64,000 nt of DNA from the NCBI RefSeq assembly GCF_014200595.1, contig NZ_JACHCG010000003.1, forward strand, positions 534,084 to 598,083. Direction: 5' to 3'. A program made the position numbers and the translations under genes. Shown here piece by piece: positions 1-64,000 of this stretch; position 1 is the first letter of the stretch, and every line of letters begins with the position of its first letter. The notes under the pieces are model-generated. The model did no database searches. It was not told the origin of the DNA and was given only the letters and a program-made list of their open reading frames with translations. This stretch comes from Pedobacter cryoconitis. Its GTDB lineage: Bacteria > Bacteroidota > Bacteroidia > Sphingobacteriales > Sphingobacteriaceae.

Positions 1-3000
1 TTGACTGCCGCAAGAGAAATCGCAGGCTCGCCTCTTAATAAATCTCTTAATTCCAGTTCTGAGATCGAGACACTTAACATCTGACCCTTTTTTACCTGCT
101 GCATTAAAGCTCCACGCTTAATCACCAGTTTCAAAGCATCTTCCATACCCCATACCCCGCTGATACAGGCAGCTACATATTCACCTATGCTGTGTCCGAT
201 CAGCATTGCAGGTTTAATTCCCCAATGCAATAACAAACAGCTCAATGCATACTCCATGATAAAAAGAGCAGGCTGGGCGTAACAAGTATCATTGATATTC
301 AATGCACTGGCTCCTTCCGGATAAATCACGGCCTTCAGATCCATCCCTGACTGTTCAGCCACGATTGCAAAACATGCATCTGCTGCGGAACGAAAAACAG
401 CTTCATTTTCATATAACTCCTGGTACATCCCAGTATATTGTGAGCCCTGACCGCTAAACATGAATACGATTGGTTGTTTACCTGACGCACTTTTTGAAAC
501 TGGAGCTTGTTCTTTTAAAGCTTCCAATGCTTCATCAGCCGTACTGCAAACTAAACTTTGACGGTAATTGAAATGTGCACGCCCTGTTTGAAGGGTATAA
601 GATACATCTGCCAGTTTAGCTGCTGGATTTTCAGTGAAATAGGTTTTATATTTTTCAAGGTTGCGTTTCAGTGCTTCCTCATTCTTTCCTGAGAATATTA
701 ATAGATGTTGTTCGCGTCCTGCATCTGAAGTCACAGCTTCAGGCGCTTCTTCCAAAATCACATGTGCATTCGTACCACCGATACCGAATGAACTTACTCC
801 TGCACGTAACGGGTATTGTGTATTTTCCCATTCTTTCAAAGTGGTATTCACATAGAACGGACTTGTTAAAAAGTTAATTTTAGGATTTGGGCTTTTGTAA
901 TGAAGACTTGGAGGCAGCTGACGATATTTAATCGATAATACAGCTTTAATTAAACCAGCAATCCCCGCAGCTGCATCCAGGTGACCAATATTGGTTTTCA
1001 CTGAGCCAATGGCACAATATTGACGTTTATCGGTATTGAAAGCTTGTCTTAATCCCTCTATTTCTATCGGGTCGCCCAAGCTTGTTCCTGTTCCATGAGC
1101 CTCAATCATACCGATACTTTCGGCAGGTATCCTGGCTTTTCTGATCGCCGTATCAATCGCTTTAGCCTGCCCTTCAATACTAGGGGCAGTAAAACCAACT
1201 TTCCGGTTACCATCATTATTCGTCGCTGTAGCTTTAATAACCGCATGGATCACATCACCATCTCTTAGTGCACGTGCCAATCTTTTCAGCACAACCGTAC
1301 CTACTCCATTCCCACCTACAGTACCACCAGATTGCTCATCAAATGCTCTGCATTTACCATCAGGTGACCAGATCATACTTTTATGATACTTGTACCCATC
1401 ATTATCATGGGTTGTCACAGACACACCACCCGCAACTGCGATATCACATTTTTGTGAAAGTAATTCCTGACAGGCAGTATCTACTGCAACCAATGAAGTA
1501 GAGCAGGCAGTAGCAATATTTAAGCTTGGCCCTTTTAAGTTTAGTTTATAAGAAACCCTCGGACACATAAAATCTTTATCCGCGTAAGTGATCCCTTCCC
1601 ATTTTTCTATCCAGTTATGGTCATCAGCCTCGTTGATATTGATATTATACGAAGGATTAGTTGATGCGCCGCCATACAATCCAATGGCCCCTGTATAGTT
1701 GTATGGATTATATCCTGCATGCTCCAGAGATTCCCAGGTACATTCATGAAACAAACGGATCTGAGGATCCATTGAACCAGCCTCTGAAGGAATATAATTG
1801 AAAAATGCGGCATCAAACTTTTCATAGTTAGCTAATGTTCCTTTTGCATAGATCAGTGTACTATTTTCAGGTGTATCTTTTCGAACGATAGACTCTGTTC
1901 CTGATTGCAGGTTCTGCCAGTATTCTTCTATATTTCCGGCACCGGGAAAACGACAAGCCATCCCGATAATTGCAATGTCAGTATCCTTAATCAATTCATT
2001 TTCTTCTTCCTGATCAGCCAAGGCTTGCTGTACAGCGAAAGCTTGTTCCGGGTTAATAAAGTTTGCCAGGCTGGCGATGGTTGAGTAATTAAAAAGCTCC
2101 GTTACGGATACCTCTTTGTTAAACACCTTTTTAATTTTACTGCTGACATTGATAATCGATAAAGAATCTCCTCCGATATCAAAGAAATTTGCATGGGTAC
2201 TTATTTTATCATGCCCAAGAACTTCCGACCAGATTTTCAGTAATTCTGTTTCTGTATCATATGCCGGAGCAGTATAGACGGTTTCCAAATCCGATTGCGG
2301 ATCTGGTAAAGATTTTTTGTCCAGTTTCCCATTAGGTGTCAGCGGCATTTTATCCAGCTGCACATAATAAGCCGGAACCATGTAATAAGGTATTTTGTCT
2401 GCCAGAAATCTTTTCAGGGACATCGCATCAACAGCTTGTTCTGCCACATAATAGGCAACAAGCGATTTATCATGGCCCATTTCTTTAGCGACTACTGCAA
2501 CTTCACTGATTCCGTCATAGCCCAGAATTTCATAGCGTATTTCATCCATTTCAATCCTGTGACCTCTTATTTTAACCTGCTGGTCAGCTCTGCCGAGATA
2601 TTCAATAGTCCCGTCTTTCATCCAGCGTACAATATCCCCTGTCTTATATATTTTGTTATCCGTATCAAACGGATTTTGTATAAATGTCTTTGTTGTTAAT
2701 TCTACATTGTTCCAATACCCGTGAGCTAAACCATCACCGCCGATATATAATTCACCGCTGATCCCAATAGGTTGCAGCTGTAATTGTTTATTTAAAACAT
2801 AGAGTTGTGTATTGGCTATCGGTTTTCCGATTGTCACCTTTTCCTGCTCCGTTAAATCCATCATAGCCGACCAGACTGTGGTTTCTGTCGGGCCATATAC
2901 ATTGATAATTTTTGCAGCGGAATGTGCTTTTAATTTTAAGAACAATTCCTGATCCAGGGCTTCTCCTCCCGCTAGCAAATAACACAAATGTGATTTACAT

Positions 3001-5159
3001 AAGTTGAAATCATCGATATTACTGGTTAGCAAGCGGTATCTTGATGGCGTAGTTTGTATCAGCTGAACATTTTTATCTGCAATCAGCTTTGTTAATCTTG
3101 CAGGGTCCTGCTGTGCAAATTCATCGGCAATAATCACTCTCAATCCTTGCGTTAATGGCAGCAGCGACTCTGTAACGAAAATATCAAAGGAGAAAGCCGT
3201 TACAGAAATCAGGGTGTCCACCTGATCAAATGCGATGCCTTGCAGCATTGCAATGATGTAATTGTGTACTGCTCTGTGCGAAAGCATGACCCCTTTTGGT
3301 TTTCCGGTTGATCCTGAAGTATAAATCAGGTAAGCCAGGTCTTCTGAGTTGTTTATATTTTTTAAATTCTCAGGATTTTCAGCCAGCGTATTCCAGTCGA
3401 TATTCAGCGTAACAATATCATTTGCTCCGGCCAGGTCAGCACTTTTAGTTTCTCCGGCAGTCACCATAACTGAGGCTTTGGAATCCGCTAACATATATTC
3501 CAGACGCTCACGCGGATAAGAAGGATCCAGCGGCAAATAACATCCGCCTGATTTCAATACCCCAATGATACCAATAAACATTTCCAGAGAGCGGTTCAGG
3601 TACAAGGCAACGACATCATTTTGTCTGATCCCCTGTGCTCTTAATAGTTCTGCCAGGCTATTCGCTTTTTCGTTTAATTCCTGGTAAGTCAGTTCCTGAT
3701 TATTATAATCCAGCGCAATTGCCCCGGGTGTTTTGATTACTTGTTGTTCAAACAACTCTATGAGTGTCTTTTCTTTAGGATAAACAACAGCGGTATCATT
3801 AAATTCTTTAAGCAGCTGCTCCTGCTGAATAGCAGAGAGCAGGCTGACACCAGACACGGTCTGATTAACATCCTCCACTATAGCAAGGAGGATAGTAGCA
3901 AAATCATCAACCAGAGCTTTCGCAAAATCTCCGTTGATCGTACTTGTTTTGTAAGCGAGTTCAATTTCCAGTTCCTCTTTAAAGAAAACAGTAAATAAAA
4001 CCGGAACACCTGTATTTTCATAGACAGACCTCAATTGTACATCAAATGCTTCACTGCTTTGAATAAGCGCAGTATCAAGCGGATAATTTTCGATGACAAT
4101 AACGGAGTCAAAAAGATTCTCATCCGGCTTTAAATCAAGTATCTTTTTGATTTCATAATAGGATGAATTGTTATATTCATTCCTGTTGATTAAATCGTGG
4201 CTCACTGTGTTCACGACTTCCAGTAAAGACTGATCAGTAAAATTTGTCAGCCGCATGGGGATCGTATTGATGAAATTCCCAATAATATTCCCGCTGCCTT
4301 CTATTGTAGTATCTCTATAGGAAACAGTAGTTCCGAAAACTACATCAGCAACATCAGTATATTTTTGCAGCAGAATACCATAAGCTGCATAGATGATCGC
4401 TGCCTTGGTTACTTTATGCTGAGCTGAAAAAGCATCAATTTTAGCATTCGCTAAAGAAGTGTTCACCTTTTGAACAGGTTCATTAACTCCCGGAACAGCA
4501 CCTGTACCTGTAACAAGCGCAGTCCGCTCATGATCCTTTAAATATCCGCTCCAAAAAGACTTAGTCTTTTCAGGTTCTTCTTTTTTCTGAAAAGCCAGCT
4601 GAACCTGTTTATATGCAGGGCGCCTGTCCAGGACCGGCGGCTGACCTTTAGCCAGCTGGTTATAACAATAAAACAATTCTTTCAGGAATATGCCTGTACT
4701 CCATCCATCATATAAAATATGATGATGGGTAATATTCAGCACAAATGAATCCGCTCCTGTTTTAATCAATTTAATGCGGACAGGTAATCCCGTCAGATCA
4801 AATCTTTCTTCCTGATCCTGGATAGTATATCTATTGATCAGGTTTTCTATATTTTCAATGGCTTCATCAGCAATATCGATAAGACTGAAGTCTGCTTCAC
4901 ATTCTTTAAGAATGATCTGTACTGGTTTACTGATTTTTTCCCAGCTGAATACCGATCTCAGCGCTTCATTTGATGAAATTACAAATTTGATTGAGGCTTT
5001 GAGTACCTCAACGTTCAAGCTGCCTTTAATATCAAAAGACAGCTGTACATTATACAAATTTTCATCAGATTCTTTCAAATAATGAAATAGCATACCTTTT
5101 TGGACCATGCTTAATTCCAGAATATCCTGAACGTTTGACTTATCTATTTTCCTTGACAT
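1..5159 (-). CDS. Hybrid NRPS-PKS, C-A-T-KS-AT (3' part outside window)
   Basis: I translated this gene from the ATG at 5159; it stays open through position 1, so only about the first 1,719 residues are seen. Domains in order: condensation (C3 motif HHHILYDGWS, residues 145-154), adenylation at about 455-955 (LIYTSGSTGKPKG near 610), carrier domain (GGDSLSI near 991), ketosynthase (DIAIIGMACRFPG near 1060, active-site TACSTS near 1215, histidines in EAHGTGT and NIGHLDA), and the start of an acyltransferase (GQGSQYTGM near 1563, GHSIGEY near 1651). By hand alignment the A-domain code is D-I-T-Q-L-G-V-V-W-K, closest to glycine codes such as DILQLGLIWK; this is tentative. It extends the chain from the FAAL/NRPS protein and then adds a ketide unit. 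It is last in the visible operon, 40 bases after the SbnB homolog. Domain calls are firm; the substrate is inferred. Confidence 0.95.
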   Translation of the reverse strand, partial: MSRKIDKSNVQDILELSMVQKGMLFHYLKESDENLYNVQLSFDIKGSLNVEVLKASIKFVISSNEALRSVFSWEKISKPVQIILKECEADFSLIDIADEAIENIENLINRYTIQDQEERFDLTGLPVRIKLIKTGADSFVLNITHHHILYDGWSTGIFLKELFYCYNQLAKGQPPVLDRRPAYKQVQLAFQKKEEPEKTKSFWSGYLKDHERTALVTGTGAVPGVNEPVQKVNTSLANAKIDAFSAQHKVTKAAIIYAAYGILLQKYTDVADVVFGTTVSYRDTTIEGSGNIIGNFINTIPMRLTNFTDQSLLEVVNTVSHDLINRNEYNNSSYYEIKKILDLKPDENLFDSVIVIENYPLDTALIQSSEAFDVQLRSVYENTGVPVLFTVFFKEELEIELAYKTSTINGDFAKALVDDFATILLAIVEDVNQTVSGVSLLSAIQQEQLLKEFNDTAVVYPKEKTLIELFEQQVIKTPGAIALDYNNQELTYQELNEKANSLAELLRAQGIRQNDVVALYLNRSLEMFIGIIGVLKSGGCYLPLDPSYPRERLEYMLADSKASVMVTAGETKSADLAGANDIVTLNIDWNTLAENPENLKNINNSEDLAYLIYTSGSTGKPKGVMLSHRAVHNYIIAMLQGIAFDQVDTLISVTAFSFDIFVTESLLPLTQGLRVIIADEFAQQDPARLTKLIADKNVQLIQTTPSRYRLLTSNIDDFNLCKSHLCYLLAGGEALDQELFLKLKAHSAAKIINVYGPTETTVWSAMMDLTEQEKVTIGKPIANTQLYVLNKQLQLQPIGISGELYIGGDGLAHGYWNNVELTTKTFIQNPFDTDNKIYKTGDIVRWMKDGTIEYLGRADQQVKIRGHRIEMDEIRYEILGYDGISEVAVVAKEMGHDKSLVAYYVAEQAVDAMSLKRFLADKIPYYMVPAYYVQLDKMPLTPNGKLDKKSLPDPQSDLETVYTAPAYDTETELLKIWSEVLGHDKISTHANFFDIGGDSLSIINVSSKIKKVFNKEVSVTELFNYSTIASLANFINPEQAFAVQQALADQEEENELIKDTDIAIIGMACRFPGAGNIEEYWQNLQSGTESIVRKDTPENSTLIYAKGTLANYEKFDAAFFNYIPSEAGSMDPQIRLFHECTWESLEHAGYNPYNYTGAIGLYGGASTNPSYNININEADDHNWIEKWEGITYADKDFMCPRVSYKLNLKGPSLNIATACSTSLVAVDTACQELLSQKCDIAVAGGVSVTTHDNDGYKYHKSMIWSPDGKCRAFDEQSGGTVGGNGVGTVVLKRLARALRDGDVIHAVIKATATNNDGNRKVGFTAPSIEGQAKAIDTAIRKARIPAESIGMIEAHGTGTSLGDPIEIEGLRQAFNTDKRQYCAIGSVKTNIGHLDAAAGIAGLIKAVLSIKYRQLPPSLHYKSPNPKINFLTSPFYVNTTLKEWENTQYPLRAGVSSFGIGGTNAHVILEEAPEAVTSDAGREQHLLIFSGKNEEALKRNLEKYKTYFTENPAAKLADVSYTLQTGRAHFNYRQSLVCSTADEALEALKEQAPVSKSASGKQPIVFMFSGQGSQYTGMYQELYENEAVFRSAADACFAIVAEQSGMDLKAVIYPEGASALNINDTCYAQPALFIMEYALSCLLLHWGIKPAMLIGHSIGEYVAACISGVWGMEDALKLVIKRGALMQQVKKGQMLSVSISELELRDLLRGEPAISLAAV

Positions 5160-5199
5160 AATTTATTCTTTGTTAACCTGGAGCGGTTATGATTTATTC

Positions 5200-6174
5200 T
5201 TAAAATACAGTTTGGGCAGTTTCAGCGGCATGTTCCAGCCTTTTACTTTCGGCGTGGTAATAATAGCTGCCTAAAGCAATGTCAAAAGCAGCCATCCCCA
5301 TCGGATTAAACATCACCGGCAGTGCTGCGGGATAAGTTTCCATAGAGCGGTTCACCACCAGATCGATGATAGATTTAGTATCCTCTTGCTGAAGCCCCAT
5401 TTGCAGGTGCATCATTTCTATATCAGTTTTTTCTCTGCACACTTCAATCCAGTCATCGACTACTATAGAATCTTTAAACCATTGATAAACAACAGGCTTA
5501 TAGTCTCTCAAAGAAACATTGATATGCAATGATCCTGGTTTGGGCTGCTGATCGATATAAGCGGCATCAGAAACTGTGCAGGTAATGAAAATATCTGCAT
5601 CCTGGTAAGCTTCTTCCCAGCTGTCAACTACCTCTGCCTGCACGCACTGAATTGTAGCAGGATCAATTGGGCGAACATCATAAAGACATATTTTACCAAT
5701 TTTTCCAGCTAATAGTTCTGAACACATTTTCAAATGATACTGACCAATGGGGCCGAATCCGGAGATTCCGATTTTGATATGAGCCAGGTCCCTTGCCTGA
5801 TCAAAATATTTAACAATCAAACCACTTACAGAAGCGGTACGGATCACACTCAGCAAAGCCGTAGTGATAATTCCTTTGGGCTCACCGGTATCGGCATCAT
5901 TGAGGATGACCACACTATGCGCTCTTGGAATATTCTTCTTGATGTTTTCAGGGAAACTTGCAATCCATTTGATCCCTGCCATATTGGTTTTACCACCAAC
6001 AAAGGCAGGCATAGCAATGATCCTGTTTTTCGGATTACCATACCGTAAATAAGGTTTTAACGGTTGGGCAAAATCTCCTTCACTAATACTTTTTACAGTA
6101 TGCTCAATGACGTTTACAGTTTCATTCCAGTTTATTCCAATATCCAGGATATTGTCCTCGTTAAGAATCAGCAT
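5200..6174 (-). CDS. sbnB: SbnB-like N-(2-amino-2-carboxyethyl)-L-glutamate dehydrogenase
   Basis: This is an ornithine cyclodeaminase/mu-crystallin family protein. In the SbnB branch the enzyme oxidises ACEGA with NAD to release 2-oxoglutarate and L-2,3-diaminopropionate (Dap). Visible signs are the Rossmann stretch ISGFGPIGQYHL, the preceding RTASVSGL segment and the conserved C-terminal FNPMGMAAFDIALG. I start it at the ATG at 6174 (MLILNEDN), giving 324 residues, near the usual 330-340. A longer ORF to 6330 would overlap the upstream gene and lacks family similarity in its first 52 residues. The upstream neighbour is the SbnA-like synthase, so the two form a Dap pathway, and the downstream neighbour is the NRPS-PKS. 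Alternatives such as ornithine cyclodeaminase are less likely because of that pairing. Confidence 0.88.
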   Translation of the reverse strand: MLILNEDNILDIGINWNETVNVIEHTVKSISEGDFAQPLKPYLRYGNPKNRIIAMPAFVGGKTNMAGIKWIASFPENIKKNIPRAHSVVILNDADTGEPKGIITTALLSVIRTASVSGLIVKYFDQARDLAHIKIGISGFGPIGQYHLKMCSELLAGKIGKICLYDVRPIDPATIQCVQAEVVDSWEEAYQDADIFITCTVSDAAYIDQQPKPGSLHINVSLRDYKPVVYQWFKDSIVVDDWIEVCREKTDIEMMHLQMGLQQEDTKSIIDLVVNRSMETYPAALPVMFNPMGMAAFDIALGSYYYHAESKRLEHAAETAQTVF

Positions 6175-6211
6175 TTTTTTTGTTTTAATTAATAGAATGG
6201 AAATAGGGCTA

Positions 6212-7201
6212 TTATATAGCGGGTACAGCTTCCAGCAAGGTTTCTTGTTGTTGCAGTTTGATGATCGCTTCCGACCATTCTTTGTTATAGATAGTATCAA
6301 AGTATCTTTCACCCCGATCAGGGAAGACACAGACTACATTAATTTCTCTATTGATTTCCCGGTGCAAAAAGTATTTTTTTATCGCAGCCAGGCAGGAACC
6401 AGAGGAGCCGCCTACAAAAACATTATGTTTTTCAAGCAGTTCATGACAAGCGTTAATAGTGGCTTCCTCATTGACCAGTACAAAATCATCAATATAGGCT
6501 TCCTTTAAAATTTCCGGTACAATGCTTGAACCAATACCAGGGATGTATCTTTTTTTAGAACGGCCTGTAAAAATCCTTGATCCTTCCATATCTACGGCAA
6601 TGATCTTAACATTTGGAAAGTTCTCTTTGAGTTTCTGAGAAACACCGGTAATCGTTCCACCAGAGCTTATCCCAAGAAAAACATAATCTATCTGCTCAAT
6701 TTGATAACAGATTTCTTTACCCAGCGAATGATAATAAGCTTTCGCATTCAGTGGATTCTGATATTGATTGATCCAGTATGATTTCTTTAAAGTGTTTTGT
6801 AATTCTTTAATTTTTTCAATACGGCTGATCAGGTATCCACCATAATTATCTGGCTCGGTTACTTTGATAATTTCAGCATTGTTGGCCCTGATCAGCATTT
6901 CATTAATCTTTGAAATATGCGGATCAACAACAGCGATAAATTTTAAGTTCAGATATTTGCAGTAAGCAGATAAAGAGACGCCGAAATTACCAGAAGTAGA
7001 TTCGATAATTGTAGTATCCTGATCTATGATGCCCTTGCGCAACAGATCTTTCAGGATATAAGAAGCTGCTCTGTCTTTAACACTTCCGGTGGGATTATAG
7101 GTTTCCAGCTTTGCATATAGATTGATATTGCTGAATTCATCCAGTTTAACCGAGATCAGGGGCGTTTGGCCAACCTGTTCAAGAATATTTGGTATAATCA
7201 T
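6212..7201 (-). CDS. sbnA: SbnA-like N-(2-amino-2-carboxyethyl)-L-glutamate synthase (PLP)
   Basis: This is a fold-type II PLP enzyme of the cysteine synthase family, 329 residues against about 326 for SbnA. The PLP lysine is K42 in NPTGSVKDRA. The phosphate-binding loop SSGGTITG and the STSGNFG substrate loop are clear. SbnA enzymes condense O-phospho-L-serine with L-glutamate to form ACEGA, which SbnB cleaves to L-Dap. Sequence alone could also fit a cysteine synthase, but the adjacent SbnB homolog (37 bases downstream) in an NRPS operon makes Dap supply much more likely. The gene lies 31 bases after the 246-residue unknown gene and is clearly in the same transcription unit. Confidence 0.88.
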   Translation of the reverse strand: MIIPNILEQVGQTPLISVKLDEFSNINLYAKLETYNPTGSVKDRAASYILKDLLRKGIIDQDTTIIESTSGNFGVSLSAYCKYLNLKFIAVVDPHISKINEMLIRANNAEIIKVTEPDNYGGYLISRIEKIKELQNTLKKSYWINQYQNPLNAKAYYHSLGKEICYQIEQIDYVFLGISSGGTITGVSQKLKENFPNVKIIAVDMEGSRIFTGRSKKRYIPGIGSSIVPEILKEAYIDDFVLVNEEATINACHELLEKHNVFVGGSSGSCLAAIKKYFLHREINREINVVCVFPDRGERYFDTIYNKEWSEAIIKLQQQETLLEAVPAI

Positions 7202-7232
7202 AAAAAATTAATTAAGATGTGCCGTGAGTTAA

Positions 7233-7973
7233 TTACATGACTTTTACCAGTTCAGGATAACCGACCATCCCTCTGATCAGTGACTGAAGCTGTTCGAAAG
7301 GATAATTGACATTACATAGCGTTTGCTGACGATCGTCAATCAAAATTCCCCAGCGTAAAACACAATCGCTCAGATAATTTAGCTTCGCTTCTTCAGCTAC
7401 TGCTGAAGTATAAAGCTCCATTTTGCCTTCTTCTGCTCTGTGGTAGCCCAGCAATTCTGAAATCCTGCGGGTCACACTTTTCTCTCCGCGGCTTGGCCAG
7501 GCCATTACAGAATAATTTTCCTGGTCAATTTGCTGGTAATAGCTGAAAATATTTTTCATGAACTGACTTTTCAATTCAATGAATTTTGGATAATACAGAT
7601 CAGTATCCTGATCGCAGATATGACTGAAAGAATCCTTATTGCCCATTAAAATCATTTGCCAGAAGCCGTTGATCAGTAAAGGGAACCTTACTTTTCTGCT
7701 TTCGCTGATGCCGAACATTCCGGCAGGGATCAGCATCTCTTCTCCCATAGCATTCTGGTAACGAATAGAGAAAAAGGAAAATGTTGCTGCTGGGTCTGCC
7801 AGGATCTTGCGGTGTGTTTCGACATCTTTATAGCTGTCAATTAAGGATTCAGGAACATTCTCCGCTGTGGGTTGCAGCGTTATTATTTCATAATTGTTCC
7901 TGGTAAAAACTTCGATAAATTCCAATAGCTCTTCGTCCTGAAGCAGCATAGGGTTTTTAATTATTCTTTGCAT
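7233..7973 (-). CDS. Uncharacterised 246-aa protein of the NRPS operon
   Basis: I do not recognise this protein. It is soluble, with no signal peptide or membrane helix, and mixed alpha/beta in character. The stretch around residues 155-190 (WPSRGEKSVTRRISELLGY followed by a strand ending MELYTS) weakly resembles the C-terminal part of GNAT acyltransferases, but no acetyl-CoA loop can be pointed to. It sits 9 bases after the aromatic hydroxylase gene and 31 bases before the Dap synthase gene, so it is co-transcribed with precursor-supply enzymes. A role as tailoring acyltransferase or precursor enzyme is only a guess. Confidence 0.8.
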   Translation of the reverse strand: MQRIIKNPMLLQDEELLEFIEVFTRNNYEIITLQPTAENVPESLIDSYKDVETHRKILADPAATFSFFSIRYQNAMGEEMLIPAGMFGISESRKVRFPLLINGFWQMILMGNKDSFSHICDQDTDLYYPKFIELKSQFMKNIFSYYQQIDQENYSVMAWPSRGEKSVTRRISELLGYHRAEEGKMELYTSAVAEEAKLNYLSDCVLRWGILIDDRQQTLCNVNYPFEQLQSLIRGMVGYPELVKVM

Positions 7974-7982
7974 AAGTTTAGT

Positions 7983-8798
7983 TTAGTCGATCAGAGAATT
8001 GATACCGGTAACCATTTCTTTCGCTTCCTCAAAACTTTCTGTGGAATACAGGCAGTTTTGCAGATCAGAAAAGTTGAATGCTGCTTCTGGAGATGCGCCG
8101 GTTAGTGGTTTAATAACCATGGTGCCCTTAGCAATCTGTTCAATTTCGAATGGTGAGGCTACCAATGCTGCACCATAAGCGTTTGTAACGTCTTGATTTT
8201 TGATGATTCCGAATTCGATAATCCATAGCGCCATACTGTTGTAATAGTAATATGGTGTAGGAGATGCCTTCATTGCTGCCTCAGCAGCTTCAATCTCCGC
8301 TAAAATTTCATTTCTTTCTTCGGAAACAGAACGGTGCAGCGCCAGATATTCATGATCTCTTGGCTCTAGTTCGATTGAACAGATAAAGCCGCTTAGCTCA
8401 TCCAGAAAAACCGAATATGCAGGATTAACCAACATTGGACAATGTCCAACAAGGTCATGGATCAAATCCGGGAAACTGGCGAAATCCAGTTCATCAGCCG
8501 GTCTGACATTGATGTTAACAGGTATTTCCCGTGCTTTTAAATGCCCGAAATAAGCAGCACCAGATAAATAACCTTCTACATATACTGGCTTCCATCCCAC
8601 TGCTGCTAATTTTTCAGTCAGCGATTCATAGGAAAATGTATCCTGTTCCGGATATAAGTAATTGAAGCCATCTATGTAATCACTGTGATAGCATTGACGG
8701 TACTTTTCTACAGATAATGCTTGTTTCTGAAGAAATAAATTAATGAGTTGAATTGCGCTTTGATCAAAGCAACTTGGGCTGAACATGGTTGTTTTCAT
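7983..8798 (-). CDS. Aromatic amino acid hydroxylase family protein (non-heme iron, pterin-dependent)
   Basis: The 271 residues match the catalytic domain of the phenylalanine/tyrosine/tryptophan hydroxylase family. The motif DLIHDLVGHCPML supplies the two iron-binding histidines (H114, H119), and LWIIEFGI near residue 195 supplies the likely glutamate ligand. The spacing H119-E195 is about 35 residues longer than in phenylalanine hydroxylase; the extra segment is a charged helix around residues 145-180. In this operon it would supply Tyr or meta-Tyr, or hydroxylate a related aromatic residue, for the assembly line; which ring position it attacks cannot be read from sequence. It follows the FAAL-NRPS gene after 90 bases. 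Confidence 0.87.
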   Translation of the reverse strand: MKTTMFSPSCFDQSAIQLINLFLQKQALSVEKYRQCYHSDYIDGFNYLYPEQDTFSYESLTEKLAAVGWKPVYVEGYLSGAAYFGHLKAREIPVNINVRPADELDFASFPDLIHDLVGHCPMLVNPAYSVFLDELSGFICSIELEPRDHEYLALHRSVSEERNEILAEIEAAEAAMKASPTPYYYYNSMALWIIEFGIIKNQDVTNAYGAALVASPFEIEQIAKGTMVIKPLTGASPEAAFNFSDLQNCLYSTESFEEAKEMVTGINSLID

Positions 8799-8888
8799 TT
8801 TAATTTTTTTTAAAATGCGACAACTGGTGCCGCATGCGGGATTGAATTAAACTGTTACTTATGTTGATCAGGGAGGAGGATGCAAATG

Positions 8889-11800
8889 TTAAAATAAGGA
8901 GTCCAGTTCTTCCTGGTCCAGCGTTACTGCATCAAAATCTGATGGTGTAAAATGCTGTTCATCCTCATTTTTAATGTGGTAAAGAATACTCTCGAGCTTA
9001 GAGAAAAACAGCTCCATGAACCAGTTCATAGTAGATTCCTGATGTGCTTTTTGATTATAGGTCAGCTCTGCACTCAGCCCGCCAGCCACAACCATGCAAT
9101 TCAGTTCTAGTTTCGCGGTCATTTTATTTACTGGATCAGTATCCCTTCCGGTTGATTGACTGCTGTAGCTAAAAAGATCATTGTTCAGTTCTTTATCAAA
9201 CTGTCCGAGGTAATTAAACCTGATTTCAGTTTGCTGAGCCGGGGTTAAATCAGGGGCACTGCTATATTTTCGAACACCATATCCCAATCCTTTACCAGGG
9301 GTGCTGGCCAGCTGTTCTTTCACTGATTTGATCTGCTCATTTAATGAGCCTGAAATCAGCTCAATTTTAACTGGATACATGGCTGTAAACCAACCTAAAG
9401 TCCTGGAGAGGTTCAAACCATCCAGGTGCCTGCCATGATTTTCTTGTTCTATAATGAAAGTATGTTGTAAAGTCCACTCTTTTAAGGTAAGTGCGAGCGC
9501 TGTATTTAACAATACAGGGACATCTGTCTGATAAATATGGTGTGCTTCTTTCAACAGAAACGCAGTATTTTTGTCGTCCAGTACACGGCGTATTTTTAAG
9601 GCATTTTCAGCACTCCAGTCCATTGTTTCTGATTCCACAGGGATCTCAAATTTTCTTTCTGCCAAAGCAGACCAATGTGCTTCTTCTTCCTTGATTTCAT
9701 CGGATGAAGCGTATTCAGCCAGGGCTGTTTGCCAATCTTTCAAGGAAGCTGTTTTAGCAATTGTTATCGTTTCTCCATTCAACAGGGCATGATAGAAATT
9801 ATATAAATCTTCTAATAAAATCCTCCAGCTCAATCCGTCTACTAATAAATGATGTGCTGTTAAAAACAACTTTTCATCACCCGCAGCATCTGTAAACAAT
9901 GCGGCTTTAAACAGCAGGTCTTTTTGAATATCAAAACTGCCTTTAATCATTTCACAAGCAGATACAAAAGTAGCAGCTGTTGTTTCCAGGCGCTCTACAA
10001 TGAAGTTTTCCGCTAAATGACTGCTATTAAAGAATAACTCTTTTTGATCAGCGTCATAATTCATCCTTAAGCCATCATGTTGTTCTACCAGCTTTACGAA
10101 TGCCTTTTCCAGTAAAGAGAGGTCAAGCTCCCGGTTTAATTTCAGTAAAATAGATTGATTGAAATAAGCCGGATTTTCGAAGTCCTGCGTAAAAAACCAG
10201 GATTCTATTGGAGACAAGGTCTTTTTACCCTGAACAGGTTCCTGTTCATATTGATCAGCCAGCACCATTACAGCCTTTGCGCTGATACTCGCTATAGTAT
10301 GATAAGTAAGGATATCTTTAACATTTAATGAAATCCCCTGGTTGTATAATCTGGATACGATTTGTACAGCTTTAATAGAATCGCCGCCAAGCTCAAAAAA
10401 GTTATCATAAACAGTTAGTCCTTCAGCGCCTAATACTTCTTCCCAGATCACCAGGGAAATTTCTTCGATCTCACTCTGTGCTCTTTCTGTTGGTATGGTT
10501 TGTTTACTATGTCCCGGTTCAGGCAAAGCAGCAAAATTGACTTTGCCATTTTGAGTTAAAGGAATTTCATCGAGCTGTACAAAATAGACAGGAATCATAT
10601 AGTGAGGTAATTTTCCTGCCAGGTGATTCCTTAAATCATCGTCAGAAACCGGCTCTGATAAATCCCTGCTGATATAATAAGCACACAAAACTTTCTGATT
10701 TTGAGCAGTTGTAATCAGTGTGACTACAGCAAAAGACACTGCGCGATAAGCTGTTAAATGTTTCTCAATTTCCTGAAGTTCAATTCTGTAACCATTGAGC
10801 TTAACCTGCAAATCATGACGTCCTATATAAACAATATTGCCATCAGGAAGCTGTTTGGCTATATCTCCTGTTTTATACATTTTTTGTCCTTTAACAAAAG
10901 GATCAGTGATAAATTTTTCAACGGTTAGTTCTTCGTTAAATAAATACCCTCTGGCCAAGCCATCTCCCGCAATATAGATTTCACCATGTACCCCTGTTGC
11001 TACAGGTTTCAGGTATTGATCCAGAATATAGATCCTGGTATTATTTGCCGGAATACCAATCGGCACATAGCTTAGATCCGTGTCAGGATCAGCCTTATAA
11101 ATCATACACCCTACTGTAGCCTCGGTAGGTCCGTATTCATTAAAGATTTCAATATCATGCCCCATTTGAGTAAACAGGTCTTTAACGAGCTTCACGTCCA
11201 GATCTTCACCCCCAACAATAAATCTTCTGATACTGCTTTTTGAATTCAGCAGGTTACTTTCTAAAATCAGTTTAAGATGTGAAGGGGTTAGTTTAATAAT
11301 ATCCGACTGATTTGAACCGATTATTTCTTCCAGACACAGGTCATCTTTATAAATAAGGATTTTATTACCGGTAATTAATGGCGTAAAAATCGAAGTCACC
11401 GTTAAATCAAAAGAGACAGAGGTAAATAAAGGAAAAGTTGATTTTTCAGCACCCACATAACTTTTCGCCGCCCAAAAAATATAATTAACCAGTGATTTAT
11501 GCTCAACCATTACACCTTTAGGATTGCCCGTAGTGCCAGAAGTATAAATTACATAAGCCAGGTCATTTGATTTCTTACTATGGATAGGCTGTTGATTAGA
11601 GAAAATTGATAAATCAAGCTCATTCACTAATACCATTTCAATATCAATCAGCTCACTGAATCTTTTTTGTGTGCCACTACAATCTGTGAGACCGAACTTG
11701 CATTGGCTATTGGTTAATAAGTAACTGATTCTGCTTTCTGGCAAATCTATAGCTACTGGTAAATAAGCTGCGCCTGTTTTAAGGATAGCGAGGATACTGA

Positions 11801-14800
11801 TGATCATTTCAGGGGAACGTTGTTGCAAAACAGCAATGATACTCCCTGGTCTGGCGTCTTTTTTATGCAGATAATTGGCCAGTCTGTTTGCACTATCATT
11901 TAATTGCTGATAGGTCATGGTGATTCCATCAAATTCAATTGCGATAGCTTCCGGGGTTTTAACCGCCTGATCTTCGAACAATTGGTGGATTTTCTGAGTC
12001 GCAGGGTAATCAGCTTTCAATTCACTAAAACGCTCCGCATAAAATTCAAGTTCATTTGTTTTTAAGACAGACAATGCTGCAATTTCGGTATCAGCAGTGG
12101 TAATGATCTGTTTGACCAGATTTTGAAAACTGTCAGCAAACTGAAGAATGGTTTCCTTTTTAAAAAGGCTGGTGGCATATTCTACCCCATAAACAATCGC
12201 CTGACCATACTCGAAAACCTCCATAGATAAATCATATTTGGAGAAACCCGGATCAAAGAAATATCTTTCATAGGTAAAGTCCTGATTTTGAACAGCGGGT
12301 AAGCCCATATTCTGATAAATAAACATCGTATCAAACAGTTTATTTCTGCTGGCATCATGTTGTTTACCACTGATCAGCTGGATTAAATCATCAAAAACAT
12401 AATCCTGATGCTTTAAAGCATTCTTCATCTGCTGATTCACTTCCTGTAAAAACGAACTGAATGTTTCTGTCCCTTTGATTTGTGTACGAAGTGCAAGACT
12501 GTTGACAAAAACACCTTGCATTTGTTGTAAATCAGGATGATGACGTCCTGAAACCGGGATACCGGTCATCAGATTTTCCTGACCAGTATATTTAGCAAGC
12601 AGCACATTATAAACCGCAAATAACAAGACATGTAAAGTACATTGATGCTGCGCAGCAAATTCTTTAAGTTTCAGCGTGGTTTCCTCACTTAACTCAAATT
12701 CAATTTTGCTGCCTTTTTTGTTGAAAACTGCCGGGCGCTGTGTATCTAAAGGTAATTCCAATACAGGAATTTCACCTTTCAACTGTTCACGCCAGTATTG
12801 ATCTGCTAAATGATTAGTGTCTTTTAACAGCCCTTTTTCCCAGGCTGCATAATCTTTATATTGAATGGATGGTTTAACCACATCATTCCCACCATAAAGA
12901 CTAAATAACTCCGTGATAAAATTATAGATTGAAATTCCATCAGAGATGATGTGATGAAAATCAAAAAACAGATATTGTTCTAAACCCGCAGTCACTAAAG
13001 TGATATTGAATAATGCCCCGGTATTTAAATTAAAGGGTCTAACAAGCGCTTTCAATGTAAGATCAATTTCAGCCGACCCGGTTATTTCCAAAGTCCCGAT
13101 TTCAAATTCAAGTTGCTCATGAACTGTGAATCCAGGATCTTCCTGCAATTCAAAATTCATTCTTAAAGCATCGTGTCTTTTGATCAGTTCAGTAGTGCAG
13201 GCCTGTAATTGAGCTGCATCTATTTTTCCGCTTAATTTTAAAGCCAGCGGAATGTTGTAAGCTACTGATGTTCTGTCAAGCTCCCACAGATAGTAAAGTC
13301 TTTTTTGAACAGAAGAGGCCGGATAAATTCCCGCAGCAGCAGTAATTGCTATTGGCTCATAGCTTTGCTCTTCTAATTGTGTAATTTCTAAAGCCATCAT
13401 TTGTATAGTTGGCTTTTCATATATTTTTTGAATCGGGAGTTCTACTTTGAACTCCTTCAGACATTTCATACTTAATTGTGCTGCTTTCAATGAGTTTCCA
13501 CCCATTTTAAAGAAGTCAGCAGTGGAACTGGTCATATCAGTTTTTAAAACATCGCTCCAGATCTTTGCTACACGGGCTGCAATTCCAGTATGGATTTCAG
13601 TTAATCCGGTATCCATTGTAACTTCTTCCGACAACTCCTGGATTTTAACCTTAACCTCATCAAATACCCCTTTGTTAAATTGATCACGCAGCACAAACCG
13701 TTGTAATTTCCCACTGGTTGTTCGTGGAATATTTTTAACTGGAATAATATGATCTGCCATGAACCCTGCTCTGCTGTTAATCAGTGCTGCTGCTTTTTTA
13801 TAAACAGGCATAAAACATTCCAGCGAGCCTCTATGGAAGATGAAAGCAACCGTTTCATCTCTTTGCGTATCCGGATTAAAGTATCCGGTTACGACCATTT
13901 TATTCAGGCCAACACCTGGTATTTCTTCTGCCACAGCTTCAATATCATGTGGGTAGAAATTCTGGCCATTGATAAAAATAATATCTTTTGCTCTGCCCGT
14001 AATGTATAATGAGCCATCTTTAAAGAATCCCAGATCGCCTGTTTTTAACCAGCCATCTGCTACTAATATTTTTGAAGTTTCGATCGGGTTATTGTAATAG
14101 CCCTGCGTCACATTATCCCCTTTAATCTGGATATGACCAATGGTCAGATCTGCAACCTGATTGTTATCCTCGTCAGCAATTCTAACCGAGCAATCACTAA
14201 CCGGCTTGCCTACATTGACAAAAGAGGCTGCATCTTCAGGATTCACATAAGAGATATGATTTCCAGGGTTTAGTTTATTTCTGTCCAGATCGACCCAATT
14301 CACTTCGTCATCCATATGCGGGATAGTCACTGCCAATGTCGCTTCTGCTAAACCATAAACTGGGCACATTGCCGCCGTTTTTAAACCATAAGGCAACATA
14401 TTAGCTAAAAACTCATGGCATAATTTTACGGATACAGGTTCTGCACCGTTAAAGATTAACCTGACTTTAGAAAGGTCCCAATTTTGAGGCGCTTCAGTAA
14501 TACAGTTTTTCAAAATATAACTATACCCAAAATTTGGAGAGCAGAGTACTGTAGTTTGATATTGACTGGCCTTATCCAGCCACAAGCCCGGACGACGGAT
14601 AAAAAGATTGGTAGGAATCAGGTATTGATTCATTCCGGCAAACAACGGATTCAGGTGGAAACCAATCAACCCCATATCATGGGTGAGCGGCATCCAGCTG
14701 ATCATCGCATCATTAGTTGTATAACTGCCAGCTTTACTGATCGCGTTGATATTGGTAACCAGATTTTTGTGGGTCACCATTACTCCCTTTGGATTACCGG

Positions 14801-15314
14801 TAGAACCTGAAGAAAACTGAATAAAGGCAATATCATTTTCCTTTACGTCGTGTATTTTTCCATCAGGGCCTTCTGCTAAGACTGCCGTTTCATTAATAAT
14901 TCTTCCGGCGATATCAGCAAATAAATTTTCATAGTCTTTTTCTGCCAGTTCAGTTAAACGCTTCAGATTATCGGCATGGATAACCAGGTAAGGGTTATTC
15001 AGCACTGGCCATATATTGAATAATTTTTTCTTATGTTCTTCATTCTGCCCAACTGACAAGGGCACAGGAATGATACCGCCTAAAATACAAGCCCAGAAAA
15101 CAATAATAAAAGTCCTGTTACTGTCGATCTGAAAAACAAGTTCGTTTCCAGGCTTCAGCCCCATTTCCTGTAAATTATGTAATGCTTTAAGCGAAGAATT
15201 ATAGAGTTGTCCGTAAGAAAGAAATACCTCAGTATTTCCACCATCTATAAAGGTTATTCCTTTATTTTCAGTATTCTTTCTTTGTTCAAATACGGCAATA
15301 AGATTAGTCAGCAT
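8889..15314 (-). CDS. FAAL-ACP-C-A(Asn)-T-E lipopeptide initiation NRPS
   Basis: This 2,141-residue protein carries, in order: fatty acyl-AMP ligase (residues 1-560, FSSGSTGNPKG near 168), acyl carrier domain (MGGNSLKAAQ near 601), condensation (HHIISDGIS near 788), adenylation (VIYTSGTTGNPKG near 1253), carrier (LGGDSIKAVQ near 1640) and epimerization domain (HHLLVDGLSW near 1818, NYLGQFD near 2031). Reading the ten Stachelhaus positions by eye gives D-L-T-K-I-G-E-V-G-K, one residue from the asparagine code DLTKLGEVGK. The predicted product on the second carrier is N-acyl-D-asparagine. There is no thioesterase, so the chain passes to another protein, probably the C-A-T-KS-AT protein. It follows the type II thioesterase gene after 36 bases. 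Domain calls are firm, Asn is likely, the acyl chain length is unknown. Confidence 0.96.
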   Translation of the reverse strand: MLTNLIAVFEQRKNTENKGITFIDGGNTEVFLSYGQLYNSSLKALHNLQEMGLKPGNELVFQIDSNRTFIIVFWACILGGIIPVPLSVGQNEEHKKKLFNIWPVLNNPYLVIHADNLKRLTELAEKDYENLFADIAGRIINETAVLAEGPDGKIHDVKENDIAFIQFSSGSTGNPKGVMVTHKNLVTNINAISKAGSYTTNDAMISWMPLTHDMGLIGFHLNPLFAGMNQYLIPTNLFIRRPGLWLDKASQYQTTVLCSPNFGYSYILKNCITEAPQNWDLSKVRLIFNGAEPVSVKLCHEFLANMLPYGLKTAAMCPVYGLAEATLAVTIPHMDDEVNWVDLDRNKLNPGNHISYVNPEDAASFVNVGKPVSDCSVRIADEDNNQVADLTIGHIQIKGDNVTQGYYNNPIETSKILVADGWLKTGDLGFFKDGSLYITGRAKDIIFINGQNFYPHDIEAVAEEIPGVGLNKMVVTGYFNPDTQRDETVAFIFHRGSLECFMPVYKKAAALINSRAGFMADHIIPVKNIPRTTSGKLQRFVLRDQFNKGVFDEVKVKIQELSEEVTMDTGLTEIHTGIAARVAKIWSDVLKTDMTSSTADFFKMGGNSLKAAQLSMKCLKEFKVELPIQKIYEKPTIQMMALEITQLEEQSYEPIAITAAAGIYPASSVQKRLYYLWELDRTSVAYNIPLALKLSGKIDAAQLQACTTELIKRHDALRMNFELQEDPGFTVHEQLEFEIGTLEITGSAEIDLTLKALVRPFNLNTGALFNITLVTAGLEQYLFFDFHHIISDGISIYNFITELFSLYGGNDVVKPSIQYKDYAAWEKGLLKDTNHLADQYWREQLKGEIPVLELPLDTQRPAVFNKKGSKIEFELSEETTLKLKEFAAQHQCTLHVLLFAVYNVLLAKYTGQENLMTGIPVSGRHHPDLQQMQGVFVNSLALRTQIKGTETFSSFLQEVNQQMKNALKHQDYVFDDLIQLISGKQHDASRNKLFDTMFIYQNMGLPAVQNQDFTYERYFFDPGFSKYDLSMEVFEYGQAIVYGVEYATSLFKKETILQFADSFQNLVKQIITTADTEIAALSVLKTNELEFYAERFSELKADYPATQKIHQLFEDQAVKTPEAIAIEFDGITMTYQQLNDSANRLANYLHKKDARPGSIIAVLQQRSPEMIISILAILKTGAAYLPVAIDLPESRISYLLTNSQCKFGLTDCSGTQKRFSELIDIEMVLVNELDLSIFSNQQPIHSKKSNDLAYVIYTSGTTGNPKGVMVEHKSLVNYIFWAAKSYVGAEKSTFPLFTSVSFDLTVTSIFTPLITGNKILIYKDDLCLEEIIGSNQSDIIKLTPSHLKLILESNLLNSKSSIRRFIVGGEDLDVKLVKDLFTQMGHDIEIFNEYGPTEATVGCMIYKADPDTDLSYVPIGIPANNTRIYILDQYLKPVATGVHGEIYIAGDGLARGYLFNEELTVEKFITDPFVKGQKMYKTGDIAKQLPDGNIVYIGRHDLQVKLNGYRIELQEIEKHLTAYRAVSFAVVTLITTAQNQKVLCAYYISRDLSEPVSDDDLRNHLAGKLPHYMIPVYFVQLDEIPLTQNGKVNFAALPEPGHSKQTIPTERAQSEIEEISLVIWEEVLGAEGLTVYDNFFELGGDSIKAVQIVSRLYNQGISLNVKDILTYHTIASISAKAVMVLADQYEQEPVQGKKTLSPIESWFFTQDFENPAYFNQSILLKLNRELDLSLLEKAFVKLVEQHDGLRMNYDADQKELFFNSSHLAENFIVERLETTAATFVSACEMIKGSFDIQKDLLFKAALFTDAAGDEKLFLTAHHLLVDGLSWRILLEDLYNFYHALLNGETITIAKTASLKDWQTALAEYASSDEIKEEEAHWSALAERKFEIPVESETMDWSAENALKIRRVLDDKNTAFLLKEAHHIYQTDVPVLLNTALALTLKEWTLQHTFIIEQENHGRHLDGLNLSRTLGWFTAMYPVKIELISGSLNEQIKSVKEQLASTPGKGLGYGVRKYSSAPDLTPAQQTEIRFNYLGQFDKELNNDLFSYSSQSTGRDTDPVNKMTAKLELNCMVVAGGLSAELTYNQKAHQESTMNWFMELFFSKLESILYHIKNEDEQHFTPSDFDAVTLDQEELDSLF

Positions 15315-15350
15315 AGTGAAATATGATTAAGATTAGGATGGAGAAGCGTG

Positions 15351-16052
15351 TTAGGCTAAAGTGTTGTTGATTATTTTGGTAATCTGTGTTGTTTCATCAT
15401 GCAGAAAGAAATGTCCGCCGTTGAAATAGTAGGTAGTACAAAGTTTATGTGTGTGTCTTTTCCAGCTGTCACACTGTTCAGCAGTTAAATCTTCATCTTT
15501 TCCTAAAAGAATGCTGAGCTGATGATCGAGTGGTCTGATTACTGCATTGATATCTTCCGATTCGGATAACCTGAAATCATTTCTCAATAAAGGCAGGAAC
15601 AGTTGCATTAATTCAGGATGTTCAAAAAACTCAGGTGGGGTACCACCCAGTTTAACTACTGCTTCCAGGAATTCCTGTTCATTCATCAGATGATATTTCT
15701 TTTTATCATCTCTTTTGATTCCCGGTGCACCGCGGCCTGAAAGGAATACGTGAACCGGCTGCGAAACCTTCGCTTCCCTGATTCTTTGGGTCAGGTGATA
15801 AGCTAACATAGCGCCCATGCTATGTCCGAATATAGCGTAAGGAGTTTGGGTGATATCTTTGCTGATAAAGTTGAAAATATCTTCAACAGCCTCAGGGATG
15901 TTCTGATAATATTCCTCATGCATCCTTCTTCCCCGGCCGGCCAGTTCAATCGGAACCAGTTCAATGGATGAGTGCAGCTGCTGACTCCATTTATTATAAA
16001 TTATGGCAGATCCGCCCGCATAAGGGATACAGAAAAGTTTCATCTTCTTCAT
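15351..16052 (-). CDS. Type II thioesterase (assembly-line editing)
   Basis: This 233-residue alpha/beta hydrolase has the TEII hallmarks: CIPYAGGSA near the N terminus (oxyanion region), nucleophile serine S78 in GHSMGA, and a late catalytic histidine in NGGHFFL near 216. Type II thioesterases remove stalled or wrong acyl groups from carrier domains. Its start codon overlaps the stop of the 92-residue gene (ATGA), so the two are translationally coupled, and the NRPS gene follows at once. Length is typical of the family (230-260). Confidence 0.93.
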   Translation of the reverse strand: MKKMKLFCIPYAGGSAIIYNKWSQQLHSSIELVPIELAGRGRRMHEEYYQNIPEAVEDIFNFISKDITQTPYAIFGHSMGAMLAYHLTQRIREAKVSQPVHVFLSGRGAPGIKRDDKKKYHLMNEQEFLEAVVKLGGTPPEFFEHPELMQLFLPLLRNDFRLSESEDINAVIRPLDHQLSILLGKDEDLTAEQCDSWKRHTHKLCTTYYFNGGHFFLHDETTQITKIINNTLA

Positions 16053-16327
16053 TCTGCACTGGTGTTAAATTCTACGCGCCATTCCAATGGAGAAAGGCTT
16101 TTATCTGCGTTTATTTGATATTGTATGCGCTGGTGAATTCCAAGTTCCTGCCATATTTCATCCAGTTTCGACTCATCTGTTGGTGTCAAAAAGAATACTG
16201 CGGCAGTTAAACGGGTTAAAACTTCTTCATAAGGCACATGCCACGCTGTAATCAGTTGTTTTGTTTTTAAAACTTCCAGGTGACTTTTCACTTCGTTGAT
16301 TTCAGGTACATTTCCAATTTGTTTCAT
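16049..16327 (-). CDS. Unknown 92-aa protein at the head of the NRPS operon
   Basis: I do not recognise this protein. It is small, acidic and soluble, with predicted helices and no cysteine. The C-terminal half (residues 45-92) contains TPTDESKLDEIWQELG, followed by a segment that may form strands. It is not an MbtH protein, as the MbtH tryptophan pattern is missing. It lies 141 bases after the NusG paralog and overlaps the thioesterase start by four bases, so it is made together with the assembly line. A partner or regulator of it is conceivable. Confidence 0.72.
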   Translation of the reverse strand: MKQIGNVPEINEVKSHLEVLKTKQLITAWHVPYEEVLTRLTAAVFFLTPTDESKLDEIWQELGIHQRIQYQINADKSLSPLEWRVEFNTSAE

Positions 16328-16468
16328 GTTGTCTTTTTTTAATAATTAATAGTCAATAGTATGCTGGGTCCACAGCTTCGCTGAGGGCAATCACATTTGG
16401 AATGTGCACCTTTGATTTTTAAAATTTACAGGGTAATTACAGGGGAAGGGAACTCTTGACGGAGAGGA

Positions 16469-16990
16469 CTAGTTTACTAATTCTACTGGTCTGATGGAAG
16501 ACTGGTCAACTTCAAATGAAACAAATTGATTGAGGGTATCGATCTTTATTCCAAATCTTTTGCGGCCTTTTCTTTCGAAAACTACGCCTTTAAATCCTTC
16601 AAAAGGGCCATCAATGATATCTACTGTTTCTCCCATTTGAATACTGCGTTCCACAGTCAGGTCAGGTTCAACGTTTAATTTCCTGATGATATCGATATCA
16701 GAATCCGAAACAACAACGGGTTGTTTACTACAGCAAACATAATGTGATACGCCATAGAAATTAAGGATATCAAATCTTTCCTGTGGGGTTGTTTTCACAA
16801 AAATATAGTTCGGAAACAGGGCAACTTCAACAGTTTTTTTACGGTCACTCCATTGTTTAGTTACTTTTTGCACTGGTAAAAAGCAGGTAATATTTGCTCT
16901 TGACAAAGCCCTCTCAATATTTTTTTCCAATTGCGGGTAAGTGTAGACCACATACCATTTATTTGGGGAAGTAATTTGGTGGTTAATCAT
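16469..16990 (-). CDS. NusG-paralog antiterminator (UpxY/LoaP type)
   Basis: The 173 residues show an N-terminal NGN domain opening with WYVVYTYPQLEKNIERAL and containing ALFPNYIFVK, then a KOW-like segment around residues 118-145 (GETVDIIDGPFEGFKGVVF). Specialised NusG paralogs bind RNA polymerase at their own operon and suppress termination; in Bacteroides UpxY proteins do this for capsule operons and LoaP does it for antibiotic operons in Firmicutes. Its place as first enzyme-sized gene of a more than 17-kb NRPS/PKS operon fits exactly. It follows the 53-aa peptide gene by 52 bases. Housekeeping NusG is unlikely because the secE/rplK neighbourhood is missing. Confidence 0.9.
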   Translation of the reverse strand: MINHQITSPNKWYVVYTYPQLEKNIERALSRANITCFLPVQKVTKQWSDRKKTVEVALFPNYIFVKTTPQERFDILNFYGVSHYVCCSKQPVVVSDSDIDIIRKLNVEPDLTVERSIQMGETVDIIDGPFEGFKGVVFERKGRKRFGIKIDTLNQFVSFEVDQSSIRPVELVN

Positions 16991-17042
16991 AGTTTGTAAA
17001 GTTTATCTTATAGGTCGGCTATTTATTGTTTGACGCTGATGA

Positions 17043-17204
17043 TTAGAACATGATCCCTGAAGAAGTCAAAGTATCCGGAGAAGGACCAGTCGTTGTTGCT
17101 GTAACATATCCATTGTTCTGACCGGTAGAAACCTGAGCAGAGAATTTACTGATGATTTGTTTTTGGATGCTAACTGTTGCGATTTTGTTGCCTTTCTTTT
17201 TCAT
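17043..17204 (-). CDS. RiPP-like precursor peptide, 53 aa, no cysteine
   Basis: The ORF starts with ATG at 17204 and ends with TAA at 17043. Residues 11-22 read VSIQKQIISKFS, the amphipathic leader pattern of Bacteroidota class I lanthipeptide precursors, and the C-terminal half is rich in Thr and Ser (YVTATTTGPSPDTLTSSGIM). It matches the 49-aa peptide on the other strand at the same leader positions and in the last ten residues (DTLT-x-S-x-x-M-x), where the cysteine of that peptide is replaced by isoleucine. Its promoter is nearly the same as that of the 49-aa peptide. It is first in the NRPS operon, 52 bases ahead of the NusG paralog. The function is inferred: substrate of the nearby LanB, or a signal peptide. 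Confidence 0.75.
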   Translation of the reverse strand: MKKKGNKIATVSIQKQIISKFSAQVSTGQNNGYVTATTTGPSPDTLTSSGIMF

Positions 17205-17564
17205 AATGTCTAGTTATAAATGAGTGAATAAGTTTGTTTATCTTTTTTGTTGAAACAAATATGTCCGATTAATACATCTAAAAAATATTTCTTCGACCAA
17301 AGTGAGAGTTTATAGTACAAAAGCATTTTTTGATTGCTTTTTTCATCAGTTAAGATCCTGAAATTTTCAAAAAACAGTCCTGGTAATTGACCCCTTACCT
17401 ACTTACACAAAAAATTACTGTTCCTTAATACAGCTTACACACAAACACACAAGTTACTAATTACTAAACAGTTACTACAAACACAACAGTTCTCTTAAAA
17501 GGATTTCCTTCAACACGAATAAAAGCATTACTTTAGCCTTAAGTAAATTTGATTAACCTGTTGA
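17205..17564. promoter_or_regulatory. Divergent control region between NRPS/peptide operon and the LytS/LytTR operon
   Basis: This 360-base stretch has no gene. Its left half holds the promoter and direct-repeat operator of the 53-aa peptide operon. The right half, up to the kinase start, is A/C-rich on the plus strand and contains two copies of AGTTACTA about 20 bases apart (near 17451 and 17470), which could be a second regulator site for autoregulation. No terminator was seen. Confidence 0.6.
17256..17323 (-). promoter_or_regulatory. LytTR-type operator and promoter of the 53-aa peptide/NRPS operon
   Basis: On the minus strand CTTTTG begins at 17323 and CTTTGGTCGAAG begins at 17302, exactly 21 bases later. 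The -7-like element CATATTTG (17263-17256) follows 33 bases after the TTGG. The same arrangement with the same spacings occurs ahead of the 49-aa peptide. Direct repeats two helical turns apart are the known binding mode of LytTR regulators. Confidence 0.75.
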
Positions 17565-18695
17565 ATGATAAAACCGTCTTACCTCACACCAAGATTAAAT
17601 AGATATAATACCTGGGTATCTAATATAAACTGGTCGAAAACTTATTCTTCCAAAGCACGAATTGCAATACACATAGTCATGTGGCTCTGTTTATCCATGC
17701 TGTATCTGGGAACCTATAACAGGTTTGATAAAAACCTGAGCTGGCTGCTTGCTACAAAGGATTTAACATCTGTGATGATCATTTTTTATAGTCTCTCTTA
17801 TTATGTGCTGCCTAAATTATTATTTAAAGGAAAAATTATCAGTACCCTGCTTTTTGCGGCGGTTGCTTATATCATTTACGGGAGCCTGACTTACCTGGCG
17901 ACCTATATCATCAATAACTTTTATGTTCCATCTGAGCGGCTGCAAACCTATGCACAAAGAATATTAGACCATGGTTTTGCGGGAGTATTAAGTTGGTGGG
18001 GTGTCAAGTTCTACATTCTGGATTTTCTGTATACAATTGCACCTCCGGTAGCTTTAAAATTAATGAAATCAATAGTTGACCAGAGCAATAAAAGAATTGT
18101 CCTGGAACGTGACAACCTCAATCTGGAAATTAATTTCCTGAAAGCACAGATCAATCCTCACTTTCTGTTTAATACATTGAACAATATTTACAGAATGGTC
18201 AATAAACAGGATCCAAATACCGCAGATATGGTTTTGCACCTTTCTGACCTGATGCGGTATACACTTTATGAATCCAATGTCGATAAAATACCTCTGGACC
18301 GCGAAGCACAATTCATTAAAGATTATCTTGAACTAGAACGTATACGTTACGGAGAAGAAGTCAGTATTACAACAGATATGGCCGAAGATTTCGGTAAAAT
18401 AAAAATTGTCCCGCTGATCCTGTTCCCTTTTATCGAAAATGCTTTTAAGCATGGGGCCGATGCTACAGTAGAAAATTCGTGGATTGAAATATCCGTCAAA
18501 CTGTTAGGGAATGATTTGCATTTTGAGGTAAACAATAGCGTCAGCCCTCATATTGGCAGTAAAAGTAATTTTGGAGGAGTAGGAATGGTGAATGTTAAAA
18601 AGAGACTTACCATCCATTATGCCGATAAATATAACTTATCAATTAAGCAGGAAAACGGGGCTTATAAAGTTAAACTTCAGCTAACTTTAAATTGA
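17565..18695 (+). CDS. LytS/YehU-type membrane sensor histidine kinase
   Basis: The 376-residue protein has four or five membrane segments in residues 35-170, a short coiled linker (NKRIVLERDNLNLEINFLKAQ) and the His_kinase motif INPHFLFNTLNNIY with the phospho-accepting histidine near residue 198. A HATPase segment follows (PLILFPFIENAFKHG; GGVGMVNVKKRL). There is no large extracellular sensor domain, so the ligand is probably sensed in the membrane, as for peptide-sensing kinases. It lies 54 bases ahead of the LytTR regulator and is transcribed away from the NRPS operon. Confidence 0.92.
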   Translation: MIKPSYLTPRLNRYNTWVSNINWSKTYSSKARIAIHIVMWLCLSMLYLGTYNRFDKNLSWLLATKDLTSVMIIFYSLSYYVLPKLLFKGKIISTLLFAAVAYIIYGSLTYLATYIINNFYVPSERLQTYAQRILDHGFAGVLSWWGVKFYILDFLYTIAPPVALKLMKSIVDQSNKRIVLERDNLNLEINFLKAQINPHFLFNTLNNIYRMVNKQDPNTADMVLHLSDLMRYTLYESNVDKIPLDREAQFIKDYLELERIRYGEEVSITTDMAEDFGKIKIVPLILFPFIENAFKHGADATVENSWIEISVKLLGNDLHFEVNNSVSPHIGSKSNFGGVGMVNVKKRLTIHYADKYNLSIKQENGAYKVKLQLTLN

Positions 18696-18749
18696 TGCCA
18701 ATTTCAAACAAAACTCATATATTTATTCCACTAATATTTGAATAGCACA

Positions 18750-19463
18750 ATGGGAATTAAATGTCTGATCATCGATGACGAACCTCTGGCAAGGGAGACT
18801 ATAGAAGAATATATAGCGAAGATTCCATCTCTCGAATTGGTAGCCAGCTGCAAACATGTATTTGAATCTTTAGAGTATATGAACAATGGAGATATCGATC
18901 TTCTGTTCTCAGATATTCATATGCCTGAAGTAAATGGTATTGACTTTATAAAATCATTACAGAATCCGCCCTACGTAATTTTCATCTCGGCCTATCCAAA
19001 TTATGCCGTAGATGGTTTTGATTTAGATGCGCTTGATTATATTGTTAAACCCTTTTCTTTTGAGCGGTTCTTAAAAGCAGTAAATAAGGCTTCCAAGGCA
19101 ATCTTCCAAAAAGCAAAGGTTGTTGTTGATGAACCTAAACCCATGCATCTTTTTGTCAAAGACGGTCATAAATTGCATCGGGTTATGTTTGAGGAAATCT
19201 GCTATGTAGAGGGAATGAAAGACTATGTGAAGCTTGTGCTTAAAGAAAGAGCTATTATAACACACCTGACAATGAAAAGAATTGAAGATCAATTGTCAAG
19301 TGATAAATTCATTCGGATACAAAAGTCATTCATCGTCAAAAAGGATGAAATCAAATCTTTTAACGGCAATGAAATTGACTTGTATAGTTTAAAAGAAAAA
19401 ATTCCGATTGGCAAATTATACAGAGATGCTTTAATGAAACATTTCGGCTTAAGCCCTGACTAA
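18750..19463 (+). CDS. LytTR-family response regulator
   Basis: This protein has a receiver domain (acidic DDE at 9-11, phospho-acceptor D55 in FSDIHMPE, conserved lysine in YIVKPFSFERF) followed by a LytTR DNA-binding domain (residues 130-237, with CYVEGMKDYVKLVL). I choose the ATG at 18750 (MGIKCLIIDDE), giving 237 residues, over a TTG 12 bases upstream. It is the cognate regulator of the LytS kinase just upstream and the best candidate to bind the two matching direct-repeat operators found upstream of the two small peptides. A terminator follows the gene. Confidence 0.93.
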   Translation: MGIKCLIIDDEPLARETIEEYIAKIPSLELVASCKHVFESLEYMNNGDIDLLFSDIHMPEVNGIDFIKSLQNPPYVIFISAYPNYAVDGFDLDALDYIVKPFSFERFLKAVNKASKAIFQKAKVVVDEPKPMHLFVKDGHKLHRVMFEEICYVEGMKDYVKLVLKERAIITHLTMKRIEDQLSSDKFIRIQKSFIVKKDEIKSFNGNEIDLYSLKEKIPIGKLYRDALMKHFGLSPD

Positions 19464-19486
19464 AAGGTTTTGCTAAAATAACCACT

Positions 19487-19541
19487 AAAATGCCTGGTCT
19501 GCCCCTGTTTAAATAAACCAGGAGACAGATCAGGCATTTTT
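19487..19541 (+). terminator. Intrinsic terminator after the LytTR regulator
   Basis: AAAATGCCTGGTCTG (19487-19501) pairs with CAGATCAGGCATTTT (19526-19540), with one G-T pair, and an inner CCTGTTT/AAACCAGG pairing is also possible. A short T run follows. It separates the two-component genes from the peptide/LanB unit. Confidence 0.8.
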
Positions 19542-19614
19542 ATTCTAATCGCTGCCACCGCTCCCCCTCCCTTCCTGATTTCAGTTAATCTGTTAAAAAA
19601 AGAGTCCAAACTAA

Positions 19615-19682
19615 CTTTGATACCAAAAAATTACGCTTTGGTCGAAGATATATTTTTAATCCGTTCAGAAGGAACATATTTG
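19615..19682 (+). promoter_or_regulatory. LytTR-type operator and promoter of the 49-aa peptide/LanB unit
   Basis: CTTTGA at 19615 and CTTTGGTCGAAG at 19636 are direct repeats 21 bases apart. The -7-like CATATTTG lies at 19675-19682, again 33 bases after TTGG. Around the -7 element both promoters share the sequence CATATTTGT-x-TCAACAA. The layout is the same as ahead of the 53-aa peptide, so both units should respond to the same regulator. Confidence 0.78.
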
Positions 19683-19730
19683 TATCAACAAGGACAAAAA
19701 AAGGACCTTTAACTTAATTGAATCAGCATC

Positions 19731-19880
19731 ATGAAAAGAAAAGCACAACAAACAGAAAATCTGAGCATTAAAAAAGAAATTATTGGTGTAATTTCTTCAG
19801 TTCATACAGCAGTGGTAAAATACAACACTATACCGAGCACGCCTGGAGATACACTGACGACTTCTACTTGTATGCTGTAA
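19731..19880 (+). CDS. Lanthipeptide-like precursor peptide, 49 aa, single Cys
   Basis: The ORF begins MKRKAQQTENLSIKKEIIGV. Leader residues 11-22 (LSIKKEIIGVIS) fit the Bacteroidota class I precursor pattern. The C-terminal part has nine Ser/Thr among its last 17 residues and ends GDTLTTSTCML, with one cysteine at position 47. It lies upstream of a full-length LanB dehydratase in the same direction, so it is the likely substrate: Ser/Thr would become dehydro residues and at most one thioether ring could form. No leader cleavage motif is obvious. The homologous 53-aa peptide on the other strand lacks the cysteine. Confidence 0.82.
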   Translation: MKRKAQQTENLSIKKEIIGVISSVHTAVVKYNTIPSTPGDTLTTSTCML

Positions 19881-19980
19881 GCAAAAATGTCTTTCCTTCC
19901 ACTGGAAAATTGAATCTATTCTTCAGCATCTCCTTTGAAACCACTGGCTGTTCTTTTGAATGCCCTGATAACACGTAACC

Positions 19981-20340
19981 ATGACATTAACCTGCATCAT
20001 CATAGAAGACGAGCCCCTGGCTCAGGAAATCCTTCAAGACTATATCTCTAAAAGAGGAGATCTTGTGCTTTTGGGTAAATTTAGCAACCTACAGAGTTTC
20101 TATAAGTTCAAGGAAGACAATATAGATTTAATGTTTATGGACATCAATCTCAGGGGGACTTCCAAAGATGAAGTGGAAGATTTATTTACCAAACACCGAA
20201 AGATTGTACTCGTTACGGCTTATTCTGTACAACAGTTACATGAATACGATTTAGATAATATCAGCCACATTTTGAGTAAACCAGTATCTTATGAAAAATT
20301 CTCTGAATGCATTGATAAAATTATTTTAAACAAGGTATAA
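19981..20340 (+). CDS. Stand-alone receiver-domain protein (LytTR-family-like receiver, no output domain)
   Basis: The 119 residues form one CheY-like receiver domain: acidic pair E9-D10, phospho-acceptor D54 in LMFMDINLRG, threonine in VTAYS, and lysine in LSKPVSYEKF. It ends there, with no DNA-binding domain, although its N terminus resembles the nearby LytTR regulator (IIIEDEPLAQEIL against LIIDDEPLARETI). It sits between the peptide and the LanB gene (28 bases before LanB). It may be a phosphate sink, a titrating partner of the LytTR protein, or a regulator of LanB by direct contact; none of this is shown by sequence. Confidence 0.88.
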   Translation: MTLTCIIIEDEPLAQEILQDYISKRGDLVLLGKFSNLQSFYKFKEDNIDLMFMDINLRGTSKDEVEDLFTKHRKIVLVTAYSVQQLHEYDLDNISHILSKPVSYEKFSECIDKIILNKV

Positions 20341-20368
20341 AAACAAAATTTCTGCTTAAATTCCTCCA

Positions 20369-23300
20369 ATGGTACAAGCAGTAATTTCTCCGTTTGATTT
20401 CTATCTATTAAGGTTACCGGCACTAAATATTGACCAGATTCATCAGCTGAATGAAATAACTGACAAGGATGATTTAGTTCAGGCTTTGTTTCAGATTTAT
20501 CAGTCAGTTGAAATACAGGAGGCTATTTACCTGGCCAGCCCGGAATTATTTGCCGAATTAAAAAAGTGGCTGAACCACCCTAAGCCGGGGACCGATGAAA
20601 AATTAATCCTTACCCTTTATAAATACTTGCTTAGAATGAGTACCAGATGTACTCCATTTGGTCTTTTTGCAGGTTTTTGCAGAGGAGAGATCACAGATCA
20701 GGCAACTGCTATTCAGCTTGAGCAAGATAAAAAACGTTTGATTAAGCATAACAGACTGGATATGAATTATGTTGCGGAAATAGCCGCTGCATTAAATCAG
20801 GAACCTGGAATCAAAACAAAACTCATCTTTTATCCAAATAACAGCCTTTACCTCACGAATGGTTTTTACCGGTACTATGAGTATACACTAAAGAATAAAA
20901 AGAGAGATTATTACCTGGTTTCTATTCAGTCAACCCCTTATATTGAATGTGTTCTGGACGTTGCAGCAAATGGAGGCAAGTATACCGACATCATAAATGC
21001 ATTGCTCAACCTTTCGCTTACCGAAGAGTCAGCTTATATATTTTTAGACGAGGTCATTGAAACTCAGTTGATTTTATCTGAACTGGAACCTACTTTAACA
21101 GGCCGGGAATTTTTCGGGGTCCTGACAGAAAAAACCCGGGAGATAGATCAGCATTGCGGCAAACTTCCAGGCTTGTTAAAAATCGCTGAGATCCTGGATC
21201 AGGAACAAAATCTTATCCAGTCTTGCCAGGCTATCGAGCAAATTATACAGGATGATTTTCCTTTGGCCAAAAGCAAGGATCTTGTTCAGACAGACCTGGA
21301 AATTAAAATGCGTAAGAACATACTGAATAAAAGAACTATAGCTGTATTATCCACCGAATTGAGTGAATTGAGCGCTTTATACAACGGCGCCCCTCCTGCT
21401 GACCTTGAAGCATTCAGGAAAAGCTTTTACGATCGTTACGAAGGAAGGGAGATCCCACTGCTGGAGGCTTTAGATACTGAAGCAGGTATAGGCTACGGGA
21501 AATATAAAGGAGATAGCACAAATTATACACCACTTATTGATGATGTAAAGACGCCCTTAAATAAAAAGGAAACAAATATCCGCTGGTCTGCTTTCAAAGA
21601 ACTGGTATTCGGCAAATACCAGGAAAGCCAGTATTCAGGAAATCAAACGATTATATTGTCTGAAAATGATCTGCAACAATTGAATGTTGCAATAGGAAAC
21701 ATGCCTTCCACTTTATATAGTGTAGGTAGTTTTATTGCAAATAGCCCTGCTGACATTGATGCTGGAAATTTTAAGTTCAATTTATCTGTATTCGGAGGTC
21801 CATCTGCGATTCCACTCTTAGGTCGTTTTGCCACAGTGGCCGAAGGTTTAAACGGAAAGGTAAGGGAGAGTGCTGCTGCCGAACAAAAAGCGCATGAAGG
21901 TGCTATTTTAGCTGAAGTAATCCACTTACCAGAAGCCAGGATCGGAAATATATTACAGCGCCCGCAGCTCAGGGACTATGAGATTCCTTTTCTGGGGAAG
22001 TCTTCGGTAGCTCCGGAGTTTCAGATTCCTGTGACGGACCTCATGGTCTCAGTTCAAAATAATAAGGTTGTACTTCGCTCTAAAAGACTTAATCAGCTTA
22101 TTATTCCAAGATTAAGTTCCGCACACAATTATACCAATGGCATTTCCATCTATAAATTTCTTTGCGATTTACAGCATCAGGACAATTCTTTCTCGATTAG
22201 CTGGGATTGGGATGTACTGACCAGTAAAGAGTTTTTACCAAGAGTAACCTATAAACATATCATCTTGTCAAGAGCCAGATGGGCAATCAACTCTTCCGTT
22301 TACAAGGAGCTTAAGGATTTGCCCGCCGAAGAAGCTTTACAGCGGCTTAAAACGAGATATCAATTGCCTTCAAGGGTATTGCTTACCGAAGGGGATAATG
22401 AATTATTGCTTGATTTCAATTGTCCTTATGCGTTACAGCTGCTGCTACAGCATTTAAAGAAACGCGATGCAGTACTTTTCGAGTTTTTACAGGAGAAAGA
22501 GCACCGGCTGATTACAGATACTGCAAATTTATCTTACCTGAATGAGGTCATCCTTCCATTCTCCACATCAAGACAGTTCACTTATAAAAATTTACTGACA
22601 ACTGCCCCTGTTCAGACCTTGCAGCGCTCTTTTCCTTTGGGTACGGAATGGACTTATGTTAAAATCTACTGCGGATCTAAATCTGCGGACCTCATTCTTA
22701 CCGATTTCCTGCTTCCTGTGATCAGTTATCTGGAAGAGGCCGCAATGATTGAAAAATGGTTCTTTATTCGCTACAATGATCCGGACGGACATTTAAGGCT
22801 AAGATTCCTGCATACCAGGAATGCAACGATCACTGCTCAGCTGATCACAAGTATTCAGGAAAGCCTGAAACCTTTGCTTGATCAGCGGATTGTTTATAAA
22901 ATTCAATATGAGACTTATGACAGGGAGATTGAACGTTATGGGGAGCGTACAATGGAATTCAGTGAAACTATTTTTAATCACGATAGTACGGCCGTCATCA
23001 ATTTCCTGAGTTTAATAGAGGGTGTGGAAGGGGAAAGATATCGCTGGTTATTTGCACTCAGAGGGGCTGACCTGTTCATAAATGATTTTGGATTGACTGC
23101 TGAACAAAAGAAAACAATGATGGATGGATTATTTAATGGTTTCTTCCAGGAGTTTAGCGGAGACACTGAGTTAAACATGCAATTGAACGATAAGTACAGG
23201 GCCATCAGCAAAGAATTGAACAGTTTTATGAATCCTGAAAATGACGGGGAAGAGATTGCAGAGGCAGTTGGGTTTTTCGGGATACGCTCTCAGGCGATCC

Positions 23301-23530
23301 AGTCAGCATTATATAACCTGAGGGAAGTTACTATTGCAGAAGACCAGGATAAATTACAGGCCAGGTTAATGGAGAATATGTCCAGCTACTTACACATGTT
23401 CCTGAACAGGATTTTTATAGCAAATCAAAGGAAGCATGAGTTGGTGATTTATCATCATTTAGCTAAGTATTATGCTTCTGCGATTGCAAGGGAAAAATAT
23501 GGGCAGAAACAACAGCTATTGAGCAGCTAG
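20369..23530 (+). CDS. lanB: Full-length lantibiotic dehydratase (LanB, N-terminal plus SpaB_C domains)
   Basis: The 1,053-residue protein has the size of a complete class I LanB. The N-terminal glutamylation domain carries MSTRCTPFGLFAGF (residues 90-103). The C-terminal SpaB_C elimination domain starts near residue 755 and contains WFFIRYNDPDGHLRLRF near 796. These enzymes use glutamyl-tRNA to glutamylate Ser/Thr of a precursor and then eliminate glutamate to give Dha/Dhb. It is 28 bases after the receiver-only gene and about 490 bases after the 49-aa peptide. No LanC cyclase, leader protease or ABC exporter gene is visible nearby, so the end product and its export are open. Confidence 0.93.
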   Translation: MVQAVISPFDFYLLRLPALNIDQIHQLNEITDKDDLVQALFQIYQSVEIQEAIYLASPELFAELKKWLNHPKPGTDEKLILTLYKYLLRMSTRCTPFGLFAGFCRGEITDQATAIQLEQDKKRLIKHNRLDMNYVAEIAAALNQEPGIKTKLIFYPNNSLYLTNGFYRYYEYTLKNKKRDYYLVSIQSTPYIECVLDVAANGGKYTDIINALLNLSLTEESAYIFLDEVIETQLILSELEPTLTGREFFGVLTEKTREIDQHCGKLPGLLKIAEILDQEQNLIQSCQAIEQIIQDDFPLAKSKDLVQTDLEIKMRKNILNKRTIAVLSTELSELSALYNGAPPADLEAFRKSFYDRYEGREIPLLEALDTEAGIGYGKYKGDSTNYTPLIDDVKTPLNKKETNIRWSAFKELVFGKYQESQYSGNQTIILSENDLQQLNVAIGNMPSTLYSVGSFIANSPADIDAGNFKFNLSVFGGPSAIPLLGRFATVAEGLNGKVRESAAAEQKAHEGAILAEVIHLPEARIGNILQRPQLRDYEIPFLGKSSVAPEFQIPVTDLMVSVQNNKVVLRSKRLNQLIIPRLSSAHNYTNGISIYKFLCDLQHQDNSFSISWDWDVLTSKEFLPRVTYKHIILSRARWAINSSVYKELKDLPAEEALQRLKTRYQLPSRVLLTEGDNELLLDFNCPYALQLLLQHLKKRDAVLFEFLQEKEHRLITDTANLSYLNEVILPFSTSRQFTYKNLLTTAPVQTLQRSFPLGTEWTYVKIYCGSKSADLILTDFLLPVISYLEEAAMIEKWFFIRYNDPDGHLRLRFLHTRNATITAQLITSIQESLKPLLDQRIVYKIQYETYDREIERYGERTMEFSETIFNHDSTAVINFLSLIEGVEGERYRWLFALRGADLFINDFGLTAEQKKTMMDGLFNGFFQEFSGDTELNMQLNDKYRAISKELNSFMNPENDGEEIAEAVGFFGIRSQAIQSALYNLREVTIAEDQDKLQARLMENMSSYLHMFLNRIFIANQRKHELVIYHHLAKYYASAIAREKYGQKQQLLSS

Positions 23531-23557
23531 TTCGTTTAGGAGATTGACTGCTCAATA
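23517..23557. terminator. Weak hairpin between LanB and the convergent oxidoreductase gene
   Basis: TATTGAGCAG (23517-23526) pairs with CTGCTCAATA (23548-23557) over a 21-base loop, overlapping the LanB stop. It could end both convergent transcripts but has no strong T run. Confidence 0.35.
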
Positions 23558-23565
23558 TTTGTTGT

Positions 23566-24450
23566 TTAAGAAATCAAAGGCGTGAGTTTAGTGCTGATAA
23601 ATTGCTCAAATGAGGTCGGCGTAAATGCTTCATGTGTACGTGGGGTTGAATAAGCTCCATATGGCTCACCCAGCGCTTTAAACAAATCTGACAACTCTTT
23701 ACTGACAACAGTATTTGCACCAAATATTTCCAGTTCACTACTTGCTTCCAATATTGATTTTTGCCGATAGCTGATCTTTTTACCTAATACCCGGGTCATC
23801 TTTAATGCAGCGTCCTCTGAGTTAATATGCTCAGGCCCCATTAAGTTTAACTTCCAATGGCCAGCCCAGGTATTGTCAAGAAGAAATTTAGCTGCTGTAT
23901 CTCCAATGTCATCAGTACTGACCCATGGAATATCATGATCAGCCTCATAGGTAAAGGAAAATTCGTTCCCTGACTTTATACTTTCAGCCTGCATCAAAAT
24001 GTTTTCCATAAAATATCCTGGCCGTAAAGCCAGTACATTCGTATTTAACTGATCAAAGGCTACTTCCATATGCCCTGCGTAACTCACTGTTCCCAAATCA
24101 TCGGCTGCACCAGCCCCGAGTGAGGAAATCAGAACTACCCGCTTGATTTTATTCTGCCGGACTGCTGCTACTCCGGCTGTAGTTACTTTATCGTACCATT
24201 CTTTTAAACTCGGCACAGTTATAACCGGAGGCACCAACCAGAAGAGCGCCTCAACATCTTTTGTGGAATGGATTACCTGCCCGGGGTCACTAAGATCGGT
24301 GACTCTGGAAATACAGTTACCTATTTCGAGCTGGCTCAACCGATCCAGGCTCTGTCCCAGCAAAATCGGTATTCCACCTCCTGAACTTATTTGTTTTGCT
24401 ACTCTGCTGCCAATATTCCCCGTTGCTGCTGCTATTGCTATCTTCATCAT
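23566..24450 (-). CDS. NmrA-like NAD(P)-binding oxidoreductase
   Basis: This 294-residue atypical short-chain dehydrogenase-like protein opens with IAIAAATGNIGSRVAKQI, a GxxGxxG dinucleotide motif. The middle segments VVLISSLGAGAADD and LRPGYFMENIL are typical of NmrA/quinone oxidoreductase 2 proteins (usual length 280-300). It probably acts on a small carbonyl or quinone substrate or as a redox sensor. It is 8 bases downstream of the SnoaL-like gene, and both are divergent from an HxlR regulator, a common arrangement for electrophile or quinone-stress operons. Confidence 0.88.
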   Translation of the reverse strand: MMKIAIAAATGNIGSRVAKQISSGGGIPILLGQSLDRLSQLEIGNCISRVTDLSDPGQVIHSTKDVEALFWLVPPVITVPSLKEWYDKVTTAGVAAVRQNKIKRVVLISSLGAGAADDLGTVSYAGHMEVAFDQLNTNVLALRPGYFMENILMQAESIKSGNEFSFTYEADHDIPWVSTDDIGDTAAKFLLDNTWAGHWKLNLMGPEHINSEDAALKMTRVLGKKISYRQKSILEASSELEIFGANTVVSKELSDLFKALGEPYGAYSTPRTHEAFTPTSFEQFISTKLTPLIS

Positions 24451-24458
24451 TTTTAAGC

Positions 24459-24902
24459 TTATGAATCACTTTCAAAAATATCCTGGCTCCCGTGAGTTCC
24501 ACCAAATGATTTTAGACCCGGTACCGGATCCCAATACTCTTTATAGTGCTGGAATTTATTGTTTGAAACTTTAAAGTACATCACATAATCCTGAGCATAA
24601 GACAGGCCAGTAGAAGTGATTACTGCCTCCCCATGAGCTTCAGCCCAATATTCATCCTTCTTCTCCATAGGATAAACTCTGATATCAGAAAAATTCAGGT
24701 TCAGCATATTTTTTAATCCAGCATTAATATGCTTGAAATAGGTGTTCAGGTTAATTTTCCTGCGGTCAGGAAAACCCGCTGAAGCCGCATAAGGAAACTC
24801 AATAACAGCATCTTCATTAAATAATTTCACAACATCTTCAGCACTTTCACTAAAGGAAAGCAGCAATTTTTTCAATAGTATATTTCCTTGATTCTTCTCC
24901 AT
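24459..24902 (-). CDS. SnoaL-like (NTF2-fold) protein
   Basis: From the ATG at 24902 (MEKNQGNILLKKLL) the protein has 147 residues and the cone-shaped NTF2/SnoaL-like layout: an N-terminal helix with SESAEDVVKLFNEDAVIEFPY, then a strand-rich half ending KFQHYKEYWDPVPGLKS. Such proteins are small isomerases/hydrolases or binding proteins. A longer reading from 24959 would start inside the divergent operator region, so I reject it. It is co-directional with the NmrA-like gene and probably shares its regulation. Confidence 0.82.
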   Translation of the reverse strand: MEKNQGNILLKKLLLSFSESAEDVVKLFNEDAVIEFPYAASAGFPDRRKINLNTYFKHINAGLKNMLNLNFSDIRVYPMEKKDEYWAEAHGEAVITSTGLSYAQDYVMYFKVSNNKFQHYKEYWDPVPGLKSFGGTHGSQDIFESDS

Positions 24903-24955
24903 ATTATTCTTTATTTTAATCAAACCTACCCCTAAAATGATACATTTGAAATAAG

Positions 24956-24988
24956 GCACTTTATAGTGCTATAGATACCTAAAAGTAT
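24956..24988. promoter_or_regulatory. Candidate HxlR operator in the divergent promoter
   Basis: GCACT-TTAT-AGTGC (24956-24969) is an inverted repeat, followed by ATAC (24975-24978) and GTAT (24985-24988). Both lie between the SnoaL-like gene and the HxlR gene, where HxlR regulators normally bind to control themselves and the divergent operon. Confidence 0.5.
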
Positions 24989-24991
24989 ATT

Positions 24992-25405
24992 ATGGACTCA
25001 AATACGCAAGAAGCTGCAAAAGAAAATGAAAGTTTTTTAAAATTACAACAGGCCTTCCTGCTGAAATCAGCACTTGATGAAAGTTGTATACTCCATCAGT
25101 CGCTCACTTTGATTGCTGACAAATGGACTTTATTAATTTTAATGGCGCTTATGCAACAGGCAAGGAGAAATAGTGAGTTATTAAAACAGATTAATGGCAT
25201 ATCTCCAAAAATGCTTAACCAAACACTTAAAACATTGATGTCTTACGAAATGGTAGAACGTAAGGTATATGCTGAAATGCCACCACATGTAGAGTATTCC
25301 CTGACAGAATTTGGAAAAAGCACTGCGGCACCACTTTTAGCGCTGTTAGACTGGTCTATAAGATGGGAAACTGAAATTACCAGACTCTATAAGCAAAAAA
25401 GCTAA
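24992..25405 (+). CDS. HxlR-family winged-helix transcriptional regulator
   Basis: The 137-residue protein has the HxlR signature: a cysteine (ESCILHQS) ahead of LTLIADKWTLLILMAL, the recognition region RNSELLKQINGISPKMLNQTLKTL, and the wing with PPHVEYSLTEFGKS. Family members such as HxlR, YodB and HypR sense aldehydes or quinones through a cysteine near the N terminus. It is divergent from the SnoaL/NmrA pair by 89 bases and probably represses them until an electrophile appears. Confidence 0.9.
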   Translation: MDSNTQEAAKENESFLKLQQAFLLKSALDESCILHQSLTLIADKWTLLILMALMQQARRNSELLKQINGISPKMLNQTLKTLMSYEMVERKVYAEMPPHVEYSLTEFGKSTAAPLLALLDWSIRWETEITRLYKQKS

Positions 25406-25414
25406 GCAGAATAG

Positions 25415-27538
25415 CTATTTACTTGTCTTGAAAACATCAACCAGGTAACCAAGCTGCACTTGATTAAAATTTATCCTTGAATCACCAGCCTGAGTGTTCA
25501 ATTTCCATCTAAAAAACAATTTTGAGGTATTATCAGTATTAAGATTTAAGTAGCCTTCAAAAGATAATGTTCTGATCTGATTCTTAAGATTCTGGTTTAG
25601 AATAATTTCTGGATTTCGAACGTTCAGCCATGTATTACTTACGCATACCTTAAAGCTGTAACGTTCTTCGGGCATAAATTCATAAGCAGCGCTAAGCGTT
25701 GCAGCGGTGCTTGTTATCATTCTTTGGTTCCTGGTGGTACCTTTTATATAAGAGTTATTTTTAACAAACAGCGAATCAGCAACTCCCGTTCTCCATATAC
25801 CAAAAGCTCCGCTGAACTGTAAGTTTGACATTATTCTTGCGAAGTTTACTTTATACAAATTAAGATTAAAATCAATACCCGTATTTTTATACTTATACAG
25901 ATCCAGTGCATTTAACGTAAACTGTTTTTGTCCATTATTCATAGATGGCGAAACAGTGTCTTTTTCAGAAAGTGGCAGATACTTATTATTTTCTTCTATT
26001 TTAGAAAGATGTCCTGTCAGATCTGCTTTTGTAAAAAATCCTTCATAATTTCTCTTTGATTTAAGACCTAGTATTGATTGAGATCTTTCTGTTCTCAGGT
26101 TAACACTCATACTCGCTTCAAGCTGAACCAGGCCATTAGGCTGCTCACTATTAAGTCCATTAAAATCGGTATATGTTTTAACGGTCAAAATTTTCGATCT
26201 TTCTTGTTTTTTCAGTTCAATAACACTTTGCTGACCGGATAATTTCACAACAATGTCCTTAGGACTATAGTCTTCTCTATAATTAGCAAGTATAATATCA
26301 TAAGTAATTAAATCTCCCAATCTGAAAAACAAGTCATAGTGTGTATTTCCTGCCGAGTCAAGCTCTACTCCATCAGGCAAGGACTGCTTTATAAGGTAAT
26401 TTTGTGGCAGCATTCCTGGATTAGCAGCATAGATTTTGTGATTCCATAATTTCTCAGGTGTAAACTTATTGGTAATGCTGATGGGCATGTTGTTACGAAA
26501 CTTCACAGTTTGCAATTGCTTATTAACCATCATCTCAAAAGTAGCTTCAATATTTTTTATAGTTCCCGCATCAAATTCAAGATCTATTTCTTTACATTTC
26601 ATTGCTAAAGCAATGTTTTGCTCGGGTGAATCCTTTTTGTTTTTCCGGCGAGACTGCTGCCCATCTCTCATCAATTGTCTTTGGTCAAAAAAACCGCGCA
26701 TATAGAAATTATTTTCCAATGCCGGTGCAATCTTTTTTAATGAATCAAGGAATTGTTTTATAGTTATACCCGGTGATTTTTTGATTTTTACATTTTCAAA
26801 ATAAGTATTTATCTTATCAGAACGAAGTCTCAGAAAAGCCGTTGAAGGCTGGTCATCCACGAATTTTTTTCTTGTGGAAATTTCATAGAATATTTGTTGC
26901 GATAAATCATTGAGTTGTGCCTCATTTAATTGAATGGAGAATTTGTTCCGCAGTTTCCCATCCAGGATACTCTTTATAGTCTCAGGAGTAAAGGCCGCGA
27001 ATCTGGCCTCATTATCAGGACTGATGATTTCAACGCCTGTATTTTTAACCTGATTAAGATTTGCAATAAGACTTTCAATTTCCACTATCTTTTGTTTATT
27101 CAGGGTATCGGGTTTTAACAAATCGATACTGGATTTAAGCTTTTTGCAAACCATATCAATTTCGGAATTTGAAAGCTGAATACTTCTTATTCCAGCAGGA
27201 ATCGATTTTATAATCTGATCTAATCCTGTTTTTATTTTTTTCAATGAATCATTAGGAATAAGCCATTGTGCATAATTTTCGTCAATTTTCTTATTTACTA
27301 CTATTAAATTATTCTTAATCTTGACAGTATCAGGATCTGCAACAGATGTTATCTTTTCAATTTTTAATGAACTGATTTGATTAGACGTCAATTTATATTC
27401 ATAATTAAAGGTTTGATTGTTTATAACAAAAGAACCAAAAAAATGTGTCTCGGCATTTTGAGAGAATGACTGGAATGGTAGCAGGATAAAAAATAGCGAT
27501 ACCGTTTTCAGAAAGGTGAGATCTTTCATTTTGAGCAT
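25415..27538 (-). CDS. Secreted/outer-membrane protein of unknown function, 707 aa
   Basis: I do not recognise the family. A signal peptide is clear (LFFILLPFQSFSQ, cleavage near residue 26). Residues 30-400 are mixed, with lysine-rich helices. The last 150 residues alternate polar and hydrophobic positions (TGIDFNLNLYKVNFARIM, LFFRWKLNTQAGDSRINF), as in outer-membrane beta-barrel strands. It may be a periplasmic domain followed by a small barrel. A second in-frame ATG lies at 27529. The gene stands alone, about 10 bases from the convergent HxlR gene. Confidence 0.8.
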   Translation of the reverse strand: MLKMKDLTFLKTVSLFFILLPFQSFSQNAETHFFGSFVINNQTFNYEYKLTSNQISSLKIEKITSVADPDTVKIKNNLIVVNKKIDENYAQWLIPNDSLKKIKTGLDQIIKSIPAGIRSIQLSNSEIDMVCKKLKSSIDLLKPDTLNKQKIVEIESLIANLNQVKNTGVEIISPDNEARFAAFTPETIKSILDGKLRNKFSIQLNEAQLNDLSQQIFYEISTRKKFVDDQPSTAFLRLRSDKINTYFENVKIKKSPGITIKQFLDSLKKIAPALENNFYMRGFFDQRQLMRDGQQSRRKNKKDSPEQNIALAMKCKEIDLEFDAGTIKNIEATFEMMVNKQLQTVKFRNNMPISITNKFTPEKLWNHKIYAANPGMLPQNYLIKQSLPDGVELDSAGNTHYDLFFRLGDLITYDIILANYREDYSPKDIVVKLSGQQSVIELKKQERSKILTVKTYTDFNGLNSEQPNGLVQLEASMSVNLRTERSQSILGLKSKRNYEGFFTKADLTGHLSKIEENNKYLPLSEKDTVSPSMNNGQKQFTLNALDLYKYKNTGIDFNLNLYKVNFARIMSNLQFSGAFGIWRTGVADSLFVKNNSYIKGTTRNQRMITSTAATLSAAYEFMPEERYSFKVCVSNTWLNVRNPEIILNQNLKNQIRTLSFEGYLNLNTDNTSKLFFRWKLNTQAGDSRINFNQVQLGYLVDVFKTSK

Positions 27539-27830
27539 GTTAATTGTGAGGCGTTAGTCACGCAATCCTATGCCAGGTTTTAAGTAAAAGAATAACATTA
27601 ACCGTTTGCTTATACTTTATTTGACCAGACATAGATGTGTGATACATTCAGTGCAATCTGGGCAAAATAGTCAGTAGTAAAAATGACTAGTTATAGTCAT
27701 TTTTACTTTTATTTATATAACAAGAAATCGGATCAAGTCATAAACTTGTGGATCAGGGATTAAATTTCAAGTTTTGGGTTTGATATTTTCTTAGTTCAAA
27801 TCAGCTGGTTACGATTCTTTAATAAGCTGA

Positions 27831-28014
27831 TTACTTCCTGATTTTTCCAGACTTGCTACTTTTACGAAAGTTCTCTGATGCCTTTTTCGGTTTCCATTGA
27901 TTGTTTCATTATGCCCGGTACAGAACTTTTGAAACACCCAGTACTCCAAACTGCTGCTTTAAAAATGAAACCGCCCAGGATTCCCTTTGAAAATTTACCC
28001 GTTAAACTTCCCAT
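27831..28014 (-). pseudogene. Frameshifted remnant of a small Bacteroidota protein
   Basis: Starting at the ATG at 28014, the frame reads MGSLTGKFSKGILGGF and on to residue 50, then stops. Shifting frame at the A run after METE continues as KKASENFRKSSKSGKIRK to a stop at 27831. The two pieces together resemble the N terminus of small Bacteroidota proteins that start with a KGILGGF-like motif (DUF6266-like, by memory). The rest of such a protein is missing, so I call it a decayed fragment. Confidence 0.4.
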
Positions 28015-28079
28015 AATAAATAAATGTTTTCCACCGATGTAAGCTATTAGCGTTAAAGATTATCCTGATGCGTAAGAAA

Positions 28080-28119
28080 TGTCCGCAATTGTCCGCAGCT
28101 GTCTGCAGTTGTCCCTGGG
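28080..28119. repeat. 10-base tandem repeat, TGTCCGCAGY
   Basis: Three good copies (TGTCCGCAAT, TGTCCGCAGC, TGTCTGCAGT) and a fourth partial one follow each other without gaps. Confidence 0.75.
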
Positions 28120-28223
28120 TTAGTCCAATGGAAAATTATAATTTCATTAATCTTTAACTAGTTATGGTTTGGTTTTGCCTGAGTGGTGGTCGGGATGACA
28201 CCAGGTTGAGAACAGGCTTTAAG

Positions 28224-28275
28224 CATGGCAAGTCCAAGTGATTTCAACTAGTTGTTTTGACTTGGACTTGCCATG
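28224..28275. repeat. Perfect 16-bp inverted repeat with 20-base loop
   Basis: CATGGCAAGTCCAAGT (28224-28239) is the exact reverse complement of 28260-28275; the loop itself contains CAACTAGTTG, a 10-base palindrome. No T run follows, so it is not a plain terminator. Confidence 0.8.
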
Positions 28276-28311
28276 GACTCAACTTGCTCTTACCTTGGTC
28301 TTACCCTAACG

Positions 28312-28342
28312 AGTACCCGGACAGTACCCGGGCAGTACCCGG
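28312..28342. repeat. Three 11-base-spaced AGTACCCGG repeats
   Basis: AGTACCCGG occurs at 28312, 28323 and 28334, one helical turn apart, in a stretch without genes. Confidence 0.7.
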
Positions 28343-28488
28343 CAGATATAGCTTTATTATTAAGCTATTTTGAATTTATTTACTAACAGCCCGGCCTTGT
28401 TTCGGCTGAGTCATTCCCATGCAAATTGAAAGCTTTCAGCGCAACTTGATCCGGAAAAATTGAATATTCCGGGAGTCATTAAACCAAA

Positions 28489-28517
28489 AAACCCTGTCAT
28501 CAAATGATAACAGGGTT
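28489..28517. terminator. Hairpin terminator, displaced tRNA-Asp terminator
   Basis: AACCCTGT and ACAGGGTT pair around a small loop, with A and T runs on both sides. It sits at the same distance from the att core as the terminator beside the intact tRNA-Asp, and the flanks are related, so it was probably the original terminator of tRNA-Asp before integration. Confidence 0.75.
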
Positions 28518-28537
28518 TTTTAATGTTTTGTCTAATT

Positions 28538-28553
28538 TTGCGGACCGGACGGG
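28538..28553. repeat. Distal attachment-site core (tRNA-Asp 3' fragment)
   Basis: TTGCGGACCGGACGGG repeats exactly at 45820. The identity ends at 28554, where the tRNA T-arm would continue, so this is not a gene but the far att copy. Related but diverged sequence extends about 100 bases to its left. Confidence 0.9.
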
Positions 28554-28703
28554 TCTTTATGAAAGTAGGCTAACAGCCTTTAAATGACGTTTTTTAGCTT
28601 TTTATATTAGCGACTCATGAATTACTCACTAAAATCATAGTACAATATAGCTACAATGCTAGATACTAATATACGGATAATTAGTTAATCATCGATAAAT
28701 TTG

Positions 28704-29894
28704 TCATGATTTAAGGTCTTGGATAGTAAGTTGTCCCATTAAAAGTTTAAAAAAAGCAGATTCTCCTCCGCTACCCGGTTTAAAATTTCCAGATGTGAAA
28801 TCACCATCTGCGACACTTAAATTTGAAAACACCACACGAAATTCTTCAATTGTAGGTATTCTTCCAATTTCATCACCAACTAACTGTAAGTAAACTATTT
28901 TTAAAAATCTCATTAAAGCTTTAAAAGCATTTGATCTCGGTAAGATATTTCCTTCTTGGTCTTTGCTGTTCCATGCAATAGGCCAGACCTCTTGAACGCT
29001 TTTAAAATAATTAAATATTATGATTGCTATATCATTATCTTGTTCATTTATAAAGAGGTTCCTGAATGGGTATTTTTTCAATTCTAGTTGGTCAAGACGC
29101 CGTGGTACTTTTCCTTTCATGTACAAAGTCCTGTCAGCAAATGGATCTGGCGAAATTAATTTGATCAGTGATTCTACAAATCCTGCTTGAGTAAGAGGTT
29201 CCGACGTATCTCTTCCTTTAGTTTTAACGCCTAACCTTTTGATTCTTTCAAATAGGGGGCTTCTGTCGTCAGCGCTATCTAACGCTACAGCTATTTGATG
29301 GCATGTGCGAAAGGGACTTCTCGTTTTAGATAATCCCTCCAGATCATAAACCAAACTTTTATTGACTTTTGTCTGAGCTAAATTGACTGTAGCAAATATA
29401 TTTGCTTGTTCATCAACGTCTAAACCCACGAAAATTACGACATTAAATTGAAACGTACCAATTTGGTTATAAAGCACTTGGTCGAATTCTTTATTTTCAT
29501 TTATAAAAGCTCCTATTCTATGCTGACCATCTAAGACTTTTGCTATTTTATCCATAGGAATAGAATCTTCGTCAAAATCAGCTTTATATGCTTTTAATGT
29601 CATGACTCCACTTTGATCGTATTCAGCGCAATTTTGATCTACAGCTAATACTATTCCGGTAGGGAATGAAGCATCAGGTGAATATAAATATTGTTTTATC
29701 TTATTAACCCTTGCTTTATCCAAAGGCCTCTGGATTCCAAGGTATTTTTCGAAATCACGTTGCTCACCTTCAATTCTACGAACGTCCGAATACGCAATTG
29801 AAACAAGCTCTTTTGCTCCTATAGTGCCGATAAAAAAGTCACCCAAGGGTTGACTCATTTGTATTACTGGGAAACTTATATCAACTTGATTCAT
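28704..29894 (-). CDS. DGQHR-domain protein (DndB-like fold)
   Basis: The 396-residue protein carries KVLDGQHRIGAF near residues 116-127, the signature of DGQHR/DndB-type proteins, followed by the typical downstream helix region with ANIFATVNLAQTKVNKSL (residues about 160-180). DndB proteins regulate or accompany DNA phosphorothioation, but no dnd genes are here. Its start overlaps the stop of the membrane-protein gene by four bases (ATGA), so the two are coupled. A second DGQHR protein and a Dam methylase lie upstream in the same direction. Role in DNA modification or defence is inferred from that setting. The biochemical function of the DGQHR motif is not visible. Confidence 0.85.
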   Translation of the reverse strand: MNQVDISFPVIQMSQPLGDFFIGTIGAKELVSIAYSDVRRIEGEQRDFEKYLGIQRPLDKARVNKIKQYLYSPDASFPTGIVLAVDQNCAEYDQSGVMTLKAYKADFDEDSIPMDKIAKVLDGQHRIGAFINENKEFDQVLYNQIGTFQFNVVIFVGLDVDEQANIFATVNLAQTKVNKSLVYDLEGLSKTRSPFRTCHQIAVALDSADDRSPLFERIKRLGVKTKGRDTSEPLTQAGFVESLIKLISPDPFADRTLYMKGKVPRRLDQLELKKYPFRNLFINEQDNDIAIIIFNYFKSVQEVWPIAWNSKDQEGNILPRSNAFKALMRFLKIVYLQLVGDEIGRIPTIEEFRVVFSNLSVADGDFTSGNFKPGSGGESAFFKLLMGQLTIQDLKS

Positions 29895-30445
29895 TGTGGT
29901 TTATTTATTCCTTTTGTAAAAGATGCATTGAAATTTTCTTGCTGATTTTTTCTAACACTTGACCAATTTGAAAAACTTCCATGGTAAATGGAATAGATTC
30001 TAAGAAAAACTGAGGTCATTAGAAAGCCTAATGATAGTTTAAAATAAAGATCAAATGTATGCTGCTCTAGATTTATTCCGCTTACCCATTTATTTTTAGC
30101 AATTAAATAAAGGGTTACAGTTGCTATGTAAACTAAAATAGTAAGGAGGAAAAAAAATTTTACAAGTGGTAATCTATAGTTAGTCCCATGAGTTTTTACT
30201 ATTAAATAAACAGATGGAGCCATAAAGCTTGAGCAATATGACAACATTTCTCCTGGAATAAGCTTTTCCTGAAAAGCGCTAATAAACGAATTCTGTGGAA
30301 TTGCTGCAATACAAATATTTATAGCCAAAGGTACGAATGCTAGGCTTGTCATGAATAACACTTCTTCAAAGCTGTTACCCAACGCAGAAAAATTTATATC
30401 AAGGAAATATGTTTTAATGTTATTGAGCACTTTTTTCATTGTCAC
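29891..30445 (-). CDS. Four-helix membrane protein coupled to the DGQHR gene
   Basis: The 184-residue protein has four hydrophobic segments (about residues 30-50, 68-84, 93-118, 128-148) and a polar, Asn/Lys-rich C-terminal tail of about 30 residues. I do not recognise the family. It is translationally coupled to the following DGQHR gene and follows the nuclease-DGQHR-HEPN gene after 91 bases. In defence modules small membrane proteins often act as effectors that depolarise or break the membrane; here that is only a possibility. Confidence 0.75.
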   Translation of the reverse strand: MTMKKVLNNIKTYFLDINFSALGNSFEEVLFMTSLAFVPLAINICIAAIPQNSFISAFQEKLIPGEMLSYCSSFMAPSVYLIVKTHGTNYRLPLVKFFFLLTILVYIATVTLYLIAKNKWVSGINLEQHTFDLYFKLSLGFLMTSVFLRIYSIYHGSFSNWSSVRKNQQENFNASFTKGINKPQ

Positions 30446-30536
30446 TAAGTTTGATTGCGTTTAATTTAGTCTACCCTATATAAAAGTTATAATTAAGATT
30501 TTGGTGGAAGTAACATCCTAATACGGTTCTATTTTT

Positions 30537-32813
30537 CTAGCCCTGTAACCAGTCATGTATTTCTTCTATAAAGGATAACTCTTCCCCCGTAACATAGTAA
30601 GTGTGGGAGTTCTCATTTCGAATACGATTTAGTTCTACCATCCATTTTGTTTTATTCTCTTTACCTCCGGATATTTTTTCTTCACCGGGCTTTGTAAAGG
30701 TTTTTTCAAAAAGCTTTTGCCAGGTTTTGAGGATAATCTCTCTATAATCAATCAAATGTAATTGATCCCATGGCTCCTTCTCATCATCTTCATCCTCAAT
30801 ATCTCTATTTTTTTTTGCTGCTAAGAGAGTTGCGTCAGAATATATTTTTTCAGGTACACCTTTTTTAAACCAATTTTTGCCGAATTCCTCTTCAAGTTTT
30901 TCTCTGACTCTTATTTTCAGGAAGGTATTTTCAATTTCTCTAATTAGTTTAAAAGCCTTTTCATTGTTTTCTTTCTCTTCTTTTTTGAGATATTCATCTA
31001 ATCCTTCATAGTGTATTTCAGGATGATTTATTCGCATGGCACTTTGTAGAGTACGCCAATACTTAGCGTCACCAGAAGTGCCATAAGCTGTTTTTAATTC
31101 GGTAGTCTTAGCATCGGTAAGATCCTTATAAAAATGAATTATTGTGTCGAGATAGGTCTTTATTTCTTCGAATGTTGCTTTTACATTTGTAACGACTTTA
31201 GTATCTTCATTTTTAAACAAATGATTTAAAAGATCATTTAACATTAAAGTAATTGCATAAAAGCCTTTGTTAATAACTATTATATTACCTTCTTGCTCCC
31301 ACATGTCCTCTAGACTATCTTTTAAGTAGCCAAAGCACTTAAATAAAAAATCAGAAATATTAAGATAGGCTTTGTCAAGATCACCGGTATAAAACGTGCC
31401 TAACTTTTCTATTTCGAACTTTTTGACTTTTCCAAGAAAGTCTGATCTATTTATTGCCAGATTAATATGTTCGGTAGTGATTGATCTTTTGTCCTCACCG
31501 ATTGAAATTTTGCCAAAAAATGGTGATCTGCGATTTTCACCAAGATTAATCGCAATCTTGGATTTGAGTGCTTTCAATTGATCAAGCCTACTATCTGAGT
31601 CCCAAAGCAAATCAGCATCAAGTGTATTTCTTAAATCTTTTGGTACTGCTTTTTGATTTTCATTAATCTGCATAAAAAGCTTTACCTGTTCAGATCTATC
31701 TAAGTTTACCAAAGCAACTACTGGAATGGTATTACTTGACTTATATTGAGAATTAGAATAACCATACAAACGATGTTGGCCATCAATTATATAAGCTGAT
31801 CTATATTTTTTAGGTAAGTGTAAGACACCGATCCTTGATATAGCATCGGGTACCTGATTGTTACTCTGATCGAACACTAACTTTTTATTTTTTTCTGAAA
31901 CAATATTTATAATGATTGAATTTGGAAAATACCCTTTGTCCTCATCAATAAATGTGTGTATTTCTTTTAGCCTATTCTTTTTTATCAAACGTTGGTAGGT
32001 AGGCATCATATTTTCGTTTGCCTTATTCCTATGGAGTACAAATCCTATTTTCAATAGTTTTTCCGGTTCAATAGAAAACGAATAGTAAGTATGGCCACCC
32101 ATTTTTCCCTCTATTGCGGGGATCTTGTTTTCCAGGTCAGGAATTTCTTGGCCTGCAAATAGACTTCCTAGCAATTGGTACCTTGCAGCAATTCCTATTT
32201 GAGAATGTAATAAATAATAGTAGTCAATTATCTCCTCTGAAAAATGAATTCCTTCAACACTTGCCAGCCGTTGTACATCATTATCAGAAATTCCTAATTT
32301 ACTCGTTGCAAGTATGTATTTAAACTTTGGTTTAGTCAATGGAAATAGTGCAGAGATTGTATTAATTATCCCCGCTTTTTTGCTTTTCATTGCTTCTAAT
32401 TCTTGCTTGAAATCACCAATTTTGTTTTTCATAGCAGACTTACATTCTACTATTAGAACGGTTTCATCATCCTTAGCAAATACATCAATTTGATGTGTCA
32501 GGTTTGGATCTTTCTTATCATAAGGTATATGAAAGTGGCGATCTTTGTTTAGCAGTTTGAAACCTAAAAGTGCAAAAATAGACCACACTTTATCTTCGAA
32601 TGCTATGTCTTCAGGTTTTTTCTTGAAAACCTTAGTTTTTGTTTTTAACTCTACATTCAACTGCCATCCAGATGAGAGTTTTTCATTTAGAAGAGCTGAA
32701 CCATTAACAAAGCTCTCAAAATAAGAATCCGATTTTCTAACACGTAACTGCTTAGCAATGTCATTGTCTGTAATTAACTTCCCAATAAGTTTAACTTTTA
32801 GTTCTTCGGTCAT
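30537..32813 (-). CDS. PD-(D/E)XK nuclease - DGQHR - HEPN-like multidomain protein
   Basis: Three parts can be seen in 758 residues. Residues 70-140 hold a restriction-type core: HQIDVFAKDD then VLIVECKSAM, giving D110, E123 and K125 of a PD-(D/E)XK site. Residues 250-450 hold the DGQHR domain (YIIDGQHRLYGY near 343, then LFMQINENQKAVPKDLRN). The C terminus, near 727-735, has RIRNENSHTYYV, an R-x4-H motif as in HEPN ribonucleases of the Swt1 type. The start overlaps the Dam methylase stop by four bases. The fusion suggests a nuclease controlled by DNA modification state. This is inference; each domain call is by motif only. Confidence 0.85.
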   Translation of the reverse strand: MTEELKVKLIGKLITDNDIAKQLRVRKSDSYFESFVNGSALLNEKLSSGWQLNVELKTKTKVFKKKPEDIAFEDKVWSIFALLGFKLLNKDRHFHIPYDKKDPNLTHQIDVFAKDDETVLIVECKSAMKNKIGDFKQELEAMKSKKAGIINTISALFPLTKPKFKYILATSKLGISDNDVQRLASVEGIHFSEEIIDYYYLLHSQIGIAARYQLLGSLFAGQEIPDLENKIPAIEGKMGGHTYYSFSIEPEKLLKIGFVLHRNKANENMMPTYQRLIKKNRLKEIHTFIDEDKGYFPNSIIINIVSEKNKKLVFDQSNNQVPDAISRIGVLHLPKKYRSAYIIDGQHRLYGYSNSQYKSSNTIPVVALVNLDRSEQVKLFMQINENQKAVPKDLRNTLDADLLWDSDSRLDQLKALKSKIAINLGENRRSPFFGKISIGEDKRSITTEHINLAINRSDFLGKVKKFEIEKLGTFYTGDLDKAYLNISDFLFKCFGYLKDSLEDMWEQEGNIIVINKGFYAITLMLNDLLNHLFKNEDTKVVTNVKATFEEIKTYLDTIIHFYKDLTDAKTTELKTAYGTSGDAKYWRTLQSAMRINHPEIHYEGLDEYLKKEEKENNEKAFKLIREIENTFLKIRVREKLEEEFGKNWFKKGVPEKIYSDATLLAAKKNRDIEDEDDEKEPWDQLHLIDYREIILKTWQKLFEKTFTKPGEEKISGGKENKTKWMVELNRIRNENSHTYYVTGEELSFIEEIHDWLQG

Positions 32814-33640
32814 AATACTACATTGGTAAAGATATATTCACTTGTTTGGCCTCTTTCTGCTTTAGTACCTCCAATTAAGCTTGCTCTATTAAATTCAAAT
32901 TGATTATCTCCCTTATGAAAAATTTCTTTGATGGTTTTGTGGGCGGCATTTGTTAGAATATAGTAAACTCCCTTATCTTTCAATTCATCAATAAGTTTAC
33001 TCAACCGGATTTGATCTTCCAATGAAAATATTTTCTCATTATATTGAATGAATCCATTAAGATTGTGAGAGACCGTGTATGGAGGATCTAGAAATACTAA
33101 ATCTCCGCTATTGACGTTATTTATTATATCATAAAAATCGCTTTGTTTAATACTAGTGTTCTTAAGTGCTTCCTGTGCTGATAGTAGATTTTCTTTATCA
33201 AGGAAATTCTTTTTCCTGAATCCAAAAGGCACATTATAAACCCCTTGAAGATTTACCCTATAAATCCCGTTAAAAGAGGTCTGATTTAAGTATATAAATC
33301 TAGCTGCCCGATCAGTAGGAAGATCAAAATTTAAAGATCTAATTTTATAGTACTCTTCTTCAGTATTATTAAATGACTCCAACTTATTAATAACTCCCAA
33401 AGCATCATCTTTTATTGCTTGATAAGTCTCGATCAATTCACCATTGAGATCAGAAAGGTATGAATGACCCGTTGGCTGCAAATAAAAATAAGTCGCTGCA
33501 CCACCTAAAAAAGCCTCGTGATAATTATTGAAATTGGACTTTTTAACATTTTTAAGATGTTTAAGTAACCAAGTTTTTCCACCAGCCCATCTTAAAAATG
33601 GTTTAATATTTGAATCTATTTCTTCTTTTATTAACTTCAT
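32810..33640 (-). CDS. Dam-family adenine-N6 DNA methyltransferase
   Basis: The 276-residue protein has the Dam/M.DpnII layout: motif X/I PFLRWAGGKTWLL (residues 14-26), AFLGGAATYFYLQP, and catalytic motif IV DPPY near residue 185 (GDLVFLDPPYTVS). The NQTSFNGIYRVN segment is the usual target-recognition side. It methylates adenine in a short site that cannot be read from sequence. It is first of a four-gene unit and is translationally coupled to the nuclease-DGQHR protein, as methylase and nuclease are in restriction-modification systems. The codon and base use here is visibly more A/T-rich than the backbone genes. Confidence 0.92.
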   Translation of the reverse strand: MKLIKEEIDSNIKPFLRWAGGKTWLLKHLKNVKKSNFNNYHEAFLGGAATYFYLQPTGHSYLSDLNGELIETYQAIKDDALGVINKLESFNNTEEEYYKIRSLNFDLPTDRAARFIYLNQTSFNGIYRVNLQGVYNVPFGFRKKNFLDKENLLSAQEALKNTSIKQSDFYDIINNVNSGDLVFLDPPYTVSHNLNGFIQYNEKIFSLEDQIRLSKLIDELKDKGVYYILTNAAHKTIKEIFHKGDNQFEFNRASLIGGTKAERGQTSEYIFTNVVL

Positions 33641-34163
33641 TTGTTTTTATAATATCACAGCCTTCCAACTACCAAAAAAAGTATGAATTGATAGTAATTA
33701 ATTTTGTAATAAGACCAATAAGGTATTCTTTTTTTATGAGTGTGCAAAGAAACGTATAAATATTAACTTAATATTTAAAAGAAATATTTTTGAAATAGAT
33801 ATTTAACAAATTGCGTAAAGGGTTCATCACTATTTTATTCGGTTGAAGTTAGAGATACTAATGTGCTGTAATAATTGATTACAAAGTTAGTTTTAATGGA
33901 TTGCGCCAATTAGCCCCAAAATCATTTTCCGTAAATCTTACAGCAAAACCCCTTCGGTTTTGCAAGCCGCAAATGAGCGGAGGATGCTTTTTCATTGCTT
34001 CCATAATCAAAGTTTTTTTATTTGAACTGTTTTTAGATTCTAGAACTCCAAATGTAAATATATTGGAATCCTCATTTTTACGGTTTACCGTAAATCTTTT
34101 AGTGGCTTACTGATAGAAATCTAAAAAATGCTAATACTTCAAGATACCTTACACTCCATATTA
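33641..34163. other. Intergenic region upstream of the Dam/DGQHR module
   Basis: No convincing gene in 523 bases. It should carry the promoter of the methylase unit. It contains AAGCCGCAAATGAGCGG (33964-33980), found inverted at 38163-38179, and TTTTCCGTAAAT near 33925, likewise found inverted near 38220. Confidence 0.55.
33964..33980. repeat. Left copy of a 17-base inverted repeat flanking the mobilization module
   Basis: AAGCCGCAAATGAGCGG is the exact reverse complement of 38163-38179. Related TTTTCCGTAAAT sequences accompany both copies, so a longer decayed inverted repeat is likely. Confidence 0.75.
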
Positions 34164-34823
34164 TTAACGATTTCTTTTCTTCTTTTTTAACCTTTTAGCT
34201 TCCTTTATTGCCTTTGCCAATTCCTGTGCTTTCCTATTGGCTATCGCCTCGGCTCCTGCTAGAGCAAGTTGCTGAGCTTCCAGTTGCTTGGTTTTCTTTT
34301 CCATTCCTTCGGGGTCTGGATAGTACACACTATCGACTGTATAAGCTGCAATGGGATACATTTGCCGTACCATTCTGAACTTTACATCATTGTCTTTCAT
34401 CCTTCCGTTGTCATTCCAAAGATAAAGGCAGATACCCGTTAAAATGGCTGAAACGGTAAAGAGGACTAATCCTCCAATGACAAACCCTTTGGTTTTATCC
34501 TCAAAGCGGTGCAGTAGCTTCACTTGAATTTCTTTAGGGAAGTTTCTGAAAAGGGATTCCTGTCTTTTCATACTATCCTCAATGGTCAATATTAGATTTT
34601 GCGTAGCGATCACTTGCTGGCTGATTTCTTCCTGGATAGGAACGGTTTTGTCCTGTTCAGCGTTTTTGATGATCAGCTCTTTTAACTCGTCAAGCTGTCC
34701 GCTATAATCTTTAACATCCATCAATTTAGCTAATATTTCTTCGGCACTCCTCATTCTTTCCCCTAATTTAATGGTGAGTTCCTGATTGTCCTGTAACTGT
34801 TCCTGTATTTCCTGTGTGTTCAT
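34164..34823 (-). CDS. Coiled-coil membrane protein of the mobilization operon
   Basis: In 219 residues there is an N-terminal coiled coil (1-105, rich in Gln, Glu and Leu), one membrane helix (VIGGLVLFTVSAILTGICLYL, near 115-135) and a C-terminal Ala/Lys helix ending in a run of Lys and Arg. The start overlaps the relaxase stop by four bases. Proteins of this build regularly follow relaxase genes in Bacteroidota mobilizable elements. They may anchor the relaxosome at the membrane, but I know no tested function. Confidence 0.8.
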   Translation of the reverse strand: MNTQEIQEQLQDNQELTIKLGERMRSAEEILAKLMDVKDYSGQLDELKELIIKNAEQDKTVPIQEEISQQVIATQNLILTIEDSMKRQESLFRNFPKEIQVKLLHRFEDKTKGFVIGGLVLFTVSAILTGICLYLWNDNGRMKDNDVKFRMVRQMYPIAAYTVDSVYYPDPEGMEKKTKQLEAQQLALAGAEAIANRKAQELAKAIKEAKRLKKKKRNR

Positions 34824-35812
34824 CGGCTTATTCCGTTAGATTGTTCTTGATCAGTTTGCTGTCCGCGCTTCTTCTTTTTCTTCCTCTTTCTATATATTTT
34901 GGCATCGTCTTGATCGCCTGATTGAGCCGGTGCAAATTCAGGGCTTAGCAAGATTTCCAGTAAATTTTTACCACTGCTAAAGACAGGCTGACTGTCGTGC
35001 TGGTAATTTGTCCCTAGTACTTCCCTGATCTGATGCGCTACAGAAGGGCTGTTCTCTGTAAAGGCAATATGCTGCTGCTCCCTTTGCTGATTGAAATTGA
35101 GTTGTGCATTTAAATTGCCATAGCTGAATGCCCTGTCAATAGCGGAGCCTTTCATTTTAAACCCGTCTTTCTCAAATGAAATACCTTGTACTTCATTTGT
35201 ACCGCTCCGCATTTTGAAGTCAATCTGTATACCTTTAGCCTGCAAATTGCTTTCTAAGCCTTTCCAACTTACAGACTGTTTGACTGCTGATTTAATGGCA
35301 TCGAATAATTCATATCTTGATTTCTCCTTTCCTGTCAATGCCTGACGATTTACCTGCTGCTTTCCTTTGCCTAAATGGTAGCCGTGTTTTAGGGTGATTT
35401 CCCTACAGGCTTTGATATTTCGCCCGTAACTATTGTTATCAGAAATCGTATTCCCCTTGTTGTCTACACGGTTATAAATGATGTGCATGTGCGGATTGTT
35501 CCCATCATGATGCCTGACCATGACATATTGGGTATTGCGGATATTCATTTTCTCCATGTACTCCTTTGCCCGTTCTACCATGATTGTATTACTCAACTTT
35601 GGCAGGTCTTCATTGCTCCAGCTTAAAACCAGATGCCCCACGGCTTTACCTAACCCCGGTCTGTTTTTCCTTTGCTGGTTAAAATCCTGGGTAATTAAAA
35701 AAGCGTTTTGCATCCTCACCCCGTTAGCATCCAGGATCACAGCATCCTTCTTGTCCACTACATAGTGGACGCAACCGCCAAAGCTTTTTCCTGTAATGGG
35801 CTTACCGATCAT
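34820..35812 (-). CDS. MobA/MobB-type relaxase
   Basis: The 330-residue protein shows the relaxase histidine motif HHDGNNPHMHIIYNRVD (residues 101-117), with H102, H108 and H110 as likely metal ligands, an upstream VGHLVLSW strand, and a candidate nicking tyrosine among Y16 and Y17 in GGCVHYVV. It nicks oriT and leads the strand into the recipient. The C-terminal helicase or primase part of larger relaxases is missing, and the basic tail (KIYRKRKKKKKRG) may bind DNA. It overlaps MobC by 11 bases. Confidence 0.9.
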   Translation of the reverse strand: MIGKPITGKSFGGCVHYVVDKKDAVILDANGVRMQNAFLITQDFNQQRKNRPGLGKAVGHLVLSWSNEDLPKLSNTIMVERAKEYMEKMNIRNTQYVMVRHHDGNNPHMHIIYNRVDNKGNTISDNNSYGRNIKACREITLKHGYHLGKGKQQVNRQALTGKEKSRYELFDAIKSAVKQSVSWKGLESNLQAKGIQIDFKMRSGTNEVQGISFEKDGFKMKGSAIDRAFSYGNLNAQLNFNQQREQQHIAFTENSPSVAHQIREVLGTNYQHDSQPVFSSGKNLLEILLSPEFAPAQSGDQDDAKIYRKRKKKKKRGQQTDQEQSNGISR

Positions 35813-36179
35813 GTTTAGTCATTTTTAACATCAGTTCATCAACCTGTGTAAGCATTGTCCGGCACTTAACGGATAAGGATAACAGCCCTTCAACGTGAGC
35901 CAAACGGGTGAGCTGATTCAGGTTGTTGGCAAGCCCTGCCAAGAGCCTATACCATCCGCTTTCCTCGGTAGAAAAGCGGGGCACAATGCCTGCACTTTTT
36001 GCCGCCCTTCTAAACCACTCGCTGGGTTTAACTCCTGCCTTTTTAGATTTATCTTCGATCAGTAACCGCTCGGTTGGGGTTAGCCTGATCATCAGGATTT
36101 CACTTCTTTTGATCCCTTTCTTTGGTCTGCCGTGCAACCGTTTTTTTGCAGGCTTTTTATTTTCATCGTTAACTTGCAT
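35802..36179 (-). CDS. mobC: MobC-like relaxosome accessory protein
   Basis: This protein has a ribbon-helix-helix-like basic N terminus (KKRLHGRPKKG), then the MobC pattern IRLTPTERLLIEDKSKKAGVKPSEWFRRAA and a C-terminal NLNQLTRLAH helix. I choose the ATG at 36179 (MQVNDENK), which has the ribosome-binding sequence AAAGGAG 8-9 bases upstream; this gives 125 residues. A longer frame to 36278 would run through a hairpin likely to be part of oriT. MobC binds oriT and helps the relaxase open it. Confidence 0.87.
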   Translation of the reverse strand: MQVNDENKKPAKKRLHGRPKKGIKRSEILMIRLTPTERLLIEDKSKKAGVKPSEWFRRAAKSAGIVPRFSTEESGWYRLLAGLANNLNQLTRLAHVEGLLSLSVKCRTMLTQVDELMLKMTKHDR

Positions 36180-36230
36180 CCATTTTTCTCCTTTCTCATT
36201 TTTTAATGTGACCATCGGGAGCAAACCGAC

Positions 36231-36252
36231 ATTTTTCCCCCACGGGAAAAAT
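36231..36252. other. Candidate oriT hairpin
   Basis: ATTTTTCCC (36231-36239) and GGGAAAAAT (36244-36252) form a 9-bp perfect stem with a 4-base loop just upstream of mobC. Position upstream of the mobilization genes fits an oriT; the nick site cannot be read. Confidence 0.45.
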
Positions 36253-36384
36253 CGAGTGTTTTTGTATAGCAAAAACATTAACTCGCTCCTTCACTTCCTT
36301 TAAACTATGGGGCTATAGAACTTCGTCAGAAGTTCTGCAATCGGGGTAGGATTTTTGGGTTCTTCCCCGCTGGTTTCAGCTATC

Positions 36385-36678
36385 CTAATTTTGTCCCTCT
36401 TCATTTAACAGCCATATTGAACTGGCATTTGTCGGGTGGTAAGACGGCTCATAACTGATATACCCGAAATCGATTAAATCCTTTAAACATTTGTGATAGG
36501 TAGCAATGGATTTGATACGGGAGAAACGCATGAGCTTACTCCGGCTAACCCGTGTTGCTGCTCCCGGTGACTGATCAGTACGGAAATAAAATACCGCCAT
36601 GACCAGGCACAAATGGGATGGCAGCAGACGATGATCGTCTGCTGCTTTTTTTATAAATGTGGCGGGCAGGTAATTCAT
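36385..36678 (-). CDS. Small winged-helix-like element protein
   Basis: The 97-residue protein contains helix-turn-helix-like spacing in residues 40-75 (SRSKLMRFSRIKSIATYHKCLKDLIDFGYI), as in small DNA-binding proteins of Bacteroidota elements. Function is unknown, possibly replication or excision control. It overlaps the upstream excisionase-like gene by four bases (ATGA), so both come from one message. Confidence 0.72.
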   Translation of the reverse strand: MNYLPATFIKKAADDHRLLPSHLCLVMAVFYFRTDQSPGAATRVSRSKLMRFSRIKSIATYHKCLKDLIDFGYISYEPSYHPTNASSIWLLNEEGQN

Positions 36679-36953
36679 ACTGCTCCTCCTTCTGCTGGAT
36701 TTTCACCAAGCATCTTGTTAATGTCATCGGATTTGTAGTACATAGTTCCCCCGACCTTTCTATAATCAAGCGTACCATTAATACGAAGGTTCTGTAAAGT
36801 TCCCGGTGAAATGCTTAATATCTTTCTGACCTCTGCACTTTTTAGCCAGGTCTTTGCAAACGCCTGCTGTGGCTGTAATATTTCTTTAAGTTCTGTGATC
36901 AGTTCTGATTTAAAAAGTTTTAAATCTTCCAGGGTTATAATGTCAATATTCAT
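36675..36953 (-). CDS. Excisionase-type helix-turn-helix protein
   Basis: The 92 residues have an N-terminal helix and a MerR-like HTH: WLKSAEVRKILSISPGTLQNLRINGTLDYRKVGGTMYYKSDDINKML. This is the helix_turn_helix_17 type found in nearly all Bacteroidota integrative elements, taken to act in excision or its control. It is the first gene of a pair with the 97-aa protein. The region upstream holds three ATAGCTGT repeats that could be its operator. Confidence 0.87.
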   Translation of the reverse strand: MNIDIITLEDLKLFKSELITELKEILQPQQAFAKTWLKSAEVRKILSISPGTLQNLRINGTLDYRKVGGTMYYKSDDINKMLGENPAEGGAV

Positions 36954-37327
36954 AATATCATATTCAGGTGAAACAATAGGTATAACTGAATAGCTGTATA
37001 TCTGATCATCGGTCTATCTGGATATATCCCTATAGCTGTTAATCTGACTAACTATATAGCTGTGGGTATTGCTATATGGTTAGGTACTGTTTTCAAAAAA
37101 ATGATGATCTTGGAATTGGGAGAATGTTGTTTTTTTTGGAGTCATCTGCTTACATTTTGATTTGACTCAAATGTGCAGTAAAGACCAACCCGTTCATGAC
37201 CCTTCAAAAAACGAGGGTAACGGGAGTGTATTGATATATGACTTAAGCTATAGGTAAGCTACTGCCTGTCAAATAAATACAAATCGTATAGGCATTGAGA
37301 AGAAGAAAGTAAGATAAAATGCTGTTT
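36954..37327. promoter_or_regulatory. Intergenic control region with ATAGCTGT repeats
   Basis: ATAGCTGT begins at 36990, 37032 and 37056; the first two extend to a 14/16 match (ATAGCTGT-nn-ATCTGA). They lie upstream of the excisionase-like gene. The rest, up to 37327, shows no credible gene. Confidence 0.5.
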
Positions 37328-38095
37328 TTAGCTTCTTTTATTAGCAGGTATGATTTTAAAGAGCTTTTTATTGTCCGGCACCTCTGCATGTTTAACATTT
37401 GATGGGTTATCCGGATCGGGAGAAAAGTATCTTTTAAGCCTGTCGTAATTGATTGGCTCATGAGCTTCGGTGAAATACTTGCAAATCAATTTCATCCAGA
37501 TAGCCTGTGTTCGGGAAAACACCAGTTCTTTTTTAGCACTGACTTCTAACTTTTGTAACTCTAAAAATATATCTACAAGCGTAAGCAGATAGCCTTTAGG
37601 TATATTAATTTGGTCGGTAGTTTCTAGTAATTTGAACGCCTTTAGTTCCTCACCTTGTTTATTGAATTTATTTCGTAAGGCATTGATTTCATTCTGTAGG
37701 CGCATAATGATCTCTTTGTCCGTTTCGTGGGCGTTCCATTTATCAATGGAGATCAAAAATCCGGTAAAGCTTTTCAAATGCTTAATTTCCTTCTGATCTC
37801 TGACGTGGGTCTTACTCGTATAAATGTCTTTCTCGTTCAACGTGTGTAAACGTGTTGCTATTAAACCCCATAAAACGGTAAAAAAAGCTTCTTCATTTCC
37901 CTCTGGATGGGTTTCTAAATAATATTTCAGATGGTAATGATAAAACTCTTCCCACCGATCGGGAGCAATGGCAAAAACCCGTAAGAAAAAGTGTTTTAAG
38001 AAACAGTCCCTGTCCCATAAGAATGGCTTGCCAATGTCCAATGTGTCTTTGGAAAAATCAAAACGGTCTCGTGGGCGGAAAAACTCTAAACTCAT
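37328..38095 (-). CDS. Element-specific protein of unknown function, 255 aa
   Basis: I do not recognise this protein. It is soluble, mostly helical, with a coiled-coil stretch near residues 125-160 (IIMRLQNEINALRNKFNKQ), and ends in a basic tail (NKKLFKIIPANKRS). The sequence KRYFSPDPDNPS near the end recalls small helical regulators encoded by Bacteroidota conjugative elements, but I cannot assign it to RteC with confidence. It is followed upstream by a block of further unknown genes in the same direction. Confidence 0.75.
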   Translation of the reverse strand: MSLEFFRPRDRFDFSKDTLDIGKPFLWDRDCFLKHFFLRVFAIAPDRWEEFYHYHLKYYLETHPEGNEEAFFTVLWGLIATRLHTLNEKDIYTSKTHVRDQKEIKHLKSFTGFLISIDKWNAHETDKEIIMRLQNEINALRNKFNKQGEELKAFKLLETTDQINIPKGYLLTLVDIFLELQKLEVSAKKELVFSRTQAIWMKLICKYFTEAHEPINYDRLKRYFSPDPDNPSNVKHAEVPDNKKLFKIIPANKRS

Positions 38096-38162
38096 AGGAT
38101 GTGGATATATCCAAATTTAGTTAAATTCCTGTCTAATCAGAATATGACTGTATAATCTTGCC

Positions 38163-38179
38163 CCGCTCATTTGCGGCTT
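38163..38179. repeat. Right copy of the 17-base inverted repeat
   Basis: CCGCTCATTTGCGGCTT is the reverse complement of 33964-33980, with TTTACGGAAAA following near 38222, as in the left copy. Confidence 0.75.
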
Positions 38180-38242
38180 ACAAAAATGGCTCTCTCTTTC
38201 AGCCCCGCTATTTTTGTGTTAGAATTTACGGAAAAGGTACTG

Positions 38243-38620
38243 CTATAATTTATCGGTTATATACTTAGCACGTTCTGCCAGTACGGCCTTTAGCCATTGA
38301 TTCATCATATTCCTGCCTGCCTCTACAGAGGCGGGAATATCTTCTGGATCATCTTTAAAATTACACCTGATTGCCTTCCTGAATAAACTCAGGTAATGCT
38401 CTTCCAGTTCCCTGTTTACGTCATAATGTGATTCCTCTATTTCTAGGAACTGAAGAAAGAAAAAGGTTGCCCATCGGTCTTTATCACTTGGCCTGCTGTA
38501 AAAGCTGGGGAATGATACCTGATCGATAAAGGTTTGAATGAAATATTCAGGCTTGATCTGATAGATAGAACATAAGGTGTTGAAATCTTCGGATAAGGTA
38601 ATATTTATAGGAGTCTCCAT
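38243..38620 (-). CDS. Unknown helical protein, one copy of a repeated element domain
   Basis: The 125 residues contain LSEDFNTLCSIYQIKPEYFI followed by a helical part with RWATFFFLQFLEIEE. The pattern D-F-x-x-L-C-x-x-Y-x-I-x-P-x-x-F is also found twice in the neighbouring 251-aa protein, so this is a single-domain relative of it. I do not recognise the domain. It lies 10 bases downstream of that gene and in the same operon. Confidence 0.72.
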   Translation of the reverse strand: METPINITLSEDFNTLCSIYQIKPEYFIQTFIDQVSFPSFYSRPSDKDRWATFFFLQFLEIEESHYDVNRELEEHYLSLFRKAIRCNFKDDPEDIPASVEAGRNMMNQWLKAVLAERAKYITDKL

Positions 38621-38630
38621 AGCGTTTGTT

Positions 38631-39386
38631 TTAGTTTGGGTTCATGGTTCGATAATGTGATAAGTAAAAATCCTGTAAGATAACAGCCCTTTCTTTCAGG
38701 TCTTGGACAATATAGAGTTCAAGGCGAAGCTGTTTTACGCGCTGGTAAAAATCAATCTCTGCATCATTAAGACTGGGAATGGAAGAGGTATCCCTGCCAA
38801 AACCATCGGCGATCTTAAAGAGAAAATCAAAAATGAAATTTCCAGACCATTTTTTTAATTGTAGGTGGGCGTGGGCATCTGCCAATGAGATTTTGCCCAT
38901 AAAATATTCAAGAAATTCTTTTGGATAGCAGTTATGTAATTCGCATAGGACACAAAAATCCTTGCTTAGCCTTAAAGTGGAAAATTCATCGAGGTATAAA
39001 ATATCTGAGGGAGTATGCAGCCGTTCCATTGATTTGAATATATTTTCGACAAAACAGCGGGTATAACCTCGTTTAGTGGTTGTTTTCCAGCCTTTTTTTC
39101 TCATTTCTGCAAGAATTACAATTTGTTTGATATTCTGCTCTACCAATCGCCAGCACTTTTTTATGGCCTTGCTTTTTATCGTTTTACTCGCCTTTGCTTT
39201 GACATAGTATACAATAGCATGGGATGCCTCTGAAAATCCTTCATGATATGTTTTATTGATGGTATCATAAATAGTAACGTGATCTATAAAAATCTGTAAG
39301 ACTTCCGCAATATCAATTTTATAGAAACCACAGGCTACCTTAAAGTCTAATGGCACTGTGATTTGCTGAACATTTATCTTTTTCAT
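38631..39386 (-). CDS. Unknown protein with two copies of a repeated element domain
   Basis: The 251 residues hold two related halves: residues 10-60 (LDFKVACGFYKIDIAEVLQI) and residues 135-190 (LSKDFCVLCELHNCYPKEFL). Each is followed by a helical region; the second contains KKWSGNFIFDFLF, matching the end of the domain in the 125-aa neighbour. No enzymatic motif is seen. Position in the block between mobilization genes and the HEPN protein suggests an element-maintenance or regulatory role; this is a guess. Confidence 0.72.
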   Translation of the reverse strand: MKKINVQQITVPLDFKVACGFYKIDIAEVLQIFIDHVTIYDTINKTYHEGFSEASHAIVYYVKAKASKTIKSKAIKKCWRLVEQNIKQIVILAEMRKKGWKTTTKRGYTRCFVENIFKSMERLHTPSDILYLDEFSTLRLSKDFCVLCELHNCYPKEFLEYFMGKISLADAHAHLQLKKWSGNFIFDFLFKIADGFGRDTSSIPSLNDAEIDFYQRVKQLRLELYIVQDLKERAVILQDFYLSHYRTMNPN

Positions 39387-39416
39387 AACTGGTACAGTAT
39401 GGTTGACGATTTACAC

Positions 39417-39704
39417 TCATTTGGTTTTCATTTTGGTGAATACATAGCAGGCATCCAAAAACTCCATGAATTGGGTATAAAAGCAAAGCATGTCTTTAGT
39501 GATCTGTTCATTCGTATATTGGGAAGAATGATGTACCCATCCCTTATATAATTCCCATAGGTTATCCCGTGTCTCATGGATAGGGAAATCATGAAAGAAA
39601 AAGTCCATTACCTCAAGTGGGTTCTTCAATTCATGGGCTTGCAATCTGGTAGGCTGGTAATTCAGCTTTTTATTGATCTTTTTCTTTTTCATGGCTTTAA
39701 ACAT
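39417..39704 (-). CDS. Small helical element protein, 95 aa
   Basis: The protein starts with a lysine-rich segment (MKKKKINKKLNYQPTRLQ) and then one helical domain (PLEVMDFFFHDFPIHETRDNL). A start at 39704 overlaps the upstream gene by eight bases; an internal ATG at 39692 is also possible. I do not recognise it. It is co-directional with the flanking unknown genes. Confidence 0.65.
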   Translation of the reverse strand: MFKAMKKKKINKKLNYQPTRLQAHELKNPLEVMDFFFHDFPIHETRDNLWELYKGWVHHSSQYTNEQITKDMLCFYTQFMEFLDACYVFTKMKTK

Positions 39705-41001
39705 CTATTCCTTTAAACTTTAGTTCATAGACTGTTGCCAGCCGATCGGTAAAGCTTTTAAAATGCTCCTGATAATGACATTTCAATACCGATAACTTAA
39801 AATTGTACTTTGTGAAAAAACAGATCACATGATAATCGGTAATCGAGTCCAGCAGGTAAAACAGGTTGGGTTCAGCTTCGGAATGGATAAAGAAAGTGGG
39901 GCTAAAACCGCTTGGTACATACATTTTACCCTCTGCTTTAAAGCGCAATTCCAGTTCATAGTATTCTCCTTTATTCACCAATAAAAAACAAAGCTCTGGC
40001 CTTACGGTAGAAAAGATACAGGGCAGCATATCCATTCTCCACGGTTTCCCTTTTACGTTGCGCATACCATAGGTATAGAGCCAATGTGTAAATGGTTGTC
40101 CCTGCAATAGTGGGATTGCCTTTTGCCATAATGCATAGACCTGCTTCATTGTGCTGATATTCCCCCTTTTGATCGCCCGTATCTCTTTCTCATTGGTTAT
40201 ATTTGCCAGCGGTTTGATGGGTGCAAGACTGAACATTTTGCGACAAATGGTATTCATCTTTTCCTGTGCAGGGGTATAGTCAAATGCAGCAACCTGATCA
40301 AGACTGGTCAGGAAAAGGTGGAACCCTTTGATCCCCGCCTTATTCTCTTTCCAGTTGCCCGTATAGGGAACAAGGAAAGGAAAATGATTGGAATGGTTAG
40401 CGCTCAAACAGGTGTCAGCAAGGCAATAACCTATAGCAAAGTAATTCAGGTGGTTAATGGGATCTTGTTGTGTGACCGTTTCAAGGGGGGCGGTAATCAG
40501 CTTGTTTTTAAAATAATAAATCAGTCTCTGCCCCGGTTTATAAAAGAAGGCATATTTAGGCTTTCTTTTAATGTCCATTCCAGCCCTGTCATTGATCACC
40601 GTCAGGTATTTGCTCTTACCTGTTTTTGGATCGAAAAAATCCGGCCAGTAATATTTATCAAAATTATAATGGGCATGATGATACATAAAATTATATAAGG
40701 CAAAGTAGGCGTAACGGCTCAAATAAGTATGATCAGTATCTACACTGCAACTGATCCTTAATTCAGTTTGCAACACCCTGATATAAACCCGTTCTTCCTT
40801 TTCTTCCCCTAAACTGATACCTAAAGTCAATACCTCGTTCTGAAAGGAAATAGTTCTTTTCCTGATCATCAGATAAGGGCGCTCAGGAAATCTAAATTCT
40901 GAATGTTTATTTAAGGTATCAAGGGTTAGTTTAACTGTACCTGCTTCCAATGGCAGGGTGTAATAGTGATATTCTCCGGGGTTGGTGATTTCCTTAATCA
41001 A
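39697..41001 (-). CDS. Element-specific protein of unknown function, 434 aa
   Basis: This soluble protein is rich in aromatic residues (many Tyr, Phe and His, for example NFMYHHAHYNFDKYYWPDFF near 110). The first half looks strand-rich, the second half mixed, with an Ile-Lys-Arg-rich segment around 270. I see no nucleotide-binding or nuclease motif and do not recognise the family. It overlaps both neighbours by eight bases, so the three genes (HEPN protein, this one, 95-aa protein) are tightly coupled. Confidence 0.75.
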   Translation of the reverse strand: MIKEITNPGEYHYYTLPLEAGTVKLTLDTLNKHSEFRFPERPYLMIRKRTISFQNEVLTLGISLGEEKEERVYIRVLQTELRISCSVDTDHTYLSRYAYFALYNFMYHHAHYNFDKYYWPDFFDPKTGKSKYLTVINDRAGMDIKRKPKYAFFYKPGQRLIYYFKNKLITAPLETVTQQDPINHLNYFAIGYCLADTCLSANHSNHFPFLVPYTGNWKENKAGIKGFHLFLTSLDQVAAFDYTPAQEKMNTICRKMFSLAPIKPLANITNEKEIRAIKRGNISTMKQVYALWQKAIPLLQGQPFTHWLYTYGMRNVKGKPWRMDMLPCIFSTVRPELCFLLVNKGEYYELELRFKAEGKMYVPSGFSPTFFIHSEAEPNLFYLLDSITDYHVICFFTKYNFKLSVLKCHYQEHFKSFTDRLATVYELKFKGIDV

Positions 41002-41890
41002 CTTTCACCTCGCTTTCTGCTATAAGTTCTTTATGCAAAAGGGCTTCATTTTTCAGCTCTTCAATTTTTGCAACGCACATATCTCTTACTAGACTTACAA
41101 AAAAAGAAGTACGCTCAAACAGGCTTTGGGCATCCTGTTCTGAAACTGAATAACCAGTTCCATAGCGGGAACCGGAATAGCTTTTCATCAGCAGGTCAAA
41201 GAGCCTTTCATCTTCCCGGCTACCTGATAAAAACGTTTTAATGGGCTTGTCAGAAAAGGAACCGCATAAGCGTAACATGCGCAATAAATTGTGTACTTCT
41301 GAACGGTAACCAAGATGCACCCTAATCAGCAGGATACAGCATTGTTCTACTACTTGGTGAAGCATAAATGTGGAGATTTTAAAATCCTGCTTAGCAAGAC
41401 ATTCTGTTGCACCATGTAAAAAACCTTCCGCCAATGGCATACGGTCTTTAAAATGTTTCAGTGCCTTATTTGCAGCATGTGTAGGAATAAATTTTCCGGT
41501 AAAATCAAATTGCCCCATACCATCATAGCTGTATAAAAGCTGCCCGGTGGTATAAACGGTTATAAAAAATCTGCTGTTGGCTTTGATCGCCTCTAAAATG
41601 GACTCCTGACCATGACAAATGATAGAAACATTACCATTTCGGTAACGGACATTTGTAAACTCCTGAACTTCGTGATCAATGCGGATACTGGTTTCTGTCA
41701 CCATCAGTAAGCAATAGTTGCAATGATGGGTGTTCTGCTGATCCCGGAAACAACCAGTGTTTTCCGATAATAGATTGGTTTTGGCAAAGCAGAAAATCTG
41801 TAGAGGTTGAAACTTCTCAACCAGGGACTGAACAAACGTTTTGAAATAGTTTGCCTGCTGATCTGCTGCTGAAAGAATGTGCATTTCCAT
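40994..41890 (-). CDS. HEPN-domain protein with N-terminal nucleotidyltransferase-like part
   Basis: The C-terminal half of this 298-residue protein is a HEPN domain: FKISTFMLHQVVEQCCILLI (from about 170), GYRSEVHNLLRML, and the SGSRYGTGYS segment seen in Bacteroidota HEPN proteins. Residues 1-150 resemble a decayed nucleotidyltransferase fold (LQIFCFAKT then paired cysteines in CNYCLLMV), without a clear catalytic GS..D pair. MNT-HEPN pairs act as toxin-antitoxin systems; a fused form on a mobile element could be one, but this type is also common with no known role. It is first of a three-gene coupled set. Confidence 0.8.
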   Translation of the reverse strand: MEMHILSAADQQANYFKTFVQSLVEKFQPLQIFCFAKTNLLSENTGCFRDQQNTHHCNYCLLMVTETSIRIDHEVQEFTNVRYRNGNVSIICHGQESILEAIKANSRFFITVYTTGQLLYSYDGMGQFDFTGKFIPTHAANKALKHFKDRMPLAEGFLHGATECLAKQDFKISTFMLHQVVEQCCILLIRVHLGYRSEVHNLLRMLRLCGSFSDKPIKTFLSGSREDERLFDLLMKSYSGSRYGTGYSVSEQDAQSLFERTSFFVSLVRDMCVAKIEELKNEALLHKELIAESEVKVD

Positions 41891-42226
41891 ATATTCTCAT
41901 TTTAGTTGGTTACACTATAAATGAGTCTTGATGTGGTTGTCTGCACATGATAAATGTGGGGACTGCCAACCGTGGGAACATATAAAGTTTCTGACGCCTT
42001 ACGTGACACGGAATTACAGCAGCCCCCACATCTATTTCGAAGCACAAATATAGTACTTCTACACATAGACATGGGTATTTCTGCTGTCTTGCATCACGGC
42101 GTCAGAATATATGTTCCGCAAGACTCTTATTATTACCTGTTTAATCTTAAACCAAATATACTAATTATTTCAATTAAACCAAATACATAGTCAAATTGAA
42201 ATGATTTACATAAGATAATTTGTCCC
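41891..42226. other. Intergenic region with large imperfect inverted repeat
   Basis: A 336-base gap between divergent genes. Arm one (GGAACATATA to CTGACGCC, 41975-41998) pairs with arm two (GGCGTCAG to ATGTTCC, 42098-42117), and CAGCAG/CTGCTG sits inside the arms. A second pairing, TGTGGGG (41955-41961) with CCCCACA (42024-42030), is nested differently. It could fold as RNA or be a dimer-binding region for the XRE protein. No gene seen. Confidence 0.6.
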
Positions 42227-42736
42227 ATGAGTAATCTTGTAAGAAATATCATCGGAAATAATGTGAAGTCTCTTAGAATAGCGCTAGGCCTATCTCTACT
42301 GAATTTTTCAATAGTTACAGAGCTTTCAAAAGCCAGTGTAATCAATATAGAGTCGGGAAAAACGGGTTATAATTTGAATTTATTGGATAATATTATACTC
42401 TTTTCGAGGCAAAGCCTAAGTGATTTATCTAATGAAAATTATGTACCCACAGATGATTTGAGGGATAAATTAATTAACCACTACAAGAATAACCCTGAAT
42501 TTATCAGCATATTAAGTCAAACACCAGAAATCGTGTATGCCGTCAAGTATAAACTTCTAAAAAGTGATTTTATAAATAGCCCTAAAGAAATCAATGAGAT
42601 TAAAATTTTCTTTGAACAATTTGGCTGGAAATATTTAGGAACATCTATATCCAACACTTTGAAAAGGCTACCTGCTAAAATCCTTATCAGCAAGCATCCG
42701 TCGAAAAAGAATACACATGTCTATTCAAAAATATAA
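42227..42736 (+). CDS. XRE-like helix-turn-helix regulator, 169 aa
   Basis: Residues 5-60 form a Cro/CI-type HTH: IGNNVKSLRIALGLSLLNFS, then SKASVINIESGKTGYNLNLLDNI. The remainder is helical and unknown (NEIKIFFEQFGWKYLGTS). It is the only plus-strand gene within the element, divergent from the HEPN operon, so it probably controls that operon, the element, or itself. A long perfect hairpin terminator follows. Confidence 0.8.
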   Translation: MSNLVRNIIGNNVKSLRIALGLSLLNFSIVTELSKASVINIESGKTGYNLNLLDNIILFSRQSLSDLSNENYVPTDDLRDKLINHYKNNPEFISILSQTPEIVYAVKYKLLKSDFINSPKEINEIKIFFEQFGWKYLGTSISNTLKRLPAKILISKHPSKKNTHVYSKI

Positions 42737-42774
42737 GGTGATCCAATGTACGGGTCGTAGTTTTATTAAAAATT

Positions 42775-42829
42775 AAACATAACAATAAAGGGAATGATCA
42801 ATCCGATCATTCCCTTTATTGTTATGTTT
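42775..42829. terminator. 25-bp perfect hairpin, bidirectional terminator
   Basis: Positions 42775-42799 are the exact reverse complement of 42805-42829 around the loop AATCC. The stem has A-rich and T-rich ends, so it can stop transcripts in both directions. It lies between the XRE gene and the convergent AlbA_2 gene. Confidence 0.88.
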
Positions 42830-42837
42830 ACCTATAA

Positions 42838-42957
42838 CCGGACGAATGCCGGACGAATGCATATTTGGAAAATATGGACAGAAACGCCATTACAGCTAAT
42901 AATTAGCTCATAAATAAGGCTCTTACCGATAAAAACCGGACGAATACCGGACGAATA
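42838..42957. repeat. Two pairs of 11-base CCGGACGAAT repeats
   Basis: CCGGACGAATG occurs at 42838 and 42849; CCGGACGAATA at 42936 and 42947. The pairs are 98 bases apart and each pair has 11-base spacing. They share ACCGGACG with the att core. They may be arm-type or accessory sites for the integrase, or arise from the element only. Confidence 0.75.
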
Positions 42958-42964
42958 ACCAACA

Positions 42965-44284
42965 TTACTTAAGTGAATATTTAGTTAGTTTCCCTTTGCC
43001 AATTTTATTTACGACACCCTTGTCAATTAACTCCTGTAATTCAACAGCAGAGATTGATTTTCCAATATTATTTATTTCCTGATATTTAGCATTGGTTAGT
43101 TCTTGGGCATCTCTTAAATATTCAACAGCCTTTATCTGTCTTTCATTTAGCCCTATTTGATTGAGGTATTCTTTAGAATATGATTCTTTTAAAAAGGTAA
43201 CTTGAAAACCACCTGAATTTTCTTCAAAGATAGGTTCTGGCAAACCATCACCTTTTAAAGCATCGATCATTTTTTCTATACCACGGCCCCATGATTCAAT
43301 ATATCCAGCTTTAAAAAACACTTCTGCAATGTTTTTATTCCTAGCTCTTGAAGGATGCTTACTCTTTAACTTTTCAATTGTCAGATCTTCAGATAATTTT
43401 CCTGGATTCCAGAGTATAATTTTGTCATCGTATATACTCATCTGAATAGTAGAATCTGTGTAGTCCTTATGTACAATGGCATTTAAAATAGCTTCTCTAA
43501 TTGCAGCATCCGGGTATTCTGGCTTTTCAATTCTTTGAATACCTTCGTAGCTAATAGTTGAGATAATATATCGTTGTTTTAACAGCGTGATAACAGCCTC
43601 CACCATATCGAAAATATTTCCCTCTACTGTATCTTGGAATTTTAATTCAGAATCTGAATCGCCAAATTTTCCTATTTTAAAATAACTGGTAACGAAAAAT
43701 TTCTTTGGGTTTTTGCCAAATAATAAAATGGCTGCTGCTTTTAGTTCGCCATCAGGCGTGATCAACTGTAAATTTTCTAGCAGGGTAGGTATATCATCTT
43801 TTTCTGCTTCTTTATAAATCCTTCCACTTTTAACAGCTGCTTTAACAAAGGAAGCGATACTTTTAATATCTAAGTCCTCAATCTTTGCGTTACTAATACC
43901 TATATCATCCCATGTTCTGCCTATTTTTTTCAGCAGGAACTCATGAAGTGCCGCACCCTTTAATTCTTGTTTTGTACTGCCTGAACGAAAATGATAAGCT
44001 CCATGATACGAAATCGGCATTGGGCTTACTGGTACAACTATTTCAATGTATTCTTTGCCTTTATCCTTTAGAAGATTGACATCAATCACTAATCCCAAAT
44101 GATTAACAGCCTTATTTGGAATATCATCCATTAGCTTTTTAGGATCATCAATACCAGTAACAATGCCATTATCATTAACGCCAATATATATTTTTCCTCC
44201 CTGAGCATTTGCAAATCCACAAATCCATTTCAGATATTCATCCCGCCAGGATTGTTTGTATTCAATGTTTTGATGTTCGCTCAT
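42965..44284 (-). CDS. AlbA_2 / RecG-like ATP-binding transcriptional regulator
   Basis: The 439 residues have an N-terminal AlbA_2 (Schlafen-type) domain (EYKQSWRDEYLKWICGFANAQGGKIYIGV), an ATPase-like middle with YPDAAIREAILNAIVHKDY and GRGIEKMIDAL (the HATPase_c_4 region), and a C-terminal winged helix (residues 380-439). Such proteins are often annotated as putative ATP-dependent DNA helicases but lack helicase motifs; they are believed to be regulators. It sits 49 bases from the integrase gene and in the same direction. Confidence 0.88.
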   Translation of the reverse strand: MSEHQNIEYKQSWRDEYLKWICGFANAQGGKIYIGVNDNGIVTGIDDPKKLMDDIPNKAVNHLGLVIDVNLLKDKGKEYIEIVVPVSPMPISYHGAYHFRSGSTKQELKGAALHEFLLKKIGRTWDDIGISNAKIEDLDIKSIASFVKAAVKSGRIYKEAEKDDIPTLLENLQLITPDGELKAAAILLFGKNPKKFFVTSYFKIGKFGDSDSELKFQDTVEGNIFDMVEAVITLLKQRYIISTISYEGIQRIEKPEYPDAAIREAILNAIVHKDYTDSTIQMSIYDDKIILWNPGKLSEDLTIEKLKSKHPSRARNKNIAEVFFKAGYIESWGRGIEKMIDALKGDGLPEPIFEENSGGFQVTFLKESYSKEYLNQIGLNERQIKAVEYLRDAQELTNAKYQEINNIGKSISAVELQELIDKGVVNKIGKGKLTKYSLK

Positions 44285-44333
44285 GTTTTATATTGTTTGA
44301 AGAAAAGATTGACATCTGGTTATGACTGTAAAA

Positions 44334-45575
44334 TTACACACAAATACTGGAAACGTGGTAAGGCGATTTAGGGGAACTTTTCAATCTTTCCATATCTTCA
44401 CCTACTTTGTTATCCATGATCTTAGCATAAATCTGTGTCGTTTTAATACTCGCATGACCAAGCATTTTACTGACGCTTTCCATCGGAATACCATTTCCCA
44501 TTGTTACGGTGGTAGCAAAAGCAACTCTGGCAACCTTAAACGTCAAATTCATATCTACACTGCTTATGTCAGCCACTTCTTTTAAATAGGCATTCATTTT
44601 TTGGTTGCTGTTCATAGGTAGTACCCGGTCAGTACCAGCACAAAGAGGATGATCAGCATACCGTTCAATAATTTCTAAAGCGATTGGCAATAATGGAACA
44701 TTACAGGGAATACCAGACTTATGCCTTTTTTTAATGATCCATAATGAACCATCAACGCCAGTGACCACTTCTGATCTCTTTAGTTCTACAAGGTCAATAA
44801 AACTTAATCCGGTATAACAGCAGAAAATAAAAGCATCACGAACTATTCTTAGCCGCTCTATGGCAAATTCTTTATTGTAAATGGCTTGTATATCGGTAGG
44901 AGTAAGAATGACCTGTTGAACCTTTGTAATCTTGTTTTTATGACCACTAAATGGATCATAGGTCATCCAACGATTCGCCAGGCAGATCCGTATCACTTTA
45001 CCAAGATTTTTAAGATGTTTTACCGCTGCGTTATTTGCACAACCGCATTTACTTCTCAAATAAAAATCAAATTCGGTAATAAAATAGTTGTCTACCTTTT
45101 CAACGAGCAGATCAGAAACTTTAAATTTATGCAGGATGAAAGAGGTTGTATGCATTAAAGTAGTATTGTACTTACTTAGCGTTCCTTCTGTGAAGTCTTT
45201 TCCTATCAATGCTTCCATCTTATCATTATGATCTTGAAAAGCAGTGAGCAGGGTATGCGCTTCTTCTTCAACGCCTAAAAACTTGTTTTTAAGGGATACC
45301 GCTGTAATCTCCTTATCTGCTTTAAATAGGTCGGTATGCGCCTGATCTACCTTGTCTTCAACTATTTTAAGATAGGCATTGATTGTTCTGGCATCTTCTT
45401 TTTTTCCGTCTACGCGGTTAATCTGTGGATTCCAGCGTTCTGGCTCACACTGTTTTCCGATGGATAATTCTTTAGGTACTCCATCTACAGTAATACGCAT
45501 GTAAATTGGCATGGAACCGGCAACATAGTTTTTTGGCTTCTTCAAATAGAAGAGCAGGCTAAAAGTGTTTTTCAT
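44334..45575 (-). CDS. Tyrosine recombinase (IntDOT-like integrase) of the element
   Basis: I start at 45575 (MKNTFSLLFYLKK), giving 413 residues; an ATG 24 bases upstream is possible. The order is arm-binding domain, SAM-like domain (residues 100-190) and catalytic domain. In the catalytic domain CYTGLSFIDLVEL has Ser where the first catalytic Arg usually stands, as in IntDOT. The second box reads FKVARVAFATT, so the usual His of H-x-x-R is Lys; the Arg, the LGHAS histidine and the tyrosine in IYAKI remain. It lies next to the tRNA-Asp end, as expected for site-specific integration there. Confidence 0.9.
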   Translation of the reverse strand: MKNTFSLLFYLKKPKNYVAGSMPIYMRITVDGVPKELSIGKQCEPERWNPQINRVDGKKEDARTINAYLKIVEDKVDQAHTDLFKADKEITAVSLKNKFLGVEEEAHTLLTAFQDHNDKMEALIGKDFTEGTLSKYNTTLMHTTSFILHKFKVSDLLVEKVDNYFITEFDFYLRSKCGCANNAAVKHLKNLGKVIRICLANRWMTYDPFSGHKNKITKVQQVILTPTDIQAIYNKEFAIERLRIVRDAFIFCCYTGLSFIDLVELKRSEVVTGVDGSLWIIKKRHKSGIPCNVPLLPIALEIIERYADHPLCAGTDRVLPMNSNQKMNAYLKEVADISSVDMNLTFKVARVAFATTVTMGNGIPMESVSKMLGHASIKTTQIYAKIMDNKVGEDMERLKSSPKSPYHVSSICV

Positions 45576-45770
45576 CTTTTTCAGATTAGAGTTAAACAAA
45601 ATTAGCGTTGCAGCTATGGGCAGTCAAGACGTTCATATTATGAATTAGCTTGTAAATCAATAACTTACAAGTGTTTTAGTGAGTAGGGCATCCGCCTGCA
45701 TTGACTCACTGAATGTCTCACTGTGCATATGAGAAAAATTGAATATTTCGGAGAGGCCGTAAATCAAAAA

Positions 45771-45796
45771 AGCCCTTAATCGTGTGATTAAAGGCT
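45771..45796. terminator. Terminator of tRNA-Asp supplied by the element
   Basis: AGCCCTTAATC and GATTAAAGGCT pair with one bulge around GTGT; A/T runs flank both sides. It lies directly 3' of tRNA-Asp (read on the minus strand), inside the element. It matches the displaced terminator at 28489 in position. Confidence 0.7.
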
Positions 45797-45819
45797 TTCT
45801 GAATGTTTTACTACTTAAA

Positions 45820-45835
45820 TTGCGGACCGGACGGG
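45820..45835. repeat. tRNA-proximal attachment-site core
   Basis: TTGCGGACCGGACGGG repeats exactly at 28538. Thirteen of its bases are the 3' end of tRNA-Asp, so integration keeps the tRNA intact. Confidence 0.9.
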
Positions 45836-45896
45836 ACTCGAACCCGCGACCTCCGCCGTGACAGGGCGGCATTCTAACCAGCTGAACTACCGGTCC
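45823..45896 (-). tRNA. tRNA-Asp (GTC)
   Basis: Read on the minus strand, the acceptor stem is GGACCGG/CCGGTCC with discriminator G. The D arm is AGCTGGTTAGA, the anticodon loop CTGTCAC holds GTC, and the T loop is TTCGAGT. CCA is not encoded. The 3' part is the attachment site of the integrative element to its left. Confidence 0.97.
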
Positions 45897-45985
45897 GTCT
45901 TTCCCTTTCGGGATTGCAAATATAGGAACTATAATTACAATTCAAAATTAATATTTCAATTATTTTTGAATAAAAACCTAACTCA

Positions 45986-47059
45986 TTAAGCTACAGAGCC
46001 CTCTTTCATCTTTTCTGCATTCTCAGCGAACTGTAACGCATCAATAAGCTCTTGTACGCCACCATCCATCACCCCATTCAGGTTATATAACGTCAAACCA
46101 ATACGGTGATCCGTTACTCTTCCCTGTGGATAATTATAGGTTCTGATCTTAGCTGAACGGTCACCAGTAGATACCATCGTTTTACGTCTTGAAGCAATAT
46201 CCCCATTACGTTTCTGCAATTCGATATCATATAACTTACTACGTAACATCTCCATCGCAATCTCTCTGTTACCTAATTGTGAACGTTCCTGCTGACAAAC
46301 AACAACCATACCTGATGGCCTGTGTGTCAACTGTACTTTGGTCTCTACCTTATTTACGTTCTGTCCACCCGCACCACCTGAGCGCGAAGTTTGCAGATCA
46401 ATATCAGCAGGGTTCAAATAGAAATCGATTTCCTCAGCCTCAGGCAATACCGCTACCGAAGCAGCTGAAGTATGTACCCTTCCCTGTGTTTCTGTATCAG
46501 GCACACGCTGTACACGGTGTACACCAGACTCATATTTCAATTGTCCGTATACATCTTCTCCGCTAACTTTCATGATTACCTCTTTGTATCCGCCGGCTGT
46601 ACCTTCAGTAACATCCACAACTTCAACTTTCCAGCGTTTCTGCTCGAAGAAACGGGTATACATCCGGAATAAATCACCAGCAAATAAAGCTGCTTCATCA
46701 CCACCAGTACCACCTCTGATCTCGAATACTGCATTTTTAGAATCTTCAGGATCTACAGGGATCAGCATCAGGCGAACCTTTTCCTCAATCTCTTCCTGTT
46801 GTTTTAACAGTAAATCCAATTCTTCCTTAGCCATTTCACGCATCTCCGCATCCTTCTCAGTCAGCAGGATTTCTTTGTTGGCGTCAATGTTGCTCATTAC
46901 ATTTTTGTAAACCAGATACTCATTTACAATCTTGCTTAAATCTTTATATTCTTTATTTAACTGGGCAAAACGTTTCATATCCTGCATAGTATCAGGATTA
47001 GTCAATTGCTCTTCTACATCTTCCCAGCGAATTTTTATAGCTTCTAATTTCTCTAACAT
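45986..47059 (-). CDS. prfA: Peptide chain release factor 1
   Basis: The 357-residue protein has class I release factor features: an N-terminal helical domain, [20 protein letters not shown], the catalytic GGQ in [13 protein letters not shown], and the C-terminal [22 protein letters not shown]1 recognises UAA and UAG and triggers release of the finished protein. I use the ATG at 47059 ([15 protein letters not shown]), the usual family start, rather than one 18 bases upstream. It is backbone DNA, just outside the tRNA-Asp end of the element. Confidence 0.97.
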
Positions 47060-47284
47060 AATCTTTTTATTCAGCAAATAAATAGCTGCTCAGCTCCTTT
47101 AAACAATGTTTCCACCGTTAATTCCTGGCTCATTTGGCTGGAAATTACCGGATCAGAAAGGCATACTGAAGCACTTGGTATTTATAGGATTACAAAAATA
47201 AGGAATTTCGGTGAAATATAGGATTGTTTTTCAAGGACAGTCAGGCCACGCAACTAATAATTGGTCAGCACATTAGTACAGATT

Positions 47285-48043
47285 TTACTCCCCTGCCTTC
47301 TCAAAATACTTTAAACTCAACTCTTCACCGTCAAAAACAGCATAAGAATTAAATCCAAACCACTCTCCGATATTGTAATATTTGCTTCCTTTACCCAGGT
47401 CAACGATCATCGGTAAATGACGGTGCCCATAAATGAAATAATCATAATGCTGTTTTTCCAGCACTTCCCTCGAATATACCGCCAGCCACTCCTTATCCTC
47501 ACCCAGAAAAACTTCTTCTGTAGCCGTATTCACAATCCGGCTATGCCCGGACCAGCCCGTAGCGATTCCTAAACCAATTCTTGGTGGAAGGACAGAAAAT
47601 AACCACCTGCAAACCGGGTTCCGGAAGAATTTCCGCAGCACCCGGTAACCCGCATCCCCAGGCCCCAGGCCATCGCCATGATGCAGATAAAAACTTTTAC
47701 CACCTCTATGGATAACCAGCTCATCACTAACGATCTGTATTCCCATTTCTTTGGTAAAATAATCATCCACCCACATGTCGTGGTTCCCCTTAAAAAAATA
47801 AATTTTAACACCAGCATCAGACATGGAAGCCAATTTTCCGAGTAAACGGATATATCCTTTAGGTACAACGGTTTTATACTCAAACCAAAAATCAAAAATA
47901 TCTCCCATCAAAAATAACTCTGCACAAGTTGGTTCAATGGCATTAAGCCAGCGTACAATCCTGTCTTCACGAAGACGGCTTGCAGCATGATTTGGTGAGC
48001 CTAAATGAAAATCAGAGGCAAAATATATGTTCTTTTTCATCAA
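47285..48043 (-). CDS. lpxH: UDP-2,3-diacylglucosamine pyrophosphatase-like metallophosphoesterase
   Basis: The 252-residue protein has the LpxH set of metal-binding motifs: SDFHLGSP, LMGDIFDFWFEY, FFKGNHDMW, YLHHGDGLG and YGHRHLP. LpxH cleaves UDP-2,3-diacylglucosamine to lipid X in lipid A synthesis, on the cytoplasmic side of the inner membrane. Bacteroidota often have two such paralogs, so a related UDP-sugar hydrolase is possible. An ATG three bases downstream is an equal start. It is monocistronic. Confidence 0.88.
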   Translation of the reverse strand: MMKKNIYFASDFHLGSPNHAASRLREDRIVRWLNAIEPTCAELFLMGDIFDFWFEYKTVVPKGYIRLLGKLASMSDAGVKIYFFKGNHDMWVDDYFTKEMGIQIVSDELVIHRGGKSFYLHHGDGLGPGDAGYRVLRKFFRNPVCRWLFSVLPPRIGLGIATGWSGHSRIVNTATEEVFLGEDKEWLAVYSREVLEKQHYDYFIYGHRHLPMIVDLGKGSKYYNIGEWFGFNSYAVFDGEELSLKYFEKAGE

Positions 48044-48189
48044 TATTCAAAGATAGTCAACCATTTTATCAATCATGTTCAAAAATATTTTTTACTGGCA
48101 ATCGCCCTTAACCCTATAATAAAATGAATACTTAACCCATTAGATCAGTCAACTTTGTCAAATCAGCCTCAATTTTGAATCAAATGCAG

Positions 48190-48243
48190 ACAATTGAGAA
48201 TCATTACAAACAAATTTTGTAAATTCGCAACAAATTTAAATAC
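48190..48243 (+). promoter_or_regulatory. Probable promoter of the reductase-ferredoxin pair
   Basis: TTGAGAATC near 48192 could be a -33 element and TAAATTCG near 48221 a TAnnTTTG-like -7 element. GAGAATCATTAC resembles half of a Fur box, hinting at iron control; this is weak. Confidence 0.4.
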
Positions 48244-49254
48244 ATGATTTCTACAGATATAGCCATCATTGGCGCCGGACCCGTAGGTTTGTTTGCTATT
48301 TTCGAAGCAGGTTTGCTTAAAATGCGTTGTCATTTAATTGATTACTTACCTCAGGTTGGAGGTCAGCTTTCCGAAATTTATCCTAAAAAACCTATATATG
48401 ATATCCCTGGTTATCCGAGTGTATTAGCTCAGGAACTGGTTGATAACCTGGTAGAACAAGCTAAACCATTTCACCCTGGTTATACTTTGGGCGAACGTAT
48501 TGAAGGCCTGGAGAAACGTGGCGAAGGTGATTTCGTCCTGACGACCAACATGGGTACGATCATAGAAGCCAAAGTTGTAGTAATTGCTGGTGGATTAGGT
48601 TGTTTTGAACCTCGTAAACCTGTGGTATCCGGATTGGAGCAATTTGAAAACGGACGTGGTGTAAACTATATGATCCTTGATCCAGAGCAGTACCGCGGAC
48701 AAAAAATGGTAATTGCAGGTGGTGGTGACTCTGCATTGGACTGGACTATATTCCTGGCTGATATTGTAGAAGAATTAACACTTGTGCACCGCAGCGAGAG
48801 CTTCCGTGGAGCACCAGACTCTGTAGCTAAAGTAATGCAACTGGCAGAGAGCGGAAAAATCAATCTTGTATTAAACAGTAACCTGGGTGCCGTAACAGGA
48901 ACAGGCAAGCTGGAAAAGGTAGAGATTGTACATAACAAAACGCTTGAAAAAACTATCGTTGATGCCGATCATTTGATTCCTCTTTTCGGATTAAGTCCTA
49001 AATTAGGCCCGATTGAGCAATGGAACCTGAATATTAATAAAAGTGCGATTGAAGTTAACACTGATGATTACTCGACTAACATCCCGGGTATTTATGCAAT
49101 CGGTGATATCAATACTTATACAAATAAATTGAAACTAATCCTTTGCGGATTCCACGAGGCTGCATTAATGAGTCACAGTGCTTACCAGTACATGAACCCT
49201 GGTATTAAATACACTATGAAATATACGACAGTTAACGGAGTAGCAGAATTTTAA
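48244..49254 (+). CDS. Thioredoxin-reductase-like ferredoxin-NADP reductase
   Basis: The 336-residue FAD/NAD(P) enzyme has GAGPVGLFAIFEAG at 9-22 (FAD), a second dinucleotide site IAGGGDSALDW near 154 (NADP) and the closing FAD motif IPGIYAIGDINTY. It lacks the CxxC pair of thioredoxin reductase, which fits the YumC-type FNR group. The ferredoxin gene follows after three bases and is the likely partner: electrons pass from NADPH to the 2Fe-2S protein. Confidence 0.9.
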   Translation: MISTDIAIIGAGPVGLFAIFEAGLLKMRCHLIDYLPQVGGQLSEIYPKKPIYDIPGYPSVLAQELVDNLVEQAKPFHPGYTLGERIEGLEKRGEGDFVLTTNMGTIIEAKVVVIAGGLGCFEPRKPVVSGLEQFENGRGVNYMILDPEQYRGQKMVIAGGGDSALDWTIFLADIVEELTLVHRSESFRGAPDSVAKVMQLAESGKINLVLNSNLGAVTGTGKLEKVEIVHNKTLEKTIVDADHLIPLFGLSPKLGPIEQWNLNINKSAIEVNTDDYSTNIPGIYAIGDINTYTNKLKLILCGFHEAALMSHSAYQYMNPGIKYTMKYTTVNGVAEF

Positions 49255-49257
49255 ATA

Positions 49258-49587
49258 ATGGAAGAAAATAATATTACCGTACACGTTCAGAACCCTGATG
49301 GCACTTTAACTTCACTGGAAGCCCCTGTTGATATGGGATTAAGCCTGATGGAGTACCTTAAAGCGTGTGAATATGATATTTTAGCTACCTGCGGCGGGAT
49401 GGCTTTATGCGCAACCTGCTGTGTGGATGTTTTGGAAGGTGAAGACAAGTTAAAGGAAATGACAGATGACGAATATGCCATGCTGGATACTTTACCTGAC
49501 CTTTTACCGAATTCAAGATTAGCTTGTCAGTTGCAATTAAGCCACGAAATGGACGGGCTGGTTGTCAAGCTGCACGGTACTGACTAA
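49258..49587 (+). CDS. Adrenodoxin-type [2Fe-2S] ferredoxin
   Basis: The 109-residue protein has four cluster cysteines in the usual spacing: C45, C51, C54 (ATCGGMALCATC) and C90 (SRLACQLQL). The vertebrate/ISC-type pattern is C-x5-C-x2-C-x35-C, as here. It is in an operon with the reductase. Its end overlaps the convergent S41 protease gene by four bases. Electron acceptors are unknown. Confidence 0.93.
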   Translation: MEENNITVHVQNPDGTLTSLEAPVDMGLSLMEYLKACEYDILATCGGMALCATCCVDVLEGEDKLKEMTDDEYAMLDTLPDLLPNSRLACQLQLSHEMDGLVVKLHGTD

Positions 49588-51287
49588 TTACTATCTGCCG
49601 GTGCTGCAATTACTTTTGCAGGATCACCTATAGTTTTATAAGTACCCTCACCTTTTAATATTGCAAGCATTTTAGTGGAATTGCCAAGCACTGATTTAGC
49701 GGCTTCCAATTCCTTATCATACTGGAATGCTTGCACTATTTTACCTTTCTCAAAATAATACCTGCTTACAATCTGTGTTTCAAGTATTCTTTTAATTTCT
49801 GCCTTGTGCGTAAATATCTCTGTTTTTTTAGCTACCAGCATCTTAGCTTTCAGCTCTTCCAGATCCTTCTTAACCAGTGACAGTTTTTGTTCTTTTTCCG
49901 CTTCAGTTCTTAAATCTGACAGTAATCTTTCTGCTGTAGAAGTATAAGAATAATCCTTACCATCCAGCGAATTTGCAAAAGCAGTATAATCCTCTTCCGA
50001 CACCTGGAAATCTGTAGCCGGGCTGATTGTCGCATGGCTCTTTTTATAAGCATTGGCGAAATCAAAGAACATGCTCTTACTAATTAAAGAAATCGTTATC
50101 GGACTCAATTTGACAGCCCCTACCTCCACATCAGGATAAACACCACTTCCATTATAGACGATCCTTCCCGTCTTAGTATTGTATTTCGCGATCAGGGAGT
50201 CTGCCATTTTCACATTTTTCCCTTCTTTATTTTTATGCGCATAATCTACCGCCTGAATACATCTTCCTGAAGGCGTAAAATACTTGGCTACTGTAACTTT
50301 CACCAGGCTATTATAAGGCAGGTTGAAAGTTTGCTGAACCAGCCCCTTACCATAACTGCGTTGTCCGATCACCACACCTCTGTCCAGATCCTGCAATGCT
50401 CCTGCTACTATTTCTGAAGCCGAGGCAGAAGAACCATTGATCAATACCACCAGCGGAAGATCCGGCAGCAGCGGCACATTACTTGTTTTATAATTGATTG
50501 TTTTTTCAGGATTGCGGCCTTTTTGGGTCACTACAACCAGATCTTTATTGACAAACAGATTGACAATTTTTACAGCTTCCTGCAAGATTCCTCCTCCATT
50601 ATATCTCAGATCAAGGATCATTCCTTTTGGATGTTGTTTATTCAACTCGATTGCTGCGTCCTGTACTTCCTGCGCAGAATTCTCCAGAAACTTATCCAGC
50701 CTGATATAGGCAAGGTCACCGACCATCCCAGAATAAGAAACATTAAGTTGTTTGATTTCGTCTCTGACCAGCTGTTTTTGAATAACTGTCCCCTCTCTGA
50801 CCAAAAGCAGATCTACAGCAGAACCACGCGGGCCGCGAAGCAAACGGCTCACTTCCGCACGTTCTTTTCCTTTTACTTCAATGCCGTTGATCTTTACGAT
50901 CTGATCGCCAGGCAGAACGCCAAGTTTAAATGCCGGATAACCTGCACTCACTTCATTTACAAAAAGTTTGCCTTCGATAAAAACTGTACTTGCACCGATA
51001 CCGCCAAACTGTGTGCTCACATATTTCAGCTTATAATCTTCTACTTCAGATTCAGGAATATAGGTAGTATAAGGATCTAATGTATCCAGCATTGCATCAA
51101 TACCGCTTTTCATTAAATCCCCGGCATTGGTTTCATCCACATAATTGATGTTAATCTCCCTGTATAAGGACGCGAAAATGTCCATATTTTTAGATACCAG
51201 GAATAGATCCTCCTTAAAAGACCAGGTTAAAGACGCAAATGCAATAAGTGCAAATAGAAGTGCAAACTTGTTTCTTTTCATGGGCAC
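49584..51287 (-). CDS. S41-family C-terminal processing peptidase
   Basis: The 567-residue protein has an N-terminal hydrophobic anchor/signal (KFALLFALIAFASLTW), a PDZ domain (residues 95-170, GIGASTVFIEG; GDQIVKINGIEVKG) and the S41 protease core with the catalytic Ser in NGSSASASEIVAG near 284 and Lys in RSYGKGLVQ near 309. A helical C-terminal domain of about 150 residues follows. CtpA/Prc proteases trim or degrade periplasmic proteins. A small gene lies 35 bases upstream in the same direction. Confidence 0.95.
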   Translation of the reverse strand: MPMKRNKFALLFALIAFASLTWSFKEDLFLVSKNMDIFASLYREININYVDETNAGDLMKSGIDAMLDTLDPYTTYIPESEVEDYKLKYVSTQFGGIGASTVFIEGKLFVNEVSAGYPAFKLGVLPGDQIVKINGIEVKGKERAEVSRLLRGPRGSAVDLLLVREGTVIQKQLVRDEIKQLNVSYSGMVGDLAYIRLDKFLENSAQEVQDAAIELNKQHPKGMILDLRYNGGGILQEAVKIVNLFVNKDLVVVTQKGRNPEKTINYKTSNVPLLPDLPLVVLINGSSASASEIVAGALQDLDRGVVIGQRSYGKGLVQQTFNLPYNSLVKVTVAKYFTPSGRCIQAVDYAHKNKEGKNVKMADSLIAKYNTKTGRIVYNGSGVYPDVEVGAVKLSPITISLISKSMFFDFANAYKKSHATISPATDFQVSEEDYTAFANSLDGKDYSYTSTAERLLSDLRTEAEKEQKLSLVKKDLEELKAKMLVAKKTEIFTHKAEIKRILETQIVSRYYFEKGKIVQAFQYDKELEAAKSVLGNSTKMLAILKGEGTYKTIGDPAKVIAAPADSN

Positions 51288-51322
51288 GCGGATAAGTTAA
51301 AGAGGATGGCTTTGCCTATTGC

Positions 51323-51538
51323 TTACAATCTGTTTCCGTTAGGATCAGCAAGCGCCTTATTGATGGTAAATTCAACATATCTGACATCCCTTTTTAATAA
51401 AGCAGTCAATTGATTAACCAGCTGATCTTCCTGACCAGGTGCAAATATTAAATTCTCTTTAGCTAAATCTCTATACTTTCTAAGGACTTTGATTTTAACT
51501 CTTTCTGCTGATTCAGGAGTGAACGTAAAGCTTGCCAT
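51323..51538 (-). CDS. Conserved small Bacteroidota protein, 71 aa
   Basis: From the ATG at 51538 (MASFTFTPESAERVKIKVL) the protein is 71 residues, soluble and helical, ending KALADPNGNRL. I do not know its function. The start lies downstream of a frame open to 51595, whose extra N terminus looks random. It precedes the S41 protease gene and is probably co-transcribed. Confidence 0.65.
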   Translation of the reverse strand: MASFTFTPESAERVKIKVLRKYRDLAKENLIFAPGQEDQLVNQLTALLKRDVRYVEFTINKALADPNGNRL

Positions 51539-51681
51539 AATATATTCTTTCCCGCAAAAATATGAAAAAAAAACAGCAATAACCCAACAAAGCACCTTCT
51601 ATATAGCAGATCTCCCGGCCACCTGCTTCTGAACTAAATTCCGGCGTACGATGGCGTTAATTTTTATATATATTTACGATT

Positions 51682-53157
51682 ATGTACACAACATTTTTAG
51701 CACATCAGTGGATGGGTTTCTGGAGATCCAAAGGCAAGGGCGGTACAATTGCAACCCAACTGATTATGGGCTTCATTGTACTTTACCTGGCCGCTGTTTC
51801 CATTTTCATCGGATATAATATGGAACATATCATTGAAGAAATGCTTCCCGGCAAAGACGTCATGCTGGTCTTCAACGGAATGATCCTTTATTATTTCACC
51901 CTGGAATTCCTGATGCGCTTACAATTACAAGAGCTCCCTACACTCGCCGTACAACCCTACCTGCACCTGAATATACCCAAAAGGAAACTGATCTCTTTTT
52001 TAAATATCACAGCACTTTTTTCAGTTTTCAACCTGCTCCCACTGCTGCTCTTTTTTCCCTTTGCTATTCTAAAAATCAACAATGATTTTGGCCCGTTTGC
52101 CTGTATCATGTATTTACTCGCCATTAGCTCTTTAGTGGTTTTCAATAATTATGCTGCGCTTTATTTCAAAAGGCTGACTATAGGAAACCTTAAAGCAGGA
52201 ATTCTCGGCTCAATTTTTTTAGTTGCTGTTGGTCTGCTTGAATACTTCAAAGTCTTCTCCATCGCGTCATTGTCCAACCATGTTTTCCATGAGATAACTA
52301 TTACGCCACTAATCGCAATCATTTTTCCCATTGCAGCAGTCATCATGCTCACCATCAACACCCGTTTTTTAAAAGGGAACCTATATCTCGAAGAATTACA
52401 GTCCGCAAAACAGAAAAAATCAAGTACAGACTACCCCTTTCTGGACCGCTTTGGTGAAACAGGAGTTTACCTTGCACTGGAAATCAAATTAATACTGCGC
52501 AACAAAAGAACACGTTCAACACTAACCAAAGGGCTTCTTTTTATCTTCTACGGCCTTCTTTTCTATAAACAGGAAACACTGGACGCCAATAAATTCTGGT
52601 CCCTGATTTTTCCCGCCACTTTTATGACCGGAAACATGATTATGCTCTACGGACAATTTATGTTTGGCTGGCAAAGCGCAGAATTTGACGGACTCTTAAC
52701 CAGCAAATTAAACATAAAGACTTTTTTCAAAGCAAAATTTCTACTATTCACCATTGGATCAACCCTTTTAACCGCCGCAGTGAGTCTTTATGGATTAATC
52801 AGCTGGAAAATCCTGATCCTTCAGTTTGCAGTCTATTTCTATAACATCGGGGTCACTTCAGTGATTACTTTATACTTTGCCACAAAAAATTACAAAGCAC
52901 TTGACCTCAGTAAAGGATCTGCCATGAACTGGCAGGGAATTACAGCATCTACCATGCTGCAAACCATTCCGCTCATGCTCAGCCCTTATTTAATTTATTT
53001 ACCCATATCCCTGATTTCAAACCCCTATTGGGGGATTGCCGGGGTCGCTATTACAGGCCTTGCAGGCTTATCAACCAGGAACTTCTGGATAAACTTCCTC
53101 ACCAAAGAATTCCAGGAAAGAAAATACAAAATCGCAGAAGGCTTTAGACAAAAATAA
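51682..53157 (+). CDS. DUF5687-type membrane permease of an ABC transporter
   Basis: The 491-residue polytopic protein has about ten to twelve hydrophobic segments and a cytosolic loop around 245-275 (ELQSAKQKKSSTDYPFLDRFG). The beginning (FLAHQWMGFWRSKGKGGTIA) matches the DUF5687 family I know from Bacteroidota, always next to an ATPase gene. The ATPase follows after one base. Substrate unknown. Confidence 0.85.
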   Translation: MYTTFLAHQWMGFWRSKGKGGTIATQLIMGFIVLYLAAVSIFIGYNMEHIIEEMLPGKDVMLVFNGMILYYFTLEFLMRLQLQELPTLAVQPYLHLNIPKRKLISFLNITALFSVFNLLPLLLFFPFAILKINNDFGPFACIMYLLAISSLVVFNNYAALYFKRLTIGNLKAGILGSIFLVAVGLLEYFKVFSIASLSNHVFHEITITPLIAIIFPIAAVIMLTINTRFLKGNLYLEELQSAKQKKSSTDYPFLDRFGETGVYLALEIKLILRNKRTRSTLTKGLLFIFYGLLFYKQETLDANKFWSLIFPATFMTGNMIMLYGQFMFGWQSAEFDGLLTSKLNIKTFFKAKFLLFTIGSTLLTAAVSLYGLISWKILILQFAVYFYNIGVTSVITLYFATKNYKALDLSKGSAMNWQGITASTMLQTIPLMLSPYLIYLPISLISNPYWGIAGVAITGLAGLSTRNFWINFLTKEFQERKYKIAEGFRQK

Positions 53158-53158
53158 G

Positions 53159-53860
53159 ATGCTGGAAATTAAACAATTAAAAAAAGAATACGCAGGTACT
53201 ACCGTAGTAGATATTGACCATCTAACCATTAACCCCGGAGAAACCGTTGGTATCGTAGGCAATAATGGTGCAGGTAAAACAACCCTGTTCAGAATGCTAT
53301 TAGACCTGATCCGTCCCTTTTCAGGAGAGATACTCTCCAAAGGTAAAAACGTAGCCCGGGACGACCAGTGGAAAAACTACACAGCCTCCTTTCTTGACGA
53401 AGGATTTCTGATCAATTACCTCACCCCAGAAGAATACTTTATTTTTATCGGCTCCCTCCAACACTACAGCCCATCAGAGGTCATGAATTACTTAATCCCC
53501 TATACAGAACTCTTTAACGGAGAAATTATGAACAGCGGCAAATACATCCGCGACTTCTCCATGGGAAATCAAAATAAAATAGGCATTGTGGCTGCCCTGC
53601 TCCAAAACCCAGAATTGCTGATTCTGGACGAACCCTTTGCAAACCTTGACCCAACCACACAAATCAGGCTTAAAGACCACTTAAAAACTTTAAAAGCAAA
53701 ACAACTTACTACCCTGATTTCCAGCCACGACCTCAACCACGTGACAGACGTCTGCGAACGCATCATTTTATTTGAAAAAGGAAAAATCATCAAAGATATG
53801 TACACCAACGAAAACACCCTGAAAGAACTCGAAGCCTATTTCTCATTAAGGACTTTCTAA
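53159..53860 (+). CDS. ABC transporter ATP-binding protein
   Basis: The 233 residues contain Walker A GNNGAGKTT (34-42), the signature region DFSMGNQNKIGIVAAL (near 135; a variant LSGGQ), Walker B LLILDEPFANLDP and the switch SSHDLNH. The signature variant FSMGN is normal for exporters of this group. It pairs with the DUF5687 permease. The last codons of the gene resemble the 85-bp repeats that follow, so the array may have started by duplication of the gene's end. Confidence 0.95.
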   Translation: MLEIKQLKKEYAGTTVVDIDHLTINPGETVGIVGNNGAGKTTLFRMLLDLIRPFSGEILSKGKNVARDDQWKNYTASFLDEGFLINYLTPEEYFIFIGSLQHYSPSEVMNYLIPYTELFNGEIMNSGKYIRDFSMGNQNKIGIVAALLQNPELLILDEPFANLDPTTQIRLKDHLKTLKAKQLTTLISSHDLNHVTDVCERIILFEKGKIIKDMYTNENTLKELEAYFSLRTF

Positions 53861-54300
53861 TTGAGTTCTCTGTGATTCGGTTCTTAGTAATTGGTTTCAT
53901 TGGATTGGTTTTTTGATTGGGTTTTTCCAATTAAGTCCTTTCTAATCGAGTTCTCTGTGATTCAGTTATCAGTAATTGGTTTCATTGGATTGGTTTTTTG
54001 ATTGGGTTTTTCCAATCGAGTCCTTTCTAATCGAGTTCTCTGTGATTCAGTTATCAGTAATTGGTTTCATTGGATTGTTTTTTTGATTGGGTTTTTCCAA
54101 TTAAGTCTTTTCTAATCGAATTCTCTGTGATTCAGTTCTCAGTAATTGGTTTCATTGGATTGTTTTGTTGATTGGGTTTTTCCAATTAAGTCCTTTCTAA
54201 TCGAATTCTCTGTGATTCAGTTCTCAGTAATTGGTTTCATTGGATTGTTTTTTTGATTGGGTTTTTCCAATTGAGTCCTTTCTAATTAAGTTCTTTTTAA
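53852..54300. repeat. Five tandem copies of an 85-bp unit
   Basis: TTCTCTGTGATTC begins at 53866, 53951, 54036, 54121 and 54206, exactly 85 bases apart, and a broken copy starts at 54291. Units differ at a few positions. Each unit has several ATTGG motifs and TTTTTCCAAT. No ORF crosses the array on either strand at meaningful length. There is nothing like a CRISPR spacer, since the whole unit is repeated. Confidence 0.93.
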
Positions 54301-54371
54301 ACATTCCAACTATCCTCCTGCAAATTAGACCCTTTCAATCTGCCTCCCTCCCCACTTCACCCATAAGCTGA

Positions 54372-54454
54372 GATAAAAAAGGGATGTAGTGTTTTTTTGA
54401 CGTGCATTCATTCTTCATGAATGCGTCAAAAAAACACTACATCCCTTTTTTATC
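54372..54454. terminator. 31-bp perfect hairpin upstream of nagB-PIG-L
   Basis: Positions 54372-54402 are the exact reverse complement of 54424-54454, and the inner bases GCATTCAT/ATGAATGC can pair with a one-base offset. T and A runs flank the stem. It probably ends the ABC operon and may insulate nagB; an attenuator is possible because nagB starts only 62 bases further on. Confidence 0.8.
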
Positions 54455-54516
54455 GAAGACTCAAAAACTTTTTTATATTTACGTCTTCCTTAAATCCTCA
54501 AAATACCATAATTACA

Positions 54517-56436
54517 ATGGCAAGATTAAATCTTTTGGAAGAAACACGTTTCGAAAAACTCCCTGTTTCAGTATTTGATAACCCAGCATCAGCATCCATT
54601 AACGTTGCACAACGTATCGCTAATCTCATCAGAGACAAACAAGAAAAGAAGCAAAAGGCAGTTCTAGGCCTTGCGACCGGTGTTACGCCAGTTGCAGTAT
54701 ACGCAGAACTTGTACGTTTACACAAAGAGGAAAATCTGAGCTTCAGCAACGTCATTACCTTCAACCTGGACGAGTATTACCCGATGCAGCCTAACGCTGC
54801 CCAGAGTTACGTGACCTTTATGAATGAGAATTTATTCGATCACATTGATATCCCTAAAGAAAATATCAATATCCCTGACGGTACACTCGAACTGGAAGCT
54901 ATCCCAGCATTCTGTCTCGATTACGAACGTAAAATCGGAGAGCTCGGTGGTCTGGATATTCAAATCCTCGGAATTGGACGTACAGGACACATTGGATTTA
55001 ACGAACCAGGTTCTGCACCCAACTCAGGAACCCGCCTGGTTACCCTTGATGACCTGACCAGAAGAGATGCAGCAAGAGACTTCGGTGGAAAATCTTTCGT
55101 CCCTTCCAAAGCAATCACAATGGGAATCGGAACTATTTTCAAAGCCCGTGAAATCATCCTGATGGCATGGAATCAGAAAAAAGCCTCCATCATCAAAAAA
55201 GCAGTAGAAGGAGAAATTTCAAGTGAAGTACCCGCTACCTATCTGCAATTATCTGATCATGTAGAATTTATCCTTGATAAAGACGCAGCCTCCTTACTGA
55301 CCCGTTTTGACACACCATGGCTTGTTAAAGACTGTGTATGGGAAGATAAATTAATCAGAAAAGCAGTAATTTGGTTAGCGAACACGCTGAAAAAGCCGAT
55401 TTTGAAACTTACTGAAGATGATTTCAATAATCATGGTATGGCACAATTGGCCATCGAAAGAGGTCCTGTTTACAACATTAACATTCATATTTTTAATAAA
55501 TTACAACATACCATTACCGGATGGCCGGGAGGAAAACCAAACGCAGACGACTCTCAGCGTCCGGAAAGAGCAACGCCTGCTAAAAAAAGAGTCGTTATTT
55601 TCTCCCCGCACCCAGATGACGATGTGATCTCTATGGGCGGTACCTTTATTCGCCTGGTTGATCAGCAGCACGATGTCCATGTCGCTTACCAGACCTCAGG
55701 AAATACGGCAGTTTGGGATGATGACGCCTTAAGATTTGTAGAATTCAGCATTGACTTTGCAGAGAAAATGGGACTGGATCAAAAAGAGCTAAAAGGGATT
55801 TACGACAACATGCGTACTTTCATCGCAGCTAAAAAACCGAATCAGGTAGATACACCAGAAATCCAATCCGTAAAAGGACTGATCAGAAAAGGAGAAGCCA
55901 TTGCAGGAGCACGTTACTGCGGACTACAAGATGATCATATCCATTTTATGGCGCTTCCTTTTTATGAAAGCGGAAAGAACAAGAAAAATCCGGTAACCAA
56001 CCTGGATGTGGAACTGACAATTGAATTACTTCAAAAAGTTAAACCTGAGCAAATTTTTGCCGCAGGAGATTTTGAAGATCCGCACGGCACACACCTGGTT
56101 TGCTTTAACATTATTATTGAAGCGATGAACCGCCTGCGCAAAACAGAAGAATGGGCAAAAGATTGCTGGTTATGGATGTACCGCGGTGCATGGCAGGAAT
56201 TTGATACACATGAAATTGAGATGGCTGTTCCTTTGAGCCCTCAGGAGCTGCTGAAAAAGAAATATGCAATTTTCAAACACCAGTCACAAAAAGACAGAGC
56301 AGTATTTCCAGGTGATGATTCCAGAGAATTCTGGGAGCGTGCAGAAGATAGAAACAGAGACACTGCAAGAGCTTATGATGACTTAGGATTAGCGGAATAC
56401 GAAGCAATGGAAGCCTTTGTCCGCTGGAAATTCTAA
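54517..56436 (+). CDS. nagB: Glucosamine-6-phosphate deaminase fused to a PIG-L/LmbE deacetylase domain
   Basis: I start at 54517 (MARLNLLEETRFEK), giving 639 residues; a longer frame to 54421 begins in a hairpin. Residues 1-270 are NagB: VITFNLDEYYPM, ILGIGRTGHIGFNEPGS. Residues 355-600 are a LmbE-like zinc deacetylase: VVIFSPHPDDDVISMGG near 359 and GDFEDPHGTHL. NagB turns glucosamine-6-phosphate into fructose-6-phosphate and ammonia; the second domain may remove N-acetyl groups, so one protein could do both steps. This fusion is known in Bacteroidota. Confidence 0.93.
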   Translation: MARLNLLEETRFEKLPVSVFDNPASASINVAQRIANLIRDKQEKKQKAVLGLATGVTPVAVYAELVRLHKEENLSFSNVITFNLDEYYPMQPNAAQSYVTFMNENLFDHIDIPKENINIPDGTLELEAIPAFCLDYERKIGELGGLDIQILGIGRTGHIGFNEPGSAPNSGTRLVTLDDLTRRDAARDFGGKSFVPSKAITMGIGTIFKAREIILMAWNQKKASIIKKAVEGEISSEVPATYLQLSDHVEFILDKDAASLLTRFDTPWLVKDCVWEDKLIRKAVIWLANTLKKPILKLTEDDFNNHGMAQLAIERGPVYNINIHIFNKLQHTITGWPGGKPNADDSQRPERATPAKKRVVIFSPHPDDDVISMGGTFIRLVDQQHDVHVAYQTSGNTAVWDDDALRFVEFSIDFAEKMGLDQKELKGIYDNMRTFIAAKKPNQVDTPEIQSVKGLIRKGEAIAGARYCGLQDDHIHFMALPFYESGKNKKNPVTNLDVELTIELLQKVKPEQIFAAGDFEDPHGTHLVCFNIIIEAMNRLRKTEEWAKDCWLWMYRGAWQEFDTHEIEMAVPLSPQELLKKKYAIFKHQSQKDRAVFPGDDSREFWERAEDRNRDTARAYDDLGLAEYEAMEAFVRWKF

Positions 56437-56459
56437 ACAACATTTCCAATAAAATCTTA

Positions 56460-56527
56460 GCGCCTGTTTAAGAAATCGTCCAAAACTATATCAAAACACA
56501 GTTTTAGACCGTTTCTTAAACAGGCGC
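56460..56527. terminator. Long hairpin between nagB and the M16 gene
   Basis: GCGCCTGTTTAAGAAA pairs with TTTCTTAAACAGGCGC (16 bp), and AAAACT/AGTTTT extends the stem inside after a mismatch bubble. Only a short T run follows, so stop or RNA-stability signal. Confidence 0.7.
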
Positions 56528-56543
56528 TTTAAATTAAAACCAT

Positions 56544-59399
56544 ATGTATAAAAATATCTTCCCGATTATCGGATTAGCTTTGCTTGCAGCAATTAACAAC
56601 CCGGTATCAGGACAACAAAAGACTACAAAACATCAACCAGCTGCTCAACACACCGTAAGCACTGGAAAATTAATCCCCAATGACCCGGCCGTTAAAATCG
56701 GCAGATTACCCAATGGCCTCACTTATTATATCAGGAAAAATGTGGAGCCTAAAAACAGGGCTGAACTCTACCTGGCCAACCGTATTGGTTCTTTAATGGA
56801 AAATGACGATCAGCTAGGACTAGCTCATTTTACCGAACACATGGCTTTTAACGGTACAAAGGATTTCCCTAAAAATGAAATCATTAATTACCTGCAAAAA
56901 GCAGGAGTACGTTTCGGCGCTGATTTAAATGCTTATACTTCATTTGACCAGACCGTTTATCAATTGCCGATCCCAACAGACAGCACTGAACTCTTTCATA
57001 CTGGTTTTAAAATTCTGGCCAACTGGGCAGGAAAAATCTCTATGGATGGAGACGAAATAGATAGAGAAAGAGGCGTCATCATTGAAGAAGACCGCCAGAG
57101 TGGAAAAAACTCAGGAGAACGGATCAGAAAACAACTGCTTCCGGTCATGCTTAAAGACTCCCGTTATGAAAACAGGCTTCCCATTGGAAAAATAGACCTC
57201 TTAAAAACTTTCACGCACGATAAGATCAGAAACTTTTATGCAGACTGGTACAGGCCGGATTTGCAGGCAGTAATTGCAGTTGGAGATTTTGACGTCAATG
57301 AAGTGGAGAAATTAATTATTGCCAACTTCTCCGGTTTAAAAAACCCGGTCAAAGAAAGGGAAAGATTAAGTTATGACCTTCCGGATAACAAAGCACCACT
57401 GGTCAAAATTATTACTGATGCAGAACAGCAGTATAATGTCGCTTCTGTAACCTGGAAACAACGTGGAAAGATCTTAAAAACGACCGCAGATCAAAGAAAA
57501 AATATTGTTTACAGCATGATTAACTCCATGCTGTCTGCACGTTTTCAGGAAATCCTGGAAAAAGACAACGCACCATTCCTGTTTGCGCAAGGTTCTTTTG
57601 GCGGTTATCAGGGAGGCTTAATTCCTGAAATCAATGCTTTTCAAACTACTGCCGGAGCAAAATCAGGGAAAGACCTCTTGCACGCATTCACCGCAGCAGT
57701 TACTGAGAGTGAAAGGGCTGTCAAATTTGGCTTCCTGCAATCAGAACTTGATGTCGTTAAAAAGAATATTGAAGCCGGGAATGAGATGCTGTTAAAAGAA
57801 AAAGACAAAACTTCCTCTGCTGCTTTTGTAGGAGAATACCTGAGTCATTTTCTAACCGGCTCTGCAATCGGTTCAATCGAGTTCAACTATAAAGACACGA
57901 AAGAAAATCTGAAAACGATTACCCTTGCCGAAGTAAATGCGCTGGCAAAAACATTGATTACCAAAGAAAATCAAATCATCATTGTAACAGCTCCTGAAAA
58001 GGAAAAAGCGAACCTTCCAACTACAGCTCAATTGCTTGCTGCCTTATCCAATGCAGAAAAAAACCTGAAACCTTATGTGGATAATGCTGTTAACAAACCT
58101 CTTTTAGCACAAAAACCAGTAGCCGGGAAAGTGATCTCAGAAAAGAAATTTGAAGACATCGGCGTTACCCAGTGGACACTGAGCAATGGAATTAAAGTTT
58201 TACTGAAGCCAACAGACTTCAAGAACGATCAGATCCTTTTCAGTTCTTTTTCCAAAGGAGGGACTTCATTAGCAGATCCGGATGATTATCAGTCTGCTGA
58301 TAATGTTGGGATCATTTCTCAAAGTGGACTGGGCGATTTCAACCCTTCACAACTGAACAGGCTTTTAGCTGGAAATACAGGTAGCGCAGGTGCTTATGTA
58401 GGAGAGTTGTACCAGGGCTTTAGTGGAAGTGCCGCACCTAAAGATCTGGAAAATGCACTTCAAATGGTTACCGCCTCGGCATTGACCCCGCGTAAAGACA
58501 TAGAAATTTTTAACAAATCAATCAGCGATGCTAAAGTAAGTCTGGAGAATAAAGATGCAGATCCAGAAAGCGTTTTTGCAGATACGGTACAGGCTGTGCT
58601 TTCTTCTTACAACAAAAGAAATATGCCTTATACACTGGCAGATATTGATAAAATCTCTCTGGACAAAGCTTTCTCTTTCTATAAAGCACGTTTTGCAGAC
58701 CTTGGAGAGCAAAGCTTTGTGTTTGTGGGTAACTTTGACCTGAATACGATCAAGCCCCTTATAGAGACTTATATTGCCAGTTTACCAACCTTGAATAAAA
58801 AGACGGATTATATTGATCTTGGCTCACGCGCGCCAAGTGGAGTCGTTAGTAAAACAGTCTACAAAGGCCTGGAAGAAAAGGCCAGTGTTCAATTATATAT
58901 TCACGGTGACTACGACTATACAGCCGCGAATAATGTACAGCTTGATGCTTTAAGCAGTGCTTTAGAAATTAAAATTCTCGAAAGACTGCGCGAAAAAGAA
59001 AGTGGTGTTTATTCTCCGGGTGTATCACTGAGTGTGAATAAATATCCCAGAGCACATTACTATTTCACCATCTCTTTCAGTTGTGCGCCAGCGAATGTAG
59101 AAAAGCTAATTGCTGCTGCATTGGACGAAGTAAAAACAATCAGGACCAACGGAGCAACCGCTCAGGACCTGGCGAAATTCAAGTCTGAGGTACAACGCCA
59201 GCAAGAATTAAACCTGCGTAACAATGGCTACTGGCTTGGTTATCTGACCACCAGGCTTAAATATGAAGACGACCTGAACCAGTTACTGACCGCAAAAGAA
59301 AGACTCAATGAAGTGACCACTGAATCTTCTAAAACGAATGCGCAAAAATATCTAAAACAGGATAACTATATCCGGATGGTCCTGATGCCGCAGCAATAA
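56544..59399 (+). CDS. Secreted M16-family zinc metallopeptidase
   Basis: The 951-residue protein begins with a signal peptide (PIIGLALLAAINNPVSG). The inverted zinc motif HFTEH lies near residue 94 (LAHFTEHMAFNGT) and the third ligand region, DGDEIDRERGVIIEE, near 170. Two homologous halves follow as in pitrilysin/PqqL-like periplasmic proteases (about 930 residues). The second half lacks the HxxEH motif, as is normal. It degrades small unfolded peptides; true substrates are unknown. Confidence 0.93.
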   Translation: MYKNIFPIIGLALLAAINNPVSGQQKTTKHQPAAQHTVSTGKLIPNDPAVKIGRLPNGLTYYIRKNVEPKNRAELYLANRIGSLMENDDQLGLAHFTEHMAFNGTKDFPKNEIINYLQKAGVRFGADLNAYTSFDQTVYQLPIPTDSTELFHTGFKILANWAGKISMDGDEIDRERGVIIEEDRQSGKNSGERIRKQLLPVMLKDSRYENRLPIGKIDLLKTFTHDKIRNFYADWYRPDLQAVIAVGDFDVNEVEKLIIANFSGLKNPVKERERLSYDLPDNKAPLVKIITDAEQQYNVASVTWKQRGKILKTTADQRKNIVYSMINSMLSARFQEILEKDNAPFLFAQGSFGGYQGGLIPEINAFQTTAGAKSGKDLLHAFTAAVTESERAVKFGFLQSELDVVKKNIEAGNEMLLKEKDKTSSAAFVGEYLSHFLTGSAIGSIEFNYKDTKENLKTITLAEVNALAKTLITKENQIIIVTAPEKEKANLPTTAQLLAALSNAEKNLKPYVDNAVNKPLLAQKPVAGKVISEKKFEDIGVTQWTLSNGIKVLLKPTDFKNDQILFSSFSKGGTSLADPDDYQSADNVGIISQSGLGDFNPSQLNRLLAGNTGSAGAYVGELYQGFSGSAAPKDLENALQMVTASALTPRKDIEIFNKSISDAKVSLENKDADPESVFADTVQAVLSSYNKRNMPYTLADIDKISLDKAFSFYKARFADLGEQSFVFVGNFDLNTIKPLIETYIASLPTLNKKTDYIDLGSRAPSGVVSKTVYKGLEEKASVQLYIHGDYDYTAANNVQLDALSSALEIKILERLREKESGVYSPGVSLSVNKYPRAHYYFTISFSCAPANVEKLIAAALDEVKTIRTNGATAQDLAKFKSEVQRQQELNLRNNGYWLGYLTTRLKYEDDLNQLLTAKERLNEVTTESSKTNAQKYLKQDNYIRMVLMPQQ

Positions 59400-59416
59400 C
59401 AAATAAGGCATTAACC

Positions 59417-59453
59417 AAAAGCGGACATGAATTAAATCATGTCCGCTTTTTTT
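59417..59453. terminator. Bidirectional terminator
   Basis: AAAAGCGGACATGA pairs with TCATGTCCGCTTTT (14 bp) around ATTAAA, followed by TTT and preceded by an A run. It lies between the convergent M16 and glycosidase genes. Confidence 0.9.
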
Positions 59454-60984
59454 ATTTAGTCTCGACCCCTACCGGGCCGCTGGCATCACTCTCATTCTTC
59501 AGCCTGTCAAGCGCTGTCACGAGGTAAGTATATCTTTTGCCTTTAATCGTATTGGTATCCAGAAAGGATGGAGTATCATTAAAGCTGATTTTGATAATAT
59601 TCTTAGGATTGACCACACTGATTTTTTCTCCTTCATCAAACCGGTAAATTACATATCCCGAAGCCGTTTCTCCATCTTCTGCTTTTAACGGTGCCGACCA
59701 TTTTAACTGTACACCAATGCCTACTGCCTCTGCACTTAAACCCTGTGGCATATTTGGTACAATCTCGTCCAGCCATGGCATTTGCGGAGGAAGTGCCGGA
59801 TATTTGTATAAATCATTCCTCAGAGAATCTGCCGTTGCTCTTGCCACAGTAGAAAATGACTTGGAACTAAAAAACACACTTCCCTGCACCCGGTTATTCT
59901 CGCGCATATACCTGATCTGATCTGGAATCTGGCTTGGATCCCTCCAGGCAGCTTCCATTCGCTGATTCATCAGATAAGCAGCCTGTCCGATATAAAGATG
60001 TCTGCCGTAAGTATTGTTACTCCACCAGTCTACTAAAGTGTCGAATGGCGCAGCCTTCCTGGTAAAACTGAAATAAACCTGCGGATTGATATAATCTACC
60101 CAGCCTTCCTTAATCCATTTCCTTGAATCGGCGTACAATTCTGTAAAGTTCGAAAGGCCATTCGTTTCAGATCCCTGAGGATCTTCTTTCCTGTTTTTCC
60201 AGATCCCAAAAGGACTGATTCCGAATTTTACGTATTTTTTATAATGGTGGATACTGTCATCCAGCTGTTTAATCAGCAGGTCAACATTATTTCTTCTCCA
60301 ATCATTCAGATTTGTAAAACCATTGGAGTATTTACTGAAAGTAGCCCCATCATTAATGCGCTGCCCGGCAATAGGATAAGGATAGAAATAATCATCAAAA
60401 TGAATCCCATCTACATCGTAACCTTTAACCACGTCTAAAATAACCTGCACAATATATTCTCTGACCTCAGGTATTCCGGGATCAAATTGTTTTTTTCCGC
60501 CATAGGTAAAAAACATATCCGGCCTTTTTTTAGTCATATGGTCTTCGCTGAATACAGTATTCGCGCTCATACTTGCCCGATATGGGTTAAACCAGGCATG
60601 TAATTCCATACCACGGGAGTGCGCTTCTGTAATCGCAAACTCTAAAGGGTCATATCCCGGGCTCGGTGCAACACCTTGTCTGCCCATCAGCCACTGGCTC
60701 CATGGTTCTCTTGATTTGCGGTAAAATGCATCGGCTGCTGGTCTTACTTGCAGCATAATAGCGTTCATTCCATTTCTTTTATGCTGATCAAGCAGGGCAA
60801 TCAATTCCTGCTTTTGTTCATCCACACTCAGGCCTGGTCTTGAAGGCCAGTCAATATTCGTAACAGTTGCAACCCAAACCCCTCTGAACTCCCTTTTTGG
60901 AGCAATTTTTGCTGCTGTTTGTGCATAGATAAAAATTGGGGTGATTAAAGTTGTTAGAATTGCAAAAACAATCTTTTTCAGCAT
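59452..60984 (-). CDS. GHL10-type (DUF187) secreted glycoside hydrolase with FN3 domain
   Basis: The 510-residue protein has a signal peptide (IVFAILTTLITPIFIYAQ), then the glycosyl hydrolase-like 10 domain from REFRGVWVATVTNIDWPS to about 390 (MELHAWFNPYRAS; YDVDGIHFDDYFYP). A C-terminal fibronectin type III domain lies at 405-505. Family members are thought to act on peptidoglycan or related glycans. It is periplasmic or at the cell surface. Single gene. Confidence 0.92.
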   Translation of the reverse strand: MLKKIVFAILTTLITPIFIYAQTAAKIAPKREFRGVWVATVTNIDWPSRPGLSVDEQKQELIALLDQHKRNGMNAIMLQVRPAADAFYRKSREPWSQWLMGRQGVAPSPGYDPLEFAITEAHSRGMELHAWFNPYRASMSANTVFSEDHMTKKRPDMFFTYGGKKQFDPGIPEVREYIVQVILDVVKGYDVDGIHFDDYFYPYPIAGQRINDGATFSKYSNGFTNLNDWRRNNVDLLIKQLDDSIHHYKKYVKFGISPFGIWKNRKEDPQGSETNGLSNFTELYADSRKWIKEGWVDYINPQVYFSFTRKAAPFDTLVDWWSNNTYGRHLYIGQAAYLMNQRMEAAWRDPSQIPDQIRYMRENNRVQGSVFFSSKSFSTVARATADSLRNDLYKYPALPPQMPWLDEIVPNMPQGLSAEAVGIGVQLKWSAPLKAEDGETASGYVIYRFDEGEKISVVNPKNIIKISFNDTPSFLDTNTIKGKRYTYLVTALDRLKNESDASGPVGVETK

Positions 60985-61200
60985 TATTGGTTCTTTTGGT
61001 AGTTTAAATTTAAAATAAATGTGGGGATGTAATACTCAAATTTGAGCCCCAACGTTAGCAATTAAACGATTTTTTTTTAGCTCTCATACAAATTGGGTCA
61101 TTTTTTTTACCACAAATCATATTATTTATCCTATGTTCGTTTTTTTTATCAATAAGTATTATAAACAATTCGACAAAGAAACCTCAATTTTTGATTTCAA

Positions 61201-62109
61201 ATGTTAGACCGTAAAGATCCCGTAAATAAAGGAGACCGTAATAAAATATATTTTCTAATTGTAGTAATAGTGGCCTTATTAGGTACAAATGCGTTTTTAT
61301 ATTTCAAGGATAAATATGAAAAAGAGCGCTTTGTCACTACCAATACCGAAAAAGAAAGGCTAAAACTGGAAGTAGAAAAGATAGAGGTCGAATTTGATAA
61401 GGTGAATACTATGAATGTTGCCCTGACAGAAAAGCTTCAGAATGAGCAGAAACTGGCCAGAGTAAAAATTTCCGCACTTAAACAATCCTTACAAAAAGGA
61501 CAGGTTACCCAAGCAGAACTCATCGCCGCTCAGGCAGAACTTAAAAAATTACGCGCATTTTTAACGGATTACAAAGACGATTTCTCCCGTTTAGAGAAGG
61601 AAAACTCTTTTCTTAAGGCCGAAAGAGACAGTTTGGTCAGATCAGTGACCACAGTATCTGCCAAAGCAAATGCATTGGAAAAGAAAAACACAGAATTAAA
61701 TGCCAAAGTAAAAAGCGGTGCAGCTTTAAAGGCTTTTAATGTAGCTCTTGCTGCATTTAAAGTTAAAAATAGCGGTAAAAATGTAGAAGTAACTAAAGCA
61801 TCAACTGCTAAGAAACTGATCACTTATTTTAACATCATTCCTAATGAACTGGCAACAAAAGACTATCACAAAATTTATATCCGTGTTTTTGATCCTTCAG
61901 GAAACCTGATTGCCGATGAACAGAACATGTTTGAAGCAGAGGGTCAGGAAATGCAGTATAGTGATATGATTACTATTTCTTATAACAATGATGCAACGGC
62001 TTATACCATTGAATGGGTAAACCCAAGACCTTTTGTAAAAGGGACTTATGCGATTCTGCTTTATGCAAATGGCTTTAACATGGGGAAAGCAGCTATTACG
62101 TTAAAGTAA
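61201..62109 (+). CDS. Membrane-anchored coiled-coil protein, 302 aa
   Basis: There is one N-terminal membrane helix (IYFLIVVIVALLGTNAFLYF, residues 17-36), a long coiled coil (40-175) and a globular C-terminal domain of about 120 residues with beta-strand character (KIYIRVFDPSGNLIADEQN). I have no family name for it. The layout suggests a periplasmic domain on a coiled-coil stalk. It converges on the sensor kinase gene with one base between them. Confidence 0.82.
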   Translation: MLDRKDPVNKGDRNKIYFLIVVIVALLGTNAFLYFKDKYEKERFVTTNTEKERLKLEVEKIEVEFDKVNTMNVALTEKLQNEQKLARVKISALKQSLQKGQVTQAELIAAQAELKKLRAFLTDYKDDFSRLEKENSFLKAERDSLVRSVTTVSAKANALEKKNTELNAKVKSGAALKAFNVALAAFKVKNSGKNVEVTKASTAKKLITYFNIIPNELATKDYHKIYIRVFDPSGNLIADEQNMFEAEGQEMQYSDMITISYNNDATAYTIEWVNPRPFVKGTYAILLYANGFNMGKAAITLK

Positions 62110-62110
62110 T

Positions 62111-64000
62111 TTAAGCTTGTCCCTGAACAAGCGGGAAACTCAGATAAAAGGTTGTCCCTGTATCAGCCACTGATTTGAAGTCTATTGTTCCTCCTGCATT
62201 TTCTACAGCCTGTTTCACAAAAGCCAAACCTAAACCTGTTCCAGAAGATTTGGTCGTGAAATTCGGAACAAAGATTTTCGGTTGCAGATCAAGATCGATC
62301 CCCTTTCCGTTATCCTCTACCTCCACCCAAACATAATGCTGATCGTTGGTAATCTTGATAAAGATCATGCACTTATCTTTCATATTTGCAGCTTCTATCG
62401 CATTCTTCATCAGGTTATTGAACGAACGCAGCATCTGATCTTTATCGCCCTGTATCAGCACTTCTTTATTGGTCAGGTTAGAAATATAGATTTCTACATT
62501 TTTAGTGTTTACAAAGACATCTCTTGTCTGTTCAATAATTGGGATCAGCTTCAAATTTTCCAGCTTGGTATCCGGCATTTTGGCAAAGTTCGAAAACTCC
62601 GAAGCAATAGTTGCCAGACTATCAATCTGCTCTACAAAAGATCTGTAGAACCGCTCAAATTTCTGTTCGAAATTAGGATCTTTCTCTTTCCATGATTTCT
62701 CCAGCAATTGTACCCCCAGCTTTAAAGGAGTAAGTGGGTTTTTGATTTCATGGGCAACTTGCTTGGCCATTTCACGCCACGCACTCTCTCTTTCAGATTT
62801 AGCCAGCTTAACCGCACTTTCTTCCAGCGCAGCAATCATTTTATTATATTCTTTGATCAATGAACCAATCTCATCATGACGCGACCAGATAATCGGCTGA
62901 TTTTTCTGTCCGAGTTTAGTCTTTTTAATACTCTCCTGAATAAAAGTTAAAGGACTCGTGATCTGATTGGCCAGAAATACTGCCAGAATACCAATGGCTA
63001 CAAAAACGAGTGCATAAATATTAATCAGTGTATTGATGAACAGTCCTATTTTCGACTGATAATCGGCTTCATTTCCATAATAAGGCAAACCAATATAAGC
63101 TACAGTCTGATTTTGTGCATTACGGATCGGCGCATAAGCAGACGAATATTTGAATTCCCCAATAGTTTCCTGAGGATTGGAATATTCTGACCGTTGAACC
63201 TGCTTCAGATAGATATAGGCTTTAGGCTCCATTTTAGTGCCTATAATGCCATAATCATACATTTTAGGCAATGAAGTGAACAACAGGTTCCCATCTGTGT
63301 CAAACAAGTTTAAATAGGCAGAATTGATATCCGCAAACTGGTTGAAATTAATCACAGCCATATCAGTTGCTTCCGGTATCCCGGTACTGAATATTTGCTT
63401 CTCATAAGAGAGCTGTACTTTCCGGATCTTTTCTCTGATAAAATCTTCTTGTTGTTTTCTGTATTCGTCACGGATATAAAAGAAAGTAGACCAGCCAACG
63501 ATCAGTAAAGTGGCTACAACCGAAAGCACAATGGAAAGCTGTATCCTGGTCTTGTACAAGATCTTATTCGCATTGATCATTAAAGAGCGGTTGATATTAA
63601 ACCATCCCCCCCAGCTCTTATCAATGTTCTTCAATAGCCAGATCAGCATATACAACGCCGCAGAAAAGATAATAAACATCAAAAAGAAGAAAGACAATGC
63701 GGCGAGCCTTACAATATAGTTCACCTTCTCTTTACTGATGACAATGATTTTAGAGTTACTCGCAGAATAGATTAAATGGCTATACCCTAATTTAGGCTCA
63801 TTTACAATTACAGGTTCTCCGTAAACGCCCTTAAACTCTGTATTGGCTATTTTATAAGTATACTTTCCGGCCTGCTTGATCAGCTTATTATTGTTATAAA
63901 AGGCAAAAGAATAATTACTATAATCTTCATCATTTTTCAATTTACCATCAATCAGGATCTCAGGGAACTGGCTGTTATAATTATACTGTTGTGACTTCAG
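62111..64000 (-). CDS. HAMP-containing sensor histidine kinase (5' part outside window)
   Basis: The frame stays open to the right edge, so the N terminus is missing; a TTG at 63940 is not a true start. Visible parts, reading inward: a piece of extracellular domain, a membrane helix (LAALSFFFLMFIIFSAALYML), a second helix (IQLSIVLSVVATLLIVGWS), a periplasmic sensor, a third helix, HAMP, the dimerisation box AHEIKNPLTPLKLG with the phospho-histidine, and the ATPase (NLMKNAIEA, DNGKGID, GTGLGLAFV). This is the NtrY-like build. The partner regulator is not in the window. Confidence 0.93.
   Translation of the reverse strand: MKSQQYNYNSQFPEILIDGKLKNDEDYSNYSFAFYNNNKLIKQAGKYTYKIANTEFKGVYGEPVIVNEPKLGYSHLIYSASNSKIIVISKEKVNYIVRLAALSFFFLMFIIFSAALYMLIWLLKNIDKSWGGWFNINRSLMINANKILYKTRIQLSIVLSVVATLLIVGWSTFFYIRDEYRKQQEDFIREKIRKVQLSYEKQIFSTGIPEATDMAVINFNQFADINSAYLNLFDTDGNLLFTSLPKMYDYGIIGTKMEPKAYIYLKQVQRSEYSNPQETIGEFKYSSAYAPIRNAQNQTVAYIGLPYYGNEADYQSKIGLFINTLINIYALVFVAIGILAVFLANQITSPLTFIQESIKKTKLGQKNQPIIWSRHDEIGSLIKEYNKMIAALEESAVKLAKSERESAWREMAKQVAHEIKNPLTPLKLGVQLLEKSWKEKDPNFEQKFERFYRSFVEQIDSLATIASEFSNFAKMPDTKLENLKLIPIIEQTRDVFVNTKNVEIYISNLTNKEVLIQGDKDQMLRSFNNLMKNAIEAANMKDKCMIFIKITNDQHYVWVEVEDNGKGIDLDLQPKIFVPNFTTKSSGTGLGLAFVKQAVENAGGTIDFKSVADTGTTFYLSFPLVQGQA

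Follow-up and report, generated by a model that had tools for sequence, protein, structure and literature searches.

Genes at the locus

In the window analyzed here, a 64,000-nucleotide stretch of the Pedobacter cryoconitis genome, two small genes for related peptides lie on opposite strands, on either side of a LytS-LytR two-component system. The gene pep53 (17043..17204, minus strand) encodes a 53-aa peptide resembling a LanB substrate and is the first gene of a UpxY-NRPS/PKS run; pep49 (19731..19880, plus strand) encodes its 49-aa paralogue and is the first gene of a pep49-receiver-LanB unit. Both open reading frames are located exactly where an earlier, sequence-only reading of this DNA had placed them. 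The two-component system comprises a LytS-type histidine kinase of 376 aa with a membrane N-terminus predicted from hydropathy (17565..18695, plus strand; Pfam His_kinase 98.6 bits) and a LytTR-type, LytR/BtsR-like response regulator (18753..19463, plus strand; NCBIfam BtsR 126.5 and LytR 106.8 bits, both under their cut-offs). In 10 of 12 LytS pairs, conservation was lower over the N-terminal half than over the kinase half, 3 of the 18 LytS proteins (L162 among them) being left out as unsplittable; as this is usual for kinases, it was not counted as evidence.

Regarding LanB (20369..23530, plus strand), it is a full-length dehydratase with glutamylation and elimination domains (Pfam Lant_dehydr_N and Lant_dehydr_C). 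The same reading had put one peptide before it, and pep49 does lie upstream, a gene for a single-domain receiver of 119 aa without output domain (19981..20340, plus strand; Pfam Response_reg 31.7 bits, cut-off 30.2) standing between them. LanB residues Y86, R89 and R93 align with NisB Y80, R83 and R87, and H1009 aligns with the His of the iH..NR motif, all four being invariant in 13 LanBs. We take this His to be NisB H961, the aligned NisB row ending short of it. Both domains and the residues essential in NisB are present in the window LanB. With two LanC references (phmmer, E 1e-5), no LanC was found in the window; LanC exists in other clusters of this genome (L046), which makes action in trans possible. 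The search for a peptide exporter in the window returned none, the only weak C39 exporter match being a 233-aa open reading frame (60 bits).

On the minus strand, pep53 is followed after 52 nt by the gene of a UpxY-family transcription antiterminator (16469..16990; NF033644 140.7 bits, cut-off 100), and then by a thioesterase (15351..16052; Pfam Thioesterase 151.6 bits), a 2141-aa NRPS with two condensation, two adenylation and two carrier domains (8889..15314), a set of tailoring or precursor genes (ornithine-cyclodeaminase-like, PLP-dependent, a 246-aa unknown and biopterin-hydroxylase-like; 5200..8798) and an NRPS/PKS hybrid protein (3..5159) that leaves the window at its left end and is continued in L109, L108 and L169. 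The run extends to about G000:C3:481000, about 70 kb in total, in agreement with the proposal that pep53 heads a long NRPS/PKS operon, and it is probably one transcript.

A peptide family linked to LanB

The homology proposed for the two peptides is well founded: they align nearly end to end with a BLOSUM62 local score of 54, reached by none of 5000 shuffles of the 49-mer against pep53 (mean 22.8, maximum 45), and, of the window's 278 ORFs between 35 and 70 aa, each is matched best by the other, the runners-up scoring 31 and 36. The two shared blocks were also correctly described (VSIQKQII/LSIKKEII and DTLTSSGIMF/DTLTTSTCML). Moreover, an HMM built from the peptides of seven relatives, with the window sequences left out, places pep49 (E 1e-9) first and pep53 (E 2e-9) second among the 592 ORFs of the window, the third reaching only 0.49, and pep53 shares 24-25 identities over 47-50 aligned residues with the peptides of G022, G023 and G077. 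NCBIfam and Pfam scans of both peptides returned nothing beyond a colicin-Z-like match of pep53 (14.9 bits, cut-off 50), so far under the cut-off that we regard it as chance. Ten database relatives were found, of which three are named, all as 'hypothetical protein', and a scan of viral contigs gave 171 pattern matches with zero confirmed relatives.

Both leaders are of an LxLxKx5L-like type (VSIQKx5F in pep53, LSIKKx5I in pep49) when I, V and F are counted as L-like, as conservative changes. With no Cys in the tail of pep53 and one within the last 25 residues of pep49, the tails fall short of the lanthionine core of a LanA. Among 95 small window ORFs, only these two are precursor-like.

Across 148 genomes, the family gave seven strong matches in six genomes, only beside one LanB clade, and these six are the same genomes that carry a LanB of at least 48% identity. 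Each of the 22 LanB loci that have both a single-domain receiver and LytS-LytR yielded a short peptide rich in Ser/Thr and poor in Cys; the Ser/Thr richness was partly selected for, since such a tail served to choose the peptide ORF in some loci. LanC was found in 8 of the 22. The operons of the closest relatives encode GG precursors, LanC and a C39 exporter as well. A scan of genome contigs with a single LanB protein gave one locus (Dyadobacter, L037), and a class-wide draw with a minimal-type LanB (L155; E<=1e-180) matched 1 of 395 genomes, its own, which at that threshold is little informative beyond the family.

In the stretches retrieved for the 21 other loci, genes for GG-type precursors or for receivers, never for an NRPS, come after the peptide gene. 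A peptide heading an NRPS operon is thus unusual, as had been suspected. A single such peptide turned up in each of these 21 loci, which weakens the idea of a signal pair. The companion idea that the peptides are LanB substrates is backed by the comparison, i.e., by the restriction of the family to this LanB clade, the LanA-like leader and the uniqueness of the two precursor-like ORFs. The best reading of these sequence features is that pep53 and pep49 are both LanB substrates, predicted to act within a LytS-LytR circuit. In the titles and abstract openings searched, this receiver-LanB-LytSR-peptide module is unnamed, and an earlier description in the article on Pedobacter lusitanus lanthipeptides (Caetano 2020) is possible.

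Promoters and a shared operator

The promoter region of pep53 (17245..17330, minus strand) carries the operator TTTGGTCGAA at 17292-17301 and a -7-like CATATTTG at about 17256-17263, and that of pep49 (19610..19700, plus strand) carries the same elements at 19637-19646 and 19675-19682. The distance between them is 38 bp, start to start, in 9/9 clade-1 promoters (pep53, pep49 and seven relatives), and the pep53 promoter aligns with those of relatives with scores of 151, 119 and 141. The common promoter, UpxY and the receiver were absent from the earlier account of the locus.

The operator occurs twice in this genome, upstream of pep49-receiver-LanB and of pep53-UpxY-NRPS/PKS. With zero or one mismatch it is found once each in G022, G023, G077, G050 and G051, always ahead of peptide genes; clade-specific patterns are found ahead of the peptide gene only in G058, G059, G070, G403, G347 and G314. 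With such patterns, the operator thus lies upstream of the peptide gene once per genome in 11 relative genomes. Two-mismatch matches were dropped, their frequency being that of the reversed-pattern control. A one-mismatch match in G059 (C11:357824) has no link to the peptide gene of that genome.

LytTR sites have been described as direct repeats of 21-bp period laid out as 9 bp plus 12 bp (PMC6193735). Across a set of 15 promoters, direct repeats scored 8.33 of 11 at 21 bp and no more than 7.33 at other spacings, and 0 of 400 shuffles reached the 21-bp value; the match of single promoters is weak (7 of 11 for pep53 and pep49 each, and likewise for G161 and G219).

A probable circuit with two outputs and its known counterparts

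These data suggest that a peptide circuit has become connected to a further class of natural product. We consider it probable, from sequence comparison, that pep53 and pep49 are two members of a family of short LanB substrates in a conserved circuit, composed of LytS-LytR, the single-domain receiver, LanB and the peptide, of which the NRPS run is a second output, as argued by the identity of the operator and its near-uniqueness in the genome. LytR would very probably bind the operator ahead of the peptide genes and activate them, and LanB would dehydrate Ser/Thr in the tails. Because no LanC was found in the window, the product is expected to be linear, or to have at most one ring in pep49 with its one Cys. 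A second promoter-plus-peptide unit, pep53, the closest to the peptide of relatives, would have put the NRPS/PKS run under the circuit. The likeliest role of pep53 itself is that of a regulatory or co-produced peptide that is no part of the NRPS product. For the last step we prefer the plausible possibility that the LanB-modified peptide is the cue sensed by LytS; the common operator and the constant linkage of the peptides to LytS-LytR are consistent with such a signalling role. A broader proposal can be put forward only tentatively: a Sphingobacteriaceae pheromone system, in which LanB, acting with no LanC, dehydrates a short peptide, rich in Thr and poor in Cys, that is sensed by LytS. The outputs would be swapped between lineages, being GG-type lanthipeptides in some, the peptide operon in others and, here, an NRPS/PKS run captured by way of a second promoter-plus-peptide unit.

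Among the alternatives, a self-induced product, with the dehydrated peptides as secreted bioactives under nisin-like induction and the NRPS product merely simultaneous, is rather unlikely. The peptide operon of eight loci seems limited to peptide, receiver and LanB, and the position of the operator in relatives, only ahead of the peptide operon, is equally explained by such a product. However, the references used revealed no exporter or immunity gene next to the minimal loci, and the same peptide type leads operons whose products already include GG-type precursors.

Less likely still is an accidental promoter capture, whereby the NRPS run landed downstream of a peptide gene that was already there and is driven by LytR, pep53 having no role. 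The pep53 promoter is indeed the peptide promoter of relatives and, as in an acquired run, close homologues of UpxY and the biopterin hydroxylase are absent from almost all of the 88 other genomes searched. At E<=1e-30, UpxY homologues occur in 2 of 89 genomes, this one and G002 (42%), where the neighbours look, from a reading of the ORFs, like contractile-tail and glycosyltransferase genes and not NRPS. Biopterin-hydroxylase matches occur in 55 of the 89, this genome included; the other 54, at 21-27% identity and in longer open frames (374-628 aa), were rejected as orthologues. Against a capture, pep53 has been kept intact: a metagenome record, trimmed to an inner Met, equals it at 51 of 53 residues, and its dN/dS with relatives is 0.13 and 0.28, at a dS near or past saturation. 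Within clades, dN/dS is low in 8 of the 10 peptide pairs with a value; the 0.80 and 1.00 of both pairs of G023 with its clade-mates count against the explanation that we favor.

It is very unlikely that pep53 acts as a leader, whether an ORF or an RNA element, to load UpxY or set translation while its protein is irrelevant: it lies 52 nt from upxY, but its leader and tail are conserved at the protein level with those of LanB-linked peptides from genomes in which the search gave no UpxY homologue, and RNA folding predicts no stable hairpin between the two genes (-1.1 kcal/mol). A RiPP-NRPS hybrid, in which the NRPS product of its own gene run is attached to modified pep53, is extremely improbable given the lack of NRPS genes behind the peptide in the other loci retrieved, a paralogue that stays with LanB and no joining enzyme recognized among the genes scanned.

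If the two-output circuit is correct, a circuit built on a ribosomal peptide turns on a nonribosomal pathway, and the LanB-made peptide or lytR expression would offer a direct handle on an NRPS/PKS cluster of Pedobacter-like bacteria that is probably silent; if the pheromone proposal also holds, a LanB-modified autoinducer would control a nonribosomal antibiotic. The work defines a small peptide family and raises the question of what LanB makes without LanC.

Known systems resemble the locus in part. Class I lanthipeptide precursors of Bacteroidota, as described in PMC7268733, have LxLxKx5L leaders, often with GG sites and a C39 protease. pep53 and pep49 share the leader type and a nearby full-length LanB, whereas they have no GG site and none or one Cys in the tail, the window has neither LanC nor C39 exporter, and one peptide copy heads an NRPS/PKS run. 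NusG paralogues, as outlined in PMC7593976, sit inside the operons they serve, capsule operons for UpxY and polyketide antibiotic operons for TaA and LoaP; here too, one of the first genes of a very long run is of the UpxY family, but its upstream neighbour is a peptide gene under a lan-type promoter. As in the LytTR autoregulation portrayed in PMC6193735, putative direct repeats of 21-bp period lie upstream of the regulated promoter, although their sequence differs and they are here a statistical property of the set, weak in single promoters. Finally, according to PMC4341554 and PMC8895600, nisin unites a LanB-modified peptide, here predicted, and a two-component system in one locus, and its autoinduction would be analogous in logic if the circuit self-induces; in contrast to NisB with NisK-NisR, the present circuit would rely on LytS-LytR with a putative LytTR-type operator and an extra single-domain receiver, and would need no LanC.

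The peptide pair and its family

The sequence-only reading had placed two homologous small ORFs on opposite strands; both are found, pep53 (53 aa, 17043-17204, minus strand) and pep49 (49 aa, 19731-19880, plus strand), and the two aligned blocks it named are correct. Their alignment score of 54 is reached by none of 5000 shuffles, and of the window's 278 ORFs in the 35-70 aa range each has the other as its best match. When all 592 ORFs of the window were searched with an HMM of seven relatives' peptides, window rows left out, these two came out on top (E 1e-9 and 2e-9, against 0.49 for the third). The family profile A1, built from the window pair plus five relatives (seven rows) and run against 148 genomes, gave seven strong matches (E<=5.1e-21) in six genomes, namely G000, the window's own genome (two), G022, G023, G077, G050 and G051, with noise only below, starting at 0.003. 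In a LanB search, likewise of 148 genomes, the same six are those whose LanB has at least 48% identity (next LanB 42%). A protein search returned ten relatives; three bear a name, in each case 'hypothetical protein', and their sources are Pedobacter cryoconitis, Pedobacter petrophilus and a Sphingobacteriaceae bacterium; pep53 matches relative P0004 (71 aa, trimmed to an inner Met) at 51/53 residues and pep49 matches P0007 at 45/49.

Among 11 within-clade peptide pairs, dN/dS (NG86) is 0.10-0.31 in eight and 0.80 and 1.00 in two, both including G023, one pair giving no value; two window-relative pairs gave 0.13 and 0.28 (dS 3.4 and 1.5). With the G022/G023/G077 peptides, pep53 shares 24-25 of 47-50 aligned residues and pep49 18-19 of 45-48, and the pep53 promoter scores 151/119/141 against those of G023/G077/G022, versus only 55/55/57 for the pep49 promoter. 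The G050 peptide, on the other hand, is nearer pep49 (20 identical of 45) than pep53 (10 of 50). On these comparisons together, the two copies seem to derive from different sublineages.

A common promoter and its operators

The 300 bp upstream of pep53 and pep49 align with a score of 65, against a mean of 19.3 and a maximum of 57 for 1975 random window pairs. In 9/9 promoters with the clade-1 operator (the element preceding peptide genes in the window and its closest relatives), the start of TTTGGTCGAA lies exactly 38 bp upstream of a -7-like element, i.e., CATATTTG, TAnnTTTG or AATGTTTG, strings picked after inspection of the promoters; the pep49 and G077 promoters each hold one extra such string. 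A scan of nine genomes at 0-1 mismatch finds this operator at two places in G000 and at a single place in each of G022, G023, G077, G050 and G051; G059 also has one match, unlinked to a peptide gene. Two-mismatch matches were discarded, their frequency being that of the control. G058, G059, G070 and G403 each carry a divergent-type operator at one promoter, with two overlapping matches in G070, and the other four of the eight genomes scanned have none. G347 and G314 contain a single match each to a third pattern; five other genomes, for whose own operators it was not built, lack it. Every operator match, the extra one in G059 excepted, precedes a peptide gene.

Over 15 representative upstream regions, a 21-bp repeat spacing gives a mean of 8.33/11 matches (6.2-7.33 at 23 other spacings), and 0/400 dinucleotide shuffles attain this at any spacing (best 8.00); with the five strongest groups removed, it still gives 7.70 versus at most 7.20 elsewhere. 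Taken singly, the pep53, pep49, G347, G161 and G219 regions score just 7, and the repeat is only weakly indicated for each window promoter by itself; the promoter in G161 and G219 appears different from other loci. Upstream of the peptide gene, loci L157 and L160 show no outstanding 21-bp repeat and have a common palindrome, TTGAGCGCTCAA/G; a TetR-like ORF (by eye) lies nearby in L160, and one of similar size occurs in L157. In locus L045, GAATTCGTCGAAATTTACTGT stands three times in tandem with a 21-bp period before the peptide gene (about 6310-6380, minus strand), with two overlapping genome matches.

LanB and the gene order around it

The window LanB (20369-23530, plus strand) matches both Pfam domains; its Y86, R89 and R93 align with NisB Y80, R83 and R87. 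H1009 falls on the His of an iH..NR motif, taken as NisB H961, and all four positions are invariant across 13 LanBs. PMC4341554 reports that NisB Y80F and H961A abolish dehydration.

In G022/G023/G077 (LanB 59-60% identical to the window's), the genes run from the peptide through a GGGG peptide, several GG-leader precursors, an outer-membrane beta-barrel protein and LanC to the single-domain receiver, LanB and a 160-170-aa ORF, Pfam annotation being that of the G023 locus; LytR-LytS lie beyond on the opposite strand and a C39 exporter diverges from LytS. In the LanC-bearing operons of loci L038-L042, a second conserved small ORF follows the peptide gene, its first half ending GGGG (MKNDFFDLGNNDF...MVMGGGGDTN). 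The window retains LytS (17565-18695), LytR (18753-19463), receiver (19981-20340) and LanB, all on the plus strand, with two peptides. GG precursors were not found by a pattern scan of 95 small ORFs, nor LanC, C39 exporter or any exporter for pep53/pep49 by the searches made in the window. A terminator-like inverted repeat 3' of lytR (19490-19543; AATGCCTGGTCTG ... CAGGCATTTTTATT) parts LytS-LytR from pep49.

Among 55 distinct LanB loci (59 rows minus four duplicates), a non-random sample picked from the best LanB matches, 22 combine a single-domain receiver with LytS-LytR; several of the other 33 have LytR-LytS and no such receiver. LanC and a C39 exporter accompany eight of the 22, ten (the window among them) show no LanC within the fetched flanks, and in four, likewise without LanC, LytSR, peptide and receiver diverge from LanB. 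One of the ten, L148, has GG precursors, and LanC may lie beyond the 19.5 kb seen. All 22 hold a short peptide (23 peptides), chosen in eight minimal loci as whichever same-strand ORF (25 aa or longer) ends nearest upstream of the receiver; each of the 22 tabulated has 5-10 Ser/Thr among its last 22 residues, a Ser/Thr-rich tail having partly been a criterion of choice outside those eight loci. One Cys stands among the last 25 residues in five (pep49 and the four divergent loci), none in 17.

A LanB tree made by a quick method (SH-aLRT support) unites 17 receiver-LanB loci (98) and leaves L148 and the four divergent loci outside. The window joins the LanC-bearing eight (100), so the simplest reading is that its line lost LanC, the GG precursors and the exporter. 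More distant LanBs (L020, L032, L033, L034, L035) have convergent LytR-LytS and neither receiver nor LanC in 1.5-kb flanks. Further LanB loci of G000 lie at C1:349425-352442, C1:1423569-1426568, C1:3063861-3066707 and C7:124224-126941 (39%, 34%, 27% and 28% identity); one of these (L046) carries LanC and a C39 exporter.

The UpxY-NRPS/PKS run and a possible circuit

pep53, UpxY (16469-16990, minus strand; family-model score above cut-off) and the NRPS/PKS run occupy the side divergent from LytS, the exporter's place in G022/G023/G077. Proteins scanned include NRPS and PKS modules, an asparagine-synthase-like and a biopterin-hydroxylase-like protein; a PLP-dependent and ornithine-cyclodeaminase-like pair is also encoded, which we take to resemble SbnA/SbnB. 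The minus-strand run starting at pep53 extends ~70 kb with gaps of up to a few hundred bases and would form one transcript. GC is 39.6% for 1-16990 versus 37.7% for 17043-23530, giving no strong sign of foreign origin. The stretch 28704-36278 resembles a mobile or modification island, grouping two DndB-like genes with a D12 adenine methyltransferase, a relaxase and a NikA/MobC-like mobilisation gene.

From the homology and linkage of the peptides, their common promoter, the operator counts and the conserved LanB residues, we propose a circuit in which LytR would bind the operators, the peptides would be dehydrated and the NRPS run would come under the same control; more speculatively, LytS might sense the modified peptide and the single-domain receiver might act as its phosphate sink. 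In the relatives, the operator is seen solely before the peptide operon, and a self-induced product therefore fits that pattern too.

The accessible parts of the literature searched gave no description of a receiver-LanB-LytSR-peptide module. Among known systems, Bacteroidota LanAs have an LxLxKx5L leader and GG/C39 features (PMC7268733), and LytTR promoters have 9-bp repeats with 12-bp spacers (PMC6193735).
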